From Runella slithyformis DSM 19594 (GTDB taxonomy: Bacteria > Bacteroidota > Bacteroidia > Cytophagales > Spirosomataceae), in contig NC_015703.1 in NCBI RefSeq assembly GCF_000218895.1, positions 1,735,501 to 1,799,500 of the forward strand: a DNA stretch of 64,000 bases. The letters run 5' to 3'. The notes beneath the pieces are model-generated. The model saw nothing but the letters and a program-made list of their open reading frames with translations, made no database searches and was not told where the DNA came from. The number at the start of each line of letters is the position of its first letter. Positions within the stretch are counted from its first letter, which is position 1. Of the stretch, positions 1-64,000 are shown one piece after another. Made by a program: the position numbers and the translations under genes.

Positions 1-317
1 ACAGGCTGTTCTATTCCGACTTCCTTCAAAAGGTTTATGATTTGATCACTTACCCCAAAGCGGTGAAGTGAGAGGCTGTGCTGTACGGTAATCCCCGTAT
101 TACGAAAGGCAGTAAAGTCTTTTTCAAAAAACTCAAACATCGCACTTTCAAACTCATCGCGATTATTGATATCAACGACCCGGCCCGTTACGCGTTTGAT
201 CTGAACAGCAAATATTTCACGAGCTTCGCGGTAGATCGTCTCTACCACGCTTTTGTCTAAGAAATTACGAAGGAGCACAAAGCCTTCTTGGCGAAACTGT
301 TCTACTAATGTTGCCAT
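1..317 (-). CDS. PhyH-like dioxygenase, N-terminal part (cut by window edge)
   Basis: The frame opens at an ATG at 317 and runs off the left edge after about 105 codons. The protein begins MATLVEQFRQEGFVLLRNFL, and the EGFVLLRNFLD stretch is typical of the start of phytanoyl-CoA dioxygenase (PhyH) type Fe(II)/2-oxoglutarate oxygenases. The iron-binding residues lie beyond the window, so the family call rests on the N-terminus alone. It is followed upstream on the same strand by polysaccharide-type genes, and PhyH-like proteins are common in such loci, so a sugar- or lipid-modifying role is possible but not shown. Confidence 0.55.
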   Translation of the reverse strand, partial: MATLVEQFRQEGFVLLRNFLDKSVVETIYREAREIFAVQIKRVTGRVVDINNRDEFESAMFEFFEKDFTAFRNTGITVQHSLSLHRFGVSDQIINLLKEVGIEQP

Positions 318-423
318 TTTACTGATTTGTTTGGTTGAACACCCAATTCTAACACACACCTCCTTTTGAAAGAATGACATTGGTCAAAATCAAAAGGTTA
401 ATTACAACAAACGTTCCAAACGT

Positions 424-1359
424 TTACTCTTCCCACACCGCATAGCCAAACCCTGCCGCTCCAAAGCCATTACCATTATAAAGTAAGTACTTCTTCCCAT
501 TGTGTGTATAGTAGTTAGCGTAGTTAATCATTTGATAATCAAAATCATCCGAATTTTCCGATTTATGAATACCTACCAAATGATCCTTACGCTCCCAATG
601 CTCTCCATCCACCGATTCGGCATAGCCGAGCCGATAACTTTGATTGCGATCGGTACGGTAATCGCGGGTATGACGGTACGAATAGTACATTTTATAAAGA
701 CCGTCCTCTTTGAAAACGCTCGGACGGCCTACAGCGTGTAAAAAATCGTCAAAATCAAGCGTAGGTACATCGCTGATATTCCAGTGAATGCCATCATTGG
801 AGGTAGCCGATTGGCAACGATAGTACGGCTCAGGGTAGCCGTGAATGTACTCACACTTATGCCCCGAAATGTACCACATACGCCATGTACCATCCTCTTC
901 ACGCATGACCGAAGGCTGAGCGGCCCAGATTGGGTTCTGAATACTGCGGTCCATGATGGGGCCGACAAACATTTTCGTAAACGTCAGACCTCCGTCATGA
1001 CTCACGGCCAACCCCATCGAAAGCCGATAGGAATTGTACGTTCTGTTCCATCCCGTATAATACAGCCAGAGCTCGCCGTTGGGCATATTGACAAACCACG
1101 CCGGCATTGAGCCGGTTTCATCGTACTCCCCCGGCCCGCCTAATTCAAGCACGGGTTTATCATGTATATATAAAATTTTGGTCGGGTCATCGTAGTCCAC
1201 GTCAATAAAGGTAGGCTGCGAATAGCCTTGGTCATTGCGGGACGAAAAATATACGCGTAAAAACTCAGGGTGTTTGTAGGCAAACGGCACCTGCGCGTGC
1301 GAGCGGCTATGCGCCAACGAGCCGTCAGGTTTATAAATTACTCCTTTTTTTATCCACAT
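424..1359 (-). CDS. Glycosidase-like five-bladed beta-propeller protein
   Basis: This 311-residue protein resembles the GH43/GH32/GH130-type propeller fold. Blade-like units carry Asp-box-like turns, for example SHDGGLTF near residue 125, SNDGIHW near 190 and SVDGEHW near 250, with many aromatic and Trp-Tyr-Tyr motifs such as LWLYYTGWNR. There is no signal peptide, so it should act in the cytoplasm. Proteins like this are often encoded in surface-polysaccharide loci and are annotated as glycosidases with no known substrate. The gene ends a minus-strand run with a methyltransferase 87 bp upstream. Catalytic residues cannot be assigned from sequence alone. Confidence 0.6.
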   Translation of the reverse strand: MWIKKGVIYKPDGSLAHSRSHAQVPFAYKHPEFLRVYFSSRNDQGYSQPTFIDVDYDDPTKILYIHDKPVLELGGPGEYDETGSMPAWFVNMPNGELWLYYTGWNRTYNSYRLSMGLAVSHDGGLTFTKMFVGPIMDRSIQNPIWAAQPSVMREEDGTWRMWYISGHKCEYIHGYPEPYYRCQSATSNDGIHWNISDVPTLDFDDFLHAVGRPSVFKEDGLYKMYYSYRHTRDYRTDRNQSYRLGYAESVDGEHWERKDHLVGIHKSENSDDFDYQMINYANYYTHNGKKYLLYNGNGFGAAGFGYAVWEE

Positions 1360-1378
1360 GATTTTGTCAACATTTGTC

Positions 1379-1435
1379 GTGCTGAAAGCACCTGAAATAC
1401 AACTTATTATGCTAGGCCTTAGACCCTTTCAGGGT
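1379..1435. repeat. Two short stem-loops between minus-strand genes
   Basis: The 87 bp gap between the propeller protein and the methyltransferase holds two small perfect hairpins: GTGCT-GAA-AGCAC at 1379-1391 and ACCCT-TTC-AGGGT at 1423-1435. Neither is followed by a convincing T-tract on the minus strand, so they are not called terminators. They may be part of a dispersed intergenic repeat. Confidence 0.35.
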
Positions 1436-1446
1436 GACAAAAACGA

Positions 1447-2328
1447 TTATTGTCCACTTTTTTCTGCCCTCAGTTTCCAGTTATCTACAAAATCCTTGCC
1501 GGGGATAGGCAATTCTACGTCAATTTCAGGCGCTTTGGCTGCTACGGTGTATTCCATGACGTAGAAACAGTTCCCGAAAATATAGTGCAGTTTAAAATTT
1601 TCGACGGTGGCGGGCAAATCTTCGTACGGTATTTCGGCGCGGAAGAGCGGATTGGCTTTCCACAGAATCTCGTAAGTAGGCTCTTTACGCAACCACGGGG
1701 CCATACTTTCGTCACCAATCACTACTTTACCGCCCACTTTTACCACACGTGTCAATTCAGCAAATGCTCTTTTGCGCTCTGAAAAAGTATTGATCCCTCC
1801 AAAGTGAAATACCGAATCAAAGGTTCCGTCGGCAAAGGGCAGATATGAGCCATTCCCCAGGAAATAATGAACGTTCACTTCTTTCGGTTGAAGTTTTTGC
1901 GTAGCCAGCCGCAGCATATTGGGCGACAGGTCGGAAAGTACGGCCGTACCGCCGGGGCTGATCTGCTCTATAATCAACGCGGAATCTTTGCCCGTTCCGG
2001 CCCCTACTTCGAGCACCGTTTGTCCGGGCTTCAGCCCCATCAAACCAATCATAAATTGACGGGTGGCGGCTTCATCTGAGTGATTAAGGGTTTCAAAAAC
2101 CCATGAAACGCCTCGATCATACCGCTGATAGGCTTGATCATAGAGGTGTTGCTCGCGGGCATCGTCTTCCAACAATTCGCGGGGATGAACCATATCTACA
2201 ATGCCCGAATCCAATACCGGATACGCAGTACCATCGGGAGCAGTAAGAGATAAGCCATTATCGGCAATTTGTAAAGGCTGTCCTGTTTTGGGACAGACCA
2301 GCGATTCCAGGAATTGATTATGTGTCAT
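1447..2328 (-). CDS. Class I SAM-dependent methyltransferase
   Basis: This is a 293-residue protein with an N-terminal Trm112-like strand pattern (LVCPKTGQPL, then YPVLDSGIVDM). A Rossmann methyltransferase domain follows, with the SAM-binding motif VLEVGAGTGKD near residue 105 and a downstream LSPNMLRLA acidic-loop region. Family members methylate small molecules, quinones or sugars. The location among glycosyltransferase and epimerase genes favours a sugar or lipid-linked substrate, but nothing in the sequence fixes it. The N-terminal region keeps only one Cys, so a zinc site like that of true Trm112 is unlikely. Confidence 0.7.
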   Translation of the reverse strand: MTHNQFLESLVCPKTGQPLQIADNGLSLTAPDGTAYPVLDSGIVDMVHPRELLEDDAREQHLYDQAYQRYDRGVSWVFETLNHSDEAATRQFMIGLMGLKPGQTVLEVGAGTGKDSALIIEQISPGGTAVLSDLSPNMLRLATQKLQPKEVNVHYFLGNGSYLPFADGTFDSVFHFGGINTFSERKRAFAELTRVVKVGGKVVIGDESMAPWLRKEPTYEILWKANPLFRAEIPYEDLPATVENFKLHYIFGNCFYVMEYTVAAKAPEIDVELPIPGKDFVDNWKLRAEKSGQ

Positions 2329-2408
2329 TATGTATTTCTATTCAGGATTCAAAATTAACCTAACTTTCAGGAAATTCAGCGTTTTAGCCGTGTTAAACCT
2401 TCTCAAAG

Positions 2409-4013
2409 TTAGTTTTCGGCAATCAGTATATAGACGCGTGTATGTTCTGTTTCGCCTACAAAGCGATAGTTTTTTTCGATAAATTCCTTCAATTCAGGGA
2501 ATGCCTCATGCGCCTGCGAAGCACGATCATTGAGCCATAAACTATTCCCGACGGCATCTACAAACACTTTCGGTCGGTTTTTCCTTAAATCGTTCAAATA
2601 CCGTTCATAGTACTTTTGACGTAACGGATGCGGATAAATACAGCGCTCGGAATGATTTTCTGCCGTACCCTGCGGCATTTGGGTCTCTACATGATAACGG
2701 CACATCCAGCCCCATACGACCAAACGGTCGGTGGGTTGAGCGTGTTTAAGCATTAATTGAGAGACTGAACTCACCGGCACCCGATGGTCAATGCCCGAAA
2801 TGTACGCATTGAGCGGACGATGCCGAGTGCTTTTAAACCCAAAACTGACAAGAAACGGAGCCAACGCTAAAAAGGCTGTAATTGGAACCCTTGCCCCGCT
2901 TTTTTGGAGTTTACTGATAAACAAAGCGGCCAAAAGCGCCAAAGGATAAACACAAAGATTCAGATAATGGCCAAAGTCATTGCCGGTCTTTGTGGCAGCA
3001 TACAATGCAGCCAACAGCCATAACACAATAAATACAGTCAGTCCGTTGGCTTTGAGTACTTGTTTATTTTTTTGAAAAATACTTAGGGCTATTAATAAGA
3101 TCAGGCTTCCTAAATACAGCAGAAAATCAGTGCTCTTGGCAAAGAAAGAGGGAACTCGGACAATGGCATCGATCAACGAACTGCCGCCGGCGTAGATAAG
3201 ATTGCCCAGCACATAATAATCCCACAGATCATCCAATACTCCGAAGGCTCCGGCCAGCGCAATGATACTGACGGGAATTATTAAACTGCCGGCAATCAGT
3301 ACCAAACAGGCTTTCAGAAAATGTTTATGTTGATAAAGAGTTATCACCGCAAAAAGACCGATTACCGCAGCTTGCGGCACTACCTGTATCTTGGCAAAGG
3401 GGTTGAGTCCCAGCAACAATCCGAGAAAAAAAATACCGGCAAATCCATCCTGAGAACCCGCAGCCATTTTTGATACTCTCCACAATGCCGCATTTAACAG
3501 AAAAACCGGTAATTGCTCGCTTGAATAATGGACAAAATCAAGGTCTTGGGTAAAGGAAAGAAAGAATAAGGGGGGCAGCAAGCTGAGCAGGGCCGTGGGC
3601 ACATCAAAGAAGTTTTTGACGCTATGGTAGAAAAAAAACAGGCTGCCGAGAACCCACACCAAGCCCAACAGACGAATAGCGATGTAATCAAAACCCAGCC
3701 CCAAAAAGGCCGGCAGCAACAGCATATAGTTATTGACCGGCCCGATGGTCGTTCCGTCTACAGATTCCCAGTAGATGGGATAGTGTTTCAGCGTAAGAGC
3801 ATGAGCAATCATTTGACTCTCATCCGGATTGATTTCCTGATTGAAAATCACCACCGGCAAACGCATTGCTACCAACAGAGTAGCCCCAAAAGCCAGAATA
3901 ATAGCAGGAAAATATGAAATATTTTTACGAAGAAAAAAAAGCAATACAACTCCAACGGACAATGCATAGCCCAGTGCAAAATAAACTATGGGAAAATCAT
4001 CAAAGCTTATCAC
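2409..4013 (-). CDS. GT-C fold membrane glycosyltransferase (GT39/ArnT-like)
   Basis: The 534-residue protein is mostly hydrophobic, with about ten membrane segments over residues 1-400 and a soluble C-terminal part. The first extracytoplasmic loop carries NPDESQMIAHAL near residue 60, the acidic DE motif at which GT39/GT-C enzymes bind the lipid-phosphate sugar. Such enzymes transfer sugars from polyprenyl phosphate donors on the outer face of the inner membrane. The upstream GT2 gene at 4051-4992 looks like a polyprenyl-phosphate sugar synthase and could make its donor. The substrate is unknown. Confidence 0.65.
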   Translation of the reverse strand: MISFDDFPIVYFALGYALSVGVVLLFFLRKNISYFPAIILAFGATLLVAMRLPVVIFNQEINPDESQMIAHALTLKHYPIYWESVDGTTIGPVNNYMLLLPAFLGLGFDYIAIRLLGLVWVLGSLFFFYHSVKNFFDVPTALLSLLPPLFFLSFTQDLDFVHYSSEQLPVFLLNAALWRVSKMAAGSQDGFAGIFFLGLLLGLNPFAKIQVVPQAAVIGLFAVITLYQHKHFLKACLVLIAGSLIIPVSIIALAGAFGVLDDLWDYYVLGNLIYAGGSSLIDAIVRVPSFFAKSTDFLLYLGSLILLIALSIFQKNKQVLKANGLTVFIVLWLLAALYAATKTGNDFGHYLNLCVYPLALLAALFISKLQKSGARVPITAFLALAPFLVSFGFKSTRHRPLNAYISGIDHRVPVSSVSQLMLKHAQPTDRLVVWGWMCRYHVETQMPQGTAENHSERCIYPHPLRQKYYERYLNDLRKNRPKVFVDAVGNSLWLNDRASQAHEAFPELKEFIEKNYRFVGETEHTRVYILIAEN

Positions 4014-4050
4014 TTACTGTTCGGTCCGGTTATGATTTGTATTAATTTGT

Positions 4051-4992
4051 TTACAACTCCTCTACTTTCTCAATAAAGTCACGGTATTGGAGTACGGGAA
4101 TAAATTGCTGTTGGGTACGGTATTGCAGTACCATAAAAACCAAAAATAATGAAATCAAAAACGACTGCAATACTACAATCAGCAATGCAGAACTTAAAGT
4201 AGAAGCCCACCCGGGAGAGGCATCATTTCTCCATTTCAAAAATAAGACTACAAAAATGATAAATAATGCAACCAACGACATCCCGATGGAGAATATCAAT
4301 ATTCGTACCGCCGCTATGTCGATCAAAACTGACACTGTACTTAATCCATGCAGTACCAACGATACAAAATTCATTTTGCTTTCGCCGGCCAGCCGTTTTC
4401 TGCGCTCTGTGGGTATCGCCTCATAGGGAATTTTTGAACGGATTACCCCCCCCGAAAAATTATTCCAAATTTCGGAGACCCGCACCAGGTTTTGTAAACG
4501 GCGCTGCGGAATGAGTGAAAAATTGCCAAACGTGATTACCTTGCCCGTTAGCTGCCGGAAAATAAACTTATATATCCCATAAAAAAACCGAAATACAAAG
4601 CTCTCCTGACGCTTTGTTCTTTGGGCAAAAATGACCTTATCGGGCCATTTCTCTGAGGCAGCTACCAAACTATTGATATCTTGGGGAGCATCCTCACCAT
4701 CGGCGTCCATGACAATGACCTTTTCACAGACCAGCTCTCTGGCAATGTACGAAAGTCCGATGGCAATGGCCCGTTGGTGGCCCAAATTGCGGTACAATCG
4801 CACAATTTGTACTCTTTTCCCGCCAAAGGGTGTTAGGTTATCTATCTCTTGGCTCGAACAGTCATCTACTATAACCAAAGACGTAGCAGCCAGTGTATTG
4901 GTCGCTACGTCTTGATTAATGCGTTGGATAAGCAGATTCAGCGCCTCCCAATCGTTGTATTGCGGTATAAGTATGACGTATTCAGAAGTCAT
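4051..4992 (-). CDS. GT2 glycosyltransferase, polyprenyl-phosphate sugar synthase type
   Basis: This 313-residue protein has a GT-A domain (YVILIPQYNDWEAL at the start, VIVDDCSSQ near residue 42, VIVMDADGEDAPQDI near 95) followed by two hydrophobic segments at about 232-255 and 270-293. This is the GtrB/DPM1-like arrangement, in which the enzyme charges polyprenyl phosphate with a sugar on the cytoplasmic side. It lies 37 bp upstream of the GT-C gene on the same strand, consistent with a donor-making and donor-using pair. Confidence 0.7.
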   Translation of the reverse strand: MTSEYVILIPQYNDWEALNLLIQRINQDVATNTLAATSLVIVDDCSSQEIDNLTPFGGKRVQIVRLYRNLGHQRAIAIGLSYIARELVCEKVIVMDADGEDAPQDINSLVAASEKWPDKVIFAQRTKRQESFVFRFFYGIYKFIFRQLTGKVITFGNFSLIPQRRLQNLVRVSEIWNNFSGGVIRSKIPYEAIPTERRKRLAGESKMNFVSLVLHGLSTVSVLIDIAAVRILIFSIGMSLVALFIIFVVLFLKWRNDASPGWASTLSSALLIVVLQSFLISLFLVFMVLQYRTQQQFIPVLQYRDFIEKVEEL

Positions 4993-5063
4993 TTGATTGA
5001 TGATCAGTTATTGGTTTTCTGTGTATCCGAACAAAAAAACAGGGAACGGATAACGATAAACCA

Positions 5064-5095
5064 CAACGGCGGTCCGTCGCAACGGTGGTCCGTCA
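5064..5095. repeat. Two tandem copies of a 16 bp unit
   Basis: CAACGGCGGTCCGTCG at 5064-5079 is followed directly by CAACGGTGGTCCGTCA at 5080-5095, with 14 of 16 bases the same. The pair lies in the 110 bp gap between the epimerase and GT2 genes, just downstream of the epimerase stop codon. Function unknown. Confidence 0.6.
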
Positions 5096-5102
5096 ATAAC
5101 AG

Positions 5103-6176
5103 TTACACAGATAATGCCAAGCGTGCGGCAATTCCGTCATGAATTTGAACCAAGGTTTGTTCAAGATTGTAAGACCAATCCCAACCGGGATAATGACTCT
5201 TAAATTTGGTCAGATCGCTCACATACCAAATATGGTCACCGATACGGTTGGTTTCTGAATAATGATACGTTAATTTCTTTCCGGCAATTTTCTCACAAAA
5301 GGCAATAGCCTCCAGCATTGAGCAGTTGGCATGGCGCCCGCCACCGGCATTGTATGCTTCGCCCGGGCGTGGGTTCAGGTAGAAATGCCAGAACATATTT
5401 ACCAGGTCATAGCTATGGATATTGTCGCGGACCTGCTTTCCTTTATAGCCAAAAATAGTATACGGATTTCCCGTAATGGCACACTTCATAAGATACGCCA
5501 AAAACCCGTGCAGCTGAGCGCCTGAGTGATTGGGGCCCGTTAAACAGCCGCCACGAAATACTCCCACTTTCATGCCGAAATAACGACCATATTCCTGACA
5601 CATAATATCAGCCGCCACTTTAGAGGCGCCAAAAATAGAGTGCTTCGTATGGTCAAGGCTGTGGTGCTCATCAATTCCATTCTTGTAGTAGACATGGTCT
5701 TCCGAAATTTCCCAACGGGTTTCCAATTCTACCAACGGCAGATAATTAGGATTATCACCGTATACTTTATTGGTAGAAGTAAAGATAAACACGGCCTCCG
5801 GGCTATGCAGGCGGGTCATTTCAAGCATATTGAGGGTACCAACGGCATTTACCCCAAAATCAGTAAAAGGCTCACGGGCAGCCCAATCGTGACTGGGCTG
5901 TGCAGCGGCGTGAACAATAAGTTTAATATCAGTACCATATTCTTTAAAAATGGGCTCCAATTGGCTCACTTCGCGGATATCAGCGCTATAATGTTTATAG
6001 TTGGAAAAACCTTCCTGAAGGCGGTTACGGTTCCATTCGGTATTTCCGTCCTGTCCAAAAAAATATTGGCGCAAATTGTTATCTACCCCAATCACGAGGT
6101 CAAATTTATCAGCAAAAAAAGCGACAGATTCGCTCCCAATCAATCCGGCTGAACCGGTGACAAGTGCAATATTCAT
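5103..6176 (-). CDS. NAD-dependent sugar-nucleotide epimerase, CDP-tyvelose epimerase-like
   Basis: This is a 357-residue extended SDR protein. It has the NAD-binding GSAGLIGS at residues 8-15, [10 protein letters not shown] near 132-141 and [10 protein letters not shown] in the C-terminal half, all of which recall CDP-paratose 2-epimerase (RfbE). The usual catalytic YxxxK is changed: the sequence reads SIFGASK, with Phe at about 182 where Tyr is expected and Lys at 186. The nucleotide-sugar product therefore cannot be named. It heads the 6176-4051 minus-strand run and fits a sugar precursor role for the local polysaccharide. Confidence 0.65.
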
Positions 6177-6336
6177 ACAAAAATCGTCTTTTTGAAGTGT
6201 GATTAATATTGGAAAATTTCTATTTTTTATACTTCCGTGGCGTAAAATAAGTCAAAAAAGTTCAATCAGCCTAATCCGCAAAATAAGTGATTAATTTACT
6301 GAAAGGTTTTTAAACGGCCGTAATTAAAGTGCTAAA

Positions 6337-7371
6337 TCAATCTTCTTTGTCTAATTTAAACGTAAACGTGGTTCCTTTTTCCAGCTTACTTGTAACGGTA
6401 ATTTTAGAACCATGGGCATTAATTATATGCTTTACGATGGCCAAACCAAGGCCGGTCCCCCCTTTTTCTTTGGAGCGGCTTTTGTCTACCCGATAAAAGC
6501 GCTCAAATATCCGCGACAAATGTTCCGGTGGTATTCCGGGACCGTTATCGCGTACCGTTATGAAAAAATGTTTTTTATCTTCCTCAAAATGTACAATTAC
6601 CTTGCCATTATCATTTCCGTACTTTATGGCATTTTCAATGAGATTTGTCATCACCTGACTGATACGTTGCGGGTCAGCCTTTACCCAAACGTGCAGCATT
6701 CGGTCGGGTTTTATTTTGAGGGTTGTGCCCCGTTGGGCGGCCTTGGTTTCAAGTTGCTCACATACTTCCAGTGTGATCAGGCGCAGATCCACTCGCTCTT
6801 TGTGCATCCTGATCTCGCCCGTTTCCATCTGTGAAAGCGCGACGAGATCTTTCACCAGAGCATCCAGGCCATCCAAACTTTTAGCCGCTTTCTTAAGAAA
6901 CTTATCACGCACTTTTTCATCGTCCATGGCTCCGTCCAGTAAAGTATGAATGAAGCCCTGCGCAGCAAAAATGGGTGTTTTTAACTCATGCGAGACATCC
7001 GCCAGAAATTCCCTTCGAAAAACCTCCATTTTTTTTAATTCATCAATTTCCTGCTGTTTTCTGGCTACATAGACAAAAATTTCCTGGTTCAGCTTTTTGA
7101 GCGGATTAGGATCACTGATGATGGCGTTGCGCGGAAAACTGAAATCTTTCAGCTTCAGGCGCTGAATGGTCTGGTGCATCTTGGTCACTTCCCGGTACAC
7201 CAAAATCTCAATGGTGTACAAAATCATAAAAAAAGAGCCAAAAAAGCCCGCTACCCCCACCACAAAAAGCATACCCAAGGTCGAATCGTTAACAAACGAA
7301 AGAAAGGTAACGGTAATGGCCGATATGGCCAGGGCCAGCAGAAAAGCGATAATACGCGGATTGATACGCAT
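6337..7371 (-). CDS. Membrane sensor histidine kinase, PhoR-like
   Basis: This 344-residue protein has two membrane segments (about 8-26 and 33-55) with almost no periplasmic domain and a short linker. A HisKA domain follows with FLADVSHELKTP (phospho-accepting His at about 128), then a HATPase domain with NLIENAIKYGND (N box), RDNGPGIPPE (G1) and GGTGLGLAIVKHI (G2). No response regulator gene is adjacent, so it is an orphan here. The near absence of a sensor loop suggests it senses through its membrane part or a partner protein, as PhoR often does. Confidence 0.85.
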   Translation of the reverse strand: MRINPRIIAFLLALAISAITVTFLSFVNDSTLGMLFVVGVAGFFGSFFMILYTIEILVYREVTKMHQTIQRLKLKDFSFPRNAIISDPNPLKKLNQEIFVYVARKQQEIDELKKMEVFRREFLADVSHELKTPIFAAQGFIHTLLDGAMDDEKVRDKFLKKAAKSLDGLDALVKDLVALSQMETGEIRMHKERVDLRLITLEVCEQLETKAAQRGTTLKIKPDRMLHVWVKADPQRISQVMTNLIENAIKYGNDNGKVIVHFEEDKKHFFITVRDNGPGIPPEHLSRIFERFYRVDKSRSKEKGGTGLGLAIVKHIINAHGSKITVTSKLEKGTTFTFKLDKED

Positions 7372-7393
7372 AACACATAGGGGATTGCCACAG

Positions 7394-7401
7394 CAAAGGT
7401 A
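7394..7401 (-). promoter_or_regulatory. Probable -7 element of the kinase promoter
   Basis: On the minus strand the sequence reads TACCTTTG, an exact match to the Bacteroidota TAnnTTTG element, 22 bp before the kinase start codon. The -33 region has no clear TTG, so only the -7 box is called. Confidence 0.5.
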
Positions 7402-7435
7402 GATAAATATTTTTGTTGAAATTTTAAGAAATTAT

Positions 7436-7466
7436 TTTGTCTTCTGCTTGACTATCTGTAACTTTG
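7436..7466 (+). promoter_or_regulatory. Bacteroidota sigma-A-type promoter for rpmG
   Basis: TTTG at 7436-7439 is followed after exactly 19 bp by TAACTTTG at 7459-7466, matching the Bacteroidota -33/-7 consensus (TTTG, TAnnTTTG). Transcription should begin around 7470-7474 and read into rpmG, whose start codon is at 7496. This is the best promoter in the window and supports the phylum assignment. Confidence 0.75.
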
Positions 7467-7495
7467 CACTCCGTTTTGAAATTTGACGTAAAGCA

Positions 7496-7678
7496 ATGGC
7501 AAAGAAAGGTAACAGAATACAAGTAATTTTGGAATGCACGGCGCAGAAGGAATCGGGCGTTCCGGGGATGTCACGTTACATCACGACTAAGAACCGCAAA
7601 AATACGCCCGGTCGTATGGAGCTTAAGAAATACAATCCGTATTTGAAAAAAGTAACGGTTCACAAAGAAATTAAATAA
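7496..7678 (+). CDS. rpmG: Ribosomal protein L33
   Basis: The 60-residue basic protein [14 protein letters not shown]...[17 protein letters not shown] shows the standard L33 pattern and length. It is part of the large ribosomal subunit. It lies 84 bp before a DUF4295 gene and is followed by ftsY, the usual Bacteroidota order. The L28 gene (rpmB) that usually precedes it in this phylum is absent; the upstream neighbour is a divergent kinase gene, and rpmG has its own promoter. Confidence 0.95.
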
Positions 7679-7698
7679 TTCGTTATTTGTTTATCGTT

Positions 7699-7747
7699 AA
7701 TGGTTAATTGGTACTGTTAAACGATTGACTGTTAACAATTAACCATT
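7699..7747. repeat. 12 bp inverted repeat between rpmG and the DUF4295 gene
   Basis: AATGGTTAATTG (7699-7710) pairs perfectly with CAATTAACCATT (7736-7747) across a 25 bp loop. It lies in the leader of the DUF4295 gene, 15 bp before its start codon. There is no T-tract, so it is not a standard terminator. It may be an RNA-processing or translational control hairpin, or a dispersed repeat. Confidence 0.6.
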
Positions 7748-7762
7748 TTAATTCATACAACA

Positions 7763-7915
7763 ATGGCAAAGAAAGTAGTTGCAACCCTGAAAAAAGAAGG
7801 TGGTAAGACTTACGCCAAAGTGATTCAAGCAATTAAATCACCAAAGACGGGCGCTTACACATTTAAGGAGGTCATCGTTCCTACCGACGAAGTACAGGCT
7901 GCGTTGAAAAACTAA
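7763..7915 (+). CDS. DUF4295 family small basic protein
   Basis: A 50-residue reading frame starts at the ATG at 7763 and ends with TAA at 7913-7915. It begins MAKKVVATLKKEGGKTYAKV and contains ITSPK-like IKSPKTGAYTFKE. This matches the small Bacteroidota DUF4295 family always found beside L33 and FtsY. Its size, charge and neighbours suggest a ribosome-associated protein, but the function is not known. It is too short for ordinary ORF calling. Confidence 0.85.
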   Translation: MAKKVVATLKKEGGKTYAKVIQAIKSPKTGAYTFKEVIVPTDEVQAALKN

Positions 7916-8101
7916 TCCGCAACCTCTGTTACCATAACGATATTTGCGAAAGTCCCGATAAGGGACTTTTTTTGTTTTTATATTTGTGCATTATCTATTT
8001 GTGTGTTCGTCGGCAGCATCATTCACAGAATGAATTTATTCTGCTTATTGTTGCTGACCGTAAACTATAAACTGCCGCACGAGCGGCCCCGCTACTGTAC
8101 T

Positions 8102-9058
8102 ATGGGTTTATTTGATTTCTTCTCTAAAGAGAAAAAAGAATCGCTTGATAAAGGGCTGGAAAAATCAAAAGAAAGTATTTTCGGAAAGATCAGCCGGGCA
8201 ATTGTAGGAAAATCTACCGTTGATGAGGATGTATTGGATGAACTGGAAGATATTTTGATCAGTTCTGACGTGGGGGTGGGTACAACGGTGAAGATCATTA
8301 AACGAATAGAAGAGCGCGTTGCGCGTGATAAATATACCGGCACTTCAGAACTGGACAGCATCCTGCGCGACGAAATCGCTACGTTGCTGACGGAAAATAA
8401 ATCACTGGATTTTAAAGACAGTTTTGAAACCGAGAATCTGCCCAAACCGTATGTCATCATGGTTGTAGGGGTAAACGGTGCCGGCAAGACCACCACCATC
8501 GGAAAGCTCGCTCACCAGTTTACAAAACGCGGTAAAAAGGTCGTACTGGGCGCGGGAGATACTTTTCGGGCCGCTGCCGTTGACCAGCTCAAAACCTGGG
8601 GTACACGGGCAGGCGTAGTGGTCATTGACCACGGCATGAACACCGACCCTGCCGCCGTAGCGCACGATGCGGTCAAAAAAGGTGTGGAAATGAACGCTGA
8701 TGTGGTCATTATTGATACCGCCGGGCGTCTGCATACCAAGGTCAACCTGATGAATGAGTTGTCAAAAATCAAACGCGTCATGCAGAAATTTCTGCCCGAT
8801 GCCCCTCATGAAGTTCTTTTAGTGCTGGATGGAAGTACCGGACAAAATGCCGTTATTCAGGCCCGTGAGTTCACCAAAGCCACCGATGTAACGGCCTTAG
8901 CCATTACCAAATTAGATGGAACTGCGAAAGGCGGCGTCGTGATCGGCATCTCCGACGAGTTCAAAATTCCTGTTAAATACATCGGAGTAGGTGAAAAGAT
9001 GGATGATTTACAGGTCTTTGACCGCGCTCAATTTGTGGATTCTTTGTTTAAGAAATAA
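8102..9058 (+). CDS. ftsY: Signal recognition particle receptor FtsY
   Basis: The 318-residue protein starts [15 protein letters not shown]. An upstream in-frame ATG at 8003 adds 33 residues that match no family and was rejected. The N domain is followed by the GTPase G domain with [10 protein letters not shown] (about 123-132), [25 protein letters not shown] and [10 protein letters not shown]. FtsY docks ribosome-SRP complexes at the inner membrane for co-translational insertion. It is the last gene of the rpmG-DUF4295-ftsY operon and ends before a strong terminator. Confidence 0.95.
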
Positions 9059-9079
9059 GCGATCACATTCGATACTTTT

Positions 9080-9125
9080 AACAAAAAGAGAGCAGTCACT
9101 TACGCGTGACTGCTCTCTTTTTGTT
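9080..9125. terminator. Bidirectional terminator between ftsY and the outer-membrane protein gene
   Basis: AACAAAAAGAGAGCAGTCAC (9080-9099) pairs perfectly over 20 bp with 9106-9125, with a 6-base loop. Each arm starts or ends with an A/T run, so it can stop transcription from both sides. Its right arm overlaps the stop codon of the convergent gene by two bases. Confidence 0.92.
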
Positions 9126-10299
9126 AGAATACGTAGGATAAACGTAGATTGGATCGAAGGCCGCCGCTTAGGTTTACACCCCAGTTTTTATACTCTGAAT
9201 TGGCTTGAGTATTATAATTGAGCAATAGGTCCGCCAATTGAGTTTCCACTAAAAAATGGTTACTGATCAAATAGGCCAGCCCTATATTAGGTCTTAATTC
9301 AAAGGTATTAAGATGACCGGTTGAATTGGCAGATGCATCTTTTTGTTTCTGCTTACTGCGCATATAATTGAGTTCAACTCCCCAATAAGGGGTAAGACGT
9401 GTGGAAAAAAGATATTTCTTAATATAAATTTCCCCTCTGTACACGCTCCTGTCGGTAGTTGAATTTTGAGCGGAAATCACTTGTGAGGAATTTTTATTGT
9501 ATCCTATCCCAAACCCAACCAGCGTTCTGCTCTTTACAAATTTCCCAACCTGCAACGATATATTCGCCTCATTTTCATTGGTTTCACTTGAATTGGATGA
9601 CTGATTAATCAGATTTTGTGTTGCTCGACGCGTATCAACATCAAAGCCGACCCCCAACGTCCACCTTCCCTTATCTAAAACAGAGAGTGCTTTGGTTTCC
9701 CCATCAAACGAAGCAGGCTTAATCCAATAAAGCAATCCCGTAGAAAACCCACTGACATTGAGCGGAAAAGAAGTGGAAGTAGCAGAGAATTGTACCGCCA
9801 GATGTTTGTTGAAAAAATGGACCGCTCCAACTTCAAAGAGTGGATTAACCGAAAAACGCGTATCGGTGAATTTACCCACTTCTTGATTATCAACCATGTA
9901 CTTACCGGGATTAAAACTTCCCGAAATGCTCAGTCCTCCTCCTGCAAAACCCCGCCAACGCTCTTTTCCAAAGAAATAAATACCGGATGAACTGAGTGAG
10001 AATGTAGTATTAGTAATATGGCTTTTTGAATTGCCCGGGCCGGCATTATTCACAAAACGGGTAAAATGCATGGTTTCGCCGGCTCCAATACGCCATAAAA
10101 TGTCATCTTTAATAAACTTTCCGTAAGAAATTCCCGAGGAAAGCGAAAAAGTACCGGACGAATAAGGACTGCCCTTAGGGTAGATATTTGAAGAATACCC
10201 CGTTGAAATATTCCCCGAAATAAAAGAATTTCCTTTTTCGGTTTGGGCAAAAGCCGTCGTACTAAGTAATAGAAGACCTGCTGTAAAGGTGTGTTTCAT
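9124..10299 (-). CDS. Secreted outer-membrane beta-barrel-like protein, unknown function
   Basis: The 391-residue protein starts MKHTFTAGLLLLSTTAFAQ, a clear signal peptide. The rest is rich in alternating polar and aromatic strands (for example FSLSSGISYGKFIKD, WGVELNYMRSKQ) and ends in a strand with terminal Phe (NLRLSYVF), as outer-membrane barrels do. The ending and composition support an outer-membrane beta-barrel; no specific family was recognised. It is a single gene with terminators on either side. Confidence 0.65.
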   Translation of the reverse strand: MKHTFTAGLLLLSTTAFAQTEKGNSFISGNISTGYSSNIYPKGSPYSSGTFSLSSGISYGKFIKDDILWRIGAGETMHFTRFVNNAGPGNSKSHITNTTFSLSSSGIYFFGKERWRGFAGGGLSISGSFNPGKYMVDNQEVGKFTDTRFSVNPLFEVGAVHFFNKHLAVQFSATSTSFPLNVSGFSTGLLYWIKPASFDGETKALSVLDKGRWTLGVGFDVDTRRATQNLINQSSNSSETNENEANISLQVGKFVKSRTLVGFGIGYNKNSSQVISAQNSTTDRSVYRGEIYIKKYLFSTRLTPYWGVELNYMRSKQKQKDASANSTGHLNTFELRPNIGLAYLISNHFLVETQLADLLLNYNTQANSEYKNWGVNLSGGLRSNLRLSYVF

Positions 10300-10384
10300 G
10301 GCGTGTTTAATTAGAGTGGATAAATCATTCTAACAACGCCTTTTCGAAGACTTTATTGACTTTTTTATCCCTAAAAAGATGTTA

Positions 10385-10415
10385 AAAAAGCGCAAAATCT
10401 CCTTTTGCGCTTTTT
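10385..10415 (-). terminator. Terminator after the DUF1501 gene
   Basis: AAAAAGCGCAAAA (10385-10397) pairs with TTTTGCGCTTTTT (10403-10415) across 5 bases, 21 bp past the DUF1501 stop codon. On the minus strand the stem ends in a T-tract. It closes the PSD1-DUF559-DUF1501 run. Confidence 0.85.
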
Positions 10416-10435
10416 ATTGATTGATTCTAAGACCT

Positions 10436-11893
10436 TTACGCCAAAATGGGTTTTACCACTTTCCCGTGTACATCCGTCAGGCGATAACGACGCCCCTGAA
10501 ACTTGAAGGTAAGCTGCTCATGATCAATCCCTAACAAATGCATAACCGTGGCCTGAAAATCATGCACATGCACCGGGTCACGAACGATATTATAACTGAA
10601 ATCATCGGTTTCGCCGTGGATATACCCTTTCTTTACCCCTGCTCCGGCCATCCAAATGGTGAAACAGCGCGGGTGATGGTCTCGGCCGTAGTTCTCTTTG
10701 GTCAATTTACCCTGTGAATACGAGCCACGGCCGAATTCGCCGCCCCAAATAATGAGTGTATCGTCCAACAACCCGCGCTGTTTTAAGTCCAGCACCAATG
10801 CCGCCGACGGTTGGTCGACCGACTTGGCCATGGTCTTGATGTCATTGGGAAGGTTGCCATGTTGGTCCCATCCCTGATGATACAGCTGAATGAATTTTAC
10901 GCCTTTCTCGGCCAATTTTCGCGCCAGTAAACAGTTAGCGGCAAACGTGCCCGCTTTTTTGGCTTCGGGTCCGTACATATCAAAAATATAGTCGGGCTCT
11001 TTGGAGATGTCCATCGTTTCGGGCACGGCCGTTTGCATCCGATAGGCCATTTCGTACTGCGCCATACGGCTGTTGATCTCGGGATCCAAAATCTGTTTAT
11101 ATTGTTCCTGATGCATTTTGGCCAGATAATCCAGCATCCGCCGACGGCTCATGCGGTCAATACCGGCGGGATTGTTCAGGTAAAAGACCGGGTCAGGGCC
11201 CGAGCGAAACACTACGCCCTGATGCACCGACGGCAGAAAGCCGTTTGACCATAATTTAGCGTACAAAGGCTGGTCGCCGCCGCGTCCTTTGGAGAGCAAT
11301 ACTACAAATGAAGGCAGATTTTGGTTATCGGACCCCAATCCATAGCTTACCCAGGAACCGAAAGAAGGGCGTCCGCCCTGCTGACTGCCCGTCTGAAAAA
11401 ACGTGATGGCGGGGTCGTGGTTGATGGCTTCGGTGTGCATGGACCGAATAAACGTGGCGTCGTCGGTGATCTTGGCAATGTACGGCAGCAATTCACTGAC
11501 CCACATTTTGCTTTGACCGTGCTGCGCAAATTTGTAATACGATGCTGCCAACGGAAAACTGCTTTGCCCCGCCGTCATGCCCGTGAGGCGTTGGCCTTTC
11601 CGAACGGACTCGGGCAGGTCTTTACCCCACATTTGCTCCAGTTTGGGCTTATAATCAAACAATTCCAACTGCGAAGGCGCCCCGCTTTGATGCAAATAAA
11701 TAACGCGCTTTACCTTGGGCGGAAAATGGGGTTTTCCCAAGGCTCCCCCCGCGCCGGTAGCCGCCTGCGCTTCCTTATTTCCCAACAATGACGAAAAAGC
11801 CGCCGCCCCCAAGCCCATGCTGGTACGCGACAGAAAATTCCGACGACTGAGTTGGTCGTGGGTATGTTGTTCAAATTCTTCCAATGCGTTCAT
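10436..11893 (-). CDS. DUF1501 family exported protein (Tat signal)
   Basis: The protein has 485 residues from the ATG at 11893, which is preceded by GGAGGAGG. A longer start at 11920 lies in repeat-like DNA and is less likely. A twin-arginine signal (SRRNFLSR at about 16-23, then a hydrophobic stretch) implies folded export to the periplasm. The body has the DUF1501 hallmarks (sulfatase/alkaline-phosphatase-like fold), including WGGEFGRGSYSQGK and GRDHHPRCFTIWMAGAG. DUF1501 proteins are usually paired with a PSD1-type cytochrome protein, as here (12455-15790). The reaction is unknown. Confidence 0.85.
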   Translation of the reverse strand: MNALEEFEQHTHDQLSRRNFLSRTSMGLGAAAFSSLLGNKEAQAATGAGGALGKPHFPPKVKRVIYLHQSGAPSQLELFDYKPKLEQMWGKDLPESVRKGQRLTGMTAGQSSFPLAASYYKFAQHGQSKMWVSELLPYIAKITDDATFIRSMHTEAINHDPAITFFQTGSQQGGRPSFGSWVSYGLGSDNQNLPSFVVLLSKGRGGDQPLYAKLWSNGFLPSVHQGVVFRSGPDPVFYLNNPAGIDRMSRRRMLDYLAKMHQEQYKQILDPEINSRMAQYEMAYRMQTAVPETMDISKEPDYIFDMYGPEAKKAGTFAANCLLARKLAEKGVKFIQLYHQGWDQHGNLPNDIKTMAKSVDQPSAALVLDLKQRGLLDDTLIIWGGEFGRGSYSQGKLTKENYGRDHHPRCFTIWMAGAGVKKGYIHGETDDFSYNIVRDPVHVHDFQATVMHLLGIDHEQLTFKFQGRRYRLTDVHGKVVKPILA

Positions 11894-11897
11894 AAAT

Positions 11898-12453
11898 GCC
11901 TCCTCCCAACCCTCCTCCAAGATGGACGAGGGCTTTTAAGTTAGTTTTCTTTCTTTGAAAGTGTTTTACAGTCCTTGATTTTTTGCAGAACAGATTCAAT
12001 ATCGCTATGAACCTCTTCATTAGTAATCCTAAGCACATTCAATCCAAATTCTTTGATCATCCTTTCTCTGTAATCATCATACTGTGCCACATCTTTCAAA
12101 TGATGAATGCTTCCATCCAGCTCAATGACCAATTTTAGCTCGTTACAATAAATATCGGCTATAAATTGATGAATACAATGTTGTCTTCTAAATTTAAGAT
12201 TCTCTAATTTCCTGTTTCTCAGTCGCTCCCAGAGCATTTTTTCTGTTTCTGTCGACGTCTGTCTCAAATGAGCTGCATTTTGAAAAGTACTCACCTTTGC
12301 TTCATAAAAAAAAGGGTAGTCCTGAGGTCTAACAGGTTTCGATGCATTTTCCATATTAGCAATCAGTTTAAGTTTCACAAAGACAGAGCCTGTAACACCC
12401 CCTTCTCCAAATGGACTGGGGTCGCACTCGACAAGGGGGCAGGGGGATGAGGC
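11898..12453. mobile_element. Candidate repeat-bounded cassette carrying a DUF559 gene
   Basis: The gap between the DUF1501 start and the PSD1 stop is filled by a 556 bp unit. Its outer ends are GCCTCCTCCC (11898-11907) and, inverted, GGGATGAGGC (12444-12453), a 10 bp inverted repeat with one mismatch. Just inside lie GC-rich hairpins: CCCTCCTCCA-AGA-TGGACGAGGG at 11910-11932 (one mismatch) on one side, and CCCCCTT (12398-12404) with AAGGGGG (12433-12439) on the other. Without the unit the two flanking genes would be about 5 bp apart. No transposase is present. Mobility is inferred from structure. Confidence 0.5.
11941..12378 (-). CDS. DUF559 family nuclease-like protein (Vsr/PD-(D/E)XK fold)
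   Basis: The 145-residue protein contains ETEKMLWERLRNRKL near 45, KFRRQHCIHQFIADIYC near 60-77, KLVIELDGSIHH near 80-92 and LRITNEEVHSD near 115. This is the full DUF559 pattern, which is related to very-short-patch repair endonucleases. The D, E-x-D and His residues of the predicted nuclease core are present. The start may instead be Met9. It is the sole gene of the repeat-bounded cassette and interrupts an otherwise paired operon. Its biological role is unknown. Confidence 0.8.
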   Translation of the reverse strand: MKLKLIANMENASKPVRPQDYPFFYEAKVSTFQNAAHLRQTSTETEKMLWERLRNRKLENLKFRRQHCIHQFIADIYCNELKLVIELDGSIHHLKDVAQYDDYRERMIKEFGLNVLRITNEEVHSDIESVLQKIKDCKTLSKKEN

Positions 12454-12454
12454 C

Positions 12455-15400
12455 TTACCGCTTTATCACAAATTCATCAAAGTTCATTACGGTACTGGCC
12501 ACAATGGTCATGGCGGCTAACTCCGTCTTATTCAATGAGGTATCAACCGCAAATTCTCCTACTTTGAGCAGTTCTTCGGCCCGCTTGGGGTTCTTCAAAA
12601 AGTCAAGGTATTCTTCTTGGTACAACTGTTTCATAGCTTCCAGCTCACTCGCTCTCGGCGGACGGGACGTAAGGGCCGTAAAAATGCGAATGATGGATTT
12701 GGCATTGCTGTCCGCCCCTCCGGTTAACCGTAAACTCCGCTGTGCCAGCACCCTGGCGGCTTCCACAAACTGCGGGTCGTTGAGCGTGACCAGGGCCTGC
12801 AACGGCGTACTCGTTTTTTGACGCCGCACACTGCAAAAATGCCGCTCGGAGGCGTCAAAATTGAGCATCATCGGTGGCGGGGCACTGCGCTTCCAAATGG
12901 TATACATACTTCGACGATACAGTGTATCGCCATGATTTTGAACATATTGCACTGCGTTCCGCGTGGCTAAGGCTTCCCAAATACCGTCGGGCTGGTAAGG
13001 GTGAACGCTCGGCCCGCCGATGTGAGGGCTCAATAGGCCGCTTGTCGCCAAGGCCGCATCCCGCACCTGTTCGGCCGAAATACGATAGCTCGGCCCACGG
13101 GCGTACAACAGGTTATTGGGGTCACTTTCCAGCAATTCAGGTTTTGTTACCGACGACTGCCGATACGTGGCCGACATCACGATTTCCTTTTGCAGCAATT
13201 TATAATTCCAGCCGGACTCACGAAACTTAATCGCCAAATAATCGAGCAGTTCGAGGTGCGTGGGCAAATCTCCCTGATTTCCGAAATCTTCGGCCGATAC
13301 CACCAACCCCTTTCCAAAATACCGCTGCCACATCCGATTGACCATGACACGCGCAAACAACGGATTTTCTTCGTGAACAAGCCATTGGGCAAGCCCAAGA
13401 CGATTACGCGGCAACTCTTTCGGAATCTTAAAAAATTGGTCGGGTGTATCCGCCGTCACTTCTTGGTCAACGGCGTCGTAGGCTCCGCGTTTGAGGATAT
13501 GCGCTTTGCGCGGGTATTTACGTTCGCGCATGACCATCAGGTCGATCTCTTTGTTGAGCAACTCCGTTTCTTCCGCCAATAATTGCTTCCGCTCGGCCAA
13601 CAGTTGTTGATTCTCGGCATCAATGTTGGTCACGAAATAGTCAAAAAGACCTTCTTTTTGGAAATCCGTTCGCTTCTCGGGCGGGGTCCGCAGGGCCGTC
13701 CTGACAAAATCTTTTTGACCGATCACGCTATGAACTTCCAGCGGCGTCAGCTCACGGGCAAAGACCTTCAGTTCATCCACCGCGTAGCCCTTATAGTTGT
13801 AATCGTGGCGCTGGCCGATGGAAAAGTTAGGTGCACCCGCGCCCCAATTGGTGTGGTTTTTCCCCCAAAGCATGCTTTCCCGCAACCCATCCGACATGAC
13901 CCGGCCCGTAGCCCGCTGACCATTGATGTATACTTTCAGGCCGTTGGCTTTGCTTGAACCGTCGTACGTCATGGTAAGATGCACCCAACGGTTGGCTTTG
14001 AGCACATAGTCGGTTTCAAAATCAATGGCGTTGTCGGGCCAAACATTGCTCAGACGAAACGCCAGCCGCCCATCTTCCAGGCGCTCGCATTCATAGCCGC
14101 GAAAACCGTTGAAAGGACCTAAATTTCGATTAAAGAGCGGTCCTTTGAATTTGGGGTCGGTTACGCCCACCCACAAACTGACGGTAAAAGGTTGATTGCG
14201 TTCAAAAAAGCCCGAAATGGTCGGTACTTCTTTGTATTGGCTCCAGCCGTTGATGCCGCGCATTTGCAGATAACTTTCTCCCACCAGACGCACCCCTTTG
14301 CCACGCGGACTTTTGATACGTACGGGCAAAAAATCCAGATCGCCGTTGGTTTCCAGATTGAGCGTATCGTTGGCCAAATTCGTAAACAGCGGTCGTTTTT
14401 TGTCTTTTTTCTCTCCCGCCATGCGTACCGATACGGAATCAAACGGCACATCAATCACAAGAGCTGTTTGCGGCGAAATAAGCGGTGCCTGCGCAGATTT
14501 AGCCACCCATTTTTCAAAGCGCTGACGCAATGCAGAGGCATTCTGCAACTGTGTTTTTTCTATACCGGACAGTTTTTCTTTGATAACCCGAAGTTGTTTT
14601 TCCGTGGCGGGCTTAGGCAGCGTGATGCTCGGGCTGGGCTCGCCGTTGTAAGGTATCTGGCCGTATTCGTTGTTGTTATTAAAAAAGGCAGATAATGAAT
14701 AGTAATCTTTCTGGCTGATGGGATCGTACTTATGATCGTGACAGCGGGCACATTCGACCGTCAGTCCCAGAAAGGCTTTTCCGAAGGTATTGGTGCGATC
14801 GGCTACGTATTCCACAAAGTATTCCTGCGGTACAATACCTCCTTCCTGACTTTGCTGATGATTGCGGTTGAACGCCGTAGCAATCAAATGCTCTTTCTGA
14901 GGATTGGGCAACATATCGCCCGCCAGCTGCCAAGTCACAAAGCGATCAAAGGCCAGGTTTCGATTAAAAGATTTAATGACCCAATCGCGATAAGGCCACA
15001 TGTTGCGCGGACCGTCATCCTGGTATCCATGCGTATCGGCATAGCGCGCCACATCAAGCCAATCAGCGGCGTGGTGTTCTCCGAAATGCGGATTTCGCAG
15101 CAATTGATTGACGACTTTTTCGTAGGCATCGGGAGAGGTGTCTTTCACAAAGGCCTCGACCTGATCAGGCGTTGGGGGCAGGCCGGTCAGATCAAGGTAT
15201 ACGCGTCGCAGCAGGGTGGTTTTAGGGGCTTCGACATTGCCGGTCAGCTTTTTATCTTCCAGTTTTTTGAGAATAAAACGATCGATATCGTTTTTGACCC
15301 AGCCTTCATTTTTCACCTTCGGCACCTCCGGACTGGCGGGTGCCACAAATGACCAATGCGGTTTGTATTCGGCGCCCTGTTCGATCCATTTGATCAAAAT

Positions 15401-15790
15401 CGCCTTTTCTTCGGCCGACAGCGTCAGGTGTGTAGAAGGCTCGGGCATTACGTAGTCAGGGTCTTCTGACAAAATGCGGTGTACTACGTCGCTTTTGGCG
15501 GGATTGCCGGCCACAATGGCTTTCAGTCCGCTTTCGCATTCTTTGTCGTAGGCGGCATCGGCAATGTCCAAACGTAAATCTGCCTTTTGTTTATTCCTGT
15601 CCGGACCATGACAGGCAAAGCACCGGTCAGACAGGATCGGCTTGACGTGGAGATTGTAATCTACTTTTTCGGGCAAGTTGGCGGCGGCTTTTTCAACGTC
15701 CTGCGGCACCTCAATACTGCTGCCGCAGGCACTCACCAACGCCATAGCTGCCACCCCGAAACTCCAATGATAGAAAGCTCTTTTTTTCAT
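12455..15790 (-). CDS. PSD1-type lipoprotein with cytochrome c, DUF1549, LamG-like and DUF1553 domains
   Basis: The start at 15790 gives MKKRAFYHWSFG followed by the lipobox VSAC (Cys about 22); a start 33 bp upstream would bury this signal. In order there are a planctomycete-type cytochrome c segment with CFACH at about 57-61, a DUF1549 domain (about 165-400) with CARCHDHKYDP, a concanavalin/LamG-like region (about 530-690), and a C-terminal DUF1553 domain ending near residue 1080. The 1111-residue length fits the family. It should be a membrane-anchored periplasmic protein, co-transcribed with the DUF1501 gene. Families of this kind are abundant in Planctomycetes; the substrate is unknown. 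Confidence 0.85.
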   Translation of the reverse strand: MKKRAFYHWSFGVAAMALVSACGSSIEVPQDVEKAAANLPEKVDYNLHVKPILSDRCFACHGPDRNKQKADLRLDIADAAYDKECESGLKAIVAGNPAKSDVVHRILSEDPDYVMPEPSTHLTLSAEEKAILIKWIEQGAEYKPHWSFVAPASPEVPKVKNEGWVKNDIDRFILKKLEDKKLTGNVEAPKTTLLRRVYLDLTGLPPTPDQVEAFVKDTSPDAYEKVVNQLLRNPHFGEHHAADWLDVARYADTHGYQDDGPRNMWPYRDWVIKSFNRNLAFDRFVTWQLAGDMLPNPQKEHLIATAFNRNHQQSQEGGIVPQEYFVEYVADRTNTFGKAFLGLTVECARCHDHKYDPISQKDYYSLSAFFNNNNEYGQIPYNGEPSPSITLPKPATEKQLRVIKEKLSGIEKTQLQNASALRQRFEKWVAKSAQAPLISPQTALVIDVPFDSVSVRMAGEKKDKKRPLFTNLANDTLNLETNGDLDFLPVRIKSPRGKGVRLVGESYLQMRGINGWSQYKEVPTISGFFERNQPFTVSLWVGVTDPKFKGPLFNRNLGPFNGFRGYECERLEDGRLAFRLSNVWPDNAIDFETDYVLKANRWVHLTMTYDGSSKANGLKVYINGQRATGRVMSDGLRESMLWGKNHTNWGAGAPNFSIGQRHDYNYKGYAVDELKVFARELTPLEVHSVIGQKDFVRTALRTPPEKRTDFQKEGLFDYFVTNIDAENQQLLAERKQLLAEETELLNKEIDLMVMRERKYPRKAHILKRGAYDAVDQEVTADTPDQFFKIPKELPRNRLGLAQWLVHEENPLFARVMVNRMWQRYFGKGLVVSAEDFGNQGDLPTHLELLDYLAIKFRESGWNYKLLQKEIVMSATYRQSSVTKPELLESDPNNLLYARGPSYRISAEQVRDAALATSGLLSPHIGGPSVHPYQPDGIWEALATRNAVQYVQNHGDTLYRRSMYTIWKRSAPPPMMLNFDASERHFCSVRRQKTSTPLQALVTLNDPQFVEAARVLAQRSLRLTGGADSNAKSIIRIFTALTSRPPRASELEAMKQLYQEEYLDFLKNPKRAEELLKVGEFAVDTSLNKTELAAMTIVASTVMNFDEFVIKR

Positions 15791-15907
15791 CTTTACACTA
15801 CTGATACGGCTACTGAAACCCACTTAGTATAAAAAGTTGGTCCATAGGTAAATGTACTGAAAAAGAGCAAAAAATTTAAGGCAGGCTCCCAATGAAAAAT
15901 GCAAAAA

Positions 15908-15939
15908 GTTGCCTGAATACCTCCCGGTAGTCAGGCAAC
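15908..15939 (-). terminator. Terminator after the HupE/UreJ-like gene
   Basis: GTTGCCTGA (15908-15916) pairs with TCAGGCAAC (15931-15939). On the minus strand the stem is followed by TTTTTGC, 52 bp after the HupE/UreJ stop codon. Confidence 0.8.
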
Positions 15940-15991
15940 AAAATAGGGTAAAACAGTTTTGTAGTATAATTGAAATTAAGCACTGCGGCGT

Positions 15992-17218
15992 TCAGGAAAT
16001 CCACTCCGTGATAAAATTAGGCTTTTCCTGTATTCGCTCAATCATCCAGGCCAGCGCCATAAGCATCATCAGTACCGCTCCCGTTTTTCTGACGATGGCA
16101 TAATAACGGGTTTGCGAAAGTAAAAGCAGAACGGGAAAAACGAGCAGAATGATGAACAACTGCATGAGTTCGATACCTACATTAAATCCAAGAATACTCA
16201 AAGCCATTTGTTTGACCGAGAGTTCCAAATTTGTCAATGTTTCGGCAAAAGCCAAGCCGTGAATCAGCCCAAAGGCTCCCGCAATGAGGACTTCCCATTT
16301 AGGATACACCGGTCGAAAAGCATGAAAGGCCGACACCAAAATCGTAAAAGCGATCAATATTTCGATGGGCTTGCTCGGAAAATGAAGCCATTGCACCGAA
16401 CCCAACAGCAATGTGAGCGAATGCCCAATGGTAAAAGCAGTGATAAGGCGTACAAGCTCCTTTCCACGATCGGTGTACCACCCCGCTTTTTTATCCCTTT
16501 GGGACGACGGTAAGCCGCGCGAAGGAAGCGGCTGCAGGGCTGCCAACAGCAATGTTATTACAAAAAGAATATGGTCAGTTCCTTCCGCGATGTGTTCTAT
16601 GCCCAGCTTCACCATATTTTGAAAGCCCTTCCAAAGGCTTCCATGCTGTAAACTGACCTGAAAAGGCAACAGTTTTCCATTGACGGCATCCCACTCAATC
16701 ACTCCCACCTGTTGCGTCACGGTATCTTCACTCACCTGTCCCTGCGCCCAGTCCTGTTTGATATGGATCAGGGTGCGGTGACTTGCTACCCGGTGTAAGA
16801 TCACGTCATAATCGAAGTAAAAATTACGCAGATCATAATGCTGAGGAGGCGCCATTTCAAAGGCTACCACCAATTCTTTGTATTCGCCGGCCAGCTTATC
16901 TTTGCTTTCGATGACTTTCATTTTGCCCAGCGTTACCGTCCAGGGCTTTCCTTCAAAGCTACGGGGACGGATATGCTGCTTCAGATAGCTCCGGAGAGAA
17001 TCTCCCAACCGCTCCACCAGGCGGTCGGAATGGTCATTGACGCTCATCCCGATCGCTGATTGCAGCTCACTCAATGGCAGCATGATTTCCCCCGAAATGT
17101 GTTTTTCGTGGATATTCAACACCACCATTGAGTTGGGCATAGGGTGAGCTAACGCCGGCAGCGCACCAAGCACTGCCAGCGTTAGTGTCACCCAAAATTT
17201 AAATTTAATTTCCGCCAT
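15992..17218 (-). CDS. HupE/UreJ-like membrane protein
   Basis: The 408-residue protein starts at the ATG at 17218; a GTG two codons earlier is possible. It has a signal peptide (FWVTLTLAVLGALPALA), an extracytoplasmic domain of about 170 residues, and about six membrane helices with GIEHIAEGTDHILFVITL near 215 and GLIHGLAFAETL near 315. The His-rich helix motifs match the HupE/UreJ_2 family, thought to take part in nickel or cobalt uptake. It overlaps the end of the DUF3500 gene by 14 bp, suggesting translational coupling and a shared role. Confidence 0.8.
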   Translation of the reverse strand: MAEIKFKFWVTLTLAVLGALPALAHPMPNSMVVLNIHEKHISGEIMLPLSELQSAIGMSVNDHSDRLVERLGDSLRSYLKQHIRPRSFEGKPWTVTLGKMKVIESKDKLAGEYKELVVAFEMAPPQHYDLRNFYFDYDVILHRVASHRTLIHIKQDWAQGQVSEDTVTQQVGVIEWDAVNGKLLPFQVSLQHGSLWKGFQNMVKLGIEHIAEGTDHILFVITLLLAALQPLPSRGLPSSQRDKKAGWYTDRGKELVRLITAFTIGHSLTLLLGSVQWLHFPSKPIEILIAFTILVSAFHAFRPVYPKWEVLIAGAFGLIHGLAFAETLTNLELSVKQMALSILGFNVGIELMQLFIILLVFPVLLLLSQTRYYAIVRKTGAVLMMLMALAWMIERIQEKPNFITEWIS

Positions 17219-18596
17219 AGTCACTTATTCTATCTCTCCATACTGAGTGAGGGTGGTTGGCATTTCTTACAATAATCCCTCCCTGCATCGAAAATTCAAT
17301 CCATACACTTGGTCCATCGATCAATACATAGTCTCCTTTGGAGGTAAGATCCGTTGTGCCATAGTAAGAGATATACGTGTTGTCAAGTTCTGATCTATAT
17401 TTGGCATATACGGCCGCCGCCGCTTTATCATCGAGATCATCCGTGTATGTTTTAATGGCCGCCAGTACCAGGTCTTTTTTCGCCTGCGTCAAATCACCCA
17501 CTTTTACTCCGGTTTTTGCGGTTGGGAACTTACCGTCCTGCCCCGGGCCGACAATAAGATCATTTTGTGCCGCTGAGCGCCTGCCCGTCGTAAGTTCAGC
17601 CGCACTTAACCCTTTGAGCATGGCGGAAAGTGCATTAAGTTCCTGTACAATGGGTTGGTAGGTGACATTTTTCCAGGTATAGCTTGGGAAGGGCTCGGTT
17701 GAACGGAAAGAAGGTGTTCCGCCGGTCATTTTACCGCCGTTATAGGTATAGATAATAGTCCCATGGTGCCCCCCGATCTGTAAACACCATAACCCGGTAA
17801 CACTTGGGGTACCGATGAAGGCAACGTAATAATTGCCCGAACCATAGTCTGAACCGCCCCCGATGGAGTTGAGGTAGTCATCGGCCGCCAAGATACCCAG
17901 GTATTCTTCATTTCCTTCATTTGCTGCCGTACTTGTAGCGGCTTTCAGAAGATTATAGAAGGCCGTCCATTGGGCGGTACTGAATGTACTTGACTGCAAT
18001 CCCGCTCTTCCTTTATACAATCCTTCGGGAAGGTTTGACCATTTCTGGGCGTGTGCTTTGTTGTAAGTATCCTGAAGCGACGTCACCTGACTCGAAGAAA
18101 GGGTGGCTTTAAAGGCTTCGGCCGTAGAAACAATGGCCGAAATATTGGTTTCAACGGCCCAACCGGTCCCGCCCGTTGCAGTACTTGCGGCATTGACCGT
18201 CAAGGCTATGGTACACGACTGACCGCCGACCGAAACCGCAAACGACGCGGTTCCTGCCGCTGACGGGGTACCCGTGACCGCAAAAACAACCGACCCTGCG
18301 CCCGAGGCCAACGTTCCGGCCGCCAAAGTGGCCGTAAGGCCCGTTACGCCCGTAGAAGCAATGGCGGTTCCGCTCGAATACGCGGCTCCGTTTCCACCCG
18401 TGTAGGGCACGGTAGCGGTGCCGGTGTAGGCGGTGCCTGCGGTAGCTGTAGCCGAAAACGTAACCGAAGCGCAGGTCAGTGCACTGACTGAGGCAGTGGC
18501 TGCGGGCGTAACGGAGGTGTTATCGGTTTTGTTACAGGCAATAATGAGGAAGGTTGTACTGAGCACAACACTTGCAAGCAAATGGTTGACTTTCAT
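17205..18596 (-). CDS. DUF3500 lipoprotein with Ser/Thr/Ala-rich N-terminal repeat domain
   Basis: The 463-residue protein has a lipoprotein signal (VVLSTTFLIIACNK, Cys about 21). An Ala/Thr/Gly-rich region (about 30-140) recalls a bacterial Ig-like domain and has unusually repetitive composition. A DUF3500 domain (about 150-455) follows, with NLPEGLYKGRAGLQ, YYVAFIGTPS and LWCLQIGGHHGTIIYTYNG. The paired His residues in GGHHG suggest a metal or catalytic site, but the family has no settled function. It is translationally coupled to the HupE/UreJ-like gene. Confidence 0.8.
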   Translation of the reverse strand: MKVNHLLASVVLSTTFLIIACNKTDNTSVTPAATASVSALTCASVTFSATATAGTAYTGTATVPYTGGNGAAYSSGTAIASTGVTGLTATLAAGTLASGAGSVVFAVTGTPSAAGTASFAVSVGGQSCTIALTVNAASTATGGTGWAVETNISAIVSTAEAFKATLSSSQVTSLQDTYNKAHAQKWSNLPEGLYKGRAGLQSSTFSTAQWTAFYNLLKAATSTAANEGNEEYLGILAADDYLNSIGGGSDYGSGNYYVAFIGTPSVTGLWCLQIGGHHGTIIYTYNGGKMTGGTPSFRSTEPFPSYTWKNVTYQPIVQELNALSAMLKGLSAAELTTGRRSAAQNDLIVGPGQDGKFPTAKTGVKVGDLTQAKKDLVLAAIKTYTDDLDDKAAAAVYAKYRSELDNTYISYYGTTDLTSKGDYVLIDGPSVWIEFSMQGGIIVRNANHPHSVWRDRISDYGGN

Positions 18597-18715
18597 AAAT
18601 CAGGTAATTTTAATGGTTGTATTTAAATATATATGACGCTCAAAAATGATTGGGCGTTGAGGCAATGAAACGTTTTAGAAGTGAATCGGAAAAAATGGCA
18701 GGTGAATCGTCGATT

Positions 18716-19474
18716 TCAGAATTCTTCAAACCATTTCTTAAAAAGCGTTACTTTTTCTTTGCTTATGATCACGGGAAACGGAGCCGCCGGATGCACCTTG
18801 ACATTCACCCGGCTATTGAAATACGCTTCCATTTCGACAATACTTTTTCGGGAAAGAATATACTGCCGATTTGCCCTTGTAAAATCAACGGGGTCAAGTT
18901 GATTTTCGAGGTCTTCCAATTTGAACTCCATGACGTATTTTTGACCATCGCAGAGCTGCCCGAATACTATGCCATTGTCAATGAAAAAAAAGGCCAATTC
19001 ATCGATTTTAACCGGCAGCAACTTATCCCGGTATTTGACCAGAAAACTTTTTCGGTAGTTTTTAGGGGTAAAGGCATGTTGTTTGATGAGTTCATTCAGA
19101 ATTTCCTGCTTCAGCATGTGTTGACTTTGGTATTTTTCCAATGCGAAGCAAAGCGAGTCTTCGTCGATCGGTTTCAACAGATAGTCCACACTGTTGAGTT
19201 TAAAGGCTCGAATGGCGTATTCGTCAAAAGCGGTAATAAAAATGATCGGGGTTTGGAGTTGAATGTGCTCGTATATGTCAAACGAAATCCCGTCGGCCAA
19301 TTGAATATCTGAGAAGATCAGGTCAGGAGGTTCGTTGGACGTAAACCATTTAATCCCTTCTTCCACGGTTTCAATAACGGCACTTATGCAGTACTCTATT
19401 CCCAGTTCCTGCAACAAAAATTTCAGTTGACTTACCGCGGCCGGTTCATCTTCAATAATCACCAGTTTTATCAT
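18716..19474 (-). CDS. LytTR-family response regulator
   Basis: The 252-residue protein has a receiver domain with IIEDEPAAV at the start, the phosphorylation site LIFSDIQLADG (Asp about 56) and the DYLLKPI motif near 107. A C-terminal LytTR DNA-binding domain follows (about 145-250; DFTRANRQYILSRKSIVEMEAYF). It is the partner of the kinase encoded 38 bp upstream. Targets are unknown; the next genes downstream are DUF3500 and HupE/UreJ. Confidence 0.9.
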   Translation of the reverse strand: MIKLVIIEDEPAAVSQLKFLLQELGIEYCISAVIETVEEGIKWFTSNEPPDLIFSDIQLADGISFDIYEHIQLQTPIIFITAFDEYAIRAFKLNSVDYLLKPIDEDSLCFALEKYQSQHMLKQEILNELIKQHAFTPKNYRKSFLVKYRDKLLPVKIDELAFFFIDNGIVFGQLCDGQKYVMEFKLEDLENQLDPVDFTRANRQYILSRKSIVEMEAYFNSRVNVKVHPAAPFPVIISKEKVTLFKKWFEEF

Positions 19475-19512
19475 TTACTTTCGGTATTTTCAGGAATCAC
19501 TTTACCAAAGGC

Positions 19513-20502
19513 TTAGGCAACGAGCGGCAAAACCACACTAAACGATGCGTCGTCCCGTTTGATCTCTATTTCTCGATTGGTCAACAACTTAAAACGCTGA
19601 TTGAGATTGGCCAAGCCAATGCCCGTCCCGGTGGAATCAGGCTTGGGCCGAAGCGAGTTTATGACCCAAATCGTTTTGTCGGAAAGTCCCTGCCTGATCA
19701 TCACTTTCAGCGGCTCAGACGACGAGATGATATTGTGCTTAATGGCATTTTCAATCAATAATTGCAGCGAAAGCGGTGGTATTTGACAGTGTTCTGTGTT
19801 GTCGGCGTTTATACTCACGTGTAAATTTTCGCCGAATCGCATCCGAAGCAGAAAAACATAACTCTCCACCAGTGCCAGCTCTTCTTTGAGCGAAACCAAC
19901 GATTGCTCCTGCATGCTTAATGAGTACCGCAACACCTGCGAAAGTTTTTGGAGATAGCGTTGGCTTTTGGCCTTGTCTTCATTGATCAGCCAACTGAGGG
20001 TATTAAGCGAATTGAATAAAAAATGGGGATTGAGCTGATTTTTAAGCGAAGTGAGCTGTACCAGCAGATTCTCGTGCTTAAGCTGTTCGTTTTCGATCAA
20101 TACTTCATTTTTCTTTTCCGTTTCGGTCATAAAACGAATAAAAGCATACCCAATCATCGCCATCAGCCCTCCCCTTGTGATGACTGTCGAAGCCGTTTTA
20201 AGGGGAAGTCCTATAATGAATGTATTGGCTAAAGTCAACAACGCACTATAAGCAATCAGCATCAACATCGCGCCGCTCCACTGCTTCTTCAGTGAGTAGC
20301 TTCGTTTAATGGCTCGGTAAACCCATTGAATAAAAATCAGTGCATACATAAAACTTATAACGACCTGAAGCACAATATCCAATTGTACCATCGGCTTAGA
20401 CAGTCGAGGCAGGTTGAGTACAATAATGGGAAAATTGACAAACACGGCCACAAAGAAGGACACTCCCCACATGAATCGCCTCAATGTTGGATTTTTAGTC
20501 AT
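19513..20502 (-). CDS. YehU/LytS-type membrane histidine kinase
   Basis: The 329-residue protein has four hydrophobic segments in residues 8-125, then a coiled stretch, and the His_kinase motif LKNQLNPHFLFNSLNTLSWL (His about 160). A HATPase domain follows with LLIENAIKHN and GTGIGLANLNQRF. This domain order is the standard Bacteroidota LytTR-system sensor. It is co-directional with, and 38 bp upstream of, the response regulator gene. There is no periplasmic sensor domain. Confidence 0.9.
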   Translation of the reverse strand: MTKNPTLRRFMWGVSFFVAVFVNFPIIVLNLPRLSKPMVQLDIVLQVVISFMYALIFIQWVYRAIKRSYSLKKQWSGAMLMLIAYSALLTLANTFIIGLPLKTASTVITRGGLMAMIGYAFIRFMTETEKKNEVLIENEQLKHENLLVQLTSLKNQLNPHFLFNSLNTLSWLINEDKAKSQRYLQKLSQVLRYSLSMQEQSLVSLKEELALVESYVFLLRMRFGENLHVSINADNTEHCQIPPLSLQLLIENAIKHNIISSSEPLKVMIRQGLSDKTIWVINSLRPKPDSTGTGIGLANLNQRFKLLTNREIEIKRDDASFSVVLPLVA

Positions 20503-20590
20503 CGATCAGGTTTTGAAAAACCGGTTTAATAGGTAACCCTTTGCCTTATTCAATTAATTAGGAATCAACGTGAAACGGAAATAGCGTCAA

Positions 20591-20953
20591 TTACACTTTT
20601 TGAAAAACAACCAACCCAATAATAATACTGGACAATATCATTGAAACCCACATGATGAACCACTGCTTTCGCAGGCTCATCGGTCTAATCAATTGAAAAC
20701 TAATCAACCCCGAAATACTTTTCAAAAGAAGATAAACTGTTCCTAAGGATACCAGTAGTTCTTCCATCCGAGATTCACTGTAGATATCAATCTTTCTTAA
20801 CATATCACCTTTTGTCAAATAATACCAATAGATCATGCAACAACATCCCAGTACTAATGTCACCGCATTTAAGTAGTTTAATTGACGAGTTTGTTTGGGA
20901 GTAAAGGGGTCATTGGAAAATTTACTGAAATCAGGTATCAGGTTTGTTTGCAT
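20591..20953 (-). CDS. Small membrane protein, unknown
   Basis: The 120-residue protein has three hydrophobic segments (about 28-45, 65-83 and 97-116) and no recognisable family. It lies 88 bp upstream of the LytTR kinase on the same strand and may be part of that signalling unit, but this rests on position only. Confidence 0.5.
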   Translation of the reverse strand: MQTNLIPDFSKFSNDPFTPKQTRQLNYLNAVTLVLGCCCMIYWYYLTKGDMLRKIDIYSESRMEELLVSLGTVYLLLKSISGLISFQLIRPMSLRKQWFIMWVSMILSSIIIGLVVFQKV

Positions 20954-21072
20954 TGAATATGTCTTTTTATTGAACTATAAAACTACAAACTGAAAATAAT
21001 TTCGATACTTATTTGCAGATAAAATGCCCAAAATGAGGATATTCGGTTATTTTTGATTGCTCACGATTTATG

Positions 21073-22185
21073 TCATACTGTTTGCGGGATATACACTTCC
21101 CCCTTACTCAACAATCGCGCCGTACGAATAACGCCTGATTTCAGGATGTTGATTTCCCCGTTTTGAAAGGAGTATTCCAAACTTACCGTAAACTCACCCG
21201 AAGGATGTTCAATACTTAGGGATGAGTGATGAGCGATAAGTAATGAATTTTGCTTACTCATCACTCCTTGGCAAACAGTATCGGGGATTACACAGGCCGT
21301 AGCAACCGATACCGCCGCCAAAACCCCAATGGCCTCATGGACTACATGCGGGATAAACATACGTGTATTGATCACTCCGCCATTTTCCGGCGGCGACACC
21401 AAACACATTTTAGGAATAGTTTGGTCTTTTACGTCGCCCAAATGCATTAGATGCCCGGCTTTCAGCCGAATAGCCTCAACTTTTTGCCTGAGCGGTTCGT
21501 TGGCTTCGAGTGCCTCTTTGGTTTCATTGCCCATTAAACCAAAATCACTTGCGCGCATAATGACGATGGGCATCCCGTTGTCTATGCAGGTTACTTCTGT
21601 TCCTTCAATGAGGTCTGTGGCTTTTCCGGTGGGCAGGAGCGCTCCACAGGTAGAACCAACCGTATCTAAATAATTGCAAACAATAGGCGCTGCCGTACCC
21701 GGTACGCCATCTACTTTGGCATCGCCTTGGGTTTGGATCTGTCCGTTGGGAGTCTGTACCGTTACTTCACATATTCCTCCCGTATTAACGATGTTTATTT
21801 TGGCAGACGTAATAGGATGTGTAGCCTCAATAAGCCCCGATTCGATGGCGAAAGGGACAATTCCCGCCAAAATATTTCCACAGGTTTGGGTCGTCGATAC
21901 CTTGCCTTTACCTACAACTACCTGCACAAAAAGGTAATCTAAATCGGCCGGGCGGCGTCCCGCTTCAGGCGCTTTTGATTTGCTGACAATGGCCACTTTG
22001 CTGGTCAGCGACGTAGCTCCGCCCAACCCGTCGATCTGCCGGGGGTCGCCCTCGGTCGTGCCTTCCATGGCCAGCAGCAGGCAGCGGTTTCGCTCGTTTT
22101 CGTCCGCGGGCAGGTCTTCGGCTCTGAAAAAAAGCCCTTTGGAGCTCCCGCCCCGAAGTTGCATGAATGGAATGGCTCTCTGCAT
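21073..22185 (-). CDS. galD: 4-oxalomesaconate tautomerase (PrpF family)
   Basis: The 370-residue PrpF-fold protein matches GalD of the gallate pathway over its whole length: MRGG-type start (LRGGSSKGLFF), RQIDGLGGATSLTSKVAI, CGNILAGIVPFAIESGL, DGVPGTAAPIV, CGALLPTGKATD, TCIDNGMPIVI, LGDVKDQTIPKM and IEHPSGEFTV. It should interconvert keto and enol forms of 4-oxalomesaconate in the cytoplasm. Its ATG directly abuts the stop codon of the DUF1932 gene, so the two are coupled. A palindromic repeat is embedded in frame in a variable loop near residues 305-325 (see 21224-21266). Confidence 0.88.
   Translation of the reverse strand: MQRAIPFMQLRGGSSKGLFFRAEDLPADENERNRCLLLAMEGTTEGDPRQIDGLGGATSLTSKVAIVSKSKAPEAGRRPADLDYLFVQVVVGKGKVSTTQTCGNILAGIVPFAIESGLIEATHPITSAKINIVNTGGICEVTVQTPNGQIQTQGDAKVDGVPGTAAPIVCNYLDTVGSTCGALLPTGKATDLIEGTEVTCIDNGMPIVIMRASDFGLMGNETKEALEANEPLRQKVEAIRLKAGHLMHLGDVKDQTIPKMCLVSPPENGGVINTRMFIPHVVHEAIGVLAAVSVATACVIPDTVCQGVMSKQNSLLIAHHSSLSIEHPSGEFTVSLEYSFQNGEINILKSGVIRTARLLSKGEVYIPQTV
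21224..21266. repeat. Palindromic repeat inside the galD coding sequence
   Basis: GAGTGATGAG (21224-21233) pairs perfectly with CTCATCACTC (21257-21266), extended inward by TAAG (21237-21240) with CTTA (21253-21256). It encodes the stretch MSKQNSLLIAHHSSL just before the conserved IEHPSGEF. The bases resemble the GAGTGATAAG ends of the four-helix-bundle cassette 3 kb away, suggesting a repeat of that family taken into a coding sequence without breaking the frame. Confidence 0.6.
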
Positions 22186-22965
22186 TCAGTGTAATAGTTT
22201 TTCCAAATTATCTCTCGTTGCGCGGGTCACAATCGGATCCAGATGCTGTGTTTCCAACATCTCGATCACGGCTTCCATTTCGTGCATTCGGCGGAGGGCG
22301 TGGGTTTTGCTGCCTTCCACAAAACGGTCGATCAAATCGTCATTGCCGCCGATCAATGAACTGATCTGAGCACGGATGTAGCTTTCCATGCCAAAGGCTT
22401 CACCTGCTTCCATGGCTTCACATACCACGGCCGCGATGCCTTTATAGACAATCGAACGCAGAAGCTTCCGGGTGGCGGCATCGCCGATTTGGCCGTTTTT
22501 GACCATCGAAATATCCAAATTCAACGGTTTTATTTTCTCCAAAAACGCAGCGGCCTCTTCGCCCGAAGCCAAAAGCGGTGTCATGATGCCTTTGGGCGGC
22601 ACAGGAGCCATAATGGCTAAATCGACCATTTTTACCCCTGATGGCGCTAAGATCTCGGCTATTTTCTTCTTTTTTTCGGGACCGGAGGTGTTCATTTCGC
22701 AAAAAAACTGTTGGGGCTGCAAAACACCGGCCAGTTCTTCCGCAATTTCCACCGACACCGACGACAGATTAGCACTGAAGATTATATCTGCCATCCGGGC
22801 GGCCTCGGCATTGCTTTCTTTGACCACAACGGAAGGGTGCAACTTTCGAACGGGTTTAGGGTCATAACCCGTTACGGCGACACCCATTGCCGCTAAGTCA
22901 TTGGCAAAATGCGAACCTGCTTCGCCAAGCCCCAAAACCGCTATTCGTAACTCGTCATTCATCAT
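22186..22965 (-). CDS. NAD(P)-binding dehydrogenase, 6PGDH-like with DUF1932 domain
   Basis: The 259-residue protein has an N-terminal Rossmann domain (IAVLGLGEAGSHFANDL at about 7-23) and a C-terminal DUF1932-type helical domain (KLLRSIVYKGIAAVVCEAMEAGEAFG near 168). The family is related to beta-hydroxyacid and 6-phosphogluconate dehydrogenases. It lies within the gallate-type operon, between the aldolase and galD genes. The textbook gallate route has no dehydrogenase step, so its substrate is open: it may oxidise or reduce a side product or serve a second aromatic acid. Confidence 0.75.
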   Translation of the reverse strand: MMNDELRIAVLGLGEAGSHFANDLAAMGVAVTGYDPKPVRKLHPSVVVKESNAEAARMADIIFSANLSSVSVEIAEELAGVLQPQQFFCEMNTSGPEKKKKIAEILAPSGVKMVDLAIMAPVPPKGIMTPLLASGEEAAAFLEKIKPLNLDISMVKNGQIGDAATRKLLRSIVYKGIAAVVCEAMEAGEAFGMESYIRAQISSLIGGNDDLIDRFVEGSKTHALRRMHEMEAVIEMLETQHLDPIVTRATRDNLEKLLH

Positions 22966-22977
22966 GCGTACGTGTTT

Positions 22978-23598
22978 TTAATACCCAAATTTCTCATCCC
23001 AGCCATAGATCTGAATCGAAGTCCTTCCTTTCCGCAGCTCTGCTCGCGTTCGTTCTTCTTTGGCTTCACGGGCGGCCGCTTTTTCGATGGTTTCTTCCAG
23101 TTTATGGAAAGGCACCACCACCACCCCGTCGCGGTCGCCCACCACGATATCTCCCGGATGTATGCGTACATCGCCAATGATAATGGGCTCATTGAGCGTT
23201 CCGTCGCCGTGATTGGACGTACCGCGAATACACAGGCCCCTCGAAAAAACGGGGAATCCCATGGCTTCGATATCATCGGCATCCCGTACGCAGGCATCAA
23301 TGACCAAGCCGTTAATACCTTTGGTTTTGGCACCCAAACTCATCAGATCACCCCAATAGCCTGCTTCATAAAAGCCCGAGCAGTGGACGAGCAGCACATC
23401 GCCCGGGTTGGCATACGCATACGCCCGGTGCAGCAATACATTATCACGCGGCATGGTCTGAACCGTATACGCAGGCCCGCACACTTTCATGGGTGCGGCA
23501 ATGGGTTTGATGGCCGAAGGCAGATTGCCTTTATTGCCAAGGGCTTCACAAATCGTAGCTGCCGAAAATCGGCTGAGTTGTTTGATAAGATCATCCAT
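22978..23598 (-). CDS. ligK: 4-carboxy-4-hydroxy-2-oxoadipate aldolase, RraA family
   Basis: The 206-residue protein has the RraA/class II aldolase fold with TICEALG near 16, CGPAYTVQ near 39, GDLMSLGAKTKGINGLVIDACVRD near 83-105 and GDIVVGDRDGVVVVP near 150. Arg and Asp of the VRD motif bind pyruvate and the metal in this family. It should split 4-carboxy-4-hydroxy-2-oxoadipate into pyruvate and oxaloacetate; equivalents are GalC, LigK and ProA. It lies 4 bp after galB and 12 bp before the dehydrogenase gene, in one operon. Confidence 0.88.
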   Translation of the reverse strand: MDDLIKQLSRFSAATICEALGNKGNLPSAIKPIAAPMKVCGPAYTVQTMPRDNVLLHRAYAYANPGDVLLVHCSGFYEAGYWGDLMSLGAKTKGINGLVIDACVRDADDIEAMGFPVFSRGLCIRGTSNHGDGTLNEPIIIGDVRIHPGDIVVGDRDGVVVVPFHKLEETIEKAAAREAKEERTRAELRKGRTSIQIYGWDEKFGY

Positions 23599-23602
23599 GG
23601 TT

Positions 23603-24316
23603 TTAAAAGAGCGATTTTACCACTCGCGGTACGTGGCTTTGGAAGGCTTCGGCGTATTTTACGTCTTTTTGTCCCGAAATTCGGCGGGCATGATTGGCCC
23701 TTCGGGAGGCCAATTCGGCGTAGTAATCTCTCAGATATTTTTGAGCGCCCATGCAGTCCATCGCGGCGAGTTTTTTCTCAAAAACCGACGAGATATCCAC
23801 AAAGGTATCGGGCAAAAATTCGCAGATTTCGGGTTGATGCGGCTCAAACGAGTACCACATCGGCGGGTCAATGTTCTTAAACGCGCTCGGCACTCCCGCT
23901 CCGCACGACAATAACCTGGCTCTTTCTGTAGCCTGATACGCCAACGGATGGTCAGGGTTAAAGGGATCTTTGGCGGTGTGGGTCAAAATGACGGTGGGCT
24001 CAAAATCGCCGATGATTTGGGTAAGTTGTTCGATACGCTCGTTGGAAATCAACATCGGATAATCGCCCCAATCCAAAAACCGAATGGGTGTTCCGAGAAT
24101 ATCGGCTGCTTTTTGGGCCTGCTCATGACGAATGGCTTTTACGCTTTCTTCGCTGCGCTTTGGGTCTTCTTTCCACAGTTCGCCCGACTCACCCCGCTCA
24201 CCGTACGACATACAAATGACGAGTGTTTCGGCGCCTTCTTCTACGCTTTTGGCAATAACGCCTGCCGAACGCCAAACAAAATCGGCAGAGTGCGCTCCCA
24301 AGACTAATAATTTCAT
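23603..24316 (-). CDS. galB: 4-oxalomesaconate hydratase, PIG-L family (GalB type)
   Basis: The 237-residue protein has the PIG-L zinc fold, but its usual AHPDDE motif reads AHSADF (His about 9, Asp about 12), the form found in GalB of the Pseudomonas gallate pathway. Further shared features are SYGERGESGELW near 38-49, FLDWGDYP near 80, and DHPLAY with a metal-binding His at about 123. GalB hydrates 4-oxalomesaconate to 4-carboxy-4-hydroxy-2-oxoadipate. The gene is followed within 4 bp by the aldolase gene that uses its product. Confidence 0.87.
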   Translation of the reverse strand: MKLLVLGAHSADFVWRSAGVIAKSVEEGAETLVICMSYGERGESGELWKEDPKRSEESVKAIRHEQAQKAADILGTPIRFLDWGDYPMLISNERIEQLTQIIGDFEPTVILTHTAKDPFNPDHPLAYQATERARLLSCGAGVPSAFKNIDPPMWYSFEPHQPEICEFLPDTFVDISSVFEKKLAAMDCMGAQKYLRDYYAELASRRANHARRISGQKDVKYAEAFQSHVPRVVKSLF

Positions 24317-24322
24317 TGTGAA

Positions 24323-24852
24323 AGATGAGTTATGAGTGATAAGAGATGAGTGTAAAAAACAGTGTAACCAAGACAGCCAAAGAGCCTACCTTTATACCTA
24401 AATTTTTATTTTTGGTTAAGATAGAGCTTCGGATCATTCGCATCATTTCTTCTGAATCATTATGCATTGACTCAAATTCCTTTTCATTAAGATATGCTGT
24501 ATGAAAAAGCAACTCTAACCAATACTGTGTTTCACTCAATTCTTTTTGTGCGATACCCAATTTATGTATAAAATCCATGGCCGATTCTGCATTGTTAGCT
24601 TCTCGTACCATTGCTCCCGGGTTTGTACCCGCTCTCAATAGCTGTTTACTGATTACAAATTCACTCCTGTCAGTAGTTAAATGTTTATATAAATTAACAA
24701 TACGAATGGAAAAACTCAACGATTTCTCCTTTAATGGACTATGTTTAGCCATACTGTTATTGAATTGAAAATGAGGAATTAACAAACTCGATTTTGGTAT
24801 TTATTTTCAGTTGAAGAATTACTCATCTCTTATAATTCATCTCTTATCACTT
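24323..24852. mobile_element. Candidate repeat-bounded cassette carrying a four-helix-bundle (S23/IVS-like) gene
   Basis: The space between galB and the dioxygenase gene is filled by a unit of about 530 bp. Its ends hold the perfect 15 bp inverted repeat AGTGATAAGAGATGA (24335-24349) and TCATCTCTTATCACT (24837-24851), with a second TCATCTCTTAT copy at 24823-24833. The cassette gene ends inside the left repeat, and the dioxygenase stop codon touches the right one. Without the unit the two flanking genes would be almost adjacent. In a transcript the ends would pair into a long stem, as in the intervening sequences of some 23S rRNA genes. Confidence 0.55.
24330..24752 (-). CDS. Four-helix-bundle protein, S23/23S rRNA IVS-like family
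   Basis: From the ATG at 24752 the protein has 140 residues (MAKHSPLKEKSLSFSIRIVN). LKEKSLSFSIRIVNLYKHL, SKQLLRAGTNPGAMVREANNAES and FIHKLGIAQKELSETQYWLELL are the conserved blocks of the four-helix-bundle family first seen inside 23S rRNA intervening sequences. Avd proteins of diversity-generating retroelements are relatives, but no reverse transcriptase is near. It has a hydrophobic C-terminal tail encoded partly by the repeat. It sits in the gallate-type operon with no evident metabolic role. Confidence 0.82.
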   Translation of the reverse strand: MAKHSPLKEKSLSFSIRIVNLYKHLTTDRSEFVISKQLLRAGTNPGAMVREANNAESAMDFIHKLGIAQKELSETQYWLELLFHTAYLNEKEFESMHNDSEEMMRMIRSSILTKNKNLGIKVGSLAVLVTLFFTLISYHS

Positions 24853-25807
24853 AAAGAAACTCCTCCGGCATGGGATTCCCTCTGGTGTGAAAACTCTCCA
24901 CAGTTTTTAGTCCCCACGCCTGCCCTTTCAGGCGCTCTTCGCGGTTCCAAACGACGGTTTCATAGTCGGGGTCGAGGATAAGACGGGCAGTGGCATTGGC
25001 CACTTCGATTCGGTTGCCGCCGGGTTCGTAGAGGTATAAGAAAAACGTTTGCTGAATGGCATGTTTGTGAGGGCCTGTTTCGATAAAAATGCCATTTTCG
25101 AGGGCAATATCGGCGGCAATCAGGATTTCTTCCCGGCTGTTGGTCGCATAGGTAAGATGATGCAAACGTCCGTTCAGGCCACTGTGATCTTCGGTAATGG
25201 CCAAATCATACGATTTATTATTAACCGAAACCCATACCCCTTTGGGCCCATCTTCAAACTCTATTCGTTCGGTGTTTCTGCCGCCCAAGATTCCAAACTG
25301 AAAATCGGCAAAGGCCCGAATATCTTTTGCTAAAAGGTTCAGGTGATCTATTCGTCTGACGTTTGCTCCGCGGGCCGGGTACTTACTGGCGGTATTTTTC
25401 AACGCCGATTGCATCGTGCCTTCGGCTTTGTATTTGTGGGTGTCAAAGTAAATTTCGCATCGGTGCCCGTCCGGATACCGGAATTGATACGCCTTTCCGT
25501 AGCCGCATTCGTGGTCGGTCCAGCCAATGCCTAAGCCGCTCGCTTCGATGGCCTTTGCGCGATGTTGGAGTGATTCTTCGGTACGGGTGCGCCACGCAAA
25601 ATGCCCGATGCCCGAATGTTTATGGGCCGTTAGTTTGAGCGAATGATGCTCATAGTCGTCGTATGCCCGCAGATAGGCCGAATCACCCTCAATGTCTGAA
25701 ACATACATCCCCAATATTTCTGTAAAAAAGCGAATGCTTTGATCCAATTTCGGGGTGAGCAGTTCGACATGCGCCAAGTGAGCAAGTTCCCAAGTGATGT
25801 TGTTCAT
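24851..25807 (-). CDS. VOC-family type I extradiol ring-cleavage dioxygenase
   Basis: The 318-residue protein has two VOC modules. The C-terminal one carries the expected 2-His-1-carboxylate iron site: His at about 155 (RRIDHLNLLA), His at about 216-217 (GRLHHLTYAT) and Glu at about 268 (GGNRIEVAN). This is the catechol 2,3-dioxygenase/BphC architecture. The position between tannase and GalB, aldolase and GalD genes implies that it opens the ring of gallate or a close relative. Known gallate dioxygenases belong to the unrelated LigB fold, and none is encoded here. The substrate is inferred from context. Confidence 0.8.
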   Translation of the reverse strand: MNNITWELAHLAHVELLTPKLDQSIRFFTEILGMYVSDIEGDSAYLRAYDDYEHHSLKLTAHKHSGIGHFAWRTRTEESLQHRAKAIEASGLGIGWTDHECGYGKAYQFRYPDGHRCEIYFDTHKYKAEGTMQSALKNTASKYPARGANVRRIDHLNLLAKDIRAFADFQFGILGGRNTERIEFEDGPKGVWVSVNNKSYDLAITEDHSGLNGRLHHLTYATNSREEILIAADIALENGIFIETGPHKHAIQQTFFLYLYEPGGNRIEVANATARLILDPDYETVVWNREERLKGQAWGLKTVESFHTRGNPMPEEFL

Positions 25808-25821
25808 TTTAATTTATTCGT

Positions 25822-25888
25822 AGAGCCAAGGCAGGCCTTGTCTGTGGCATTTTAATGTGTTTGCAGAGACAAGGCATGCCTTGTCTGT
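25822..25888. repeat. Two copies of a 24 bp palindromic repeat
   Basis: Two 24 bp units at 25822-25845 and 25865-25888 agree at 22 positions. The second has the perfect palindrome ACAAGGCATGCCTTGT at 25869-25884; the first has CAAGGC-AG-GCCTTG. They occupy the 92 bp gap between the tannase and dioxygenase genes. They look like members of a REP-type family and could also alter read-through between the two genes. Confidence 0.7.
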
Positions 25889-25899
25889 ACGTTTAAATT

Positions 25900-27348
25900 T
25901 TATTTGCAAATTCCATCCATCCAATTGAATAATTCTTCCAAGTCATAATCGCCGCTATGGGGGCGATCCCAGGGCAGGGCAAAATCAATGGCAAAACCTT
26001 TGTTTTTGAGCGCCGCAGCCAATAATACGGGAATGGCAAAGCCCGTATCTTTGTCTTTGGCCCCGTGCCGAACTCTCCAGTAGGCCGCCGTCTTAGCCCC
26101 TTTAGCTCCAATATAATTCATGGGGTTCATCATTTTTATCTGCTGTGCCTCGGCCATGGATGACAGGTTGTTGGGAGAATAGTGAAGGGCAAAAGGAGTA
26201 AAATGACGTTTATCAACGGTGGCACTGCCAAACAGCTGATTTTCGGGCGATGTATTGTCAAGAGCGTCAAAAGCGGGGGGAGTTTTCATTCGTTCCAGGT
26301 AGGTCATATAGCCATCAAAATCAACCGAAAGCACCTTTCCGTCTTTTATTTGCAGAAAATCATACTTTGCTATATCTACCCCGGCCGTCAGAGCTTTCTG
26401 CGCCGATGCCGCCAAAAACGATTTCACATACTCTTTAAAGCTGCCTTCTCCCTGCGCATTCAATTCCAGTTTTTTACCCGCATCGTCTTTCAGGTTCAAC
26501 CCGTTGACATAGGTCGGGAAAGCCTTCTTCAGCTCGTCCGACACCTTAAGCGCTTCAGCATCCAAGGTGCCTTCTCTACCGCGAAATTTGAAAGCGTGGA
26601 TTTTATTCAACTGCCATTCGTACGCCATATCGGCATTTTCGAGGTTGATAATGGGGCAGTATGCTGACACCGCAAAGATATGATCAGTGGCATCGGCCGC
26701 TCCCAGCGATTTCAGTAAAGGCTCATAATCAGGATGATTGCCGGTGGCGCCCAATAGTGCAGACATGGCTCCCCCTGCGCTTGTGCCGTTTGAAATGATC
26801 TTATTGGCATCACCGGGAATAGCGGCATCATTGGCTTTCAGGTACCGTACGGCCGCTTTCAGGTCTACAATACCCGCGGGTGCTTTTCCCGACGGAGATA
26901 TTCTGCCTCTTGCCCCGGCCGAAGCCACCACATAGCCTTTAGACAAAGCCGCCAAAACGGATGAACCCTGATTGCCTCCCGGCATAGGTCCTCTTTGCGG
27001 TGAGGCTTTAAAAGTGGCCGGCAGGGCAGGCATGTAGCCGCCGACTCTGTTCGGGAAAAATATCGGCGCGGTCTGAGCGGTATATCCATTGATGCTTTGG
27101 CCGTTGAAGTACGCTTCCGGAATATAAATGTTCAGCACCTGTTGCGTCGTATCCACGGGATTTGCCACGTACACGATTTTTTCGTAGGCTCTGACGTTGA
27201 CGGTTTTACCGTTCAACTCCTGCGATTGAAGGGTAAATTTGGATGGGTCAAACCGAAGCGCGCCCTGCGACTGACCGCAGACGGTATTCGCAAACAAGGC
27301 ACCGACCGCAAAAAGCAGGTTGGCAGGAAATTTTTGACGGATGAACAT
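25900..27348 (-). CDS. Secreted tannase (tannin acyl hydrolase, subtype B)
   Basis: The 482-residue protein has a signal peptide (KFPANLLFAVGALFANTVCG). Over its mature length it closely follows the Lactobacillus tannase pattern: VLNIYIPEAYFNGQSINGY near 71-89, GYVVASAGARGR near 138, NGTSAGGAMSALLGATGNHP near 187, AYCPIINLENADMAYEWQ near 229, and a C-terminal DFALPWDRPHSGDYDL. The predicted triad is Ser about 190, Asp about 434 and His about 464. It should hydrolyse galloyl esters and depsides outside the inner membrane, releasing gallate for the downstream genes. The match is by remembered family sequence, not by search. Confidence 0.88.
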   Translation of the reverse strand: MFIRQKFPANLLFAVGALFANTVCGQSQGALRFDPSKFTLQSQELNGKTVNVRAYEKIVYVANPVDTTQQVLNIYIPEAYFNGQSINGYTAQTAPIFFPNRVGGYMPALPATFKASPQRGPMPGGNQGSSVLAALSKGYVVASAGARGRISPSGKAPAGIVDLKAAVRYLKANDAAIPGDANKIISNGTSAGGAMSALLGATGNHPDYEPLLKSLGAADATDHIFAVSAYCPIINLENADMAYEWQLNKIHAFKFRGREGTLDAEALKVSDELKKAFPTYVNGLNLKDDAGKKLELNAQGEGSFKEYVKSFLAASAQKALTAGVDIAKYDFLQIKDGKVLSVDFDGYMTYLERMKTPPAFDALDNTSPENQLFGSATVDKRHFTPFALHYSPNNLSSMAEAQQIKMMNPMNYIGAKGAKTAAYWRVRHGAKDKDTGFAIPVLLAAALKNKGFAIDFALPWDRPHSGDYDLEELFNWMDGICK

Positions 27349-27443
27349 TTGATCGGAAGGTTTTCTGGAGAAACAGTTTGGGCAAAGAGCCCCCTGATCG
27401 AAGCAAATAAATGCCTCGACCGAGAGAATACAGCACGAAAAAA

Positions 27444-28613
27444 TTACAGTTTTACATTCGAGAGCTTAATGGCATTTTTACCGCTTGGCTGTTTTACTTC
27501 GTAGGCCACAAGCAATTGATTATTAGCCACTAATGCAGCGACATTTGCTGCATTCAGGGATTCTTTTACCCAACCGGTTTCGGAGACTTTATCGGCCTTT
27601 ATCGTTTTAAGCGCAATTTGAGACGTATTGGTTTCGGGATTCAGCTGCTCCCACAGTAACACGGAAGCAGAGGGAGAAGATGTTAAAAACGCATTTTTGG
27701 CCGCCGCTTCCAGCACCAATAGCTTTTTGCCTTCTTCCGTAACCAAACGAATACCGGGTTCGTTGGTTGTACCCGAAAACCAGGAGATCAAAGCACTGCC
27801 GCCGTACACACTTGAGGTGGCACCGCTGTGAGGGCAGCCGTTGATCTTCCAGCCGTCGTTGTGCAAAATCTGCGGCGCAGAAAACGTGGCCCCGTTGTCG
27901 GCAGAAGTCATTTTGGCCATGTCGCGAATGTTGTCGTTGTTGTCGCGGTAATACACATTCAATGCTCCTTTGGCATCGACCAGCAAACTGATATTGCAGC
28001 AATCGCACACGACGGGGTCAATGACTCTTTCGGGCTGAAAAACACCGTTTTTGGTCAATACCAGGCGCAGATCACGCTCTTCAAATTTGGTGCTGCCGGC
28101 CACATCCTTTAAATACGCCACAGCAATTTCATCATTAGGTAATACCACGGCGTCAAAAAAGCCCCTGGTGCATTTGGTCGGGTCGGTATCCACAGGTTTA
28201 GGTGCGGTCCAGGTGGTACCTTGGTCAGTAGAAACACAAAATACAATATCCGAAGCCCGCTTTCGATCGGCGCTCTCTACGCGGTTGGAAAAAACAGCGA
28301 CCAGCGAGCCGTCTTTTTTTGCCAATACTTTGGCCCGCATCAGACGACTATTGCCGATGCCGTTTCCGGAGAAGATTGTTTTTTTATCGGAGAAAGTGGC
28401 ACCCTTGTCTTTGGAGGTCGCCAAACAGAAAGATGTCATCCCGGCGGCATCTTTTTCGGTCCATGAAAGCAGTACATCGCCTTTGGGCGTTTGGGTCAGC
28501 AGCGGCATGGAGTAGGCTTTGTCGGCCGCGTCCAATACGGGTTGGGCAAAAGTCTGATGACTGAAACACACCATCAGACAGCCGATGACGGCGAGGGTGA
28601 TTGTACGAAACAT
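27444..28613 (-). CDS. Secreted BNR/Asp-box repeat protein (sialidase-like propeller)
   Basis: The 389-residue protein starts with a signal peptide (MFRTITLAVIGCLMVCFSHQ...TFAQ) and holds Asp-box turns ATSKDKGATFSD near 67, VSTDQGTTWTAP near 128 and SADNGATFSAP near 238, each in a blade-like unit. This is the six-bladed sialidase/BNR fold, but the catalytic Arg triad and Tyr of true sialidases were not found with confidence. It is the first gene of the tannase cluster, 95 bp upstream of the tannase gene, and may bind or trim a plant polyphenol or glycoside. That role is guesswork. Confidence 0.7.
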   Translation of the reverse strand: MFRTITLAVIGCLMVCFSHQTFAQPVLDAADKAYSMPLLTQTPKGDVLLSWTEKDAAGMTSFCLATSKDKGATFSDKKTIFSGNGIGNSRLMRAKVLAKKDGSLVAVFSNRVESADRKRASDIVFCVSTDQGTTWTAPKPVDTDPTKCTRGFFDAVVLPNDEIAVAYLKDVAGSTKFEERDLRLVLTKNGVFQPERVIDPVVCDCCNISLLVDAKGALNVYYRDNNDNIRDMAKMTSADNGATFSAPQILHNDGWKINGCPHSGATSSVYGGSALISWFSGTTNEPGIRLVTEEGKKLLVLEAAAKNAFLTSSPSASVLLWEQLNPETNTSQIALKTIKADKVSETGWVKESLNAANVAALVANNQLLVAYEVKQPSGKNAIKLSNVKL

Positions 28614-28728
28614 TGCGAGTGGAGTTTACGTGAAAACATAATTACTGTTCTCAACTGCAAATTTCACCCTTTTATTCTGTATCCATCGGAGATTATTTTT
28701 ACTATTGTAGATAAAAATCGAACATTTT
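28614..28728. promoter_or_regulatory. Divergent control region between the tannase cluster and its likely AraC regulator
   Basis: This 115 bp spacer separates the minus-strand cluster from the plus-strand AraC-type gene. GTGAAA at 28630-28635 and TTTCAC at 28662-28667 form an inverted pair. GAAATTTG on the minus strand (28658-28665) is one base off the TAnnTTTG element. These are weak signals, but the divergent layout is typical of a regulator controlling the neighbouring operon. Confidence 0.4.
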
Positions 28729-29607
28729 ATGAGTAACGACAAACCCATTCTCAATTTTGAAGGGCTGTACGGCGATCTGAACAGCCGTTATTCGTCGGAA
28801 TATATTTTTCTGGAATTGATCACGACGCGCAGTCAACTTTTTGATTGGGTAATTCAGCCGCATATTCACACGCATCTTTTTCAGCTTTTTATCGTTGAAA
28901 AAGGGCAGGTTACCTTTCAAAACGATACTCAACTCAAGACCTACGCCGGGCCGTGTATCTTTATGATCCCTCCTACCATGCTGCATGGATTAACCTATAC
29001 CCCCGATGTGTCCGGGCATATCCTGACTATTTCAGAAACAATTATGGAAGCTATTTTTCAAACATCGTCGGCCGTGTGGCAATCTTTCCATAAAATCCAT
29101 ATCATCCAAAATTTTGACGAAAATGAGCCTTTTGAAACCTTCACCGCACTGATCAAAGCCATCGAAAAAGAATTGTTCGGAGAATATTCGGAACGGGATG
29201 TGATGCTGAAAACGTACTTCACGCAATTGTTCGTAAAACTGCACCGCATGGTGACACAGGGAGAAGAGCAAAAAAAGGACGACGTGACGATGAGCCACTT
29301 TCGAAAATTTCAGAAGAAGATCAAGGAAGCCAATGCGCCTAAAAGTATTCCGGAGTTTGCGGATGAACTCCACATTACGCCTGTTCATCTCAACCGAATC
29401 TGTCGTGCGGTAGCCGGTAAGTCCGCTATTCAGCTGGTGCATCAAAATCTGATTGCCGAAGCGCAGAAATACCTGCTGCATACATCGTATTCGGTCTCTG
29501 AAATTGCGTACCTGCTTAAATTCGAGTATCCCAACTACTTCGCTAAATTGTTTAAAAAATACGTAGGGATGTCGCCGGTCGAATTCAGGCAACGGGACAG
29601 AAAGTAG
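28729..29607 (+). CDS. AraC-family transcriptional regulator (PobR/HpaA-like)
   Basis: The 292-residue protein has an N-terminal cupin sensor domain (QPHIHTHLFQLFIVEKGQVTF near 44-64, IPPTMLHGL near 84) and a C-terminal two-helix-turn-helix AraC domain (about 195-290; ITPVHLNRICRAVAGKSA, SVSEIAYLLKFEYPNYFAKLFKKYVGMSP). The sensor half resembles regulators of 4-hydroxybenzoate and hydroxyphenylacetate catabolism. It is transcribed away from the tannase cluster and is the obvious candidate activator, perhaps responding to gallate. Confidence 0.85.
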   Translation: MSNDKPILNFEGLYGDLNSRYSSEYIFLELITTRSQLFDWVIQPHIHTHLFQLFIVEKGQVTFQNDTQLKTYAGPCIFMIPPTMLHGLTYTPDVSGHILTISETIMEAIFQTSSAVWQSFHKIHIIQNFDENEPFETFTALIKAIEKELFGEYSERDVMLKTYFTQLFVKLHRMVTQGEEQKKDDVTMSHFRKFQKKIKEANAPKSIPEFADELHITPVHLNRICRAVAGKSAIQLVHQNLIAEAQKYLLHTSYSVSEIAYLLKFEYPNYFAKLFKKYVGMSPVEFRQRDRK

Positions 29608-29673
29608 CCCTTTCTGAATGTTTTGGTCAAGGTTTTGAGTAGTTTCGCGCCGAACTTATATTCATAGAACCCA

Positions 29674-30027
29674 ATGTCTGAATTTCCGCCCTGTCCCCAA
29701 TGTAAATGTGAATACACCTATCCGAGTGATAATGTATTGGTATGTCCTGAATGTTTTTATGAATGGAATCCCGCAGAAGCAGGCCCCGAAGCAAGTGAAG
29801 AGACAGGCACGAAAGTGCTGGATTCCAACGGCAACGAACTCCAAAACGGCGACACCGTGGTAGTCATCAAAGACCTGCCCGTAAAAGGGGCCCCGAGGTC
29901 CATCAAAGCCGGTACAAAAGTAAAAAACATACGCCTCTCCGACAGCAATGACGGACACAATATTGACTGCAAAATCGACGGTTTCGGCGCGATGGGATTG
30001 AAATCGGAATTTGTACGGAAAGCATAA
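29674..30027 (+). CDS. yjdM: YjdM/PhnA zinc-ribbon protein
   Basis: The 117-residue protein has an N-terminal zinc ribbon with [10 protein letters not shown] and CPECFYEW, then the conserved [23 protein letters not shown] and a C-terminal [15 protein letters not shown]. This is the full PhnA/YjdM family, once linked to alkylphosphonate use but without a proven activity. It is followed by a clear terminator and seems to be a single-gene unit. Confidence 0.92.
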
Positions 30028-30044
30028 TCTCAACCTCTCACATC

Positions 30045-30092
30045 ATCCGAATGGAAAGACCCTGAAAAAACTTTACATTCGGATTCTTTTTT
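30045..30092 (+). terminator. Terminator after yjdM
   Basis: ATCCGAATG (30045-30053) pairs with CATTCGGAT (30076-30084), followed by TCTTTTTT. It lies 18 bp after the yjdM stop codon. Confidence 0.85.
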
Positions 30093-30211
30093 AGCAAAAA
30101 TCATCAACAGGGGCGGTTTCGGTATTCAAAAAAGGAGAATATAGCTAATCAGTTCCTGAAATATTGATATAAATTAACATATTTGCCGGATGGATAACTA
30201 TTAAAACCTAG

Positions 30212-31534
30212 ATGACCGTGTTGAAAAATATTCTGAACAAAGCCCGTGGTTTCCTACTGATAACCCTCCTTTTAGTAGGTACCCGCAACGCGTATGCTTT
30301 TTTCCCCGATCATGGAGTGGCCACCACTGAGTATACCCTTGTGGTAGAAGGTTTCGATTGGGGGCCGGCCGTAAATAAAGTGATTGTCGGACTGGACGCT
30401 CCTGCCTCAACGGTGGATTTTAAAGATTTCAGCGTTTCGGTAGAAAGAAGCCACAATTGCGCTGATATTCCGGCCAATCAGGCCAAAGGGAACAGAAGCG
30501 TTGTGTATGCGTATATTTCTGACAGCCGGGGCAAAAGAGTAAAAGAAGGCACCTTCGCGACCTTGGTTTTGGGGGTGGCTCCGAATATGCCCTTGGGCTC
30601 CCCATTCCAATATTCACAAAAAGCGGGATGTCGTGGCAATACTTGGGTGGATTATAAAGTGACTGTCACCGATACCAAAAACAATAAGACCTGGAATAAG
30701 GAGAAAAACCGCCTCATGCCATTGGTCGATGACTTTGACCTTACCGGTAAATTTAAGTACGAAGAAGGCAAAGCCATGTCGTACGCATCTTTCACTCCTA
30801 AAAACAAAGGGGCAAAATCGCCACTCATCATTTGGCTTCACGGCGGCGGCGAAGGCGGCACGGACCCTACGATTCCGTTGCTTGGCAACAAGGCCGCCAA
30901 TTACGCTTTTGCCGAAATGCAGACTTTTTTCGGGGGCGCGTATGTACTGTCACCGCAATGTCCGGGCGCGTGGATGCACAATAAAAACGGCGTAACGACG
31001 CATGGAGAGGAGGAGGACGTATACAACAAAGGGTTAATGGCGCTTATCAAAGACTTTGTCAATACTCATCCCGATATAGATAAGAAGCGAATTTATGTAG
31101 GAGGCTGCTCCAACGGCGGTTATATGGCGTTGAAACTGATCTTAAACGAACCCGGCTACTTTGCAGCCGGATATATCAGTGCGTTGGCGTATCAATCGCA
31201 GTTTATTTCTGACCCACAGATAAAGAGCATCAAAAACGTACCGATTTGGTTTGTTCATTCAAAAGATGATGCGACCACGGTTCCCGAAAAAACGGTAGTA
31301 CCTGTATATCAGCGCCTGAAAGCTGCCGGGGCAAAGAACGTTTACTTCAGCTATTATGACCATGTAACTGATCTTTCGGGCTTTTTCGGTGGCGAAAATT
31401 ACTATTATACCGGGCATTGGTCCTGGATATATTCCCACGTCAACCATGCTAAAACGGATTTTGACGGCTCATTGGTAAAACTCAACGGTAAGCCGGTGAC
31501 GATCATGGAATGGATGGCCGCGCAATCAAAATAA
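30212..31534 (+). CDS. Secreted alpha/beta-hydrolase (esterase/peptidase-like)
   Basis: The 440-residue protein has a signal peptide (LLITLLLVGTRNAYA), an N-terminal beta-rich domain (about 35-170) and a C-terminal alpha/beta-hydrolase domain. The oxyanion HGGG is at about 210-213 and the nucleophile motif GGCSNGGYM has Ser at about 300; an acid in HSKDDATTVP and a late His complete a plausible triad. The form is that of secreted esterases and PHB-depolymerase or prolyl-oligopeptidase-like hydrolases. Its nearness to the tannase cluster makes a phenolic-ester substrate possible but unproven. Confidence 0.7.
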   Translation: MTVLKNILNKARGFLLITLLLVGTRNAYAFFPDHGVATTEYTLVVEGFDWGPAVNKVIVGLDAPASTVDFKDFSVSVERSHNCADIPANQAKGNRSVVYAYISDSRGKRVKEGTFATLVLGVAPNMPLGSPFQYSQKAGCRGNTWVDYKVTVTDTKNNKTWNKEKNRLMPLVDDFDLTGKFKYEEGKAMSYASFTPKNKGAKSPLIIWLHGGGEGGTDPTIPLLGNKAANYAFAEMQTFFGGAYVLSPQCPGAWMHNKNGVTTHGEEEDVYNKGLMALIKDFVNTHPDIDKKRIYVGGCSNGGYMALKLILNEPGYFAAGYISALAYQSQFISDPQIKSIKNVPIWFVHSKDDATTVPEKTVVPVYQRLKAAGAKNVYFSYYDHVTDLSGFFGGENYYYTGHWSWIYSHVNHAKTDFDGSLVKLNGKPVTIMEWMAAQSK

Positions 31535-31535
31535 C

Positions 31536-31589
31536 AAAAGGTCCTGAGGAAACAATTTTATTAAAATCTGTGCCCTCAAGACCTTTTTT
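31536..31589 (+). terminator. Terminator after the esterase gene
   Basis: AAAAGGTCCTGAGG (31536-31549) pairs with CCTCAAGACCTTTT (31574-31587), one mismatch, ending in a T-run, directly after the stop codon. Confidence 0.85.
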
Positions 31590-31652
31590 ACGTAACGCTG
31601 CTCCCCGGTTTTTTCAAATTAGCTGTTTAGCAAATTTATATCCTACCCGCCG

Positions 31653-32282
31653 TTAATCTAAGCGGTAAATTTCCATAATGTCCTTCAATATTTTGGGGAA
31701 ATCTATTTTCAGGTCAATTAGTTTACCCGTATGAATATCAAAGACCCACCCCTGAACCGTAATGCCCCGCTCACGGTAGGCTTCCTGTACGGCAGCTAAT
31801 TTGATGACATTGATGCATTGTTCCTGTACATTCAATTCTACCAATCGGTTGTAGCGTGCCGGCTCATCTTCGATCGCATTCAGCTCTTCTTTGTGCGTAC
31901 GATACACATCCCGGATATTTCTTAACCACGGATTCAGGATACCCAAATCGGCATGTTGCATGGCAGCTTTGATGCCGCCGCACGAATAATGCCCGCATAC
32001 GATGATATGTTTGACTTTGAGGTGACGCACGGCATAGTTGATGACACTCATCACGTTCAGGTCAATGCTGACCACCATGTTGGCAATATTGCGATGGATA
32101 AAAACCTCCCCCGGCTGTACCCCCATAAGATCTTCGGCGGTTACACGGCTGTCCGAACATCCTATGTACAGAAAATCAGGATGTTGGCCTTGCACCAATT
32201 TCTCAAAATACTCCGGGTCCTGCCTGAGCTTTTCGGCAACCCATTGCTCATTGTTTGCAAAAATGCGTTGAAATGTGTCCAT
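31653..32282 (-). CDS. Beta-class carbonic anhydrase
   Basis: The 209-residue protein shows the zinc site of beta-carbonic anhydrases: CSDSR at 42-46 (Cys42, Asp44, Arg46) and GHYSCGG with His98 and Cys101. The enzyme interconverts CO2 and bicarbonate in the cytoplasm. Length is normal and there is no signal peptide. It lies 28 bp after the metalloprotease-like gene on the same strand, so the two may be co-transcribed. Confidence 0.93.
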   Translation of the reverse strand: MDTFQRIFANNEQWVAEKLRQDPEYFEKLVQGQHPDFLYIGCSDSRVTAEDLMGVQPGEVFIHRNIANMVVSIDLNVMSVINYAVRHLKVKHIIVCGHYSCGGIKAAMQHADLGILNPWLRNIRDVYRTHKEELNAIEDEPARYNRLVELNVQEQCINVIKLAAVQEAYRERGITVQGWVFDIHTGKLIDLKIDFPKILKDIMEIYRLD

Positions 32283-32310
32283 ACCGAAATGGGTGTTTAG
32301 TGGTAGTTGG

Positions 32311-33108
32311 TCAGTCTTGCCTGCGATTATTCTTTTGTTCTAATTTCTTATAGACCTCTTCAAATGCACGACCCTCTGCCACTTGTTCCACCAGCAAAGG
32401 AATTTTTGCTTCTCCCGCCCCCAACAGCCACCGCGCCACTTCCATTCCCGAGGTCATATAAGCCAGCATAACGTGCCTTTCGTTGCCTTTGAAAAAATCG
32501 TGCATAGAGGCTATCTCATCCAAATGAAGCGCGATCTGCCCTCCTCCGGAGATATATAAATATTCATCTTTGTAATCAATGTAGCGTTGAATACTGTCGG
32601 TTTTGGGCACAAACCGATAATCGACCATCAATGCCAGCCCTTCGTTAAACCACTGCGGAATCTGCCGGGTGGTTTTCCACCAGCCAAGCCGCGTAAAAAG
32701 CTCATCGTGACACATTTCATGGGCAATCACATCGGTATTAAGCCCATCCATATTGAGTACAATGTACGAATCGCCCCACGGAGTACCGATGCTACACCCC
32801 GCCCCTTCTCCGCTGTTGCAGTAACGTTGGTATTGCTCGGCGCGCCGGCACAGTATAATGGTCGGCTTTCCTGCGCGACTTCCCCAAAACGAATGAATAC
32901 GGCGTTGGGCGTCGCGAATGACCGCCTCGGCATTCTTTTGAAGTTTAGGCGACAGGTCCGGGCTGACGTACAGTTGGCCGGCAGAGCGTTTAAAATCTGA
33001 ATAGCGAATGACCAAACAACGAAATACGTGCGGAAACAACACGAAGTAACTTACCGTGAAAGCAACGCATGCCATCAAAATCCACAAAAAAAGGCGACGT
33101 ACCGGCAT
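32311..33108 (-). CDS. Membrane-anchored gluzincin-like metalloprotease domain protein
   Basis: The 265-residue protein has one N-terminal membrane helix (about 5-27) and a probable extracytoplasmic domain with HEMCH at 130-134 and a downstream NEG (Glu about 156). This is the HExxH plus Glu pattern of peptidase MA-like zinc proteases. Catalytic residues are all present. No specific family or substrate is recognised. Confidence 0.65.
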   Translation of the reverse strand: MPVRRLFLWILMACVAFTVSYFVLFPHVFRCLVIRYSDFKRSAGQLYVSPDLSPKLQKNAEAVIRDAQRRIHSFWGSRAGKPTIILCRRAEQYQRYCNSGEGAGCSIGTPWGDSYIVLNMDGLNTDVIAHEMCHDELFTRLGWWKTTRQIPQWFNEGLALMVDYRFVPKTDSIQRYIDYKDEYLYISGGGQIALHLDEIASMHDFFKGNERHVMLAYMTSGMEVARWLLGAGEAKIPLLVEQVAEGRAFEEVYKKLEQKNNRRQD

Positions 33109-33280
33109 TAGTCCAAATCTGCGTTCATTTTGGCCACACTCATTACAACCAAATAAGTAGGAATGACGAATTATTCGATTTACGAATTACGAATAATATT
33201 CTGATATTTAAACTATCACAAAACATCAAAACATCGTTTATCTTGGCATACCTACTTACAGCATTTCTCAGTAGAATCAA

Positions 33281-34432
33281 TTATTCAAATGCCGAGATGT
33301 CAATATTTAACGCTTGTGCAGCCTCTCTGATAATGTTTTGCTGAAACGTGGGAGCTACTTCCGATAGTTTTATATCTCCTGCAATCAGGCTGCTGATGGT
33401 TTCATTACTCAATATATAAGGCGCAAAATGCGCTCCGTACTTTTCCTCTATCCATCGTTTGATGGGCAAAAAAACGTGTTCGCGCAGCCGATTGTAGCGG
33501 GTGGCTTTGCGTTGCCATTCTGCCACTTCCTGACTCGTCGGGCTTTGTTTTTGAGTCGACAGCGACCGTTCTTTTGCCGTTATTTCAGCCTGTTCCAACA
33601 CCATCCTGAACTGCTCGGCCACCGCTTCATTCTGAATCCGATAATGAATTCCTTTCAAGTTCATCCAATCCTTCAAGACCACGGGCGTTTGCATCACCTG
33701 ATACACCAATTGCTCCGGAAAGACCTGATAATGCGGCTTGTTGATGTACTTTGCCTGCTCATCCCGAAACCGATACAGTTCGTTCAGAATGTATTGTTGA
33801 AAAGGCGCGAGGTCACGTTGTTCTTTGGGACTCAAAAACGTTTCTTTCGGCTTGGGGGAATAGTCTTTGCGTTCCACCACCCGCATCATCTGTTCAAACC
33901 ATTCCCACCGATTCTGCGCCTGCAGGCGCTCGGCAAACACTTTTCGCAACGCCAATAAATGGATCACATCGGTGGCGGCATACTCCAGCTGAAGGGGCAA
34001 AAGCGGACGCTTGAGCCAGTTGCTTTGCTGTTTTTTCTTGCTTGATTCCACCCCGAGCAACTCATTTAGAACACTGCTGAGACCTATTTTCTCAAAGCTC
34101 AGCATTTTGGCCGCCACACTCGTATCGAAGATATTGCGGGGTGAACAGCCGTGCAAATGCAGCAAACGCAGGTCTTCGCCACAATCATGAAAGACTTTTT
34201 CGGACCGCTCGTCCTCCAACACACGCCAAAGAGACGTCAGGTCCGGAATGGAAAAAGGGTCGATCAAATAGCAGGTATCGGGAGCAGCGATTTGAATAAG
34301 ACAAAGCGTAAAGCCGTAGGCATAATGGTTGTGATCAAATTCGGTATCAATAGCAAACGCCTCCAAACCGCTTAGATGCTTAACCACTTTTTCAAACTCC
34401 TCTTGGGTCTGAATCATAACAGGTATTGACAT
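33281..34432 (-). CDS. rnd: Ribonuclease D
   Basis: From the ATG at 34432 the protein has 383 residues (MSIPVMIQTQEEFEKVVKHL); a longer frame from 34528 adds 32 residues unlike the family. The DEDD exonuclease domain shows FAIDTEFDHN (Asp29, Glu31), HDCGEDLRLLH (Asp about 87) and YAATDVIHLLALR. A helical HRDC-containing C-terminal half follows. RNase D trims 3' ends of tRNAs and small RNAs. On the minus strand TATTTTTG lies only 7 bp before the ATG, so the mRNA could have a very short leader, though no matching -33 box was found. Confidence 0.88.
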   Translation of the reverse strand: MSIPVMIQTQEEFEKVVKHLSGLEAFAIDTEFDHNHYAYGFTLCLIQIAAPDTCYLIDPFSIPDLTSLWRVLEDERSEKVFHDCGEDLRLLHLHGCSPRNIFDTSVAAKMLSFEKIGLSSVLNELLGVESSKKKQQSNWLKRPLLPLQLEYAATDVIHLLALRKVFAERLQAQNRWEWFEQMMRVVERKDYSPKPKETFLSPKEQRDLAPFQQYILNELYRFRDEQAKYINKPHYQVFPEQLVYQVMQTPVVLKDWMNLKGIHYRIQNEAVAEQFRMVLEQAEITAKERSLSTQKQSPTSQEVAEWQRKATRYNRLREHVFLPIKRWIEEKYGAHFAPYILSNETISSLIAGDIKLSEVAPTFQQNIIREAAQALNIDISAFE

Positions 34433-34590
34433 AGCGTCAAAAATAGCAAAAACAACGTCATTTTGTCTATACATACAAGCAAAAAACAAAAAAACAATGT
34501 CAAAATTTCCGCTTTTCAGGGCAGGCACACTCCTTGTACTGAACCAGTTATCAAAATCACAGTCACTAAACCGATAACAGAAAAGCCGCC

Positions 34591-37218
34591 ATGAATTTCA
34601 ACCAATATACCATCAAAGCGCAGGAGGTCATCCAGCGTGCGGTGCAGATCGCTCAGAGCAACCAACAACAAGCGGTAGAAACGGGACACGTTTTGCAGGC
34701 CATTTTGGAAGATGACCCCAACACTTCGCAGTTTTTGATGAAAAAACTGAATGTGCAGCCTCAAGTACTGCAAACCAGGATACAGGCCACCGTCAATGCC
34801 TATCCAAAAGTAGCAGGTACGGCCGCCACCGAATACATAAGTAATGATTTAAACAGTGCTTTTCAAAAAGCCCAAACGTACCTGAAGGAATTTCAGGATG
34901 AATTTGTCAGCGTCGAAATGCTGTTTCTTGGCTTGGCCACGGGCAAAGATGCCACCGCCCGACTCATGCAGGAAGCAGGTTTTAAAGAAAAAGAATTACT
35001 GGCCGCCATTAAAGAATTAAGAGGAAAAAATAACCCCGTGAAAGATCAAAATGCCGAAGCAAAGTACCGTTCACTCGAACGCTACAGCAAAAATTTGAAT
35101 GAAATGGCCCGGGCGGGAAAAATTGACCCCGTCATCGGTCGCGACGACGAAATTCGCCGGGTATTGCAGATCTTGGCCCGCCGTACCAAAAACAACCCCA
35201 TGCTGCTCGGTGAGCCGGGGGTGGGAAAAACAGCCATTGTGGAAGGCCTTGCCCAACGTATCGTGCAAGGCGACGTACCCGAACAACTGAAAACTAAAGA
35301 GATCGTATCGCTCGACATGGGCCTGCTCATTGCCGGGGCCAAGTACAAGGGGGAATTTGAAGAACGTCTGAAGGCAGTAATCAAAGAGGTCACCGATTCT
35401 GACGGACAGGTCATTTTGTTCATTGATGAAATCCATACGCTCATCGGGGCGGGGGCCGGTGGTGAGGGCGCCATGGATGCTGCCAACTTGCTCAAACCGG
35501 CCCTCGCGCGGGGCGAACTCCACACCATTGGGGCCACCACCACCAAGGAGTACCAAAAATACATTGAGAAAGACAAAGCGCTTGAACGCCGCTTTCAGGT
35601 CGTCACCGTCGATGAGCCCAACGAACTGGATGCCATCAGCATCCTGCGCGGTATCAAAGATAAGTACGAACTTCACCACGGAGTGCGCATTCAGGATGAT
35701 GCCGTCATTGCGGCCGTAGAGTTATCAAGCCGGTATATTTCCGACCGTTTTTTGCCCGATAAGGCCATTGACCTGATGGACGAAGCCGCTGCCAAACTGC
35801 GTTTGGAGATGGATTCGGTACCCGAAGAACTCGACGACCTCAACCGCCGCATCATGCAGTTGGAAATCGAACGGGAAGCCATTCGTCGCGAAAACGATAA
35901 AGACAAAGAAACGCGCCTGAACAAAGAAATTGCCGACCTGAGCGAAGACCGAAACGCCCTCAAAGCGCAGTGGGAACTGGAAAAAGGCAAAATCAGCGAA
36001 GTGCGTACGCTCAAAGAGCAGTTGGACCAGCTGCGACTGGAAGCCGAGCAGGCCGAGCGCGCCGGCGATTACGGAAAGGTAGCGGAACTTCGTTACGGTA
36101 AGATTCCTGAAATTGAGCAAAAATTGGCCGGTGATATCGGTGAAAATCAATCCAACCAATTGCTCAATGAAGAAGTAACGCCCGAACACATCGCGGAAGT
36201 AGTGGCCAAATGGACGGGGATTCCGGTCAGTAAGATGCTGCAAAGCGAGCGCGACAAATTACTGAATCTGGAAACGGAACTTCAAAAACGCGTGGCCGGA
36301 CAGGAAGAAGCCATCGAAGCCGTAGCCGATGCCGTTCGCCGCTCACGGGCGGGGCTGCAAGACCCCAAACGCCCCATCGGGAGCTTTTTGTTCCTCGGGC
36401 CAACGGGCGTAGGAAAAACCGAACTGGCCAAAACCCTCGCCAATTACCTGTTCAACGATGAAAACGCCATGGTGCGCATCGACATGAGCGAGTACCAGGA
36501 ACGCCACTCGGTCAGCCGTTTGGTGGGAGCGCCTCCCGGCTACGTGGGCTACGACGAAGGCGGTCAGCTGACCGAGGCCGTCAGACGCAAGCCGTACAGC
36601 GTGATCTTGCTGGATGAGATCGAAAAGGCTCACCCGGATGTATGGAACATCATGTTGCAGGTATTGGACGACGGCCGCCTGACCGATAACAAAGGACGGA
36701 TGGCCAACTTCAAGAATACCATCATCATCATGACCTCCAACATCGGCAGCGATATCATCATGGAGAAGTTCAAAGAAGCGGGCAACAAAACCGACAAAGG
36801 TTGGAAGCTGTACTTCAAAGAAGAAGCCAAAAACGATGTATTGGGCCTGTTGAAACAAACCGTTCGACCTGAGTTCCTAAACCGTATTGACGAGATCGTG
36901 CTCTTTGACCCACTGAGCCACGACAACCTCAAACAAATTGTCCGGATTCAGTTCAACCACATCAAGGGCCTGCTCGCCGAGCAGGGCGTTACGCTGGATG
37001 CTACCGACGAGGCATTGCTCAAGCTTTCGGAAGAGGGCTACGAACCCGCCTTTGGTGCCCGACCGCTGAAACGTGTCCTTCAGCGCCGCATTCTGAACGA
37101 GTTGTCAAAACAGATCCTGAGCGGCAAGATCACCAAAGACTCCATTATCATGATGGAACTCGGCGAAAACGGCGAAGTCGTTTTTGAGAATATATCGGAA
37201 GCGAAACTGGAATTGTAA
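34591..37218 (+). CDS. clpB: ClpB AAA+ disaggregase
   Basis: The 875-residue protein has the full ClpB layout: an N domain (1-145), NBD1 with GEPGVGKT at 207-214, the long coiled-coil M domain (about 405-530; [19 protein letters not shown]) and NBD2 with [10 protein letters not shown] near 610. The C-terminal domain ends [18 protein letters not shown]. The M domain separates it from ClpA and ClpC. It solubilises protein aggregates with DnaK after heat stress. No heat-shock promoter or CIRCE element was seen upstream. It is a single gene closed by a strong terminator. Confidence 0.96.
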
Positions 37219-37246
37219 AAAAAAAGGGTAAACAGCCCCTTACACC

Positions 37247-37290
37247 ATAACAAAACAACCCGTTGAGTTCTCAGCGGGTTGTTTTGTTAT
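37247..37290. terminator. Bidirectional terminator between clpB and the Uma2 gene
   Basis: ATAACAAAACAACCCG (37247-37262) pairs perfectly over 16 bp with CGGGTTGTTTTGTTAT (37275-37290). A and T runs flank both sides, and the right arm overlaps the stop codon of the convergent Uma2 gene. Confidence 0.88.
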
Positions 37291-37934
37291 TTCTCAAACT
37301 GTATATCCTTATAAATCTCTGCCAAGGTAAGCTGCTGCCCCATGAGGACGAATGAATCCTCCAAACGGGTATAATCACGGAGTTCCCAATGATGAATGCC
37401 TTTACGCTCGTAGACCGTCACGAACGGTTGGTATTGGCTCACAAAAATGGCGTACTGCAGCGACTCAATTTTTTTATAGGCCAGCAATTTATCCCCAAAA
37501 TCGTGAGCGATGGTGCTTTTTGAGGTTACTTCTGCTACCAGCACGGGATTCGTAATTTTGCTGTTTGATTTTTTACCGGAAGGTAATGTCACAAATTTGG
37601 GATTCCCCTGTACCACCGAAACATCCGCATTAAAATCCGTTGGGGAAATCAGATCGGCAATGTGAATTTTTATGTTGCTGCCCAAAACCGAAAAACCCGT
37701 TACTTTATTGAAAATGGTTTTGAGACAAAAAATAATCTCCGCTACTAATTTTTCGTGGTAATAACTCGCATTTCCCATAATAACAATCTCATTGTTGAAG
37801 TACTCAATCGTAAACTCACACTTATCGACCCATTCGAGGTATTCCTCAAAGGAGGCCGGAATGCGCAGCGTTACCTCTTCTCCAAGAGCTTCCAATTCGG
37901 CGAGTGTTGTTGGTATTTTCAGGGCTTCCACCAT
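37287..37934 (-). CDS. Uma2-family (DUF820) nuclease-like protein
   Basis: The 215-residue protein has the Uma2 pattern: an N-terminal helical segment, NNEIVIMGNAS near 47, and a PD-(D/E)XK-like core with FNADVSVVQGNP (Asp about 103), PVLVAEVTSKST (Glu about 133) and FGDKLLAYKKI (Lys). The family is widespread in Cytophagales and cyanobacteria, often in many copies, with no proven function. It is a single gene here. Confidence 0.82.
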   Translation of the reverse strand: MVEALKIPTTLAELEALGEEVTLRIPASFEEYLEWVDKCEFTIEYFNNEIVIMGNASYYHEKLVAEIIFCLKTIFNKVTGFSVLGSNIKIHIADLISPTDFNADVSVVQGNPKFVTLPSGKKSNSKITNPVLVAEVTSKSTIAHDFGDKLLAYKKIESLQYAIFVSQYQPFVTVYERKGIHHWELRDYTRLEDSFVLMGQQLTLAEIYKDIQFEK

Positions 37935-37984
37935 TTTCCATCTTATTTGTTGGTTAAAGATATTGAATTTTCATTGGCAAAAAA

Positions 37985-38009
37985 AATCCCGCTACAATGC
38001 AGCGGGATT
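37985..38009 (-). terminator. Terminator after the Lys/Asp-rich secreted protein gene
   Basis: AATCCCGCT (37985-37993) pairs with AGCGGGATT (38001-38009) across 7 bases. On the minus strand the stem is followed by a T-run, 28 bp after the stop codon at 38037. Confidence 0.88.
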
Positions 38010-38036
38010 CTTAAATAAGGGCTCAATCGGCCTTAA

Positions 38037-38561
38037 TTACAGTTTGTCGTCGGCTTTGAGGTACGTTTTATTGCCGTTTGAGTTGATGTAATATTGACCG
38101 CCTTTAGGACCTTGATAGATGGTACGGCCTTTGTCGTCTTTGCCGATGGTTTTATCAGCGCCGGCTACTTTTTTACGGGTTCCGTTATCGGCCTCTTTAC
38201 CGTCGTCGTTTTTAGGCGTTACTTTGGTTTTGGTGGCGGTTGTTTTCTTATCCTCTTTTTTATCAGCTTTGTCTTCCTTCTTATCAGCCTTGTCTGCTTT
38301 TTTGTCCTCTTTTTTGTCGGCCTTGTCTTTCTTATCTGCTTTGTCCGCTTTATCTGCTTTTTTATCCTCCTTATCAGCTTTGTCTTTCGAGTCGGACTTT
38401 TTTCCTTTGCTTGATTTGGTCTCTTTTTTATCGCCGTCGGTTTCCTTCTTGGCTTTTGCTTCTTTTTTCTCTTTTTTAGGCTTTTTCTCGTCTTGAGCAA
38501 CCGTATCAACAACAATACCGAAGCAGGCTAACGTAATCAACAGGGCAAACAGATTTTTCAT
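38037..38561 (-). CDS. Secreted Lys/Asp/Ala-rich low-complexity protein with a basic-adaptor-like C-terminus
   Basis: The 174-residue protein has a signal peptide (MKNLFALLITLACFGIVVDT, cleavage near VAQ). A highly charged region of repeated DKADKKEDKKA-type units covers about 25-110. A short C-terminal motif, GRTIYQGPKGGQYYINSNG and then KTYL, recalls the PBCV-specific basic adaptor domain. The repeat region probably varies in length between strains. It may interact with nucleic acid, anionic polymer or cell wall; nothing in the sequence proves which. It has its own promoter and terminator. Confidence 0.7.
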   Translation of the reverse strand: MKNLFALLITLACFGIVVDTVAQDEKKPKKEKKEAKAKKETDGDKKETKSSKGKKSDSKDKADKEDKKADKADKADKKDKADKKEDKKADKADKKEDKADKKEDKKTTATKTKVTPKNDDGKEADNGTRKKVAGADKTIGKDDKGRTIYQGPKGGQYYINSNGNKTYLKADDKL

Positions 38562-38598
38562 TTTTGTAAAGGATTAAGTTAAATTGATGGTTTGATTT

Positions 38599-38628
38599 CA
38601 AATGTATCGTAAATTTTCATCAATCAAA
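38599..38628 (-). promoter_or_regulatory. Bacteroidota promoter of the Lys/Asp-rich protein gene
   Basis: On the minus strand TTTG (38625-38628) is followed after 18 bp by TACATTTG (38599-38606), an exact TAnnTTTG element, 37 bp before the start codon at 38561. Confidence 0.65.
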
Positions 38629-38710
38629 GAAAAGATTATGCTTTTTAATTGCTTTTTAAAGCATTAAGACTCCTATACGTTTATCCTCGTCACATCAACC
38701 AACTATACCA

Positions 38711-39892
38711 ATGATGAAAAACCTTTTTGTATTGTTTTTGGGGCTGGTACCGACCTTGCTTTTCTCCCAGTCCATTGCTCCCCACTTTAAGATACAGGTA
38801 GTTGATAATCAAATCAGTATCGGCTACGGACTGGCCATCGGCGATGTAGACGGCGATAAGCTGCCGGATATTTTATTGGCCGACCAAAAGGAGATCGTTT
38901 GGTATAAAAATGACGGCACCAAAAACGGAAATTGGAAACGGCACGTGATGGTAGCCAACATTACGCCCAAAGACAATGTCTGCATCGCGGCCCGTGATAT
39001 AGACGGCGACGGAAAGGTGGAAATAGCCATAGGTGCCATGTGGAATCCCGCCGAGACGAAAGATATCACACAGTCCGGAGCGGTTTTTTATTTAATTCGG
39101 CCGCAGGACCCTACCCAACGTTGGGAGGCCGTACCGCTTCATCACGAAATCACCACGCACCGGATGCGCTGGGCGCAGGTGAGTAAGAATAAGTACCAAT
39201 TGATCGTGGTTCCGCTGCATGGCTTGGGCAATGCCAACGGCGAAGGCAAAGGTGTAAAAGTGCTCGCCTATGATGTGCCAAAAAACCCAAAACAACCCTG
39301 GCCGTACCAACTCGTAGATTCGACCTTACACATTACCCACAATTTTGAGATCTGGGAAGACTCCGACGCCACCAAAGTACTCATCGGCAGCAAAGAAGGC
39401 GGCAAAGTGGTTTCGTACCGACAAAACCAATGGAAACCCACCGGACAGTGGATCGGCGAAGGATTGGGTGTAGGTGAAGTGCGCCGGGGATATTTACCCA
39501 ATAAAGAGGCCTTTGTGGCGGCAATCGCTCCCTGGCACGGCAATCAATTGGTGGTTTTACACCCAAAAACCACCACTAAAAAAATCCTGACCGACCGCCT
39601 GAGCCAAGGCCACGCCTTGGCCTGCGGGGATTTTCTGGGCTTGGGCTATTCACAGATAGCCGTTGGCTGGCGCAATCCAAACCCCGACAAAAAAGTAGGG
39701 GTACGGTTGTTTGTTCCGAAAGATGCCGGCGGCGACAGCTGGGAGGAGTTTGTGCTCGATGAAAGTGTGATGATGGCCTGCGAAGAGCTCACGGCAGCCG
39801 ACCTGGACAACGACGGCGATTTAGACATCATTGCCGCCGGCCGTGCTACACTCAACGTACTGATTTATTGGAACCAACGCATTGTTCGGTAA
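38711..39892 (+). CDS. Secreted FG-GAP/VCBS repeat protein
   Basis: The 393-residue protein has a signal peptide (MMKNLFVLFLGLVPTLLFSQ). Repeated FG-GAP/VCBS units with calcium-loop motifs follow: GDVDGDKLPDILLAD near 44, RDIDGDGKVEIAIGA near 95 and ADLDNDGDLDIIAAG near 368. It should fold as a calcium-binding beta-propeller outside the cytoplasm. Related proteins are found in carbohydrate use and adhesion; no catalytic site is evident. It is a single gene. Confidence 0.8.
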   Translation: MMKNLFVLFLGLVPTLLFSQSIAPHFKIQVVDNQISIGYGLAIGDVDGDKLPDILLADQKEIVWYKNDGTKNGNWKRHVMVANITPKDNVCIAARDIDGDGKVEIAIGAMWNPAETKDITQSGAVFYLIRPQDPTQRWEAVPLHHEITTHRMRWAQVSKNKYQLIVVPLHGLGNANGEGKGVKVLAYDVPKNPKQPWPYQLVDSTLHITHNFEIWEDSDATKVLIGSKEGGKVVSYRQNQWKPTGQWIGEGLGVGEVRRGYLPNKEAFVAAIAPWHGNQLVVLHPKTTTKKILTDRLSQGHALACGDFLGLGYSQIAVGWRNPNPDKKVGVRLFVPKDAGGDSWEEFVLDESVMMACEELTAADLDNDGDLDIIAAGRATLNVLIYWNQRIVR

Positions 39893-39927
39893 CATACCGC
39901 CGTTAAATCGTATAGCTGTTATCCCTT

Positions 39928-41067
39928 TTATTTCATCAGGCCCGCCATACCATGCAGCATTTCATGGGCTACTTTTTCAGGGGCAAACGGCGCAACCAAT
40001 TGCTTGGAAGCCTCGCCCATGCGCGATAATGACGCGGCATTTTGCACGAAATACCGCATTTTAACCACTAAATCCTGTTTTTGACGCGGGTCAAATGTAA
40101 AGCCGTTTTGACCCGTACGCACCAGATCTTCCACACAGCCGGCCGGCTCCGAGACCAGCACGGGTAAGCCGCAGATCAGGGCTTCGTTGACTACCAACCC
40201 CCATGGCTCCGATTCGCTGGGCAACACCAGCACATCGGCCAAAGCCAGGTATTCGGCCACTTCATACCAAGGAACGCCCGATTCAAAGCGAACGTTTTTT
40301 ATCGATTGAGCCTGCTGTTGCAACGCTGATCTTTGCGCTCCTTCCCCCAACAAAACCAAGCCCCATTCCGTCGTTTGGGTACTGATTTCGGCGAAGGCCT
40401 CCAAGAGCATGGCTAAATTTTTGGGTGGAATCAGCCGCCCCACAAAAATGAAATTGTACGTTGCCCACCCTTTTTGCAGCTTTCGCTTTTCCCGCTCGGG
40501 CGCAGCTTTTCGGTAATGCTCCAAAATCACATCATTATCCACTACTGCTGCCTTTCGGGTCAGGATTTGAGAAGGGGCTGCGCCAAGTTTTTCCAAATAC
40601 GCCGCCGACGATTGGCCGAAGCAGAAAAAGGCGTCGGCCCGATTCAACAAAAATTGTTTAAAACGCTCCTTAGCTCCCATCCGTACGTGATCGCGCACGT
40701 TGGATTCGTTAGAAATCACTACTTTAATACCCCTCAGCTTTGCATAAAAGAGCAGCACCCATTGTGCGGGATCATACCAGCCGGTCAGATTCAATACATC
40801 CGGACGATAGCGATGAATCTTTTTGAGCAATGCCTTGGTTCGCGGCCACAATCTGACTTGGTCGAGCGAAGTATTGAAAAGGACTTCATAATCATAGTCA
40901 TAGCGGAAGGCTTCGGCCTCTCCCATGTTGGCGCGGCTTTTTTCAGAAAGCGCGATCTGCACTACGTGGATTTGTATGCCGTACTGCGGAGAGAGCCGGT
41001 GCAGTTCACTGAATAACTTGGACTTATAATGCGCCCAAAGCTGATTATGGACGATGAGTACGCGCAT
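39928..41067 (-). CDS. GT4-family glycosyltransferase
   Basis: From the ATG at 41067 (MRVLIVHNQLW) the protein has 379 residues; a start three codons earlier is possible. It is a GT-B fold enzyme with FIFVGRLIPPKNLAMLLEAF near 208 and the donor-binding block VLPSESEPWGLVVNEALICGLPVLVS near 278, where the EPWGLVVNEA glutamates hold the nucleotide sugar. It overlaps the SGNH hydrolase gene by 23 bp and is the last gene of the polysaccharide locus. Confidence 0.82.
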   Translation of the reverse strand: MRVLIVHNQLWAHYKSKLFSELHRLSPQYGIQIHVVQIALSEKSRANMGEAEAFRYDYDYEVLFNTSLDQVRLWPRTKALLKKIHRYRPDVLNLTGWYDPAQWVLLFYAKLRGIKVVISNESNVRDHVRMGAKERFKQFLLNRADAFFCFGQSSAAYLEKLGAAPSQILTRKAAVVDNDVILEHYRKAAPEREKRKLQKGWATYNFIFVGRLIPPKNLAMLLEAFAEISTQTTEWGLVLLGEGAQRSALQQQAQSIKNVRFESGVPWYEVAEYLALADVLVLPSESEPWGLVVNEALICGLPVLVSEPAGCVEDLVRTGQNGFTFDPRQKQDLVVKMRYFVQNAASLSRMGEASKQLVAPFAPEKVAHEMLHGMAGLMK

Positions 41068-42049
41068 GTCGGGCAAAATAAGCGTCTAGGTATTGTTTCA
41101 GGATCGGGTATAAGTGTTTTGCCATATATGCCTGCCCTTTGGCATTGTAGTGAATACTGTCAAAATCAGGGTTGCGAAAGAGGTCGGGGGTCAAGGGGTA
41201 GCCACTGCGATGCAACTTCAATTCATCAATCACCGGAATTTTATTTTTGCGGGCAAAGGCCAAAATCTCTTCGCCCTGACTGTCGTAGCGGTTTTGCGCA
41301 ATTTCGGGCAACTCAGGGTGTAAATACATCAAGAAAGGAATGTGCATTGCCCTGGCGGTATCGGCCAAATGCTGAAAGCCGGGGTTGAACACGGTACCAA
41401 ACTTATGAATCACATCATTGGGTGCGTGTTGTGCGGCCGGGGCAAAAAACTCTTTCAACGGCACTTCGACGTAGTGATACACAAACAACGTATAAATATA
41501 GCGGTGCCAAAACTCGTACAACGCCAGGGAATATTGTTTGTCAGGATAATTGGGATTGATGCCTACCAGTTTATGATGACTCATATTATCGTAGGCATCG
41601 TGGCTGCCGGTGACCAGGCACATCACATCCGCCCCAAAAAAGCCCTTCTTTTTCAGAAAAGCAAAGACATTGTCGGGGCCCCACGAGCCGGCCGAGACAT
41701 TGAGGACGCGTACAGGTTGATGATAGTGCTCCGTGAACTGTTTTTCGAGGATCGTAGAAGCCAGATCATCATGGTCGGTGGGATTTCCCCCGTTGATGAC
41801 CGAGTCACCGACCAAGAGTACAACGGTAGTATCCGTAGGGTTGACAGGATCGCTGCGCATGGAAAACGCATTGGTTCGCACTACGTTTCTAAACCGAAAT
41901 CGGTATTGGTCGGGGGCAAAAACATATTCAAAATCAGGATCTTCTATGTAAAGCGGGGCATTGCAAAATCCAAATGCGAAGCGCAGAAGCAGTTCAATTC
42001 CGGCAAGAAAAAATGGAAGTATGTATATTTTTTTATTAAACAATTTCAT
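41045..42049 (-). CDS. SGNH/GDSL-type hydrolase with N-terminal membrane anchor
   Basis: The 334-residue protein has one N-terminal hydrophobic segment (about 8-26) and an SGNH hydrolase domain: block I LVGDSVING near 78, block III GSHDAYDN near 146, and block V DSIHYNAKG near 307. In polysaccharide loci such proteins add or remove acyl groups on the exported glycan (AlgX/AlgJ-like). It overlaps the polymerase gene by 4 bp (ATGA), so the two are coupled. Confidence 0.75.
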   Translation of the reverse strand: MKLFNKKIYILPFFLAGIELLLRFAFGFCNAPLYIEDPDFEYVFAPDQYRFRFRNVVRTNAFSMRSDPVNPTDTTVVLLVGDSVINGGNPTDHDDLASTILEKQFTEHYHQPVRVLNVSAGSWGPDNVFAFLKKKGFFGADVMCLVTGSHDAYDNMSHHKLVGINPNYPDKQYSLALYEFWHRYIYTLFVYHYVEVPLKEFFAPAAQHAPNDVIHKFGTVFNPGFQHLADTARAMHIPFLMYLHPELPEIAQNRYDSQGEEILAFARKNKIPVIDELKLHRSGYPLTPDLFRNPDFDSIHYNAKGQAYMAKHLYPILKQYLDAYFARHARTHRP

Positions 42050-43353
42050 GATTTCCGTAATCCGGTCTTATACTGGCTAGCCCCCAAAAATCGTATGTAA
42101 ACCATATAAATCATCCAGTTTCCTGCATCTATGGGTCTACCGCCGGTCACTAATCCAATCAAAAACAAAAAAGACAAATAAGCCAAAAAAGTATTCCACT
42201 CGTTTGTTGGTTGAAAGATTTCTCCCAATGAGAAGAAAGACCATGCCAACGAAAACCCACCAAATAATAAGAAGCCCAAAATTCCTTGGTTGACAAAAGC
42301 CTCAATGATTGGAATATCCAAAAAAACAGATTTATAACCCTCGCCGAGCAGAACCACGTATTTTTGTGAACTTTCTAAAAAATCTTCTTTAAAATACTTA
42401 TAGCTGATAATTCGACCAATAGATGAGTAATCAATGGTGGCGGCGGTTTGTATGTCATTACCGCCTACGTCAATATTGGAAGTGGTATAAATGGTATTGA
42501 TAACACGTTTGTACAATATATTCCAAGTATTTTGTAATAAATTGGTAACAGCTGCAAACCGCGAAGAAGCATAAACGGTACCACCAAATAGTAACACTGC
42601 CAATGACAAAGTATAATAGCTGAAGGTAATTGATATGAGTTTTCTTTTATGAAACAGCGCAAAAACACCGAAGGCTATTCCCAAGGTCAATAAACTGGTA
42701 TTTGTTCTGGTCATCAAAACAATGGCTATTGAAAAAAGCATAGAACCTAAAAAAACTGCTTTTTGCCAAATTTGCTTTACTTTGTACATACATATCGCTG
42801 ATGCCAGAACACACCTTACCGCATTGTTGGCAAAAGTATGAGGGTTACCCTCGTGCCCGGCATGAAACGAACTAAATCGAATAGCCGCTCTTTGGCCGAT
42901 GTTCCAGGTAGGGTCTCGCATCAAAACATAGGCTAACCCAAGCGAGCCAAGCAGGGCAAAGATTGCCGTTACTTTCAATAAAATCTCGTATTTGTTGTCA
43001 GGATAATACAACATTCCGAACAAAAATGCCAACGGAAAACAATAAGTAGTTATTTCTCTCACCAAGTCGCTGCGGAAATTATATCCTACTGACGGATAAT
43101 AGATCATGTAAGCCACTGAAATAGCCGCAAAACTTCCCCAAAAAAAGAGCAATGTTTTGTTGAGCGAATAAATACGTTGGAAGATATTTATTGGAAACAA
43201 CAGGAAAAGACCTAATAACCAAAACAGAGCCATCATTATACTTCCCTGCGGGCCTATTTTTAGGCCGTCCCTTACAAAAATGACAATAGCATAGCCATTC
43301 CAAAGCATGTTTATCCCCAGCGCCTGAAGATAATATTTCAAATCATCCCACAT
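42046..43353 (-). CDS. O-antigen polymerase/ligase-like membrane protein
   Basis: The 435-residue protein has about eleven membrane segments and a large periplasmic loop near 285-340 (TTSNIDVGGNDIQTAATIDY...SIGRI), then LLGEGYKSVFLDIPIIEAFVNQGILGFLLF, which matches the C-terminal pattern of the Wzy/WaaL families. It probably polymerises repeat units or ligates glycan at the periplasmic face. Its presence beside an ABC-type exporter in the same locus is unusual. Confidence 0.7.
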   Translation of the reverse strand: MWDDLKYYLQALGINMLWNGYAIVIFVRDGLKIGPQGSIMMALFWLLGLFLLFPINIFQRIYSLNKTLLFFWGSFAAISVAYMIYYPSVGYNFRSDLVREITTYCFPLAFLFGMLYYPDNKYEILLKVTAIFALLGSLGLAYVLMRDPTWNIGQRAAIRFSSFHAGHEGNPHTFANNAVRCVLASAICMYKVKQIWQKAVFLGSMLFSIAIVLMTRTNTSLLTLGIAFGVFALFHKRKLISITFSYYTLSLAVLLFGGTVYASSRFAAVTNLLQNTWNILYKRVINTIYTTSNIDVGGNDIQTAATIDYSSIGRIISYKYFKEDFLESSQKYVVLLGEGYKSVFLDIPIIEAFVNQGILGFLLFGGFSLAWSFFSLGEIFQPTNEWNTFLAYLSFLFLIGLVTGGRPIDAGNWMIYMVYIRFLGASQYKTGLRKS

Positions 43354-43364
43354 TGTCTCTGTGT

Positions 43365-44087
43365 TTATTTAAATAAACCATACCTTAAAATACAATAGAT
43401 AGCCCGAAAGCCATCTTTCCAGTTAATTTTCTTGCCTTCCGCATAGGTTCGACCATAGTACGAAACGCCTACTTCATAAATCCGAATGTTGGGAATTCGT
43501 GAAATTTTGACCGTTACTTCCGGTTCAAAACCGAAGCGTTTTTCTTTCAGATCAAGGGCTTTTACCATATCGGTTCTGAACATTTTGTAGCAGGTCTCCA
43601 TGTCTGTCAGATTGAGATTACTGAACATATTGCTCAAAAATGTTAATATTTTGTTACCGATTGAATGCCAAAAAAATAAAATACGGTGGGCTTTTCCGCC
43701 CATAAAACGCGACCCAAACACCACATCTGCATAACCGTCTACAATAGGCTGAAGCAAAATATTAAATTCCTGAGGGTCGTACTCCAAATCTGCATCTTGA
43801 ATGACCACATACGTACCGGTGGCATGACGAATTCCGGTATGCAATGCCGCTCCTTTACCCTGATTTACGTCATGTTTGAAATAAGCCACCTGTACGTCAG
43901 GTCTTTGAGCCTTAAATGTAAAAATTTGATGTTCTGTACTATCCTTAGAACAGTCATTGACAACAATAATCTCTTTTTCAAAACCGCCGATTAGTTCAAC
44001 CGATGCAACGGTTTTTAAAACCTTCTGAATTGTTTTTTCTTCATTGTATGCAGGGATAATTATGCTCAGCTTTTGATTCACAACCAA
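43365..44087 (-). CDS. GT2 glycosyltransferase, DPM1/polyprenyl-phosphate type
   Basis: The 240-residue GT-A protein has LSIIIPAYNEEKTI at the start, IIVVNDCSKDST near 40, GKGAALHTGIRHATG near 77 and VVIQDADLEYDPQEF near 93, with KMFRTDMVKAL near 167. The enzyme should charge polyprenyl phosphate, or transfer a sugar on the cytoplasmic face. There are no membrane segments at the C-terminus. Upstream lies the 375 bp gap that holds the repeat-operator region at 44391-44450. Confidence 0.8.
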   Translation of the reverse strand: MVVNQKLSIIIPAYNEEKTIQKVLKTVASVELIGGFEKEIIVVNDCSKDSTEHQIFTFKAQRPDVQVAYFKHDVNQGKGAALHTGIRHATGTYVVIQDADLEYDPQEFNILLQPIVDGYADVVFGSRFMGGKAHRILFFWHSIGNKILTFLSNMFSNLNLTDMETCYKMFRTDMVKALDLKEKRFGFEPEVTVKISRIPNIRIYEVGVSYYGRTYAEGKKINWKDGFRAIYCILRYGLFK

Positions 44088-44185
44088 CTAACTTTTAAGT
44101 ATTTAACAGTAGGATTTTCTGAACTTATATTGTGTTTAAAGACTGACCTTCAGTCGGGAGAAATATTTCTGCCTATTTAAAATGA

Positions 44186-44371
44186 CTAACTGAATTTATT
44201 ACGCAACAGTGCCATAACCTTCACCTTAAAAATGGTGAGCTCTATTACAAAATAAGTAATTATTCCCCTGAACTTCCGACTAACTTGAAGCGGATACAGG
44301 GGAGAGTTAAAAAGCAATACAGCCATTGACACCACCCAGAATGGGCCCGGTATAACGAACCTTTGATGCAT
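44186..44371 (-). CDS. Possible 61-residue ORF, unrecognised
   Basis: This short frame (MHQRFVIPGPFWVVSMAVLL...) has one hydrophobic stretch near its start and lies 19 bp downstream, on the minus strand, of a promoter-like palindrome. It matches no family that I recognise and may be a relic or a chance frame. The rest of the 44088-44462 gap holds only the palindrome. Confidence 0.2.
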   Translation of the reverse strand: MHQRFVIPGPFWVVSMAVLLFNSPLYPLQVSRKFRGIITYFVIELTIFKVKVMALLRNKFS

Positions 44372-44390
44372 AATTCAACAATAGGCAATT

Positions 44391-44450
44391 CAAGTTTCAC
44401 TTTGTGTTACAAAGTAAGAGAATCAACTTTGTATTACAAAGTGAAACTTG
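44391..44450. promoter_or_regulatory. 25 bp inverted repeat made of two ACTTTGT-ACAAAGT operator-like units, overlapping a promoter
   Basis: The arms 44391-44415 and 44426-44450 pair over 25 bp with two mismatches and a 10-base loop. Each arm also contains its own palindrome: ACTTTGTGTTACAAAGT at 44399-44415 and ACTTTGTATTACAAAGT at 44426-44442. On the minus strand TTTG is followed after 19 bp by TTACTTTG, close to the Bacteroidota promoter. A dimeric repressor binding both units would cover the promoter. Downstream on that strand are the small ORF and the GT2-to-GT4 genes (44087-39928). Confidence 0.55.
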
Positions 44451-44462
44451 AGTTTATAAACA

Positions 44463-45668
44463 TTAATCGTTAGAAAACAGTAATTTTTGACAAAAAACCT
44501 CAGAGCGATAATCTTTCAGATAACCGCTTCCATCAATCCAAGGCTCCTTTTGTGACAGATAGTCACTCATAGCATTGGCTATTGCTTCGGGGCTGTTTGG
44601 AGCCACGGTAATTCCAAGTTGATATTGGTTTACCAACGCCCCCATTACACCTAATTTAGAAGCAATAAGCGGTTTTCCATATTTGGCCGCCAAGCCAAGG
44701 ATATTGCTGGAACTGAAAAAATGAATATAAGGCACCAATACAATATCCGCAATTTTGAACACCTCGTTGGTTGCTGCCGGATTAAAAAATTGAAAATGAT
44801 TACTGAATCCCAACTCGGGGTACTTCTTTTGCGCTTCATGTATAGATGCAAAAAGCGTAGATTCATACCCTTTTTCAGGCTCGCCGCAGATCAGCAGGCA
44901 TAGTCGGCTGCGTTGTTTGCTGTTCAATAGTTGTAATGCCGCTAATATATTCGGGATATTCTTACGGGAAGACAGGTGCCCGTAAATCAAAAAAACGGTA
45001 CGCCCGGCAGGGATTCCGTACAAGCTTCTTAATTCCTCTACCGGCGCAGAAGCACGTTGACGGAGGTCGATGGGATCGGGTAAGTGCTCAAATCGCGGAC
45101 CAAACCGTGCATTATATTCTTCTACTCCCTGCCTGTCATTCAGAAAGAAAATGCGCTCAAGCCTTGGATTACGAAGCATCCAGCGCATTTGCCAGCCTTT
45201 GCGCCAGCCTCGCCATTCGCGGCGTATTTTGTCTTTCAATGTAGTGCCCGATTCGTAGTATTTACGAAACGGCAGGAATAAAAGTCCTGAAAATTTAACT
45301 CCCAACCGGCTGGTTGACCTTTTCCCTAACTCATATTGAAAAGCATCAATGTGCATAAAGATCAATCGTTCTACCTCATATTGTTGTACAAGGGTGACCA
45401 AGTAGCGCATCTCTGCCGTTGCCCGTTGGAGTACGCTCGTAAGCGCCGAAAAAGCGGCTAATTGACCCGAATCAATATAATGAAATCGGATCAGTGATTC
45501 CTCCTTTTGAAAGCGTTCACGAGCGCCTTCATGCACTACAAACACAAAGCGACTCCGAACTTCCTCAGGAGTATTTTTTAAGTATTCTACCAGAAACTGT
45601 AGGTAATCTAAATGGTGCCCGCTGATATCTCGGTCATAAATAAGGGTACGCTCAGGAAGTTGCATCAT
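44463..45668 (-). CDS. GT-B glycosyltransferase
   Basis: This is a 401-residue GT-B protein. Its N-terminal half (RTLIYDRDISGHHLDYLQFL) looks like an acceptor-binding domain. The C-terminal half has FLIYGHLSSRKNIPNILAAL near 230 and LVPYIHFFSSSNILGLAAKYGKPLIAS near 318, the GT1/GT4 donor site in divergent form. It overlaps the upstream GT4 gene by 4 bp (ATGA). The palindrome at 44391-44450 starts 12 bp beyond its stop codon. Confidence 0.72.
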   Translation of the reverse strand: MMQLPERTLIYDRDISGHHLDYLQFLVEYLKNTPEEVRSRFVFVVHEGARERFQKEESLIRFHYIDSGQLAAFSALTSVLQRATAEMRYLVTLVQQYEVERLIFMHIDAFQYELGKRSTSRLGVKFSGLLFLPFRKYYESGTTLKDKIRREWRGWRKGWQMRWMLRNPRLERIFFLNDRQGVEEYNARFGPRFEHLPDPIDLRQRASAPVEELRSLYGIPAGRTVFLIYGHLSSRKNIPNILAALQLLNSKQRSRLCLLICGEPEKGYESTLFASIHEAQKKYPELGFSNHFQFFNPAATNEVFKIADIVLVPYIHFFSSSNILGLAAKYGKPLIASKLGVMGALVNQYQLGITVAPNSPEAIANAMSDYLSQKEPWIDGSGYLKDYRSEVFCQKLLFSND

Positions 45669-46780
45669 GCGTTTACCAGTTCTTTATACACTTCAAGCGT
45701 TTTTTTGGCCGTGGTTTCCGCTTTAAAAAGAGGTACCCGCTCATATCCTCGCTGACGCATTTTAGCTTGAAGGGATTGATCATAAATTACTTTTTCGACT
45801 GCCTCTTTGATGGAATCTTTATTTTCAGCCTCAAAATAGACCCCCGCTCCTTCAGCAATTTCATCAAACGAGGTTCCGGCAGTCACCGCTACCGGGCAGC
45901 CGCAACTCATCGCCTCCAATACGGGCAAGCCAAAGCCTTCCATTAACGACGGAAATACAAATACCTGCGCCCGTTCATACAGTTGAATCAGCGTAGTATC
46001 ATCAAAAATCGGATGGTAAAGCACCTGATTTTGAATACCCGCCTGACCTATTACATATTTTTCCTGCTCCGAAAACTTACCGCCCCCACCACACACTAAC
46101 CGTAAGTCTTTATCTTTCAACAGAATAGGAATCATCGCCTCCAAAAAAGTGAAAAAGTTTTTGTAATAATCCCGTTTGCCGACAAACAGTACATACTGTT
46201 CGGGAAGAGTCAAGGTGTTTTTGACCGCAATGGTAGGTTTATCCAGATAATTTCCCAGAGGAACCACTTTTATCTTGGCTTCATCTACCTCAAAATACTC
46301 GACGATCCCCTGCTTTGTCGCTTCCGAAACGGAAATGATTATATCGGCCCGTTTGATCAGTTGTTGTTTCAATTCTGAAAGCCCTTCACCCAATACCGGA
46401 AATACTTTACCGTATTTTTCGCTCAAGACATCATGAAAGGTCAGAACCATCGGTTTTTTTCCAACTTTATCCAGAAAGTATGAATGATAGTAGGTTGGAT
46501 GAAAAATATCAAAGTTGCCCAAGCTCAATTTCGTGGAACTGTAGAGCCGATTGAGTCGGGAAAACAATTGATTTACACGGGGATTGTTTGCAAACTGCTG
46601 ATAACGAACCGGGTGTGAATAATTTGCCTGGCGCAGGTATTCATTATTGGAGAATTTCAACGACAGTTCAAACTCAATGTCCTGACGCCCCGCAAATGCA
46701 TTCATTAACTCATAAAAATACCGGGAGATACCACCATATTGGGTACCGGTAAAGGTCTGGTGGTCATAAAGAACTTTCAT
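45665..46780 (-). CDS. GT4-family glycosyltransferase
   Basis: This is a 371-residue GT-B enzyme with a glycine-rich N-terminal loop (FTGTQYGGISRYFYEL near 10-25), YVLFVGKRDYYKNFFTFLEAM near 197 and VFPSLMEGFGLPVLEAMSCGCPVAVT near 280. The EGFGLPVLEA motif is the GT4 donor site. It acts in the cytoplasm on a lipid-linked acceptor. It is translationally coupled to the next glycosyltransferase gene. Confidence 0.85.
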   Translation of the reverse strand: MKVLYDHQTFTGTQYGGISRYFYELMNAFAGRQDIEFELSLKFSNNEYLRQANYSHPVRYQQFANNPRVNQLFSRLNRLYSSTKLSLGNFDIFHPTYYHSYFLDKVGKKPMVLTFHDVLSEKYGKVFPVLGEGLSELKQQLIKRADIIISVSEATKQGIVEYFEVDEAKIKVVPLGNYLDKPTIAVKNTLTLPEQYVLFVGKRDYYKNFFTFLEAMIPILLKDKDLRLVCGGGGKFSEQEKYVIGQAGIQNQVLYHPIFDDTTLIQLYERAQVFVFPSLMEGFGLPVLEAMSCGCPVAVTAGTSFDEIAEGAGVYFEAENKDSIKEAVEKVIYDQSLQAKMRQRGYERVPLFKAETTAKKTLEVYKELVNA

Positions 46781-46861
46781 GAAGTACCATTAAGGATAAT
46801 AAATCTGCCGCAATTCGCGGTAATTTCCCGTAAAAGTACAAAAAAACTGTATTTGAAAGCG

Positions 46862-47806
46862 TTATTTAGTTATTTTATGGTAAATCGGAAAATAACTGAT
46901 CGCATCAACTATTGACTTCAGTCTTTTTTTGAGCCCTTCTCTCCACGCAGACTCGGCAGGATTGAGTACGTTACGAAGTGAAAATACCGACGGGATAGTG
47001 CCATTGTGTTTTACTTTGGCTTTATAGGCATTCACCAGCGTAGTTGCTCCTGACTGCTGTATCATTTTTTGGATGTCTGCTCTGTCATCCAAACACTCCT
47101 TAAAGTTAAAGAAAGCTAAGGTTTCTCGTTGATTGACCAACCATTGATTGTTTTGATAGGTAAGTACGCGTTCGTGAAGGTTATGCAATCCTACGTTCCA
47201 TCCGGTATTCTTACAGATACAACTGTTTTCAAACAAAATGGGGACATAATTAAGCCAAAGCTGGTCAAGGTTCATTCCGCTGCAAAGATCAAAATAGGCT
47301 CTGTCGGTGAGTCGCTGCTGCCACCATTTCAAAAAATGAAAGGCATCCGGACTTTTACTTATGACAAAAAAACCATTGTCATACATTCCGGTATTAAGAA
47401 ACATTTTCTCATCACCGTACGCAGATTGCCCAAATTTTCGAGTTAATCGGGGCGTCAGCACTACAGCATACTCAGCCGCTTTTCGGAGTACGGCTGCAAG
47501 GTCAAGCACCAGCGTCGTTGAATCAAAGTAGATAACCCGTTCCACTTGCTCGGGTTGCAGGAAATAGTCAGCGTAAAACGCTTTTGAAGCATGTACGAGG
47601 GCATTGGGATCATATCGTTTTTGCATTTCGGCAATTTCGGCATACGGCAGGTCTTCAAGCTTCACGATGGCAGCATCCGCCAATTTCGATGCACCGATAA
47701 TGCCCGCTTTAAAGGTAATATCGTTGGGAAGGCTCTTGGCCAATACCTGCGCAAAAGGGTATTGCTCTGCCGTACAAACGGTAAATACTAAAGTCGTTCC
47801 AGCCAT
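46862..47806 (-). CDS. GT8-like glycosyltransferase paralogue with altered DXD motif
   Basis: This 314-residue GT-A protein is closely related to the next one (47788-48759): both share a C-T-A/L start, FYADYFLQ/YFFRYFLK, NTGMYDNGF/NTGVYNLGF, and WWQ/WWEE-like blocks, plus FENSCICKNTGWNVGLHNLHERV. The metal-binding motif, DPD in the sister, reads DST here (Asp about 95). Activity may therefore be reduced or use a different cofactor. It overlaps the sister gene by 19 bp. Confidence 0.7.
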   Translation of the reverse strand: MAGTTLVFTVCTAEQYPFAQVLAKSLPNDITFKAGIIGASKLADAAIVKLEDLPYAEIAEMQKRYDPNALVHASKAFYADYFLQPEQVERVIYFDSTTLVLDLAAVLRKAAEYAVVLTPRLTRKFGQSAYGDEKMFLNTGMYDNGFFVISKSPDAFHFLKWWQQRLTDRAYFDLCSGMNLDQLWLNYVPILFENSCICKNTGWNVGLHNLHERVLTYQNNQWLVNQRETLAFFNFKECLDDRADIQKMIQQSGATTLVNAYKAKVKHNGTIPSVFSLRNVLNPAESAWREGLKKRLKSIVDAISYFPIYHKITK

Positions 47807-48759
47807 TTTTCAAACGGTTTTTTCAAAAGTGCTCTTATCCGTTGGTACTTATAAAGTGGTTCAGACTTAATATAATAGCACGGAAATTGCCGATAATAGG
47901 CGTTATGATTACGTAATAATTCTTCTCGATAATAATCAAACAACGGGTTTAGATCAGGGCGCCGGTCGAAGGTAAATCGGTCTTGGTATTTAGAAATAAC
48001 CGATGGCTTGGCCGGATCATAACCGCTGTAATGAAAAAAAACCACCGGAAGCCCATTGACAAAATGCCTGCCCTGCTGCTGCGTAAACACGCGCTCATGC
48101 AGGTTCCAATAGGCGGCATTCCATCCGGGATGCTTCTCTACATGTACATTATTCCAAAAAACAGGGGCAAAATTCACCCAATGCTGATCGACAAAAAGTC
48201 CGTTGCAGAGGTCTATTTTACATTCATCAAACAGTTTTTCTTCCCACCACTTCACAAAGTCCAGTGCTTCCGGACTTTTAGTTAACGCAATAAAGCCCAG
48301 ATTATACACCCCTGTGTTGAGGTGATGCAGTTCGTTGGGCGTCAGTTGATCGTCAATGGGGGTAGTTAGATGAGGAGTGAGTACAAAGTCATTTTTTTCG
48401 AGCAATGCTTCCAGCTGCGTAAGTGGCTGATATACAATAATATCAGGATCAAAATAAATGACATTTTTTACCTGAGGAATTTTCTTTAAAAAGTACCTGA
48501 AAAAATAGGGTTTTACCGCCGTATTGAGTTCGGTAATGTTGTAATGCTCGCACATTTTATCAAGTCCGTCCATCCCGATTCGGTGCAGTTCCAAGATTTC
48601 AAATTCAGGAAGTTTGTCAGCCGGAACATTCGCCGTATCCAAACGATCAACCAACCCAATCACAAATCGAATATGCGGATTGGTACGCTTCAACGAATCC
48701 CCGAGGGTGCGGGCTTGGGCCAGATAATTAATGGAGCAAAGCGTAAAAGCTAATGTCAT
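47788..48759 (-). CDS. GT8-like glycosyltransferase
   Basis: This 323-residue GT-A protein has the DXD motif VIYFDPDIIVYQPL (Asp104, Asp106), LNTGVYNLGFIAL near 165, LCNGLFVDQHWVN near 198 and PGWNAAYWNLHERV near 226. It is the intact member of a tandem paralogue pair and is coupled by overlap to its sister downstream and, by a 4 bp overlap, to the GT-C membrane protein upstream. Confidence 0.75.
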   Translation of the reverse strand: MTLAFTLCSINYLAQARTLGDSLKRTNPHIRFVIGLVDRLDTANVPADKLPEFEILELHRIGMDGLDKMCEHYNITELNTAVKPYFFRYFLKKIPQVKNVIYFDPDIIVYQPLTQLEALLEKNDFVLTPHLTTPIDDQLTPNELHHLNTGVYNLGFIALTKSPEALDFVKWWEEKLFDECKIDLCNGLFVDQHWVNFAPVFWNNVHVEKHPGWNAAYWNLHERVFTQQQGRHFVNGLPVVFFHYSGYDPAKPSVISKYQDRFTFDRRPDLNPLFDYYREELLRNHNAYYRQFPCYYIKSEPLYKYQRIRALLKKPFEKWLERL

Positions 48760-50843
48760 TGTGTGATAAAGTAGTAATGAGAAGAAGGGCGTTTAAAACG
48801 AACCAGCAACAACGATTTGGTACGATAGATCGCTGCAACAGCACCCTTAGATATGTATTTATCAATAAGTTGTTCATCATCGCACAACACATATTCGTAG
48901 GCAAATATCCGACTCGCATTGGGTAATGCCAAATATTCTTTGTGACACAGTACATATTTCATGTCCCAAGTAGGCGGCAATTGCTTATTCAGAATGCTCC
49001 AATAATGATAAAAGCCTAATTTTTTGTTAAACATTATCCCCAGTGTTTGGGTATTGTTGGGCAATAATTTTGCCAATGCTTTAAAATCAGAGTAAGAAGA
49101 GGGGTTTTCTTTGTCAGCAATGAAAAAATAGTACTCTCTCGGATGCTTAAAGATATTCTCGTCTTCTTTATTATAATAGCCCAAGCTACCCAGTTTGGCA
49201 ATAATCTCCCGACGCTCCCAATACGCAGGGCTAGTCTTTAAAGGAAAACAGGGCTCTCTTCTCTCAAAATCATACGCAGTACTCAACATTTTCCGATAAG
49301 AAAACTCCTGTGCTTCCATTGGCACACAAAGATGTTTGGGGATATAACCCAAGAAGTACTTGGATACGTATCTGAGAGGAATAAGGGGCTTATTAAAATT
49401 GTTGATAACATAAGGTAAGGACGCCAAAACAAACAAAAAAGTAATGCCTACTTTCCATTTTTCAGAAAGCTTAGAGAGGGCAAGGCCCGCCAAAACGGCA
49501 CCTTCGGCAAATAAAGGTAAGTGGGTGCGTGTACTCCACAATTGGAATTTGGCGGCCGTACAAAAAATAAGAAAGCCTATAATTATACACCAAAGGAGGC
49601 CTTTGAACTTTGGATATCCTTTTTGAAACAGCAACCAAATTGAAGCCGAAATGCAGCTTAGGAACATCAAAATATTGCCCGACATATCTTCCTGAATCAC
49701 AAATTGGGTGCGGTAGGTATCTAATGAAATCAACGAATCATTGATAGAAATACCTATTAACTCATGAAAACGAGCTATTGAATTGTCAATTTGGATATTC
49801 CATGCCAAATTAGGCAACCCTAAATGCAGACCGGCATTTTTAGCAACATTACTGAGGGTATACAACACTCCATATTTCTCAGTTGCTATATTTTCTACGA
49901 AAAGGGGATGCCCAAAAGAAGGACTCAAAATGTTATTAAACAATTGATAGTTGCGCCAAAAGAAAGGAGAGAAAACAAGGCAAAGGCTGAAAAAAGCAGC
50001 GCAGAACAACCCTAAAGCAACTTTTAAGCCCTCTTTTTTCAGCAATTGAAAACCTATCCACACACAGTAAGGAAACGCATAGAAAAAAACAGTATATTTA
50101 GTAAACCCGCCCAATACCAAACAGAAAATCATCCATAGAGCATCGTTCCAATTAAAATTGGTAAGAACCTTCAGTCCAAAATAAACAAAACTGATAAAGA
50201 AAAATGTAGCCACATAATCATTTTGCGTAGTGCTGGCCTCCAATATTCCGATGGGCAAAGCAAGCTGTAAAATACTGGCAATTAATTGATTACGAAAATT
50301 CAATCCCAGTTCTTTGCCTATTAGACCTACTCCAAAGACCACACCGATCATGGCGCTCCACTGTACCAAATTCAGCAAACAGTCATTGCCGCTCAATGCC
50401 ATTAGGTGCAGCAGCAGATATTCTGAAAGCACATTATGATACAATTGCTGTACGTGGAAAGTAGGGTAATGTTTTACGTTATGATTTTGAAGCCAGCAAA
50501 CGACCCGTGTAAGGTGATAATTTATGGAGTCAACATTGTTGGGAGGGCCGTAAACAGCCAGAAAAAAAACAGGGAAAACAATTGTAAGGGCCGATATAAC
50601 CACTAAAATACGGTAATTGCGCGGTAGTTCATTAAAAGCCCGAACAGAAGCAATAGAGGCAGATAGAAACGAAACGGAGGTTGTTTTTGTCCCAAACCGC
50701 TTATAAAGAGCAACTACTGAAACCGAGATCCAAAATAATCGTATGCATAAGGGGGTGAGTAAATCAAGCGCAGATAAAAGCTCTGTTGACATAAATGCCA
50801 AAACCGCTATGAAGACCCATGATTTAATGATTTTGAGCCGCAT
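48756..50843 (-). CDS. GT-C-like multi-pass membrane protein
   Basis: The 695-residue protein has about twelve hydrophobic segments in residues 1-500 and a long C-terminal soluble part. The first periplasmic loop has PPNNVDSINYHLTRVVCWLQ near 105, the same D-x4-HL-x-RV layout seen in the 55738-57819 protein, where GT-C enzymes carry their acidic active site. It overlaps the end of the upstream glycosyltransferase gene by 37 bp. A sugar- or substituent-transfer role at the periplasmic face is likely; the substrate is unknown. Confidence 0.6.
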   Translation of the reverse strand: MRLKIIKSWVFIAVLAFMSTELLSALDLLTPLCIRLFWISVSVVALYKRFGTKTTSVSFLSASIASVRAFNELPRNYRILVVISALTIVFPVFFLAVYGPPNNVDSINYHLTRVVCWLQNHNVKHYPTFHVQQLYHNVLSEYLLLHLMALSGNDCLLNLVQWSAMIGVVFGVGLIGKELGLNFRNQLIASILQLALPIGILEASTTQNDYVATFFFISFVYFGLKVLTNFNWNDALWMIFCLVLGGFTKYTVFFYAFPYCVWIGFQLLKKEGLKVALGLFCAAFFSLCLVFSPFFWRNYQLFNNILSPSFGHPLFVENIATEKYGVLYTLSNVAKNAGLHLGLPNLAWNIQIDNSIARFHELIGISINDSLISLDTYRTQFVIQEDMSGNILMFLSCISASIWLLFQKGYPKFKGLLWCIIIGFLIFCTAAKFQLWSTRTHLPLFAEGAVLAGLALSKLSEKWKVGITFLFVLASLPYVINNFNKPLIPLRYVSKYFLGYIPKHLCVPMEAQEFSYRKMLSTAYDFERREPCFPLKTSPAYWERREIIAKLGSLGYYNKEDENIFKHPREYYFFIADKENPSSYSDFKALAKLLPNNTQTLGIMFNKKLGFYHYWSILNKQLPPTWDMKYVLCHKEYLALPNASRIFAYEYVLCDDEQLIDKYISKGAVAAIYRTKSLLLVRFKRPSSHYYFITQ

Positions 50844-52018
50844 AGCTTGTCTATTATTTCTAAAACGTTATTTATGCTTTCGGCCGTAGGATGTCTTTCC
50901 AATACCTTTTGCTTGGCATTTTTACCCATCTGTACTCTTAATTCGGGAGAATCGATAAGTTCAATGATGCGTTTACTCATGGCAACACTGTCCAGATACG
51001 GAACCACAAACCCGGCATCTTCTTCCACAAGCTCCGGCGCACCGCCCGATTTTTCAAAACACACGATCGGTTTTTCGGCCAAGGCCGCTTCCAATACCAC
51101 CAGAGGATAAGGGTCTTCCCGAGAAGTGAGTGCAAAGACGTCAAATTGGCTTAGATATTGAAAGACATCGGGCGTAAGCCCTACGTGAATAATACGCTCT
51201 GCCAGCTCCATTCGTTCGGCATCGAAGCGCTGTACTTCGTATAACTCAGACGTATTCTGCATTCCTACCCATACAAAATAAACGGGTTTATTGCCAAAAT
51301 GGGGAATGACCTGCTGCGCCAACATCATAAAAACATCATTGCCTTTTCGCCACTCTGCATGACCGCAACCGCCGACCAACACCGCATCGGCAGGCAATCC
51401 CATCTTTTGTCGGACATTTACCTTTTTCCCTTCTTCTATCTTTTTCAGAATCAGCGATGTATCTATGATCTGAAAAGTACTGATTTGATTTTCAGGGTAA
51501 TGATATGTTTTTTGAAAATAAGCGGCTACGGCTTTAGACACCACGATCAAATGACCGATACGACTCATCAGGTAATCCATATCATTGGGATCACTGTATT
51601 TTTTGATGGACATCTCCAGCTCGTGGGCAAAGAGAACCGTGGGAGCAGCAATAAAATCCAATCGACGATACGCCGCCGCTGCGCCGATTGTATTGGCAAA
51701 AATAAGTCCGAAATCCTGCGCGATGAACAATTCTTTAAATCGTTTCCAACGTCTCTCCAATACTTTTCTTTTGGCCCATTGCGCCAGCGAAAGCAGAGAT
51801 AACAGCTTTTCGATGAGCGGACTGAAATGAACATCGCCTAAACGCGGTAAACGCGTCGTGGGAACCAACGCCCCAAACTCCTCCTCCAGCGGCCCGTCGC
51901 TGCACAGAAGCAAGTGCATCGGCAAATGGTATTGCTTCAATTGCCGGAGCAACTGCAGCAAAACGATCTGTCCGCCGGCACGATTGGCATCGTGGCTTAT
52001 AAAGAGGATTTTTTTCAT
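50807..52018 (-). CDS. GT4-family glycosyltransferase
   Basis: From the ATG at 52018 (MKKILFISHDANRAGGQIVL) the protein has 403 residues, and its start overlaps the previous stop codon as TAATG. The GT-B features are the N-terminal RAGGQIVLLQLL, GGCGHAEWRKGNDVFMMLA near 227, and ALTSREDPYPLVVLEAALAEKPIVCF near 302. It is close in sequence to the neighbour at 52018-53121, so the two may be duplicates. Confidence 0.82.
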   Translation of the reverse strand: MKKILFISHDANRAGGQIVLLQLLRQLKQYHLPMHLLLCSDGPLEEEFGALVPTTRLPRLGDVHFSPLIEKLLSLLSLAQWAKRKVLERRWKRFKELFIAQDFGLIFANTIGAAAAYRRLDFIAAPTVLFAHELEMSIKKYSDPNDMDYLMSRIGHLIVVSKAVAAYFQKTYHYPENQISTFQIIDTSLILKKIEEGKKVNVRQKMGLPADAVLVGGCGHAEWRKGNDVFMMLAQQVIPHFGNKPVYFVWVGMQNTSELYEVQRFDAERMELAERIIHVGLTPDVFQYLSQFDVFALTSREDPYPLVVLEAALAEKPIVCFEKSGGAPELVEEDAGFVVPYLDSVAMSKRIIELIDSPELRVQMGKNAKQKVLERHPTAESINNVLEIIDKLCGSKSLNHGSS

Positions 52019-53121
52019 TAAAATTTCGTCAACAGTTTTTGCCAATTATCCAATTGACGATATACATCAAACGTTAAAGCTCGCTCTCGAAGTACATTTT
52101 TATCAATGGTAATGGCCCCATTCATGACCTTTTGCATAATCTCGGCCAGTTTTGGGATATCAAATGCCGGTGCCACTTCACCCATTCCGGGTTGTACAAA
52201 CTCACTGATCCCGCCTGAATTAAATCCAACTACCGGTTTTTGTAAATACGCAGATTCGATCATGACCAGGGGGAAAGGATCTTCGCGGGAAGTGAGCACA
52301 AAGCCATCACAGATATTGAGGTAATCATAGTAATCCTGCCCACCTTTCGCACCCAAAGCCTTGAAATTCAGGTTTTCTCTCTTTACCCTTTCTGCTAAAT
52401 AATAAGAAACGCCGTATTCACTTCCACTCCCCAACCACACTATATAAGCGTTTTCAGGGAGATGTCGGAGTAGATCCGGCACCATATCGTATCCTTTACG
52501 CATGCACATTGTTCCCGACATCAGCCACACAAATGCATCGGCAGGCAACCCCAGCTCCTGCCGCAGAGCCGCTCTGTCTTTTTGCAGACTGATTTTTTGG
52601 GTATCAATAAACGAGTGCAGAAGATGAAGATTAGGCACTCCCATTTTTTGAAGTTGGTCTACCACGATTTGCGAACACCCGAGCGTGGTCTGCGCGTAGG
52701 TAAGCATTTCCGAAAAAGAATCGGCCCGAAGGGTGTCAAATGTTTCCAACAACTCATGAACGTGCACCACATAGGGCACGTTCAGTTTACGCGCCAACCG
52801 CGCAAACTGCGGCATGGTAATCGTATTGAAATACCATACATCCGGTTTAAACTCCCGGTGAATTCGTTTGATATAGCTCTCTTCAGGGGTCAATCCAAAA
52901 ACCCGATGGTAAACCGCTTCCACCGAATAATAGGGTAATCCACGATGAAATTTGTGAATATAGGTAGCATCTGCGGGTGAGTTTTTAGCAAACAGTTCTC
53001 CTGCCTGACGCGTATATACTGCCGTTTTTATATCGCTTCCTGCCAAATGTTTGATCAGGTACCAAAGCACCATCTCCGAACCTGTCCGCGCTCCGGTAGG
53101 TGTAAAAAATAAAATCTTCAT
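52018..53121 (-). CDS. GT4-family glycosyltransferase
   Basis: This is a 367-residue GT-B enzyme with the N-terminal loop FFTPTGARTGSEMVLWYLI, WLMSGTMCMRKGYDMVPDLL near 203 and LTSREDPFPLVMIESAYLQKPVVGF near 278. The SREDPFPLVMIE donor motif is shared with its downstream neighbour. Start and stop codons are tightly spaced with both neighbours. Confidence 0.82.
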   Translation of the reverse strand: MKILFFTPTGARTGSEMVLWYLIKHLAGSDIKTAVYTRQAGELFAKNSPADATYIHKFHRGLPYYSVEAVYHRVFGLTPEESYIKRIHREFKPDVWYFNTITMPQFARLARKLNVPYVVHVHELLETFDTLRADSFSEMLTYAQTTLGCSQIVVDQLQKMGVPNLHLLHSFIDTQKISLQKDRAALRQELGLPADAFVWLMSGTMCMRKGYDMVPDLLRHLPENAYIVWLGSGSEYGVSYYLAERVKRENLNFKALGAKGGQDYYDYLNICDGFVLTSREDPFPLVMIESAYLQKPVVGFNSGGISEFVQPGMGEVAPAFDIPKLAEIMQKVMNGAITIDKNVLRERALTFDVYRQLDNWQKLLTKF

Positions 53122-53124
53122 GCG

Positions 53125-54117
53125 TTAGACATGGCTCTTTGGATCGAGCTTATAAAAATAGGGCTTGTTACGAATGATTTTCCAAAAATAGGTAGAAAAC
53201 AGCCAAACTTTACGTGCGAAATCTTTTTGTTGCTCTAATTCACCGAAAGGATTTCGAAATTTACTCGCGTTAAGCGCGATTTTCCACCCAAAATAGATGG
53301 GAATCATCAGATAATAATTGAGCATAAGTCCTAAATAGCGCCCGATTCCAAACTCTTTGCGAACCCAAACCAAATTGGAAAGCTGAATTTGAGGATAGAA
53401 ACGATTGATAATAGTAATCAACACGTCTTTCCTTCTGGGATTACTGCCCCATTCATGATGAATATACCCGCAGTCTTCAAATACTTTCAGCTTCCCGGTG
53501 CGGCCCAATCGGCAGTTCCATTCAACATCTTCACCATACAGGAAAAAATCTTCGTCCAGCAATCCTGCCTTTGCTACGGCTTCCCGTTTGGCCAATAAAA
53601 ATGCCGCCGGAATCCAATCCACCTGATCGGGATCATCATAGTATGTCTCGGGAATCAGTTTTTCGAGTACCGTTTTAAAGAATTGCCCCGGAGGCAGCAC
53701 GTATAATGTCCGTTTAAAGATGGCCAAACTGCGATAAAAAGGGCGGGGCGTTCGGTCAGAAAAAAGTTGAATCCCGCCGCAGGCAGCCGTATCAGGCTGG
53801 GTATCCAACCGATGTACACAACGCGTTATGATATCATCAATGAGTTCGGTATCAGAGTTGAGCAGCAAATAATAGCGTCCTTTTGCGGCTCGGATTCCCG
53901 TATTATTTGCCCGTGAAAATCCAGCATTATAGCCCATATTCAGCCATTGAATCTCCTGAAATTCTGCGGTGATGATTTCCCCGGCTCCATCCTGCGAATC
54001 ATTGTCGACCACAATAATTTCAAAGCTAACCCCTTTTGTATACGCATAAATGGAGCGAATGCAATCGGTTGTTAATTTGAGGGTTTTGTAATGAATGATG
54101 ATAATCGAAACGTCCAT
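53125..54117 (-). CDS. GT2 glycosyltransferase, rhamnosyltransferase type
   Basis: The 330-residue GT-A protein has DVSIIIIHYKTLKLTTDCI at the start, VVDNDSQDGAGEII near 36, NAGFSRANNTGIRAAKGRYYLLLNSDTEL near 62-90 and EDVEWNCRLGRTGK near 192. The WbbL/rhamnosyltransferase group shares this layout. A C-terminal amphipathic region may touch the membrane. The sugar is not fixed by sequence. Confidence 0.8.
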   Translation of the reverse strand: MDVSIIIIHYKTLKLTTDCIRSIYAYTKGVSFEIIVVDNDSQDGAGEIITAEFQEIQWLNMGYNAGFSRANNTGIRAAKGRYYLLLNSDTELIDDIITRCVHRLDTQPDTAACGGIQLFSDRTPRPFYRSLAIFKRTLYVLPPGQFFKTVLEKLIPETYYDDPDQVDWIPAAFLLAKREAVAKAGLLDEDFFLYGEDVEWNCRLGRTGKLKVFEDCGYIHHEWGSNPRRKDVLITIINRFYPQIQLSNLVWVRKEFGIGRYLGLMLNYYLMIPIYFGWKIALNASKFRNPFGELEQQKDFARKVWLFSTYFWKIIRNKPYFYKLDPKSHV

Positions 54118-54120
54118 TTG

Positions 54121-54205
54121 TTCAGAAGTCAGAAATCAGGAGTAAGGAGTGAGAAATCAGAGTAATCTACTCCTGACTACTCACTCCCGGCTCCTGAACC
54201 CTGAA
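54121..54205. repeat. Imperfect inverted repeat, candidate empty repeat unit
   Basis: TCAGGAGTAAGGAGTGAG (54136-54153) pairs with CTCACTCCCGGCTCCTGA (54180-54197), 15 of 18 positions, and TTCAG/CTGAA extends the stem outward. It fills the 88 bp gap between two genes. Its short, repetitive AGGAGT/GAGTGA composition recalls the ends of the four-helix-bundle cassette at 24323-24852, but no gene lies inside. Confidence 0.6.
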
Positions 54206-54859
54206 TTAATATACTTTATAACTTGGAATCGGTCTTTTTTCGGCGGGGCTGCCCATGTATACCCCCCATGCTTCCGTATTTTTAGTAATAGAAGCCGACA
54301 TGGCCACGAGTGTTCCTTCCGCAATCGTGGTATAATCACGAATGGTGGCATTGACACCAAAAAATGAATACGATTCCACCGTACAGTGCCCCGACAATAC
54401 TACATGCGAAGTAAAAAATACGTGGTCTTTAATGACACCGTGGTGACCGATATGGTTGCCGCTCCACAGTACGCAATTATTACCTATTTTGGTAAAAGGC
54501 TGAATGGTATTATCTTCTAAAATGAAACAGTTCTCCCCGATCTCATTGCCAAACAATGTTGCTTTTGAACTGATATAGCTGATGAATTCGTAGCCTTTGG
54601 CTTTGGCATCAAGGTATACTTTCTCCCGATTTTTGTTCATTTTCCGACCCGTCATTGGGGCAAAGAACTTATAGTCCGACGGTGGAAAAAGGGTCTCGAC
54701 CTCTTCAAAAGCCACTACCGGCAATCCCCAAAAAGTCGCCTCTTTTACATATTCGCGATTGACTGTAAAAGCCACTACTTCGTGATCAGAGTCATGGGTC
54801 AAATAAAAATGTGCCAGTTCCGCCGTGTCAAGCACTCCAAAAATTACAACTTTAGCCAT
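54206..54859 (-). CDS. NeuD-like sugar O-/N-acyltransferase
   Basis: This 217-residue protein has an N-terminal Rossmann-like part (KVVIFGVLDTAELAHFYL) and a C-terminal left-handed beta-helix of hexapeptide repeats (about 95-205; GENCFILEDNTIQPFTKIGNNCVLWSGNHIGHHGVIKDHVF), the layout of NeuD/PglD-type acyltransferases. It should acylate a nucleotide sugar or glycan unit for this locus. Confidence 0.8.
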   Translation of the reverse strand: MAKVVIFGVLDTAELAHFYLTHDSDHEVVAFTVNREYVKEATFWGLPVVAFEEVETLFPPSDYKFFAPMTGRKMNKNREKVYLDAKAKGYEFISYISSKATLFGNEIGENCFILEDNTIQPFTKIGNNCVLWSGNHIGHHGVIKDHVFFTSHVVLSGHCTVESYSFFGVNATIRDYTTIAEGTLVAMSASITKNTEAWGVYMGSPAEKRPIPSYKVY

Positions 54860-54947
54860 TTTATTTCTGCTTAATTACCGTTGGATTAACCATTTTCGTA
54901 ATGCTGTTTTCTATATTTACGATCAACGTTCTCCCATTGGCTTTCTT

Positions 54948-55646
54948 CTAAACTAATTCATAATCATTCAAAAATCCTGTAATTGTCGTAACATCGTTAA
55001 ACATCATGATATCAACAATCGACAGCCAGGGAACAAATTCATTTTTGAACTGAGGGTAGACAATAGGTTGTGATTTAATAAAATGTAGCTGAATGCCGTT
55101 TTGCTCAAATACTGTTTTATCATACAGTTCCCTCCCACCGATCGGGTTAATATAATGTTCCGTTTTTTCCTGTCGGCAAATATCCAGAATTCGTTCCTGT
55201 GCTTTTAGATGGGTATTTTGATAAATACTCGAACTCGATATAATCTGGGTTTGAATATCAAGATAATCAACCAAAACACGAAAACTATCGGCAATCCAAT
55301 CACTCAGTTTTTCGGCGTCTAAGTTGACAATTTTTTCGGTGACTGCCAATGCCGTAGCATAAAAGGGAGCTTTTTTATAGGCCTGTTCCAGGGTTTTAAG
55401 CAGTTTACCCCGCCATTTTAGATCACTGCTGAGATAGATCTCATTGATAAGTTTATTTTGGCTGGCATCTTTAAGAGGGATGGTAAATAAATACTCCCGG
55501 CCGTTTATCAATATTCGGTTTCTATTTATCCAACCCTTATTGATATAATTGACATCATCATACAAAACAAACTTATCCACCCCATTCAGCAATTGCAAAT
55601 ACCCAATATAAGGCAAAAAATAAGGTTGCATAATGGCAAGACGCAT
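54948..55646 (-). CDS. WbqC-family protein
   Basis: The 232-residue protein has MRLAIMQPYFLPYIGYLQLL at the start, FVLYDDVNYINKGWINRNRI near 27 and YINPIGGRELYDK near 164, all typical of WbqC. The family is found in O-antigen loci and has a conserved but unproven enzymatic core. It lies between a terminator upstream and the NeuD-like gene downstream. Confidence 0.88.
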   Translation of the reverse strand: MRLAIMQPYFLPYIGYLQLLNGVDKFVLYDDVNYINKGWINRNRILINGREYLFTIPLKDASQNKLINEIYLSSDLKWRGKLLKTLEQAYKKAPFYATALAVTEKIVNLDAEKLSDWIADSFRVLVDYLDIQTQIISSSSIYQNTHLKAQERILDICRQEKTEHYINPIGGRELYDKTVFEQNGIQLHFIKSQPIVYPQFKNEFVPWLSIVDIMMFNDVTTITGFLNDYELV

Positions 55647-55677
55647 AGAGAGGAGATATTAAGTGTGTATCATTACT

Positions 55678-55707
55678 AAAAAAACCGTTCGTATAAGGTA
55701 TACGAAC
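55678..55707 (-). terminator. Terminator between the GT-C gene and the wbqC-like gene
   Basis: CGTTCGTATA (55685-55694) pairs perfectly with TATACGAACG (55698-55707). On the minus strand the stem is followed by GTTTTTT, 31 bp after the stop codon at 55738. It splits the polysaccharide locus into at least two transcription units. Confidence 0.85.
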
Positions 55708-55737
55708 GTAAATTATAGGGTATTGATAAAATCAGTG

Positions 55738-57819
55738 TTATTTCAATTTTCTCAGATAATAATCTTCTCCTTTCACGATCATTCCTTTCATAGTCGTATC
55801 TGTTCCCAATCGAATATCTGTCGGCAAAGGTTTGAAAAGCGCAATAGTATCACTTTTGGCATAAAATAAATAGTCGGTCCCCGGAGGAATAGGACGCAGC
55901 GGTTGTTCAAAAGGGCGGATCGGAATCAATCGCCGGGTAAGATGCTTTCCGTACAGAGGATACTCAAAATCATCATTGATGGTTCCTAAGGCCACCGTTG
56001 CAGAGTCCGGCACCAACCGGTCAAAGGTCTGATATGCTTTTGTAATATCAGGACGGGCAAAGGTCATCATCGCGATACGTTCCATTTTAAAGGCAGAGGG
56101 CTTTCCCAAGGCATCAAACGGCAAACAGCGCACGTTGAGAAATACCGCCAACAACGCAGAAACACACGCCGTAACGGTTATTACCCCTGCGTAGGTTTTC
56201 AGCGCAATGGAATACCCTGACTTTTCGAGGCTGTATGTATGGGTAAACAATAACGTTAAAAATAACACGCCGAAAACGCCCGTTTCCTGAAAATACCGCC
56301 CTTTCCAGGGATCATACGGAGCGGAATAAGACAGGGCGGCAAAATGAAGCAGCAAAGCCACCGCCAAAAACCAATGCGCCGGCGAGCGTACGATCCCGAA
56401 AAAGACCAAAAACAGCAGAGGAAATACCAACGCAAAACCAAAAATGCCCCAATAAGGGTTTCCGTTGAAAAACTCAAAACGACGTTCAAAAGAAAATGGA
56501 ATGATTGAAAACTCAGTTTCTTCATCCAACCGCATCCGAAGTTTATCTTCCAGCCAAACCAACGGCACACGCATCCCCCGGTTAATGTCCCGGCCGATCT
56601 CAACATTGCGCAACCCGTCGAGATTGACAAAATCATAAGCATATCTGACCACATTGCGGGAGCCCTGTTCAAACAGATTCCGATAGCCGCCATTGGACGT
56701 AGCCCGCTCAATGGACTGGTGCTTAAGCGATGTAGGCGGGCCGATGGGATGACCGAACACCTGTATATTTTTGACATAGCCGGTCGGTAAAGTCCACAGG
56801 CAAAAGCAAACCGCAATGGCAGCTCCCAGCTTAAAAACAGCGGACCAATTGATACTTAATGTCACAATCTCTTTTTTCTTACCTTTTCCTTTTTGAAGGA
56901 ATACCGTATACAGCATCACCGCAAAAACGGATGGCAAGAGTAGCGTAAACGTCACCTTATGCCCATAAGCTATTCCAAAGCTCAACGCTGCCAAATACAG
57001 ATAGCGATTTTCGTACGTGACCCGGTAGGTAAACAGAAAGTAAAGCAGACAACTTAAATAAGCCGCCAATACAATGTCGGTCTCGGTCGTAACGGCCTGC
57101 ATCAAAAAATCCAAAAACAACGCAAAGGCCAATGCACAGAAAAAACTTGCATTGAGGCGGTTTTTAGTGATACGCTGTGCGATACCAAAAACACAAACCA
57201 AGGTAATCCAATACGAAAGATGGTGGATGAGCTTAAAGGCATTCTCAAATCGCCCCGTGATCAAATACGAATAGATCTGAATCGTACAGACACTTTTGGG
57301 ATAGGTGTCAATGTTCCAATTGGTTCCTCCAAAATGCGCCATGGTGCCGCGCTGAATGTATTGCACTACGCGGTTCAGGTGCCCTGTCATGCTGTCCCAT
57401 TCGTTGGGAACGGTAAAAAGAACCAACAAAAGATTCGTTATGCCGATTATGGCAACGGAAAGGATCATGGTCCCAAACAGAAATCTTAAATACACGCTCC
57501 CGCTTACATACCAGCGCTGAGCGGCGTGCCAACGGCTGACAGCCATTGTAAGGGGGGAAAAAGGTTTTGTTTGGGGAGCTATCCTGCCGAAAATGAAGCT
57601 TAAAATCGCAGGGGGGATAAAAACCGCAATGGCCCAAGCCCATGTATTTCCGGTGAGATCAAGCGCAGACAGGCAATAGCCCGTGATAATAACGCTGCCG
57701 GCAAAAAGGATAAAACACGTAATCAGCCATTCTATTAAAGAAGGACGACAAATGCGTGCAGATGTACGTCCGATGTAGCCTAAAAAAACACCGAAACACA
57801 GTAAGCTAATCAGTGCCAT
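55738..57819 (-). CDS. GT-C-like multi-pass membrane protein
   Basis: The 693-residue protein has about thirteen hydrophobic segments in residues 1-560. PNEWDSMTGHLNRVVQYIQRG near 134 matches the layout in the 48756-50843 protein, and GHKVTFTLLLPSVFAVM is near 288. A C-terminal soluble tail contains LVPDSATVALG near 612. It should act at the periplasmic face, as GT39-type enzymes do. The two proteins are probably distant paralogues. Confidence 0.62.
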   Translation of the reverse strand: MALISLLCFGVFLGYIGRTSARICRPSLIEWLITCFILFAGSVIITGYCLSALDLTGNTWAWAIAVFIPPAILSFIFGRIAPQTKPFSPLTMAVSRWHAAQRWYVSGSVYLRFLFGTMILSVAIIGITNLLLVLFTVPNEWDSMTGHLNRVVQYIQRGTMAHFGGTNWNIDTYPKSVCTIQIYSYLITGRFENAFKLIHHLSYWITLVCVFGIAQRITKNRLNASFFCALAFALFLDFLMQAVTTETDIVLAAYLSCLLYFLFTYRVTYENRYLYLAALSFGIAYGHKVTFTLLLPSVFAVMLYTVFLQKGKGKKKEIVTLSINWSAVFKLGAAIAVCFCLWTLPTGYVKNIQVFGHPIGPPTSLKHQSIERATSNGGYRNLFEQGSRNVVRYAYDFVNLDGLRNVEIGRDINRGMRVPLVWLEDKLRMRLDEETEFSIIPFSFERRFEFFNGNPYWGIFGFALVFPLLFLVFFGIVRSPAHWFLAVALLLHFAALSYSAPYDPWKGRYFQETGVFGVLFLTLLFTHTYSLEKSGYSIALKTYAGVITVTACVSALLAVFLNVRCLPFDALGKPSAFKMERIAMMTFARPDITKAYQTFDRLVPDSATVALGTINDDFEYPLYGKHLTRRLIPIRPFEQPLRPIPPGTDYLFYAKSDTIALFKPLPTDIRLGTDTTMKGMIVKGEDYYLRKLK

Positions 57820-57821
57820 AC

Positions 57822-58907
57822 TTACAAATTTTGGTTTATCAACTCAGCAATTCGCCCGACATCTTCGTGTGGCAACTCGGCGTGAAGAGGCAGGCAAAGC
57901 ACCCTTAATGAGATATTTTCCGAGACAGGGCAGGGGGCTGCATCCTTCAGGAAAGGCAGTTTATTGAGGGAAGGATAAAAATAACGGCGTGGTATAATAT
58001 CATTTTTGACAAGAACATCGCGTACGGCCAGCATTTTATCTTCCGACTCAAAAATGACCGGATAATACGCATAATTACGCACCAAACCCTCTACCCAGTG
58101 CGGGCTCTCAAGATGGCTCCAATCCAAAAGTTCCGTATATACATCACAAACCGCTTTACGCGCGGCAATCAATTCAGGCACAAGCGGCAGATTACAAAGA
58201 CCCATTGCAGCATGAATTTCGGAGTTTTTGCCATTGATTCCGACAAAATAATAATCATCCCCGCGATGGCCAAAGGCCCGCAGCAAATGTAACTTTTCGT
58301 GCCATTTAGCATCGTTGGCAATAATAACTCCCCCTTCAACGGTATGAAATAACTTAGTGGCATGGAAACTGCACGTAGAAAAATCGCCGTATGAAAGCAA
58401 CGAGCGCCCGTTTAAAACGGCTCCGAAGGCGTGTGCACCGTCATAGATCACCGTAAGATTGTGTTTTCGGGCAATGTTCTCAATGGCTTCTACATCGCAG
58501 GCATTTCCATAAACGTGCGTTGCCAGGATAGCCCGCGTTTTTTCCGTTATGGAAGCTTCGATCAGATTTGGGTCAATGCAATAGGTTTGTGGATCAATGT
58601 CTACAAATACAGGCGTGCAGTTTTCCCACAATATCACATTGGTCGTAGCTACATACGAAAAAGGCGTCGTGATGATTTCGCCGGGCTCATCAAGGAGCTT
58701 GAGCGCCATTTGCAGCACAATAGTCCCATTTCCACAAAAGTATAAATGGTCTACCTTCAAATATTCTTTAAGACTCTGCTCCAATTCCTGTGCCAACGGC
58801 CCGTTGTTGGTAAGCAGGGCTTTGTCCCAAATTTTTCTTAAATAAGAAACATATTGATCAAAATCGGGAAGGTATGTTTTAGTAACGTTAATCATTCGCT
58901 TCGGCAA
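57822..58907 (-). CDS. DegT/DnrJ/EryC1/StrS sugar aminotransferase
   Basis: The 361-residue PLP enzyme has FCGNGTIVLQMALKLL near 57, TTPFSYVATTNVILW near 80, the cofactor Asp in VIYDGAHAFG (about 156) and the internal-aldimine Lys in FHATKLFHTVEGG (about 185). It makes a 4-amino- or 3-amino-deoxy nucleotide sugar in the cytoplasm from glutamate. The NeuD-like acyltransferase could then acylate that amino sugar. It lies 2 bp upstream of the GT-C gene. Confidence 0.88.
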   Translation of the reverse strand: MPKRMINVTKTYLPDFDQYVSYLRKIWDKALLTNNGPLAQELEQSLKEYLKVDHLYFCGNGTIVLQMALKLLDEPGEIITTPFSYVATTNVILWENCTPVFVDIDPQTYCIDPNLIEASITEKTRAILATHVYGNACDVEAIENIARKHNLTVIYDGAHAFGAVLNGRSLLSYGDFSTCSFHATKLFHTVEGGVIIANDAKWHEKLHLLRAFGHRGDDYYFVGINGKNSEIHAAMGLCNLPLVPELIAARKAVCDVYTELLDWSHLESPHWVEGLVRNYAYYPVIFESEDKMLAVRDVLVKNDIIPRRYFYPSLNKLPFLKDAAPCPVSENISLRVLCLPLHAELPHEDVGRIAELINQNL

Positions 58908-58916
58908 GCCGATTGT

Positions 58917-60167
58917 TTAGACCGGTACTTCTGACTGAGAAATTTGAAAATTTAATTGAGGTCGGACGTATCCGGGCCACTTGCCATACCAAGTCACGCC
59001 CTCCCGGTGGTCTTCCACTTCAAAGGAGAGTGCATCGGGCAATTGGAACAATACCGTCGAGGTATCTTTAACGACCATAATTGAAATAACGTATGAACCA
59101 TCATTCAGGAAGTTACCGGGAATCTCCAATGTAGCCGAGACCAATCCCTTTTCAAAAGATTGTGATGAAGTTCCTACGTTAAATATACATTCTCCCGTAA
59201 AGGCATACAAGTGCAGGCTTAAATTTAGATCGGCACGATCAGCCATATTCCAAAATTCAATATGAACATTGACGGGAGTTCTTACATCTATATAATGTTT
59301 TTGATCCTGATATTCCGGGTCAATACGTACAGTACGAAAGCGTACTTCATCGGTGCCGGGAGCTTCTTCGGGCGTTTGCCAAACATGCTCCAAATTCGTT
59401 TTGGCAACATGACTTAGGTAATTATTGACAACGTGCGTAGTATCTCCCTGCATTTTCAGACGGCCATGTTCAAAATAAAAGGCACGATTGCAAAGGGACT
59501 GTACCGCCGCCAAGTTATGACTGACAAACAGAATAGTACGACCGCTTTCAGATACATCACGCATTTTGCCGAGGCATTTTTTCTGAAAATCAGCATCTCC
59601 TACGGCCAGTACTTCATCAATGATAAGGATTTCGGGACTTAAGTGAGCGGAAATAGCAAATCCCAATCGCACGTACATTCCGGAAGAGTAACGTTTTACC
59701 GGAGTATCCAGAAATTTTTCCACTCCTGCAAAATCAACGATACTTTCAAAGGCGCTTTTAATTTCCTGCCGCTTCATGCCCAATATGGCACCGTTAAGGA
59801 AAATATTTTCGCGGCCTGTCAATTCAGGGTGAAAGCCAGTTCCAACCTCCAATAAACTGGCTACCCGCCCTTTTATCGTTACTTTTCCTGCGGAAGGCTC
59901 GGTTATTTTACTCAGAATTTTCAACAAAGTAGATTTGCCTGCACCGTTATGGCCGATAATGCCTACCCTATCACCCTGATCAACGGAGAAATTAACATCA
60001 CGAAGCGCCCAAAATTCTTCTTTCTCTACCTCGTCCTGCTCTCCTTTTCCAAAAAAGTGCTTTATTTTCTCCGAAAAGGTATCGCGTAAAGTATAACTTT
60101 TACGTATCGCTTTTTGGTGGTCGATGATGTATTTCTTACTTATATCCTCTGCAACAATTACCTGCAT
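58917..60167 (-). CDS. Wzt-type ABC exporter ATPase with C-terminal carbohydrate-binding domain
   Basis: This 416-residue protein has Walker A GHNGAGKS at about 72-79, the signature YSSGMYVRLGFA near 164, and Walker B ILIIDEVLAVGD near 185. From about 280 on there is a beta-sandwich like the Wzt C-terminal domain, which binds the finished polysaccharide in O9a-type systems. It pairs with the permease encoded next upstream (60203-61045). Confidence 0.88.
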   Translation of the reverse strand: MQVIVAEDISKKYIIDHQKAIRKSYTLRDTFSEKIKHFFGKGEQDEVEKEEFWALRDVNFSVDQGDRVGIIGHNGAGKSTLLKILSKITEPSAGKVTIKGRVASLLEVGTGFHPELTGRENIFLNGAILGMKRQEIKSAFESIVDFAGVEKFLDTPVKRYSSGMYVRLGFAISAHLSPEILIIDEVLAVGDADFQKKCLGKMRDVSESGRTILFVSHNLAAVQSLCNRAFYFEHGRLKMQGDTTHVVNNYLSHVAKTNLEHVWQTPEEAPGTDEVRFRTVRIDPEYQDQKHYIDVRTPVNVHIEFWNMADRADLNLSLHLYAFTGECIFNVGTSSQSFEKGLVSATLEIPGNFLNDGSYVISIMVVKDTSTVLFQLPDALSFEVEDHREGVTWYGKWPGYVRPQLNFQISQSEVPV

Positions 60168-60202
60168 TGAGCGCCCAAAAGTTTATGTATGTTCAAAAGT
60201 AA

Positions 60203-61045
60203 TCAAATGTAGTCAACAAATGAATTTTCTTCCTTACGAAAATAGTAAACGGAAATCAACAACATTACGGCTATAACACCTATTGTGCTGTATAGACTGC
60301 TTACCATAAAGAAGGATCCATCTCCCAATAAAGACCATTTAAATCCATTGATAATACTCACCATTGGATTGAGATAATATAAATCGTACCACCAGGCATC
60401 TTTGCTTGCTTCTACCAATGAAGCACTGTACGCAATCGGGCAGGCATAGAAACCAATTTGTACCAGAAACGGAATCAACTGAGCGATGTCGCGGAAGCGG
60501 ACATTCAATACTGAGAAAAATAACCCAAATGATAATGAGGTCAATAAAGCCAATAGCACAAACAGCGGAAGAAAAAGAATTTCAATGCCCGGCAAATGAC
60601 TTTTCCAAAGAGCAATAATAATGTACAGGCCGAGTGAAACAGCAAAGTCGATAAAACCAACCAAAACGGAACTCAACGGCATGATAAGCCGAGGGAAATA
60701 AGTCTTGGTCACCAAATTGGAATTAAGCAGAATACTGTGGCTGATTTGCGTAAAGGTATTGGCAAAAAACGTCCAGATCGTAATGCCGGCCAAAACCATT
60801 AATGAATAAGGTACCCCCGCATCTCCTTCAAATTTTCCCACCATTTCAAACACAAAAACCATAACAGCCATCGTAGCTAACGGGCGTATAACGGCCCATG
60901 CCGCTCCGATAGCTGTTTGCTTATACCGAACCGACAAATCACGCCTTGCAAGAATCCACAGCAATTCGCGATTTTTCCATAGATCTTTCCAATAATTCTT
61001 TGCGCCGTGCCCGGCCTCAATAATTACCTCGTTTATATGCACCAT
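60203..61045 (-). CDS. Wzm-type ABC exporter permease
   Basis: The 280-residue protein has six membrane segments and the ABC2/polysaccharide-exporter pattern: ELLWILARRDLSVRYKQTAIGAAWAVIRPL near 28, ILLNSNLVTKTYFPRLIMPLSSV near 105, and FLVQIGFYACPIAYSASLV near 191. It forms the channel through which the lipid-linked polysaccharide is moved across the inner membrane. Confidence 0.9.
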   Translation of the reverse strand: MVHINEVIIEAGHGAKNYWKDLWKNRELLWILARRDLSVRYKQTAIGAAWAVIRPLATMAVMVFVFEMVGKFEGDAGVPYSLMVLAGITIWTFFANTFTQISHSILLNSNLVTKTYFPRLIMPLSSVLVGFIDFAVSLGLYIIIALWKSHLPGIEILFLPLFVLLALLTSLSFGLFFSVLNVRFRDIAQLIPFLVQIGFYACPIAYSASLVEASKDAWWYDLYYLNPMVSIINGFKWSLLGDGSFFMVSSLYSTIGVIAVMLLISVYYFRKEENSFVDYI

Positions 61046-61093
61046 TTATAATCTAACGTATTGATTATGTGTTAAAAATCACTTGCTCCAAAC

Positions 61094-62170
61094 TTACTTT
61101 TTCTTCATATCTCTCAATGCCTCTGAGTAGGTTTGTTTGGCTAAGACAAATATAATAGCAACAATGAAGCCAAGAATTGCCCCAAACTTTGTGTTTTCAC
61201 GGGTAAACAACTTTGGTTCCAAGGGTAGGCTGGCCGGCTCAACGATTGTAAATAAAGGCGATTCTTTGACAATTGACATTTGCAGATTTTCGAGGCTTCT
61301 GGACGCTTCCAAATAAAGTGAGGTAACAAATGTAGTACTCCGGGTCAATCGACCTTCTGCCACTTTGGCCATCGGAGCGACTGCTTCTACATTGATCGCG
61401 GTTGTTTGTGCAAGTCGGCTTTCTGTACGGTTCAGGACTGCCCCTAATGAATCCACCCGCCGTTTCATGATTCCCAACATTTCACGTGACTTTCGGGTCT
61501 GAGTCTCCTGATAAACTCTTTCTACAGTAGAAAGTAATAACTCCGAAAAAATTTTAGATACCATTTCATTTTCCATCGAAACGGATAAATCATAAAATGC
61601 CGTCTTTAAATTAGGCTGCCCGATAGTAATCTCACGATCACGGATTTTGGTTAATACGCCGTCAAAAACCTGTCTTTCTAATTTTGACATGGAATCGCGC
61701 TTATTATGCTCAATACGTACAGTCAACCATTCGCTGAGGAAATCGCCCCAGTCATCTTCTCGAATAAATGTTGAATCCAGATAATAGTTAACAAAAAGTT
61801 CTTTTTTGCCATTTGCCAACGTAACGTTAGCCAACAAAGCCCTTTCTAACACAGGACGGGTTTTAATGATGTAAAAAAGGTTTTCTCCCGTAAATAAACC
61901 GGCATCACCACGCGGGGCACCCATTCCGATTAAGCTTCCGAAACCTCCCAACTCCTGAGCGGCGCCTGAATTACCGGAAACGTTGAAAACTATTTTTGAA
62001 AGATATTGAACGCGCTTGTTTTTTTCTGAGTCAACATAATAACCTATTGCCGTACCGATCCCGACTAAGATCAAAATAAGCCACCAATTTTTCAGGACCA
62101 AATCCTTGGTGTAAATCAACTTTTGAAAAATAAGCTTGGGAGAAAGTGTTACTTGTTCCTGTTGTTCCAT
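61094..62170 (-). CDS. Wzz/KpsE-like chain-length or export protein
   Basis: The 358-residue protein has a membrane segment at about 33-49, a long periplasmic helical domain, and a second membrane segment at about 329-348 (FGAILGFIVAIIFVLAK). It has the Wzz-type N-terminus and a Pro-containing loop before the last helix (PLEPKLFTRENTKFG). In exporter systems of this type it bridges the inner-membrane ABC transporter and the outer-membrane OPX protein. No kinase domain is attached. Confidence 0.82.
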   Translation of the reverse strand: MEQQEQVTLSPKLIFQKLIYTKDLVLKNWWLILILVGIGTAIGYYVDSEKNKRVQYLSKIVFNVSGNSGAAQELGGFGSLIGMGAPRGDAGLFTGENLFYIIKTRPVLERALLANVTLANGKKELFVNYYLDSTFIREDDWGDFLSEWLTVRIEHNKRDSMSKLERQVFDGVLTKIRDREITIGQPNLKTAFYDLSVSMENEMVSKIFSELLLSTVERVYQETQTRKSREMLGIMKRRVDSLGAVLNRTESRLAQTTAINVEAVAPMAKVAEGRLTRSTTFVTSLYLEASRSLENLQMSIVKESPLFTIVEPASLPLEPKLFTRENTKFGAILGFIVAIIFVLAKQTYSEALRDMKKK

Positions 62171-62215
62171 GATGCTTTTACGCCTGAAAACGTTTCTATT
62201 TTTTACAGCTAACGA

Positions 62216-64000
62216 TTATTGATTACCCAAAACTCTAAAAGCGAGTACCGTCGTGATCAGGGTCATTAAGGTAGAAGAAATACCGATCACCGATTGTAAT
62301 GCGCGTTGTGCTTCGAGCAGGTCAGACTGAGTGCGTTGCGGAATATGTATTTCTGAACCCGGTTCTACTTTAGGGTAAATATTAAAGAACATAAATTTGC
62401 GCGTTCTGTCAACCGAACCATTGGGATAGATCACGTATGATTTCCGCTTCAGGGACATCCTCGTAAAGCCACCTCCCTGCGACACATAGTCCATGAATGA
62501 ACTGCCGCTTTTGTATTTAACGGTTGTTGGAAACAATAATTCGCCCTGTAAACGAACCGTCTCCAATCGTTTGGGAATATCTATAATATCTCCATCCTGT
62601 AAAATAATATCTTCGCGTCCGCCGGGGTTTTTCAAAATACGACCTAAGTCGATGCCGATAGCTTCCTGCTTATCTCTATCAATGCCGGCACCTACAAACT
62701 GTCCTTTTTTAGCATCATCCGAAATTTCAGCTACCGCTTTGTTACGTTGTTCCAATTCTTCATCCGAAAGCGTTACTTTCCGTAATAATGTTGCACCGTT
62801 TACATAGGCGTGAGCCGTCAAACCACCGGCACGGACCAATATATCCGATAGCTTTTCATCTTTATTTTTGATTCCGTGTATTCCGGGATTTACGACTTCG
62901 CCCTGAATCGTAACAAACGTTTGAGGCTGATAATTAGAGGCAACTCTTACCAATATCTCATCATAAGGTTCCAATACAAAACGGGTGTCATTGCCATCAA
63001 TGGTCAAATCACGGTTTACATCAAAGGTGAATATTTCAGCAATTTGGGCCGAAACGGATTTTACGTTCACATCACGTTTACGACGCACAACCTCTATTTG
63101 AGAATTAGCAGCCGACTCCTTGAATCCTCCGGCTCTGATGATTGCATCTTCTATGGTCAAATTGGAAGTAAAGTCCAGATTCACCTCCGGGCCATTGTTT
63201 ACTTCTCCAATTACTTTAATAAAAGCCCCTTCGCGCAATTCAAACTTCGACGGAATAATGACCTGATCCTCTCGCTGCAAAATCAGATCATCTGTCTTCC
63301 CGGCCATCATGTCGATCAGATTGATGGAGATATTTTCTACCGCTAAGTCTTCACGAGTACGGATTACGTTGATACGGCCTGTAAATGCTTCTCCTGTCAG
63401 ACCTTCCGCGCTTTTCAGCAATTGAAGCAAGGTTTTATTTTGATCTAATGAATATTGTCCCGGACGAAATACCGGCCCAGTGATCGTAACCATGTTTTCA
63501 AAACGGGGAAGCAGCATTTCTGCGGTAATTTCGTCTCCGTTATTGGGCACATATTTGTTGTAGTCTCCGGTGCGGACATCTATGATACGACGCTCTTTTG
63601 TAGTAAGCCCAAGTACTTTCACACGCTCGGTATACGCATTATCTGTAAAACCTCCGGCATAGGTCAATACTTTATCCATGGTCTCATTAGGCAATAATTC
63701 ATAGAGACCCGGACGTTTTACATTTCCTTTGAGCTCCACTCGTTTGGCATATACGCCTACCTGAATGACATCATTATCCTGAAGGCGAATATCGCTGTTG
63801 AGCGTACCGTTCATTAATAATTCGTACAAGTCAAGCGTCGCAATGACTTTGTTCCTGCGAACTACCTGAATTTGACGAAATGAACCTAACTCGTTTGGAC
63901 CGCCCGTTAAATACAGCGCATTCAGGGCCGAAGAAAGCGAGGACACATTGTACGTACCCGGCGTAACTACTTCTCCAAGTACGGTGACACGGATAGTACG
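62216..64000 (-). CDS. SLBB-repeat outer-membrane polysaccharide exporter (OPX/Wza family), N-terminus outside the window
   Basis: The frame is open to the right edge: residues before the GTG at 63946 read RTIRVTVLGEVVTPGTYN, a further SLBB unit, so the true start lies outside. At least five SLBB repeats are seen, for example ELKGNVKRPGLYELLPNETM, ITGPVFRPGQYSLDQNKTLL, VIGEVNNGPEVNLDFTSNLT and IQGEVVNPGIHG. A C-terminal hydrophobic helix (STLMTLITTVLAF) ends the protein. It probably forms the periplasmic/outer-membrane conduit of the polysaccharide export system. Confidence 0.88.
   Translation of the reverse strand, partial: RTIRVTVLGEVVTPGTYNVSSLSSALNALYLTGGPNELGSFRQIQVVRRNKVIATLDLYELLMNGTLNSDIRLQDNDVIQVGVYAKRVELKGNVKRPGLYELLPNETMDKVLTYAGGFTDNAYTERVKVLGLTTKERRIIDVRTGDYNKYVPNNGDEITAEMLLPRFENMVTITGPVFRPGQYSLDQNKTLLQLLKSAEGLTGEAFTGRINVIRTREDLAVENISINLIDMMAGKTDDLILQREDQVIIPSKFELREGAFIKVIGEVNNGPEVNLDFTSNLTIEDAIIRAGGFKESAANSQIEVVRRKRDVNVKSVSAQIAEIFTFDVNRDLTIDGNDTRFVLEPYDEILVRVASNYQPQTFVTIQGEVVNPGIHGIKNKDEKLSDILVRAGGLTAHAYVNGATLLRKVTLSDEELEQRNKAVAEISDDAKKGQFVGAGIDRDKQEAIGIDLGRILKNPGGREDIILQDGDIIDIPKRLETVRLQGELLFPTTVKYKSGSSFMDYVSQGGGFTRMSLKRKSYVIYPNGSVDRTRKFMFFNIYPKVEPGSEIHIPQRTQSDLLEAQRALQSVIGISSTLMTLITTVLAFRVLGNQ

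Follow-up and report, generated by a model that had tools for sequence, protein, structure and literature searches.

A probable operon for tannin and gallate utilization with a type I extradiol dioxygenase in Runella slithyformis

Gallate catabolism has been described in Pseudomonas putida KT2440, whose gal cluster encodes GalA, GalD, GalB, GalC, GalT, GalP, and GalR, according to the accessible text of PMC9942251. In the parts of the literature that our search reached, the gallate dioxygenases described are type II (LigB) enzymes. Type I extradiol dioxygenases are described, in the excerpts available, as dependent on a histidine that is replaced by tyrosine in the enzyme considered here, and one characterized catechol 2,3-dioxygenase (C23O) is inactive on pyrogallol and protocatechuate (available sections of PMC8671467). 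For tannases, the catalytic and galloyl-binding residues of the enzyme from Lactobacillus plantarum are named in the available part of PMC4233993. Our literature search, which was mostly of work outside subscription journals and in part of partial texts, turned up no description of such a tannase-gallate unit in Bacteroidota that we could recognize.

We analyzed a window of 64,000 nucleotides from Runella slithyformis DSM 19594 (positions 1,735,501 to 1,799,500 of NC_015703.1); all positions below are those of the window. We think it likely that the window contains an operon for the utilization of hydrolysable tannins and gallate, in which a type I dioxygenase is a non-orthologous replacement for gallate dioxygenase. 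For comparison, 222 genomes of the host's family were searched, and counts of loci refer to a set of 32 (31 fetched family loci and the window).

Layout of the cluster and its tannase

The named genes are co-directional on the minus strand, from 28613 to 21073, and an AraC-type gene is divergent on the plus strand. According to the table of open reading frames, 115 bp separate the AraC gene from the first gene of the run, which encodes a BNR-repeat protein. Within the run, the gaps are 95 bp (BNR to tannase), 92 bp (tannase to dioxygenase), 65 bp (dioxygenase to IVP), 13 bp (IVP to GalB), 4 bp (GalB to aldolase), 12 bp (aldolase to DUF1932), and 0 bp (DUF1932 to GalD). These coordinates, strands, and gaps agree with the original prediction of tightly spaced, co-directional genes with a divergent AraC gene. 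The genes that it listed are present, but it left out the DUF1932, IVP, and BNR genes. Scans for promoters and terminators gave numbers at about the level of chance (15 versus a mean of 13.1, and 15 versus 12.4, respectively). The cluster's neighbors include a DUF3500 protein whose predicted fold (pLDDT 63.6) is too poor for use.

The AraC-family protein (28729..29607, plus strand) had been described as PobR/HpaA-like. It is HpaA-like, but it scores below the cut-off of the HpaA model (TIGR02297, 150 versus 275 bits). It is 39% identical over 288 amino acids to the AraC regulator beside the genome's protocatechuate (pca) cluster. An AraC match is present in 27 of the 32 loci, one of which has just 26% identity and lies on the same strand.

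The second gene of the run (25900..27348, minus strand) encodes a subtype-B tannase, as originally predicted (NF041556, 638 bits versus a cut-off of 300). Among solved structures, it matches two tannases, at 448 bits (6yq4) and 436 bits (4j0c). Alignment to the residues of the L. plantarum tannase places the catalytic triad at Ser190, Asp432, and His464 and the galloyl contacts at Lys355, Glu369, and Asp434. Thus, Ser190 and His464 had been assigned correctly, but Asp434, which had been taken for the acidic member of the triad, corresponds to Asp421 of the L. plantarum enzyme and binds the galloyl group. All six residues are kept in 11 of 11 cluster tannases, and we predict from this conservation that the protein hydrolyzes galloyl esters. 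Its signal peptide, as judged by eye, suggests that it is apparently exported. A search with PF07519 gave no match in the Runella genome and none in the controls; that model does not suit the cluster's tannase.

Two other genes in the run are rare among the loci. The BNR-repeat (sialidase-like) protein (27444..28613, minus strand; PF13088, 60 bits) has an apparent signal peptide, again by eye, and its gene is present in 3 of 32 loci. The four-helix-bundle / 23S rRNA IVP protein (24330..24785, minus strand; TIGR02436, 91 bits; PF05635) is found in 2 of 32 and is probably not a member of the pathway.

The ring-cleaving dioxygenase

In profile scans, the dioxygenase (24851..25807, minus strand) matches VOC-type families only. 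It falls below the cut-off of the catechol 2,3-dioxygenase equivalog (TIGR03211, 302 versus 320 bits), and the LigB domain expected of GalA/DesB (NF009904) was not found in it; for comparison, GalA from Klebsiella has LigB and LigA domains. The originally predicted extradiol dioxygenase is thus of type I (VOC), related to catechol 2,3-dioxygenases, and is not a LigB-type GalA; the GalA-type route that the prediction implied is not supported.

The best fold match is AphC (7q2a; TM 0.91, 40% identity), and the match to HPCD (1f1x) is more distant (TM 0.82, 27% identity). The metal site of two histidines and a glutamate (His155, His217, and Glu268) is invariant in our alignments. Where HPCD has the acid-base His200, all 82 aligned sequences of the subfamily (the window's protein, 80 relatives, and PDB entry 9wgj) have a tyrosine, Tyr200. 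AphC has histidine at this site, as does Runella's own C23O paralogue. The closest solved sequence is 9wgj (327 bits), which was deposited as "Catechol 1,2-dioxygenase"; our literature search found no paper that mentions it. Because the long branches of our quick tree (HPCD, AphC, the paralogue, and 9wgj) are unsure, we used the tree for close groupings only. We rejected the idea that the dioxygenase is the genome's ordinary catechol enzyme, as the paralogue is separate (36% identical), is of the histidine type, and has other neighbors.

We also searched for type II enzymes. The GalA model had no matches in the 222 family genomes, and no control genome matched, though Klebsiella GalA scores 827 bits. 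The LigA model matched neither the Runella genome nor any control. Because no control matched in either search, we give weight to these two results only in combination with the search for LigB, which was positive in 4 of 14 controls. A LigB-family match was absent from 10 of the 32 cluster genomes, six of which are at least 90% complete. The one LigB match in the Runella genome is a 4,5-DOPA dioxygenase (330 bits versus a cut-off of 233), and the LigAB pair expected of the protocatechuate 4,5-cleavage pathway was not found in this genome.

The gallate core and its recurrence

Equivalents of GalD, GalB, and GalC/LigK are all present together in the Runella cluster; the original prediction had listed GalB, GalD, and an RraA-type aldolase. 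GalB (23603..24316, minus strand; PIG-L family) passes no NCBIfam cut-off, and its best match in the PDB is the 4-oxalomesaconate hydratase 5cgz (220 bits; the next match has 33). The LigK/GalC (CHA) aldolase (22978..23598, minus strand) is above the cut-off of NF006731 (194 versus 179 bits) but under that of the stricter TIGR02798, ligK_PcmE (179 versus 304); it matches 3noj at 138 bits. GalD, the 4-oxalomesaconate tautomerase (21073..22185, minus strand), is above the cut-off of NF033377 (482 versus 440 bits) and matches the oxalomesaconate isomerase 6p3j at 350 bits.

Among the 222 family genomes, 32 have close relatives of the dioxygenase and 32 have GalB, and these are the same genomes. 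The recurrence of the pair in 31 further loci is far beyond chance, although the genomes are related, so Fisher values overstate the independence of the counts. By locus, GalB is present in 32 of 32, LigK in 30, and GalD in 28, and every missing LigK or GalD is at a contig end. In samples from across the phylum (395 genomes), the pair appeared only in the window's genome and one other of the genus, which agrees with the pairing but is not an independent test.

The DUF1932 gene (22186..22965, minus strand; PF09130, PF03446) encodes a NAD(P) oxidoreductase resembling beta-hydroxyacid dehydrogenases. It has no place in the known gallate pathway and counts against the gallate reading. It could instead act in a 4,5-cleavage route for protocatechuate, which the type I enzyme would open to CHMS; the dehydrogenase would oxidize this to PDC, and the remaining core would complete the route, which also uses equivalents of GalB, LigK, and GalD. 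Indeed, 27 of 32 loci have a dehydrogenase gene within the run. However, it is missing from three loci that have GalB, LigK, and GalD, and it is also found near type II gallate dioxygenases. Furthermore, no PDC hydrolase (LigI-type) was found among the cluster proteins scanned, the genome encodes PobA and a protocatechuate 3,4-dioxygenase cluster elsewhere, and the tannase carries galloyl-binding residues. We consider this route quite improbable and set it aside, as the cluster showed no LigI-type protein and the genome encodes a 3,4-dioxygenase elsewhere.

With a tannase in just 11 of 32 loci, the conserved part is the gallate core, to which the tannase is an accessory. Sister clusters encode other esterases (COesterase in 10, BD-FAE in 4), with or without the tannase, so the esters may differ among hosts. 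These esterases would also fit a dioxygenase whose main substrate is a trihydroxylated or methoxylated relative of gallate, such as 3-O-methylgallate, a galloyl ester, or pyrogallol. Related dioxygenases of SYK-6 accept gallate, protocatechuate, and 3-O-methylgallate, according to the available portion of PMC3962378. Nevertheless, cleavage of pyrogallol should not give a carboxylated intermediate for GalD, GalB, and LigK, no demethylase was found among the cluster proteins scanned, and the tannase's galloyl-binding residues are intact. A main substrate other than gallate therefore seems rather unlikely to us.

The same run of dioxygenase, GalB, LigK, and GalD is found in several phyla. Type I runs are on plasmids of Agrobacterium tumefaciens, A. 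vitis, Thioclava, Rhizobium etli, and Roseibium, and in A. tumefaciens the run is followed by a tannase-family gene (PF07519, confirmed). A Pseudomonas plasmid has a tannase-family gene, by annotation only, about 8 kb from gallate genes. On a Roseomonas plasmid, the type I enzyme adjoins a LigB protein. Of 80 named relatives of the dioxygenase, 39 have no GalB in the fetched stretch; GalB is elsewhere in 32 of those genomes and absent from 7. Both observations count against the gallate reading, as do the histidine dependence described for type I enzymes, the inactivity of the characterized C23O on pyrogallol and protocatechuate, and the aldolase's score under the TIGR02798 cut-off.

We also examined 10 plasmid loci picked by GalB (from 40 among 128 records). 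Three have the type I enzyme, two have GalA, and five have neither within 7-8 kb, so the GalB-LigK-GalD core is not always with a ring-cleaving enzyme. In one of these five, Pantoea sp. At-9b, a related dioxygenase is on another plasmid. The five loci, two of which adjoin tripartite tricarboxylate transporters, could mean that GalB, LigK, GalD, and DUF1932 form a general module for processing tricarboxylates, with the dioxygenase and tannase as mere neighbors. This is very improbable, given the identical genome sets for the dioxygenase and GalB among the 222 genomes and the same gene run in several phyla.

Proposed pathway and comparison with known systems

If the cluster is for tannin and gallate utilization, then the exported tannase, judging by its conserved residues, would cut galloyl esters. 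Gallate would enter by a transporter encoded outside the cluster (an aromatic-acid symporter is encoded elsewhere in the Runella genome, and within 10 of the 32 sister clusters). The type I dioxygenase would convert gallate to 4-oxalomesaconate, which would be the new step. By similarity to characterized enzymes, GalD would tautomerize this product, GalB would hydrate it to CHA, and LigK/GalC would cleave CHA to pyruvate and oxaloacetate. The AraC protein is likely the local regulator.

More broadly, we lean towards the view that type II GalA is replaced in Bacteroidota, Chloroflexota, Acidobacteriota, Deinococcota, and many Alphaproteobacteria by widespread VOC-fold (type I) gallate dioxygenases, which have tyrosine for the acid-base histidine and cleave their trihydroxylated substrate with a proton transfer that is independent of His200. 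If so, gallate ring cleavage has a second evolutionary origin, and searches for GalA or LigB miss some of the organisms that encode gallate catabolism, among them Bacteroidota that possibly meet leaf tannins. This would account for genes whose annotation goes no further than "VOC family protein" or "catechol 2,3-dioxygenase," and it would offer a natural test of type I extradiol catalysis without the catalytic histidine.

The original prediction was of a gallotannin utilization island that joins tannase to the gallate pathway. The link from the tannase to the hydratase, aldolase, and tautomerase and the conservation of the core in the family and beyond support this in part, but the GalA-type route is not supported and the generality of the tannase was overstated. 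The prediction was also overstated in that tannase-family genes lie near gallate genes on the Agrobacterium (PF07519) and Pseudomonas (annotation) plasmids.

The plasmid clusters of A. tumefaciens and A. vitis share the run of GalB, type I dioxygenase, LigK, and GalD, followed by an esterase, which is of the PF07519 tannase family in A. tumefaciens and is annotated as "carboxylesterase" in A. vitis. They differ from the Runella cluster in that GalB comes first, ABC transporter genes adjoin, no AraC gene lies beside the run, and the esterases are outside the TanB family. The catalytic triad and the three galloyl contacts are shared with the tannase of L. plantarum (4j0c, 3wa6), but in Runella the tannase gene precedes genes for a ring-cleavage pathway. 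AphC and HPCD, whose substrates are alkylcatechols and homoprotocatechuate, share the fold and the 2-His-1-Glu metal site of the cluster's dioxygenase but have the acid-base histidine instead of the tyrosine, which 9wgj shares.

Compared to the gal cluster of P. putida KT2440, the Runella cluster has no transporter or porin gene, adds the tannase and DUF1932 genes, and has an AraC regulator (GalR is LysR-type). Its type I dioxygenase appears to stand in the position of the unrelated type II GalA. The two clusters share equivalents of GalB, the GalC-type aldolase, and GalD, and we propose that their intermediates and products are identical.

Layout of the gene cluster and identity of its dioxygenase

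The original prediction described a codirectional run of tannase, dioxygenase, GalB, aldolase, and GalD genes with a divergent AraC-type regulator, and this layout was found. The run occupies 28613 to 21073 on the - strand and encodes, in order, a BNR-repeat protein, a tannase, a dioxygenase (24851..25807), an IVP/four-helix-bundle protein (24330-24785), GalB (4-oxalomesaconate hydratase), an RraA-type aldolase (LigK/GalC), a DUF1932 oxidoreductase, and GalD (4-oxalomesaconate tautomerase). The successive intergenic gaps are 95, 92, 65, 13, 4, 12, and 0 bp, and the regulator gene (28729..29607, + strand) lies 115 bp off. The genome comprises 6 contigs (6,919,729 bases in total), and the contig that bears the cluster has 6,568,739.

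The enzyme functions of all of the cluster proteins are predictions from sequence. The tannase, GalD, and the aldolase exceed curated cut-offs from NCBIfam (638 vs. 300 bits, 482 vs. 440 bits, and 194 vs. 179 bits, respectively), and the aldolase scores below the cut-off of the narrower TIGR02798 (179 vs. 304 bits). GalD also matches an oxalomesaconate isomerase in PDB (6p3j, 350 bits) and the aldolase matches 3noj (138 bits). GalB reaches no curated cut-off in NCBIfam; its match to the solved 4-oxalomesaconate hydratase (5cgz) is at 220 bits and its second-best match in PDB is at 33 bits. The known gallate pathway has no step for the DUF1932 enzyme, which, in a genome from the same genus, is fused to GalD in a single 647-aa reading frame (L040:16271-18214). 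In another fetched locus (L033), three IVP/four-helix-bundle reading frames lie between the core genes, and LigK reads as two pieces.

The original prediction implied ring cleavage by a GalA-type enzyme, but the dioxygenase matches VOC-type (type I) families only, with 302 bits to catechol 2,3-dioxygenase (below the cut-off of 320). The gallate dioxygenases described in the available text of two papers are type II enzymes of the LigB family (AromaDeg, PMC4250580; DesB, PMC3962378). An AlphaFold model (pLDDT 87.4) has AphC (7q2a) as its closest fold (TM 0.91, 40% identity), and it also resembles homoprotocatechuate dioxygenase (HPCD, 1f1x; TM 0.82, 27% identity). The dioxygenase is not GalA. 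The genome's one LigB-family match is a 4,5-DOPA dioxygenase (330 bits vs. a cut-off of 233).

Linkage and neighboring genes within the family

We searched 222 genomes from the family Spirosomataceae for the dioxygenase (E = 1e-20), GalB (1e-40), and LigB-family proteins (1e-5). Some dioxygenase match is present in 47 genomes, and 32 have close relatives (at least 64% identity); the match in genome G170 (77%) is cut by a contig end, and the remaining ones fall into a separate group with identities of approximately 31-39%. GalB is found in exactly the same 32 genomes as the close relatives. Across the 31 loci that we fetched plus the window, GalB is present in 32/32, LigK in 30, and GalD in 28, and the absences of LigK and GalD fall where contigs end. 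The AraC-type regulator is present in 27 loci (including L050, where it is 26% identical and on the same strand), as is the DUF1932 enzyme, which is truly absent from L036, L044, and L045. Among accessory genes, we found tannase in 11 loci, an aromatic-acid symporter in 10, COesterase in 10, and BD-FAE esterase in 4; at least one of these three kinds of esterase is present in 20 of the 32. Of the gene order that the original prediction proposed to look for in related genomes, the dioxygenase/GalB core holds in every locus, and the tannase in only 11.

A model for GalA, which gives 827 bits on GalA from Klebsiella, had no matches in the 222 genomes (nor in the control genomes). LigB-family matches at E = 1e-5 are present in 22 of the 32 cluster genomes and absent from 10, of which four are 80-89% complete and six are at least 90% complete, including the single-contig G200. 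LigB matches and the cluster show no association across genomes (Fisher p = 0.12).

Several other genes lie nearby. Just past the regulator, a gene at 30212-31534 (+ strand) encodes an esterase that carries an EstA Ig-like domain; no matches to it were seen in the 31 family loci. At 15992-18596 (- strand) are an apparent lipoprotein (DUF3500) and a HupE/UreJ_2 membrane protein, which occur in 10/32 and 7/32 family loci, at most 9 kb from the gallate core and on either side, and in two named loci from other groups (L076 and L082); they are possibly accessory to the use of tannin or gallate. Farther downstream (12455-15823, - strand) is a 1122-aa PSCyt1-PSCyt2-Laminin_G-PSD1 protein of the planctomycete type, whose relatives (92%) adjoin the cluster in L051 and L052. 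Four other loci (L032, L034, L035, and L038) share a block of genes after GalD, which encode DUF4405, DUF819, 2OG-Fe(II) oxygenase, and chromate-transporter-like proteins.

The dioxygenase groups with those of Emticicia (91-92% identity) and not with those of R. aurantiaca and Runella sp. CRIBMP (about 69%; L077 and L078), although the Runella loci match the window at 92-93% for LigK and for the PSD1 gene nearby. This suggests gene exchange within the cluster. Other genomes of the same genus (G168 and G169) have forms of the dioxygenase at 84-91%.

Relatives beyond the family and on plasmids

Scanning a single genome from each species, we confirmed at least 540 relatives of the dioxygenase and retained the best 80. 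GalB is inside the fetched stretch for 41 of these best 80, including all 17 loci from Bacteroidota (nine of which are also in the family count) as well as loci from Chloroflexota, Acidobacteriota, and Deinococcota; GalB is missing from some of the Acidobacteriota loci. Of the 39 relatives without GalB in the stretch, 32 are from genomes with GalB elsewhere and 7 from genomes with none. In four Bradyrhizobium loci (L099, L106, L113, and L133), the dioxygenase and GalB are 26-28 kb apart, on one large contig each.

Plasmids of Agrobacterium tumefaciens, A. vitis, Thioclava, Rhizobium etli, and Roseibium carry runs of the type I dioxygenase, GalB, LigK, and GalD. Among five plasmid loci chosen by their dioxygenase (L062-L066), four contain GalB; in the fifth, from Roseomonas, the type I enzyme adjoins a LigB protein and there is no GalB in the stretch. 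We also chose 10 plasmid loci by GalB (L162-L171, taken from the 40 listed records out of 128). Within 7-8 kb, three have the type I enzyme, two have GalA, five have neither, and none has both. For one of the five, from Pantoea sp. At-9b, a related dioxygenase is encoded on a different plasmid. In L164 and L171, the fetched stretch contains GalB-LigK-GalD and adjacent tripartite tricarboxylate transporters but no ring-cleaving dioxygenase, and the core there might be used on an imported tricarboxylate. Because GalB-LigK-GalD occurs without a nearby ring-cleaver, the core may serve other substrates too.

Tannase, active site, and comparison with known pathways

By mapping onto the tannase of L. 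plantarum, whose catalytic triad and galloyl contacts are described in the accessible part of PMC4233993, the tannase has the triad Ser190, Asp432, and His464 and the predicted galloyl-binding residues Lys355, Glu369, and Asp434 (numbering offset from chain lengths). Ser190 and His464 of the original prediction are retained, but Asp434, which it took to be the catalytic acid, aligns with a galloyl-binding residue and is therefore a galloyl contact. All six residues are kept in 11/11 cluster tannases of the family. Judged by eye, the protein has a putative Sec-type signal. The 222 genomes include 19 with tannase, and 15 of these belong to the 32 cluster genomes (Fisher p = 2e-11, which counts related genomes); the other four have tannase without the gallate core (G048, G058, G097, and G216).

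We propose that the tannase would free gallate outside the cytoplasm and that gallate may enter through an aromatic-acid symporter encoded next to the genome's protocatechuate cluster, which scores 348 bits with TIGR00895 and so falls below the cut-off of 418.55. The type I dioxygenase would turn gallate into 4-oxalomesaconate, and, by similarity, GalD, GalB, and LigK would convert this to pyruvate and oxaloacetate. Another potential substrate for the operon is protocatechuate, but the genome has a dedicated cluster for it, with PobA and a 3,4-dioxygenase, which argues against this role. The inducer in P. putida is 4-oxalomesaconate, which acts through GalR (PMC9942251, in the text available); the regulator here is of the AraC type and shares 39% identity with its counterpart next to the protocatechuate genes.

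In HPCD, His200 shuttles a proton, and a mutant without it has a vanishingly small rate, according to the available portion of PMC10760822. AphC and HPCD both have histidine at this column, as does a separate C23O paralogue in this genome, but the cluster's dioxygenase has tyrosine; its metal ligands are intact. Tyrosine is present in 82/82 sequences (the cluster's dioxygenase, the best 80 of at least 540 relatives, and PDB 9wgj) and is invariant in a 23-sequence set that includes family and plasmid members. Because GalB-linked and unlinked relatives are identical at this column, the tyrosine marks the subfamily and not gallate use as such. Speculatively, Tyr200 may take over proton transfer, or the third hydroxyl of gallate may render the histidine unnecessary. 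9wgj may be in the same group and may already have been characterized by its depositors.

Plasmid clusters in Pseudomonas oryzihabitans and Klebsiella aerogenes have the same partner genes as the type I clusters, but with GalA as the ring-cleaver, and the DUF1932 enzyme accompanies both types. In the Agrobacterium tumefaciens (walnut) plasmid, the run is followed by a tannase-family gene (PF07519). In the open-access literature that was available to us, we found no earlier account of a type I enzyme at the gallate dioxygenase position. The gallate pathway itself was already known, and tannase-family genes occur near it in sequence from another phylum; as far as our searches go, what is new is the type I enzyme at the position of the gallate dioxygenase, together with the subfamily-wide change from histidine to tyrosine.
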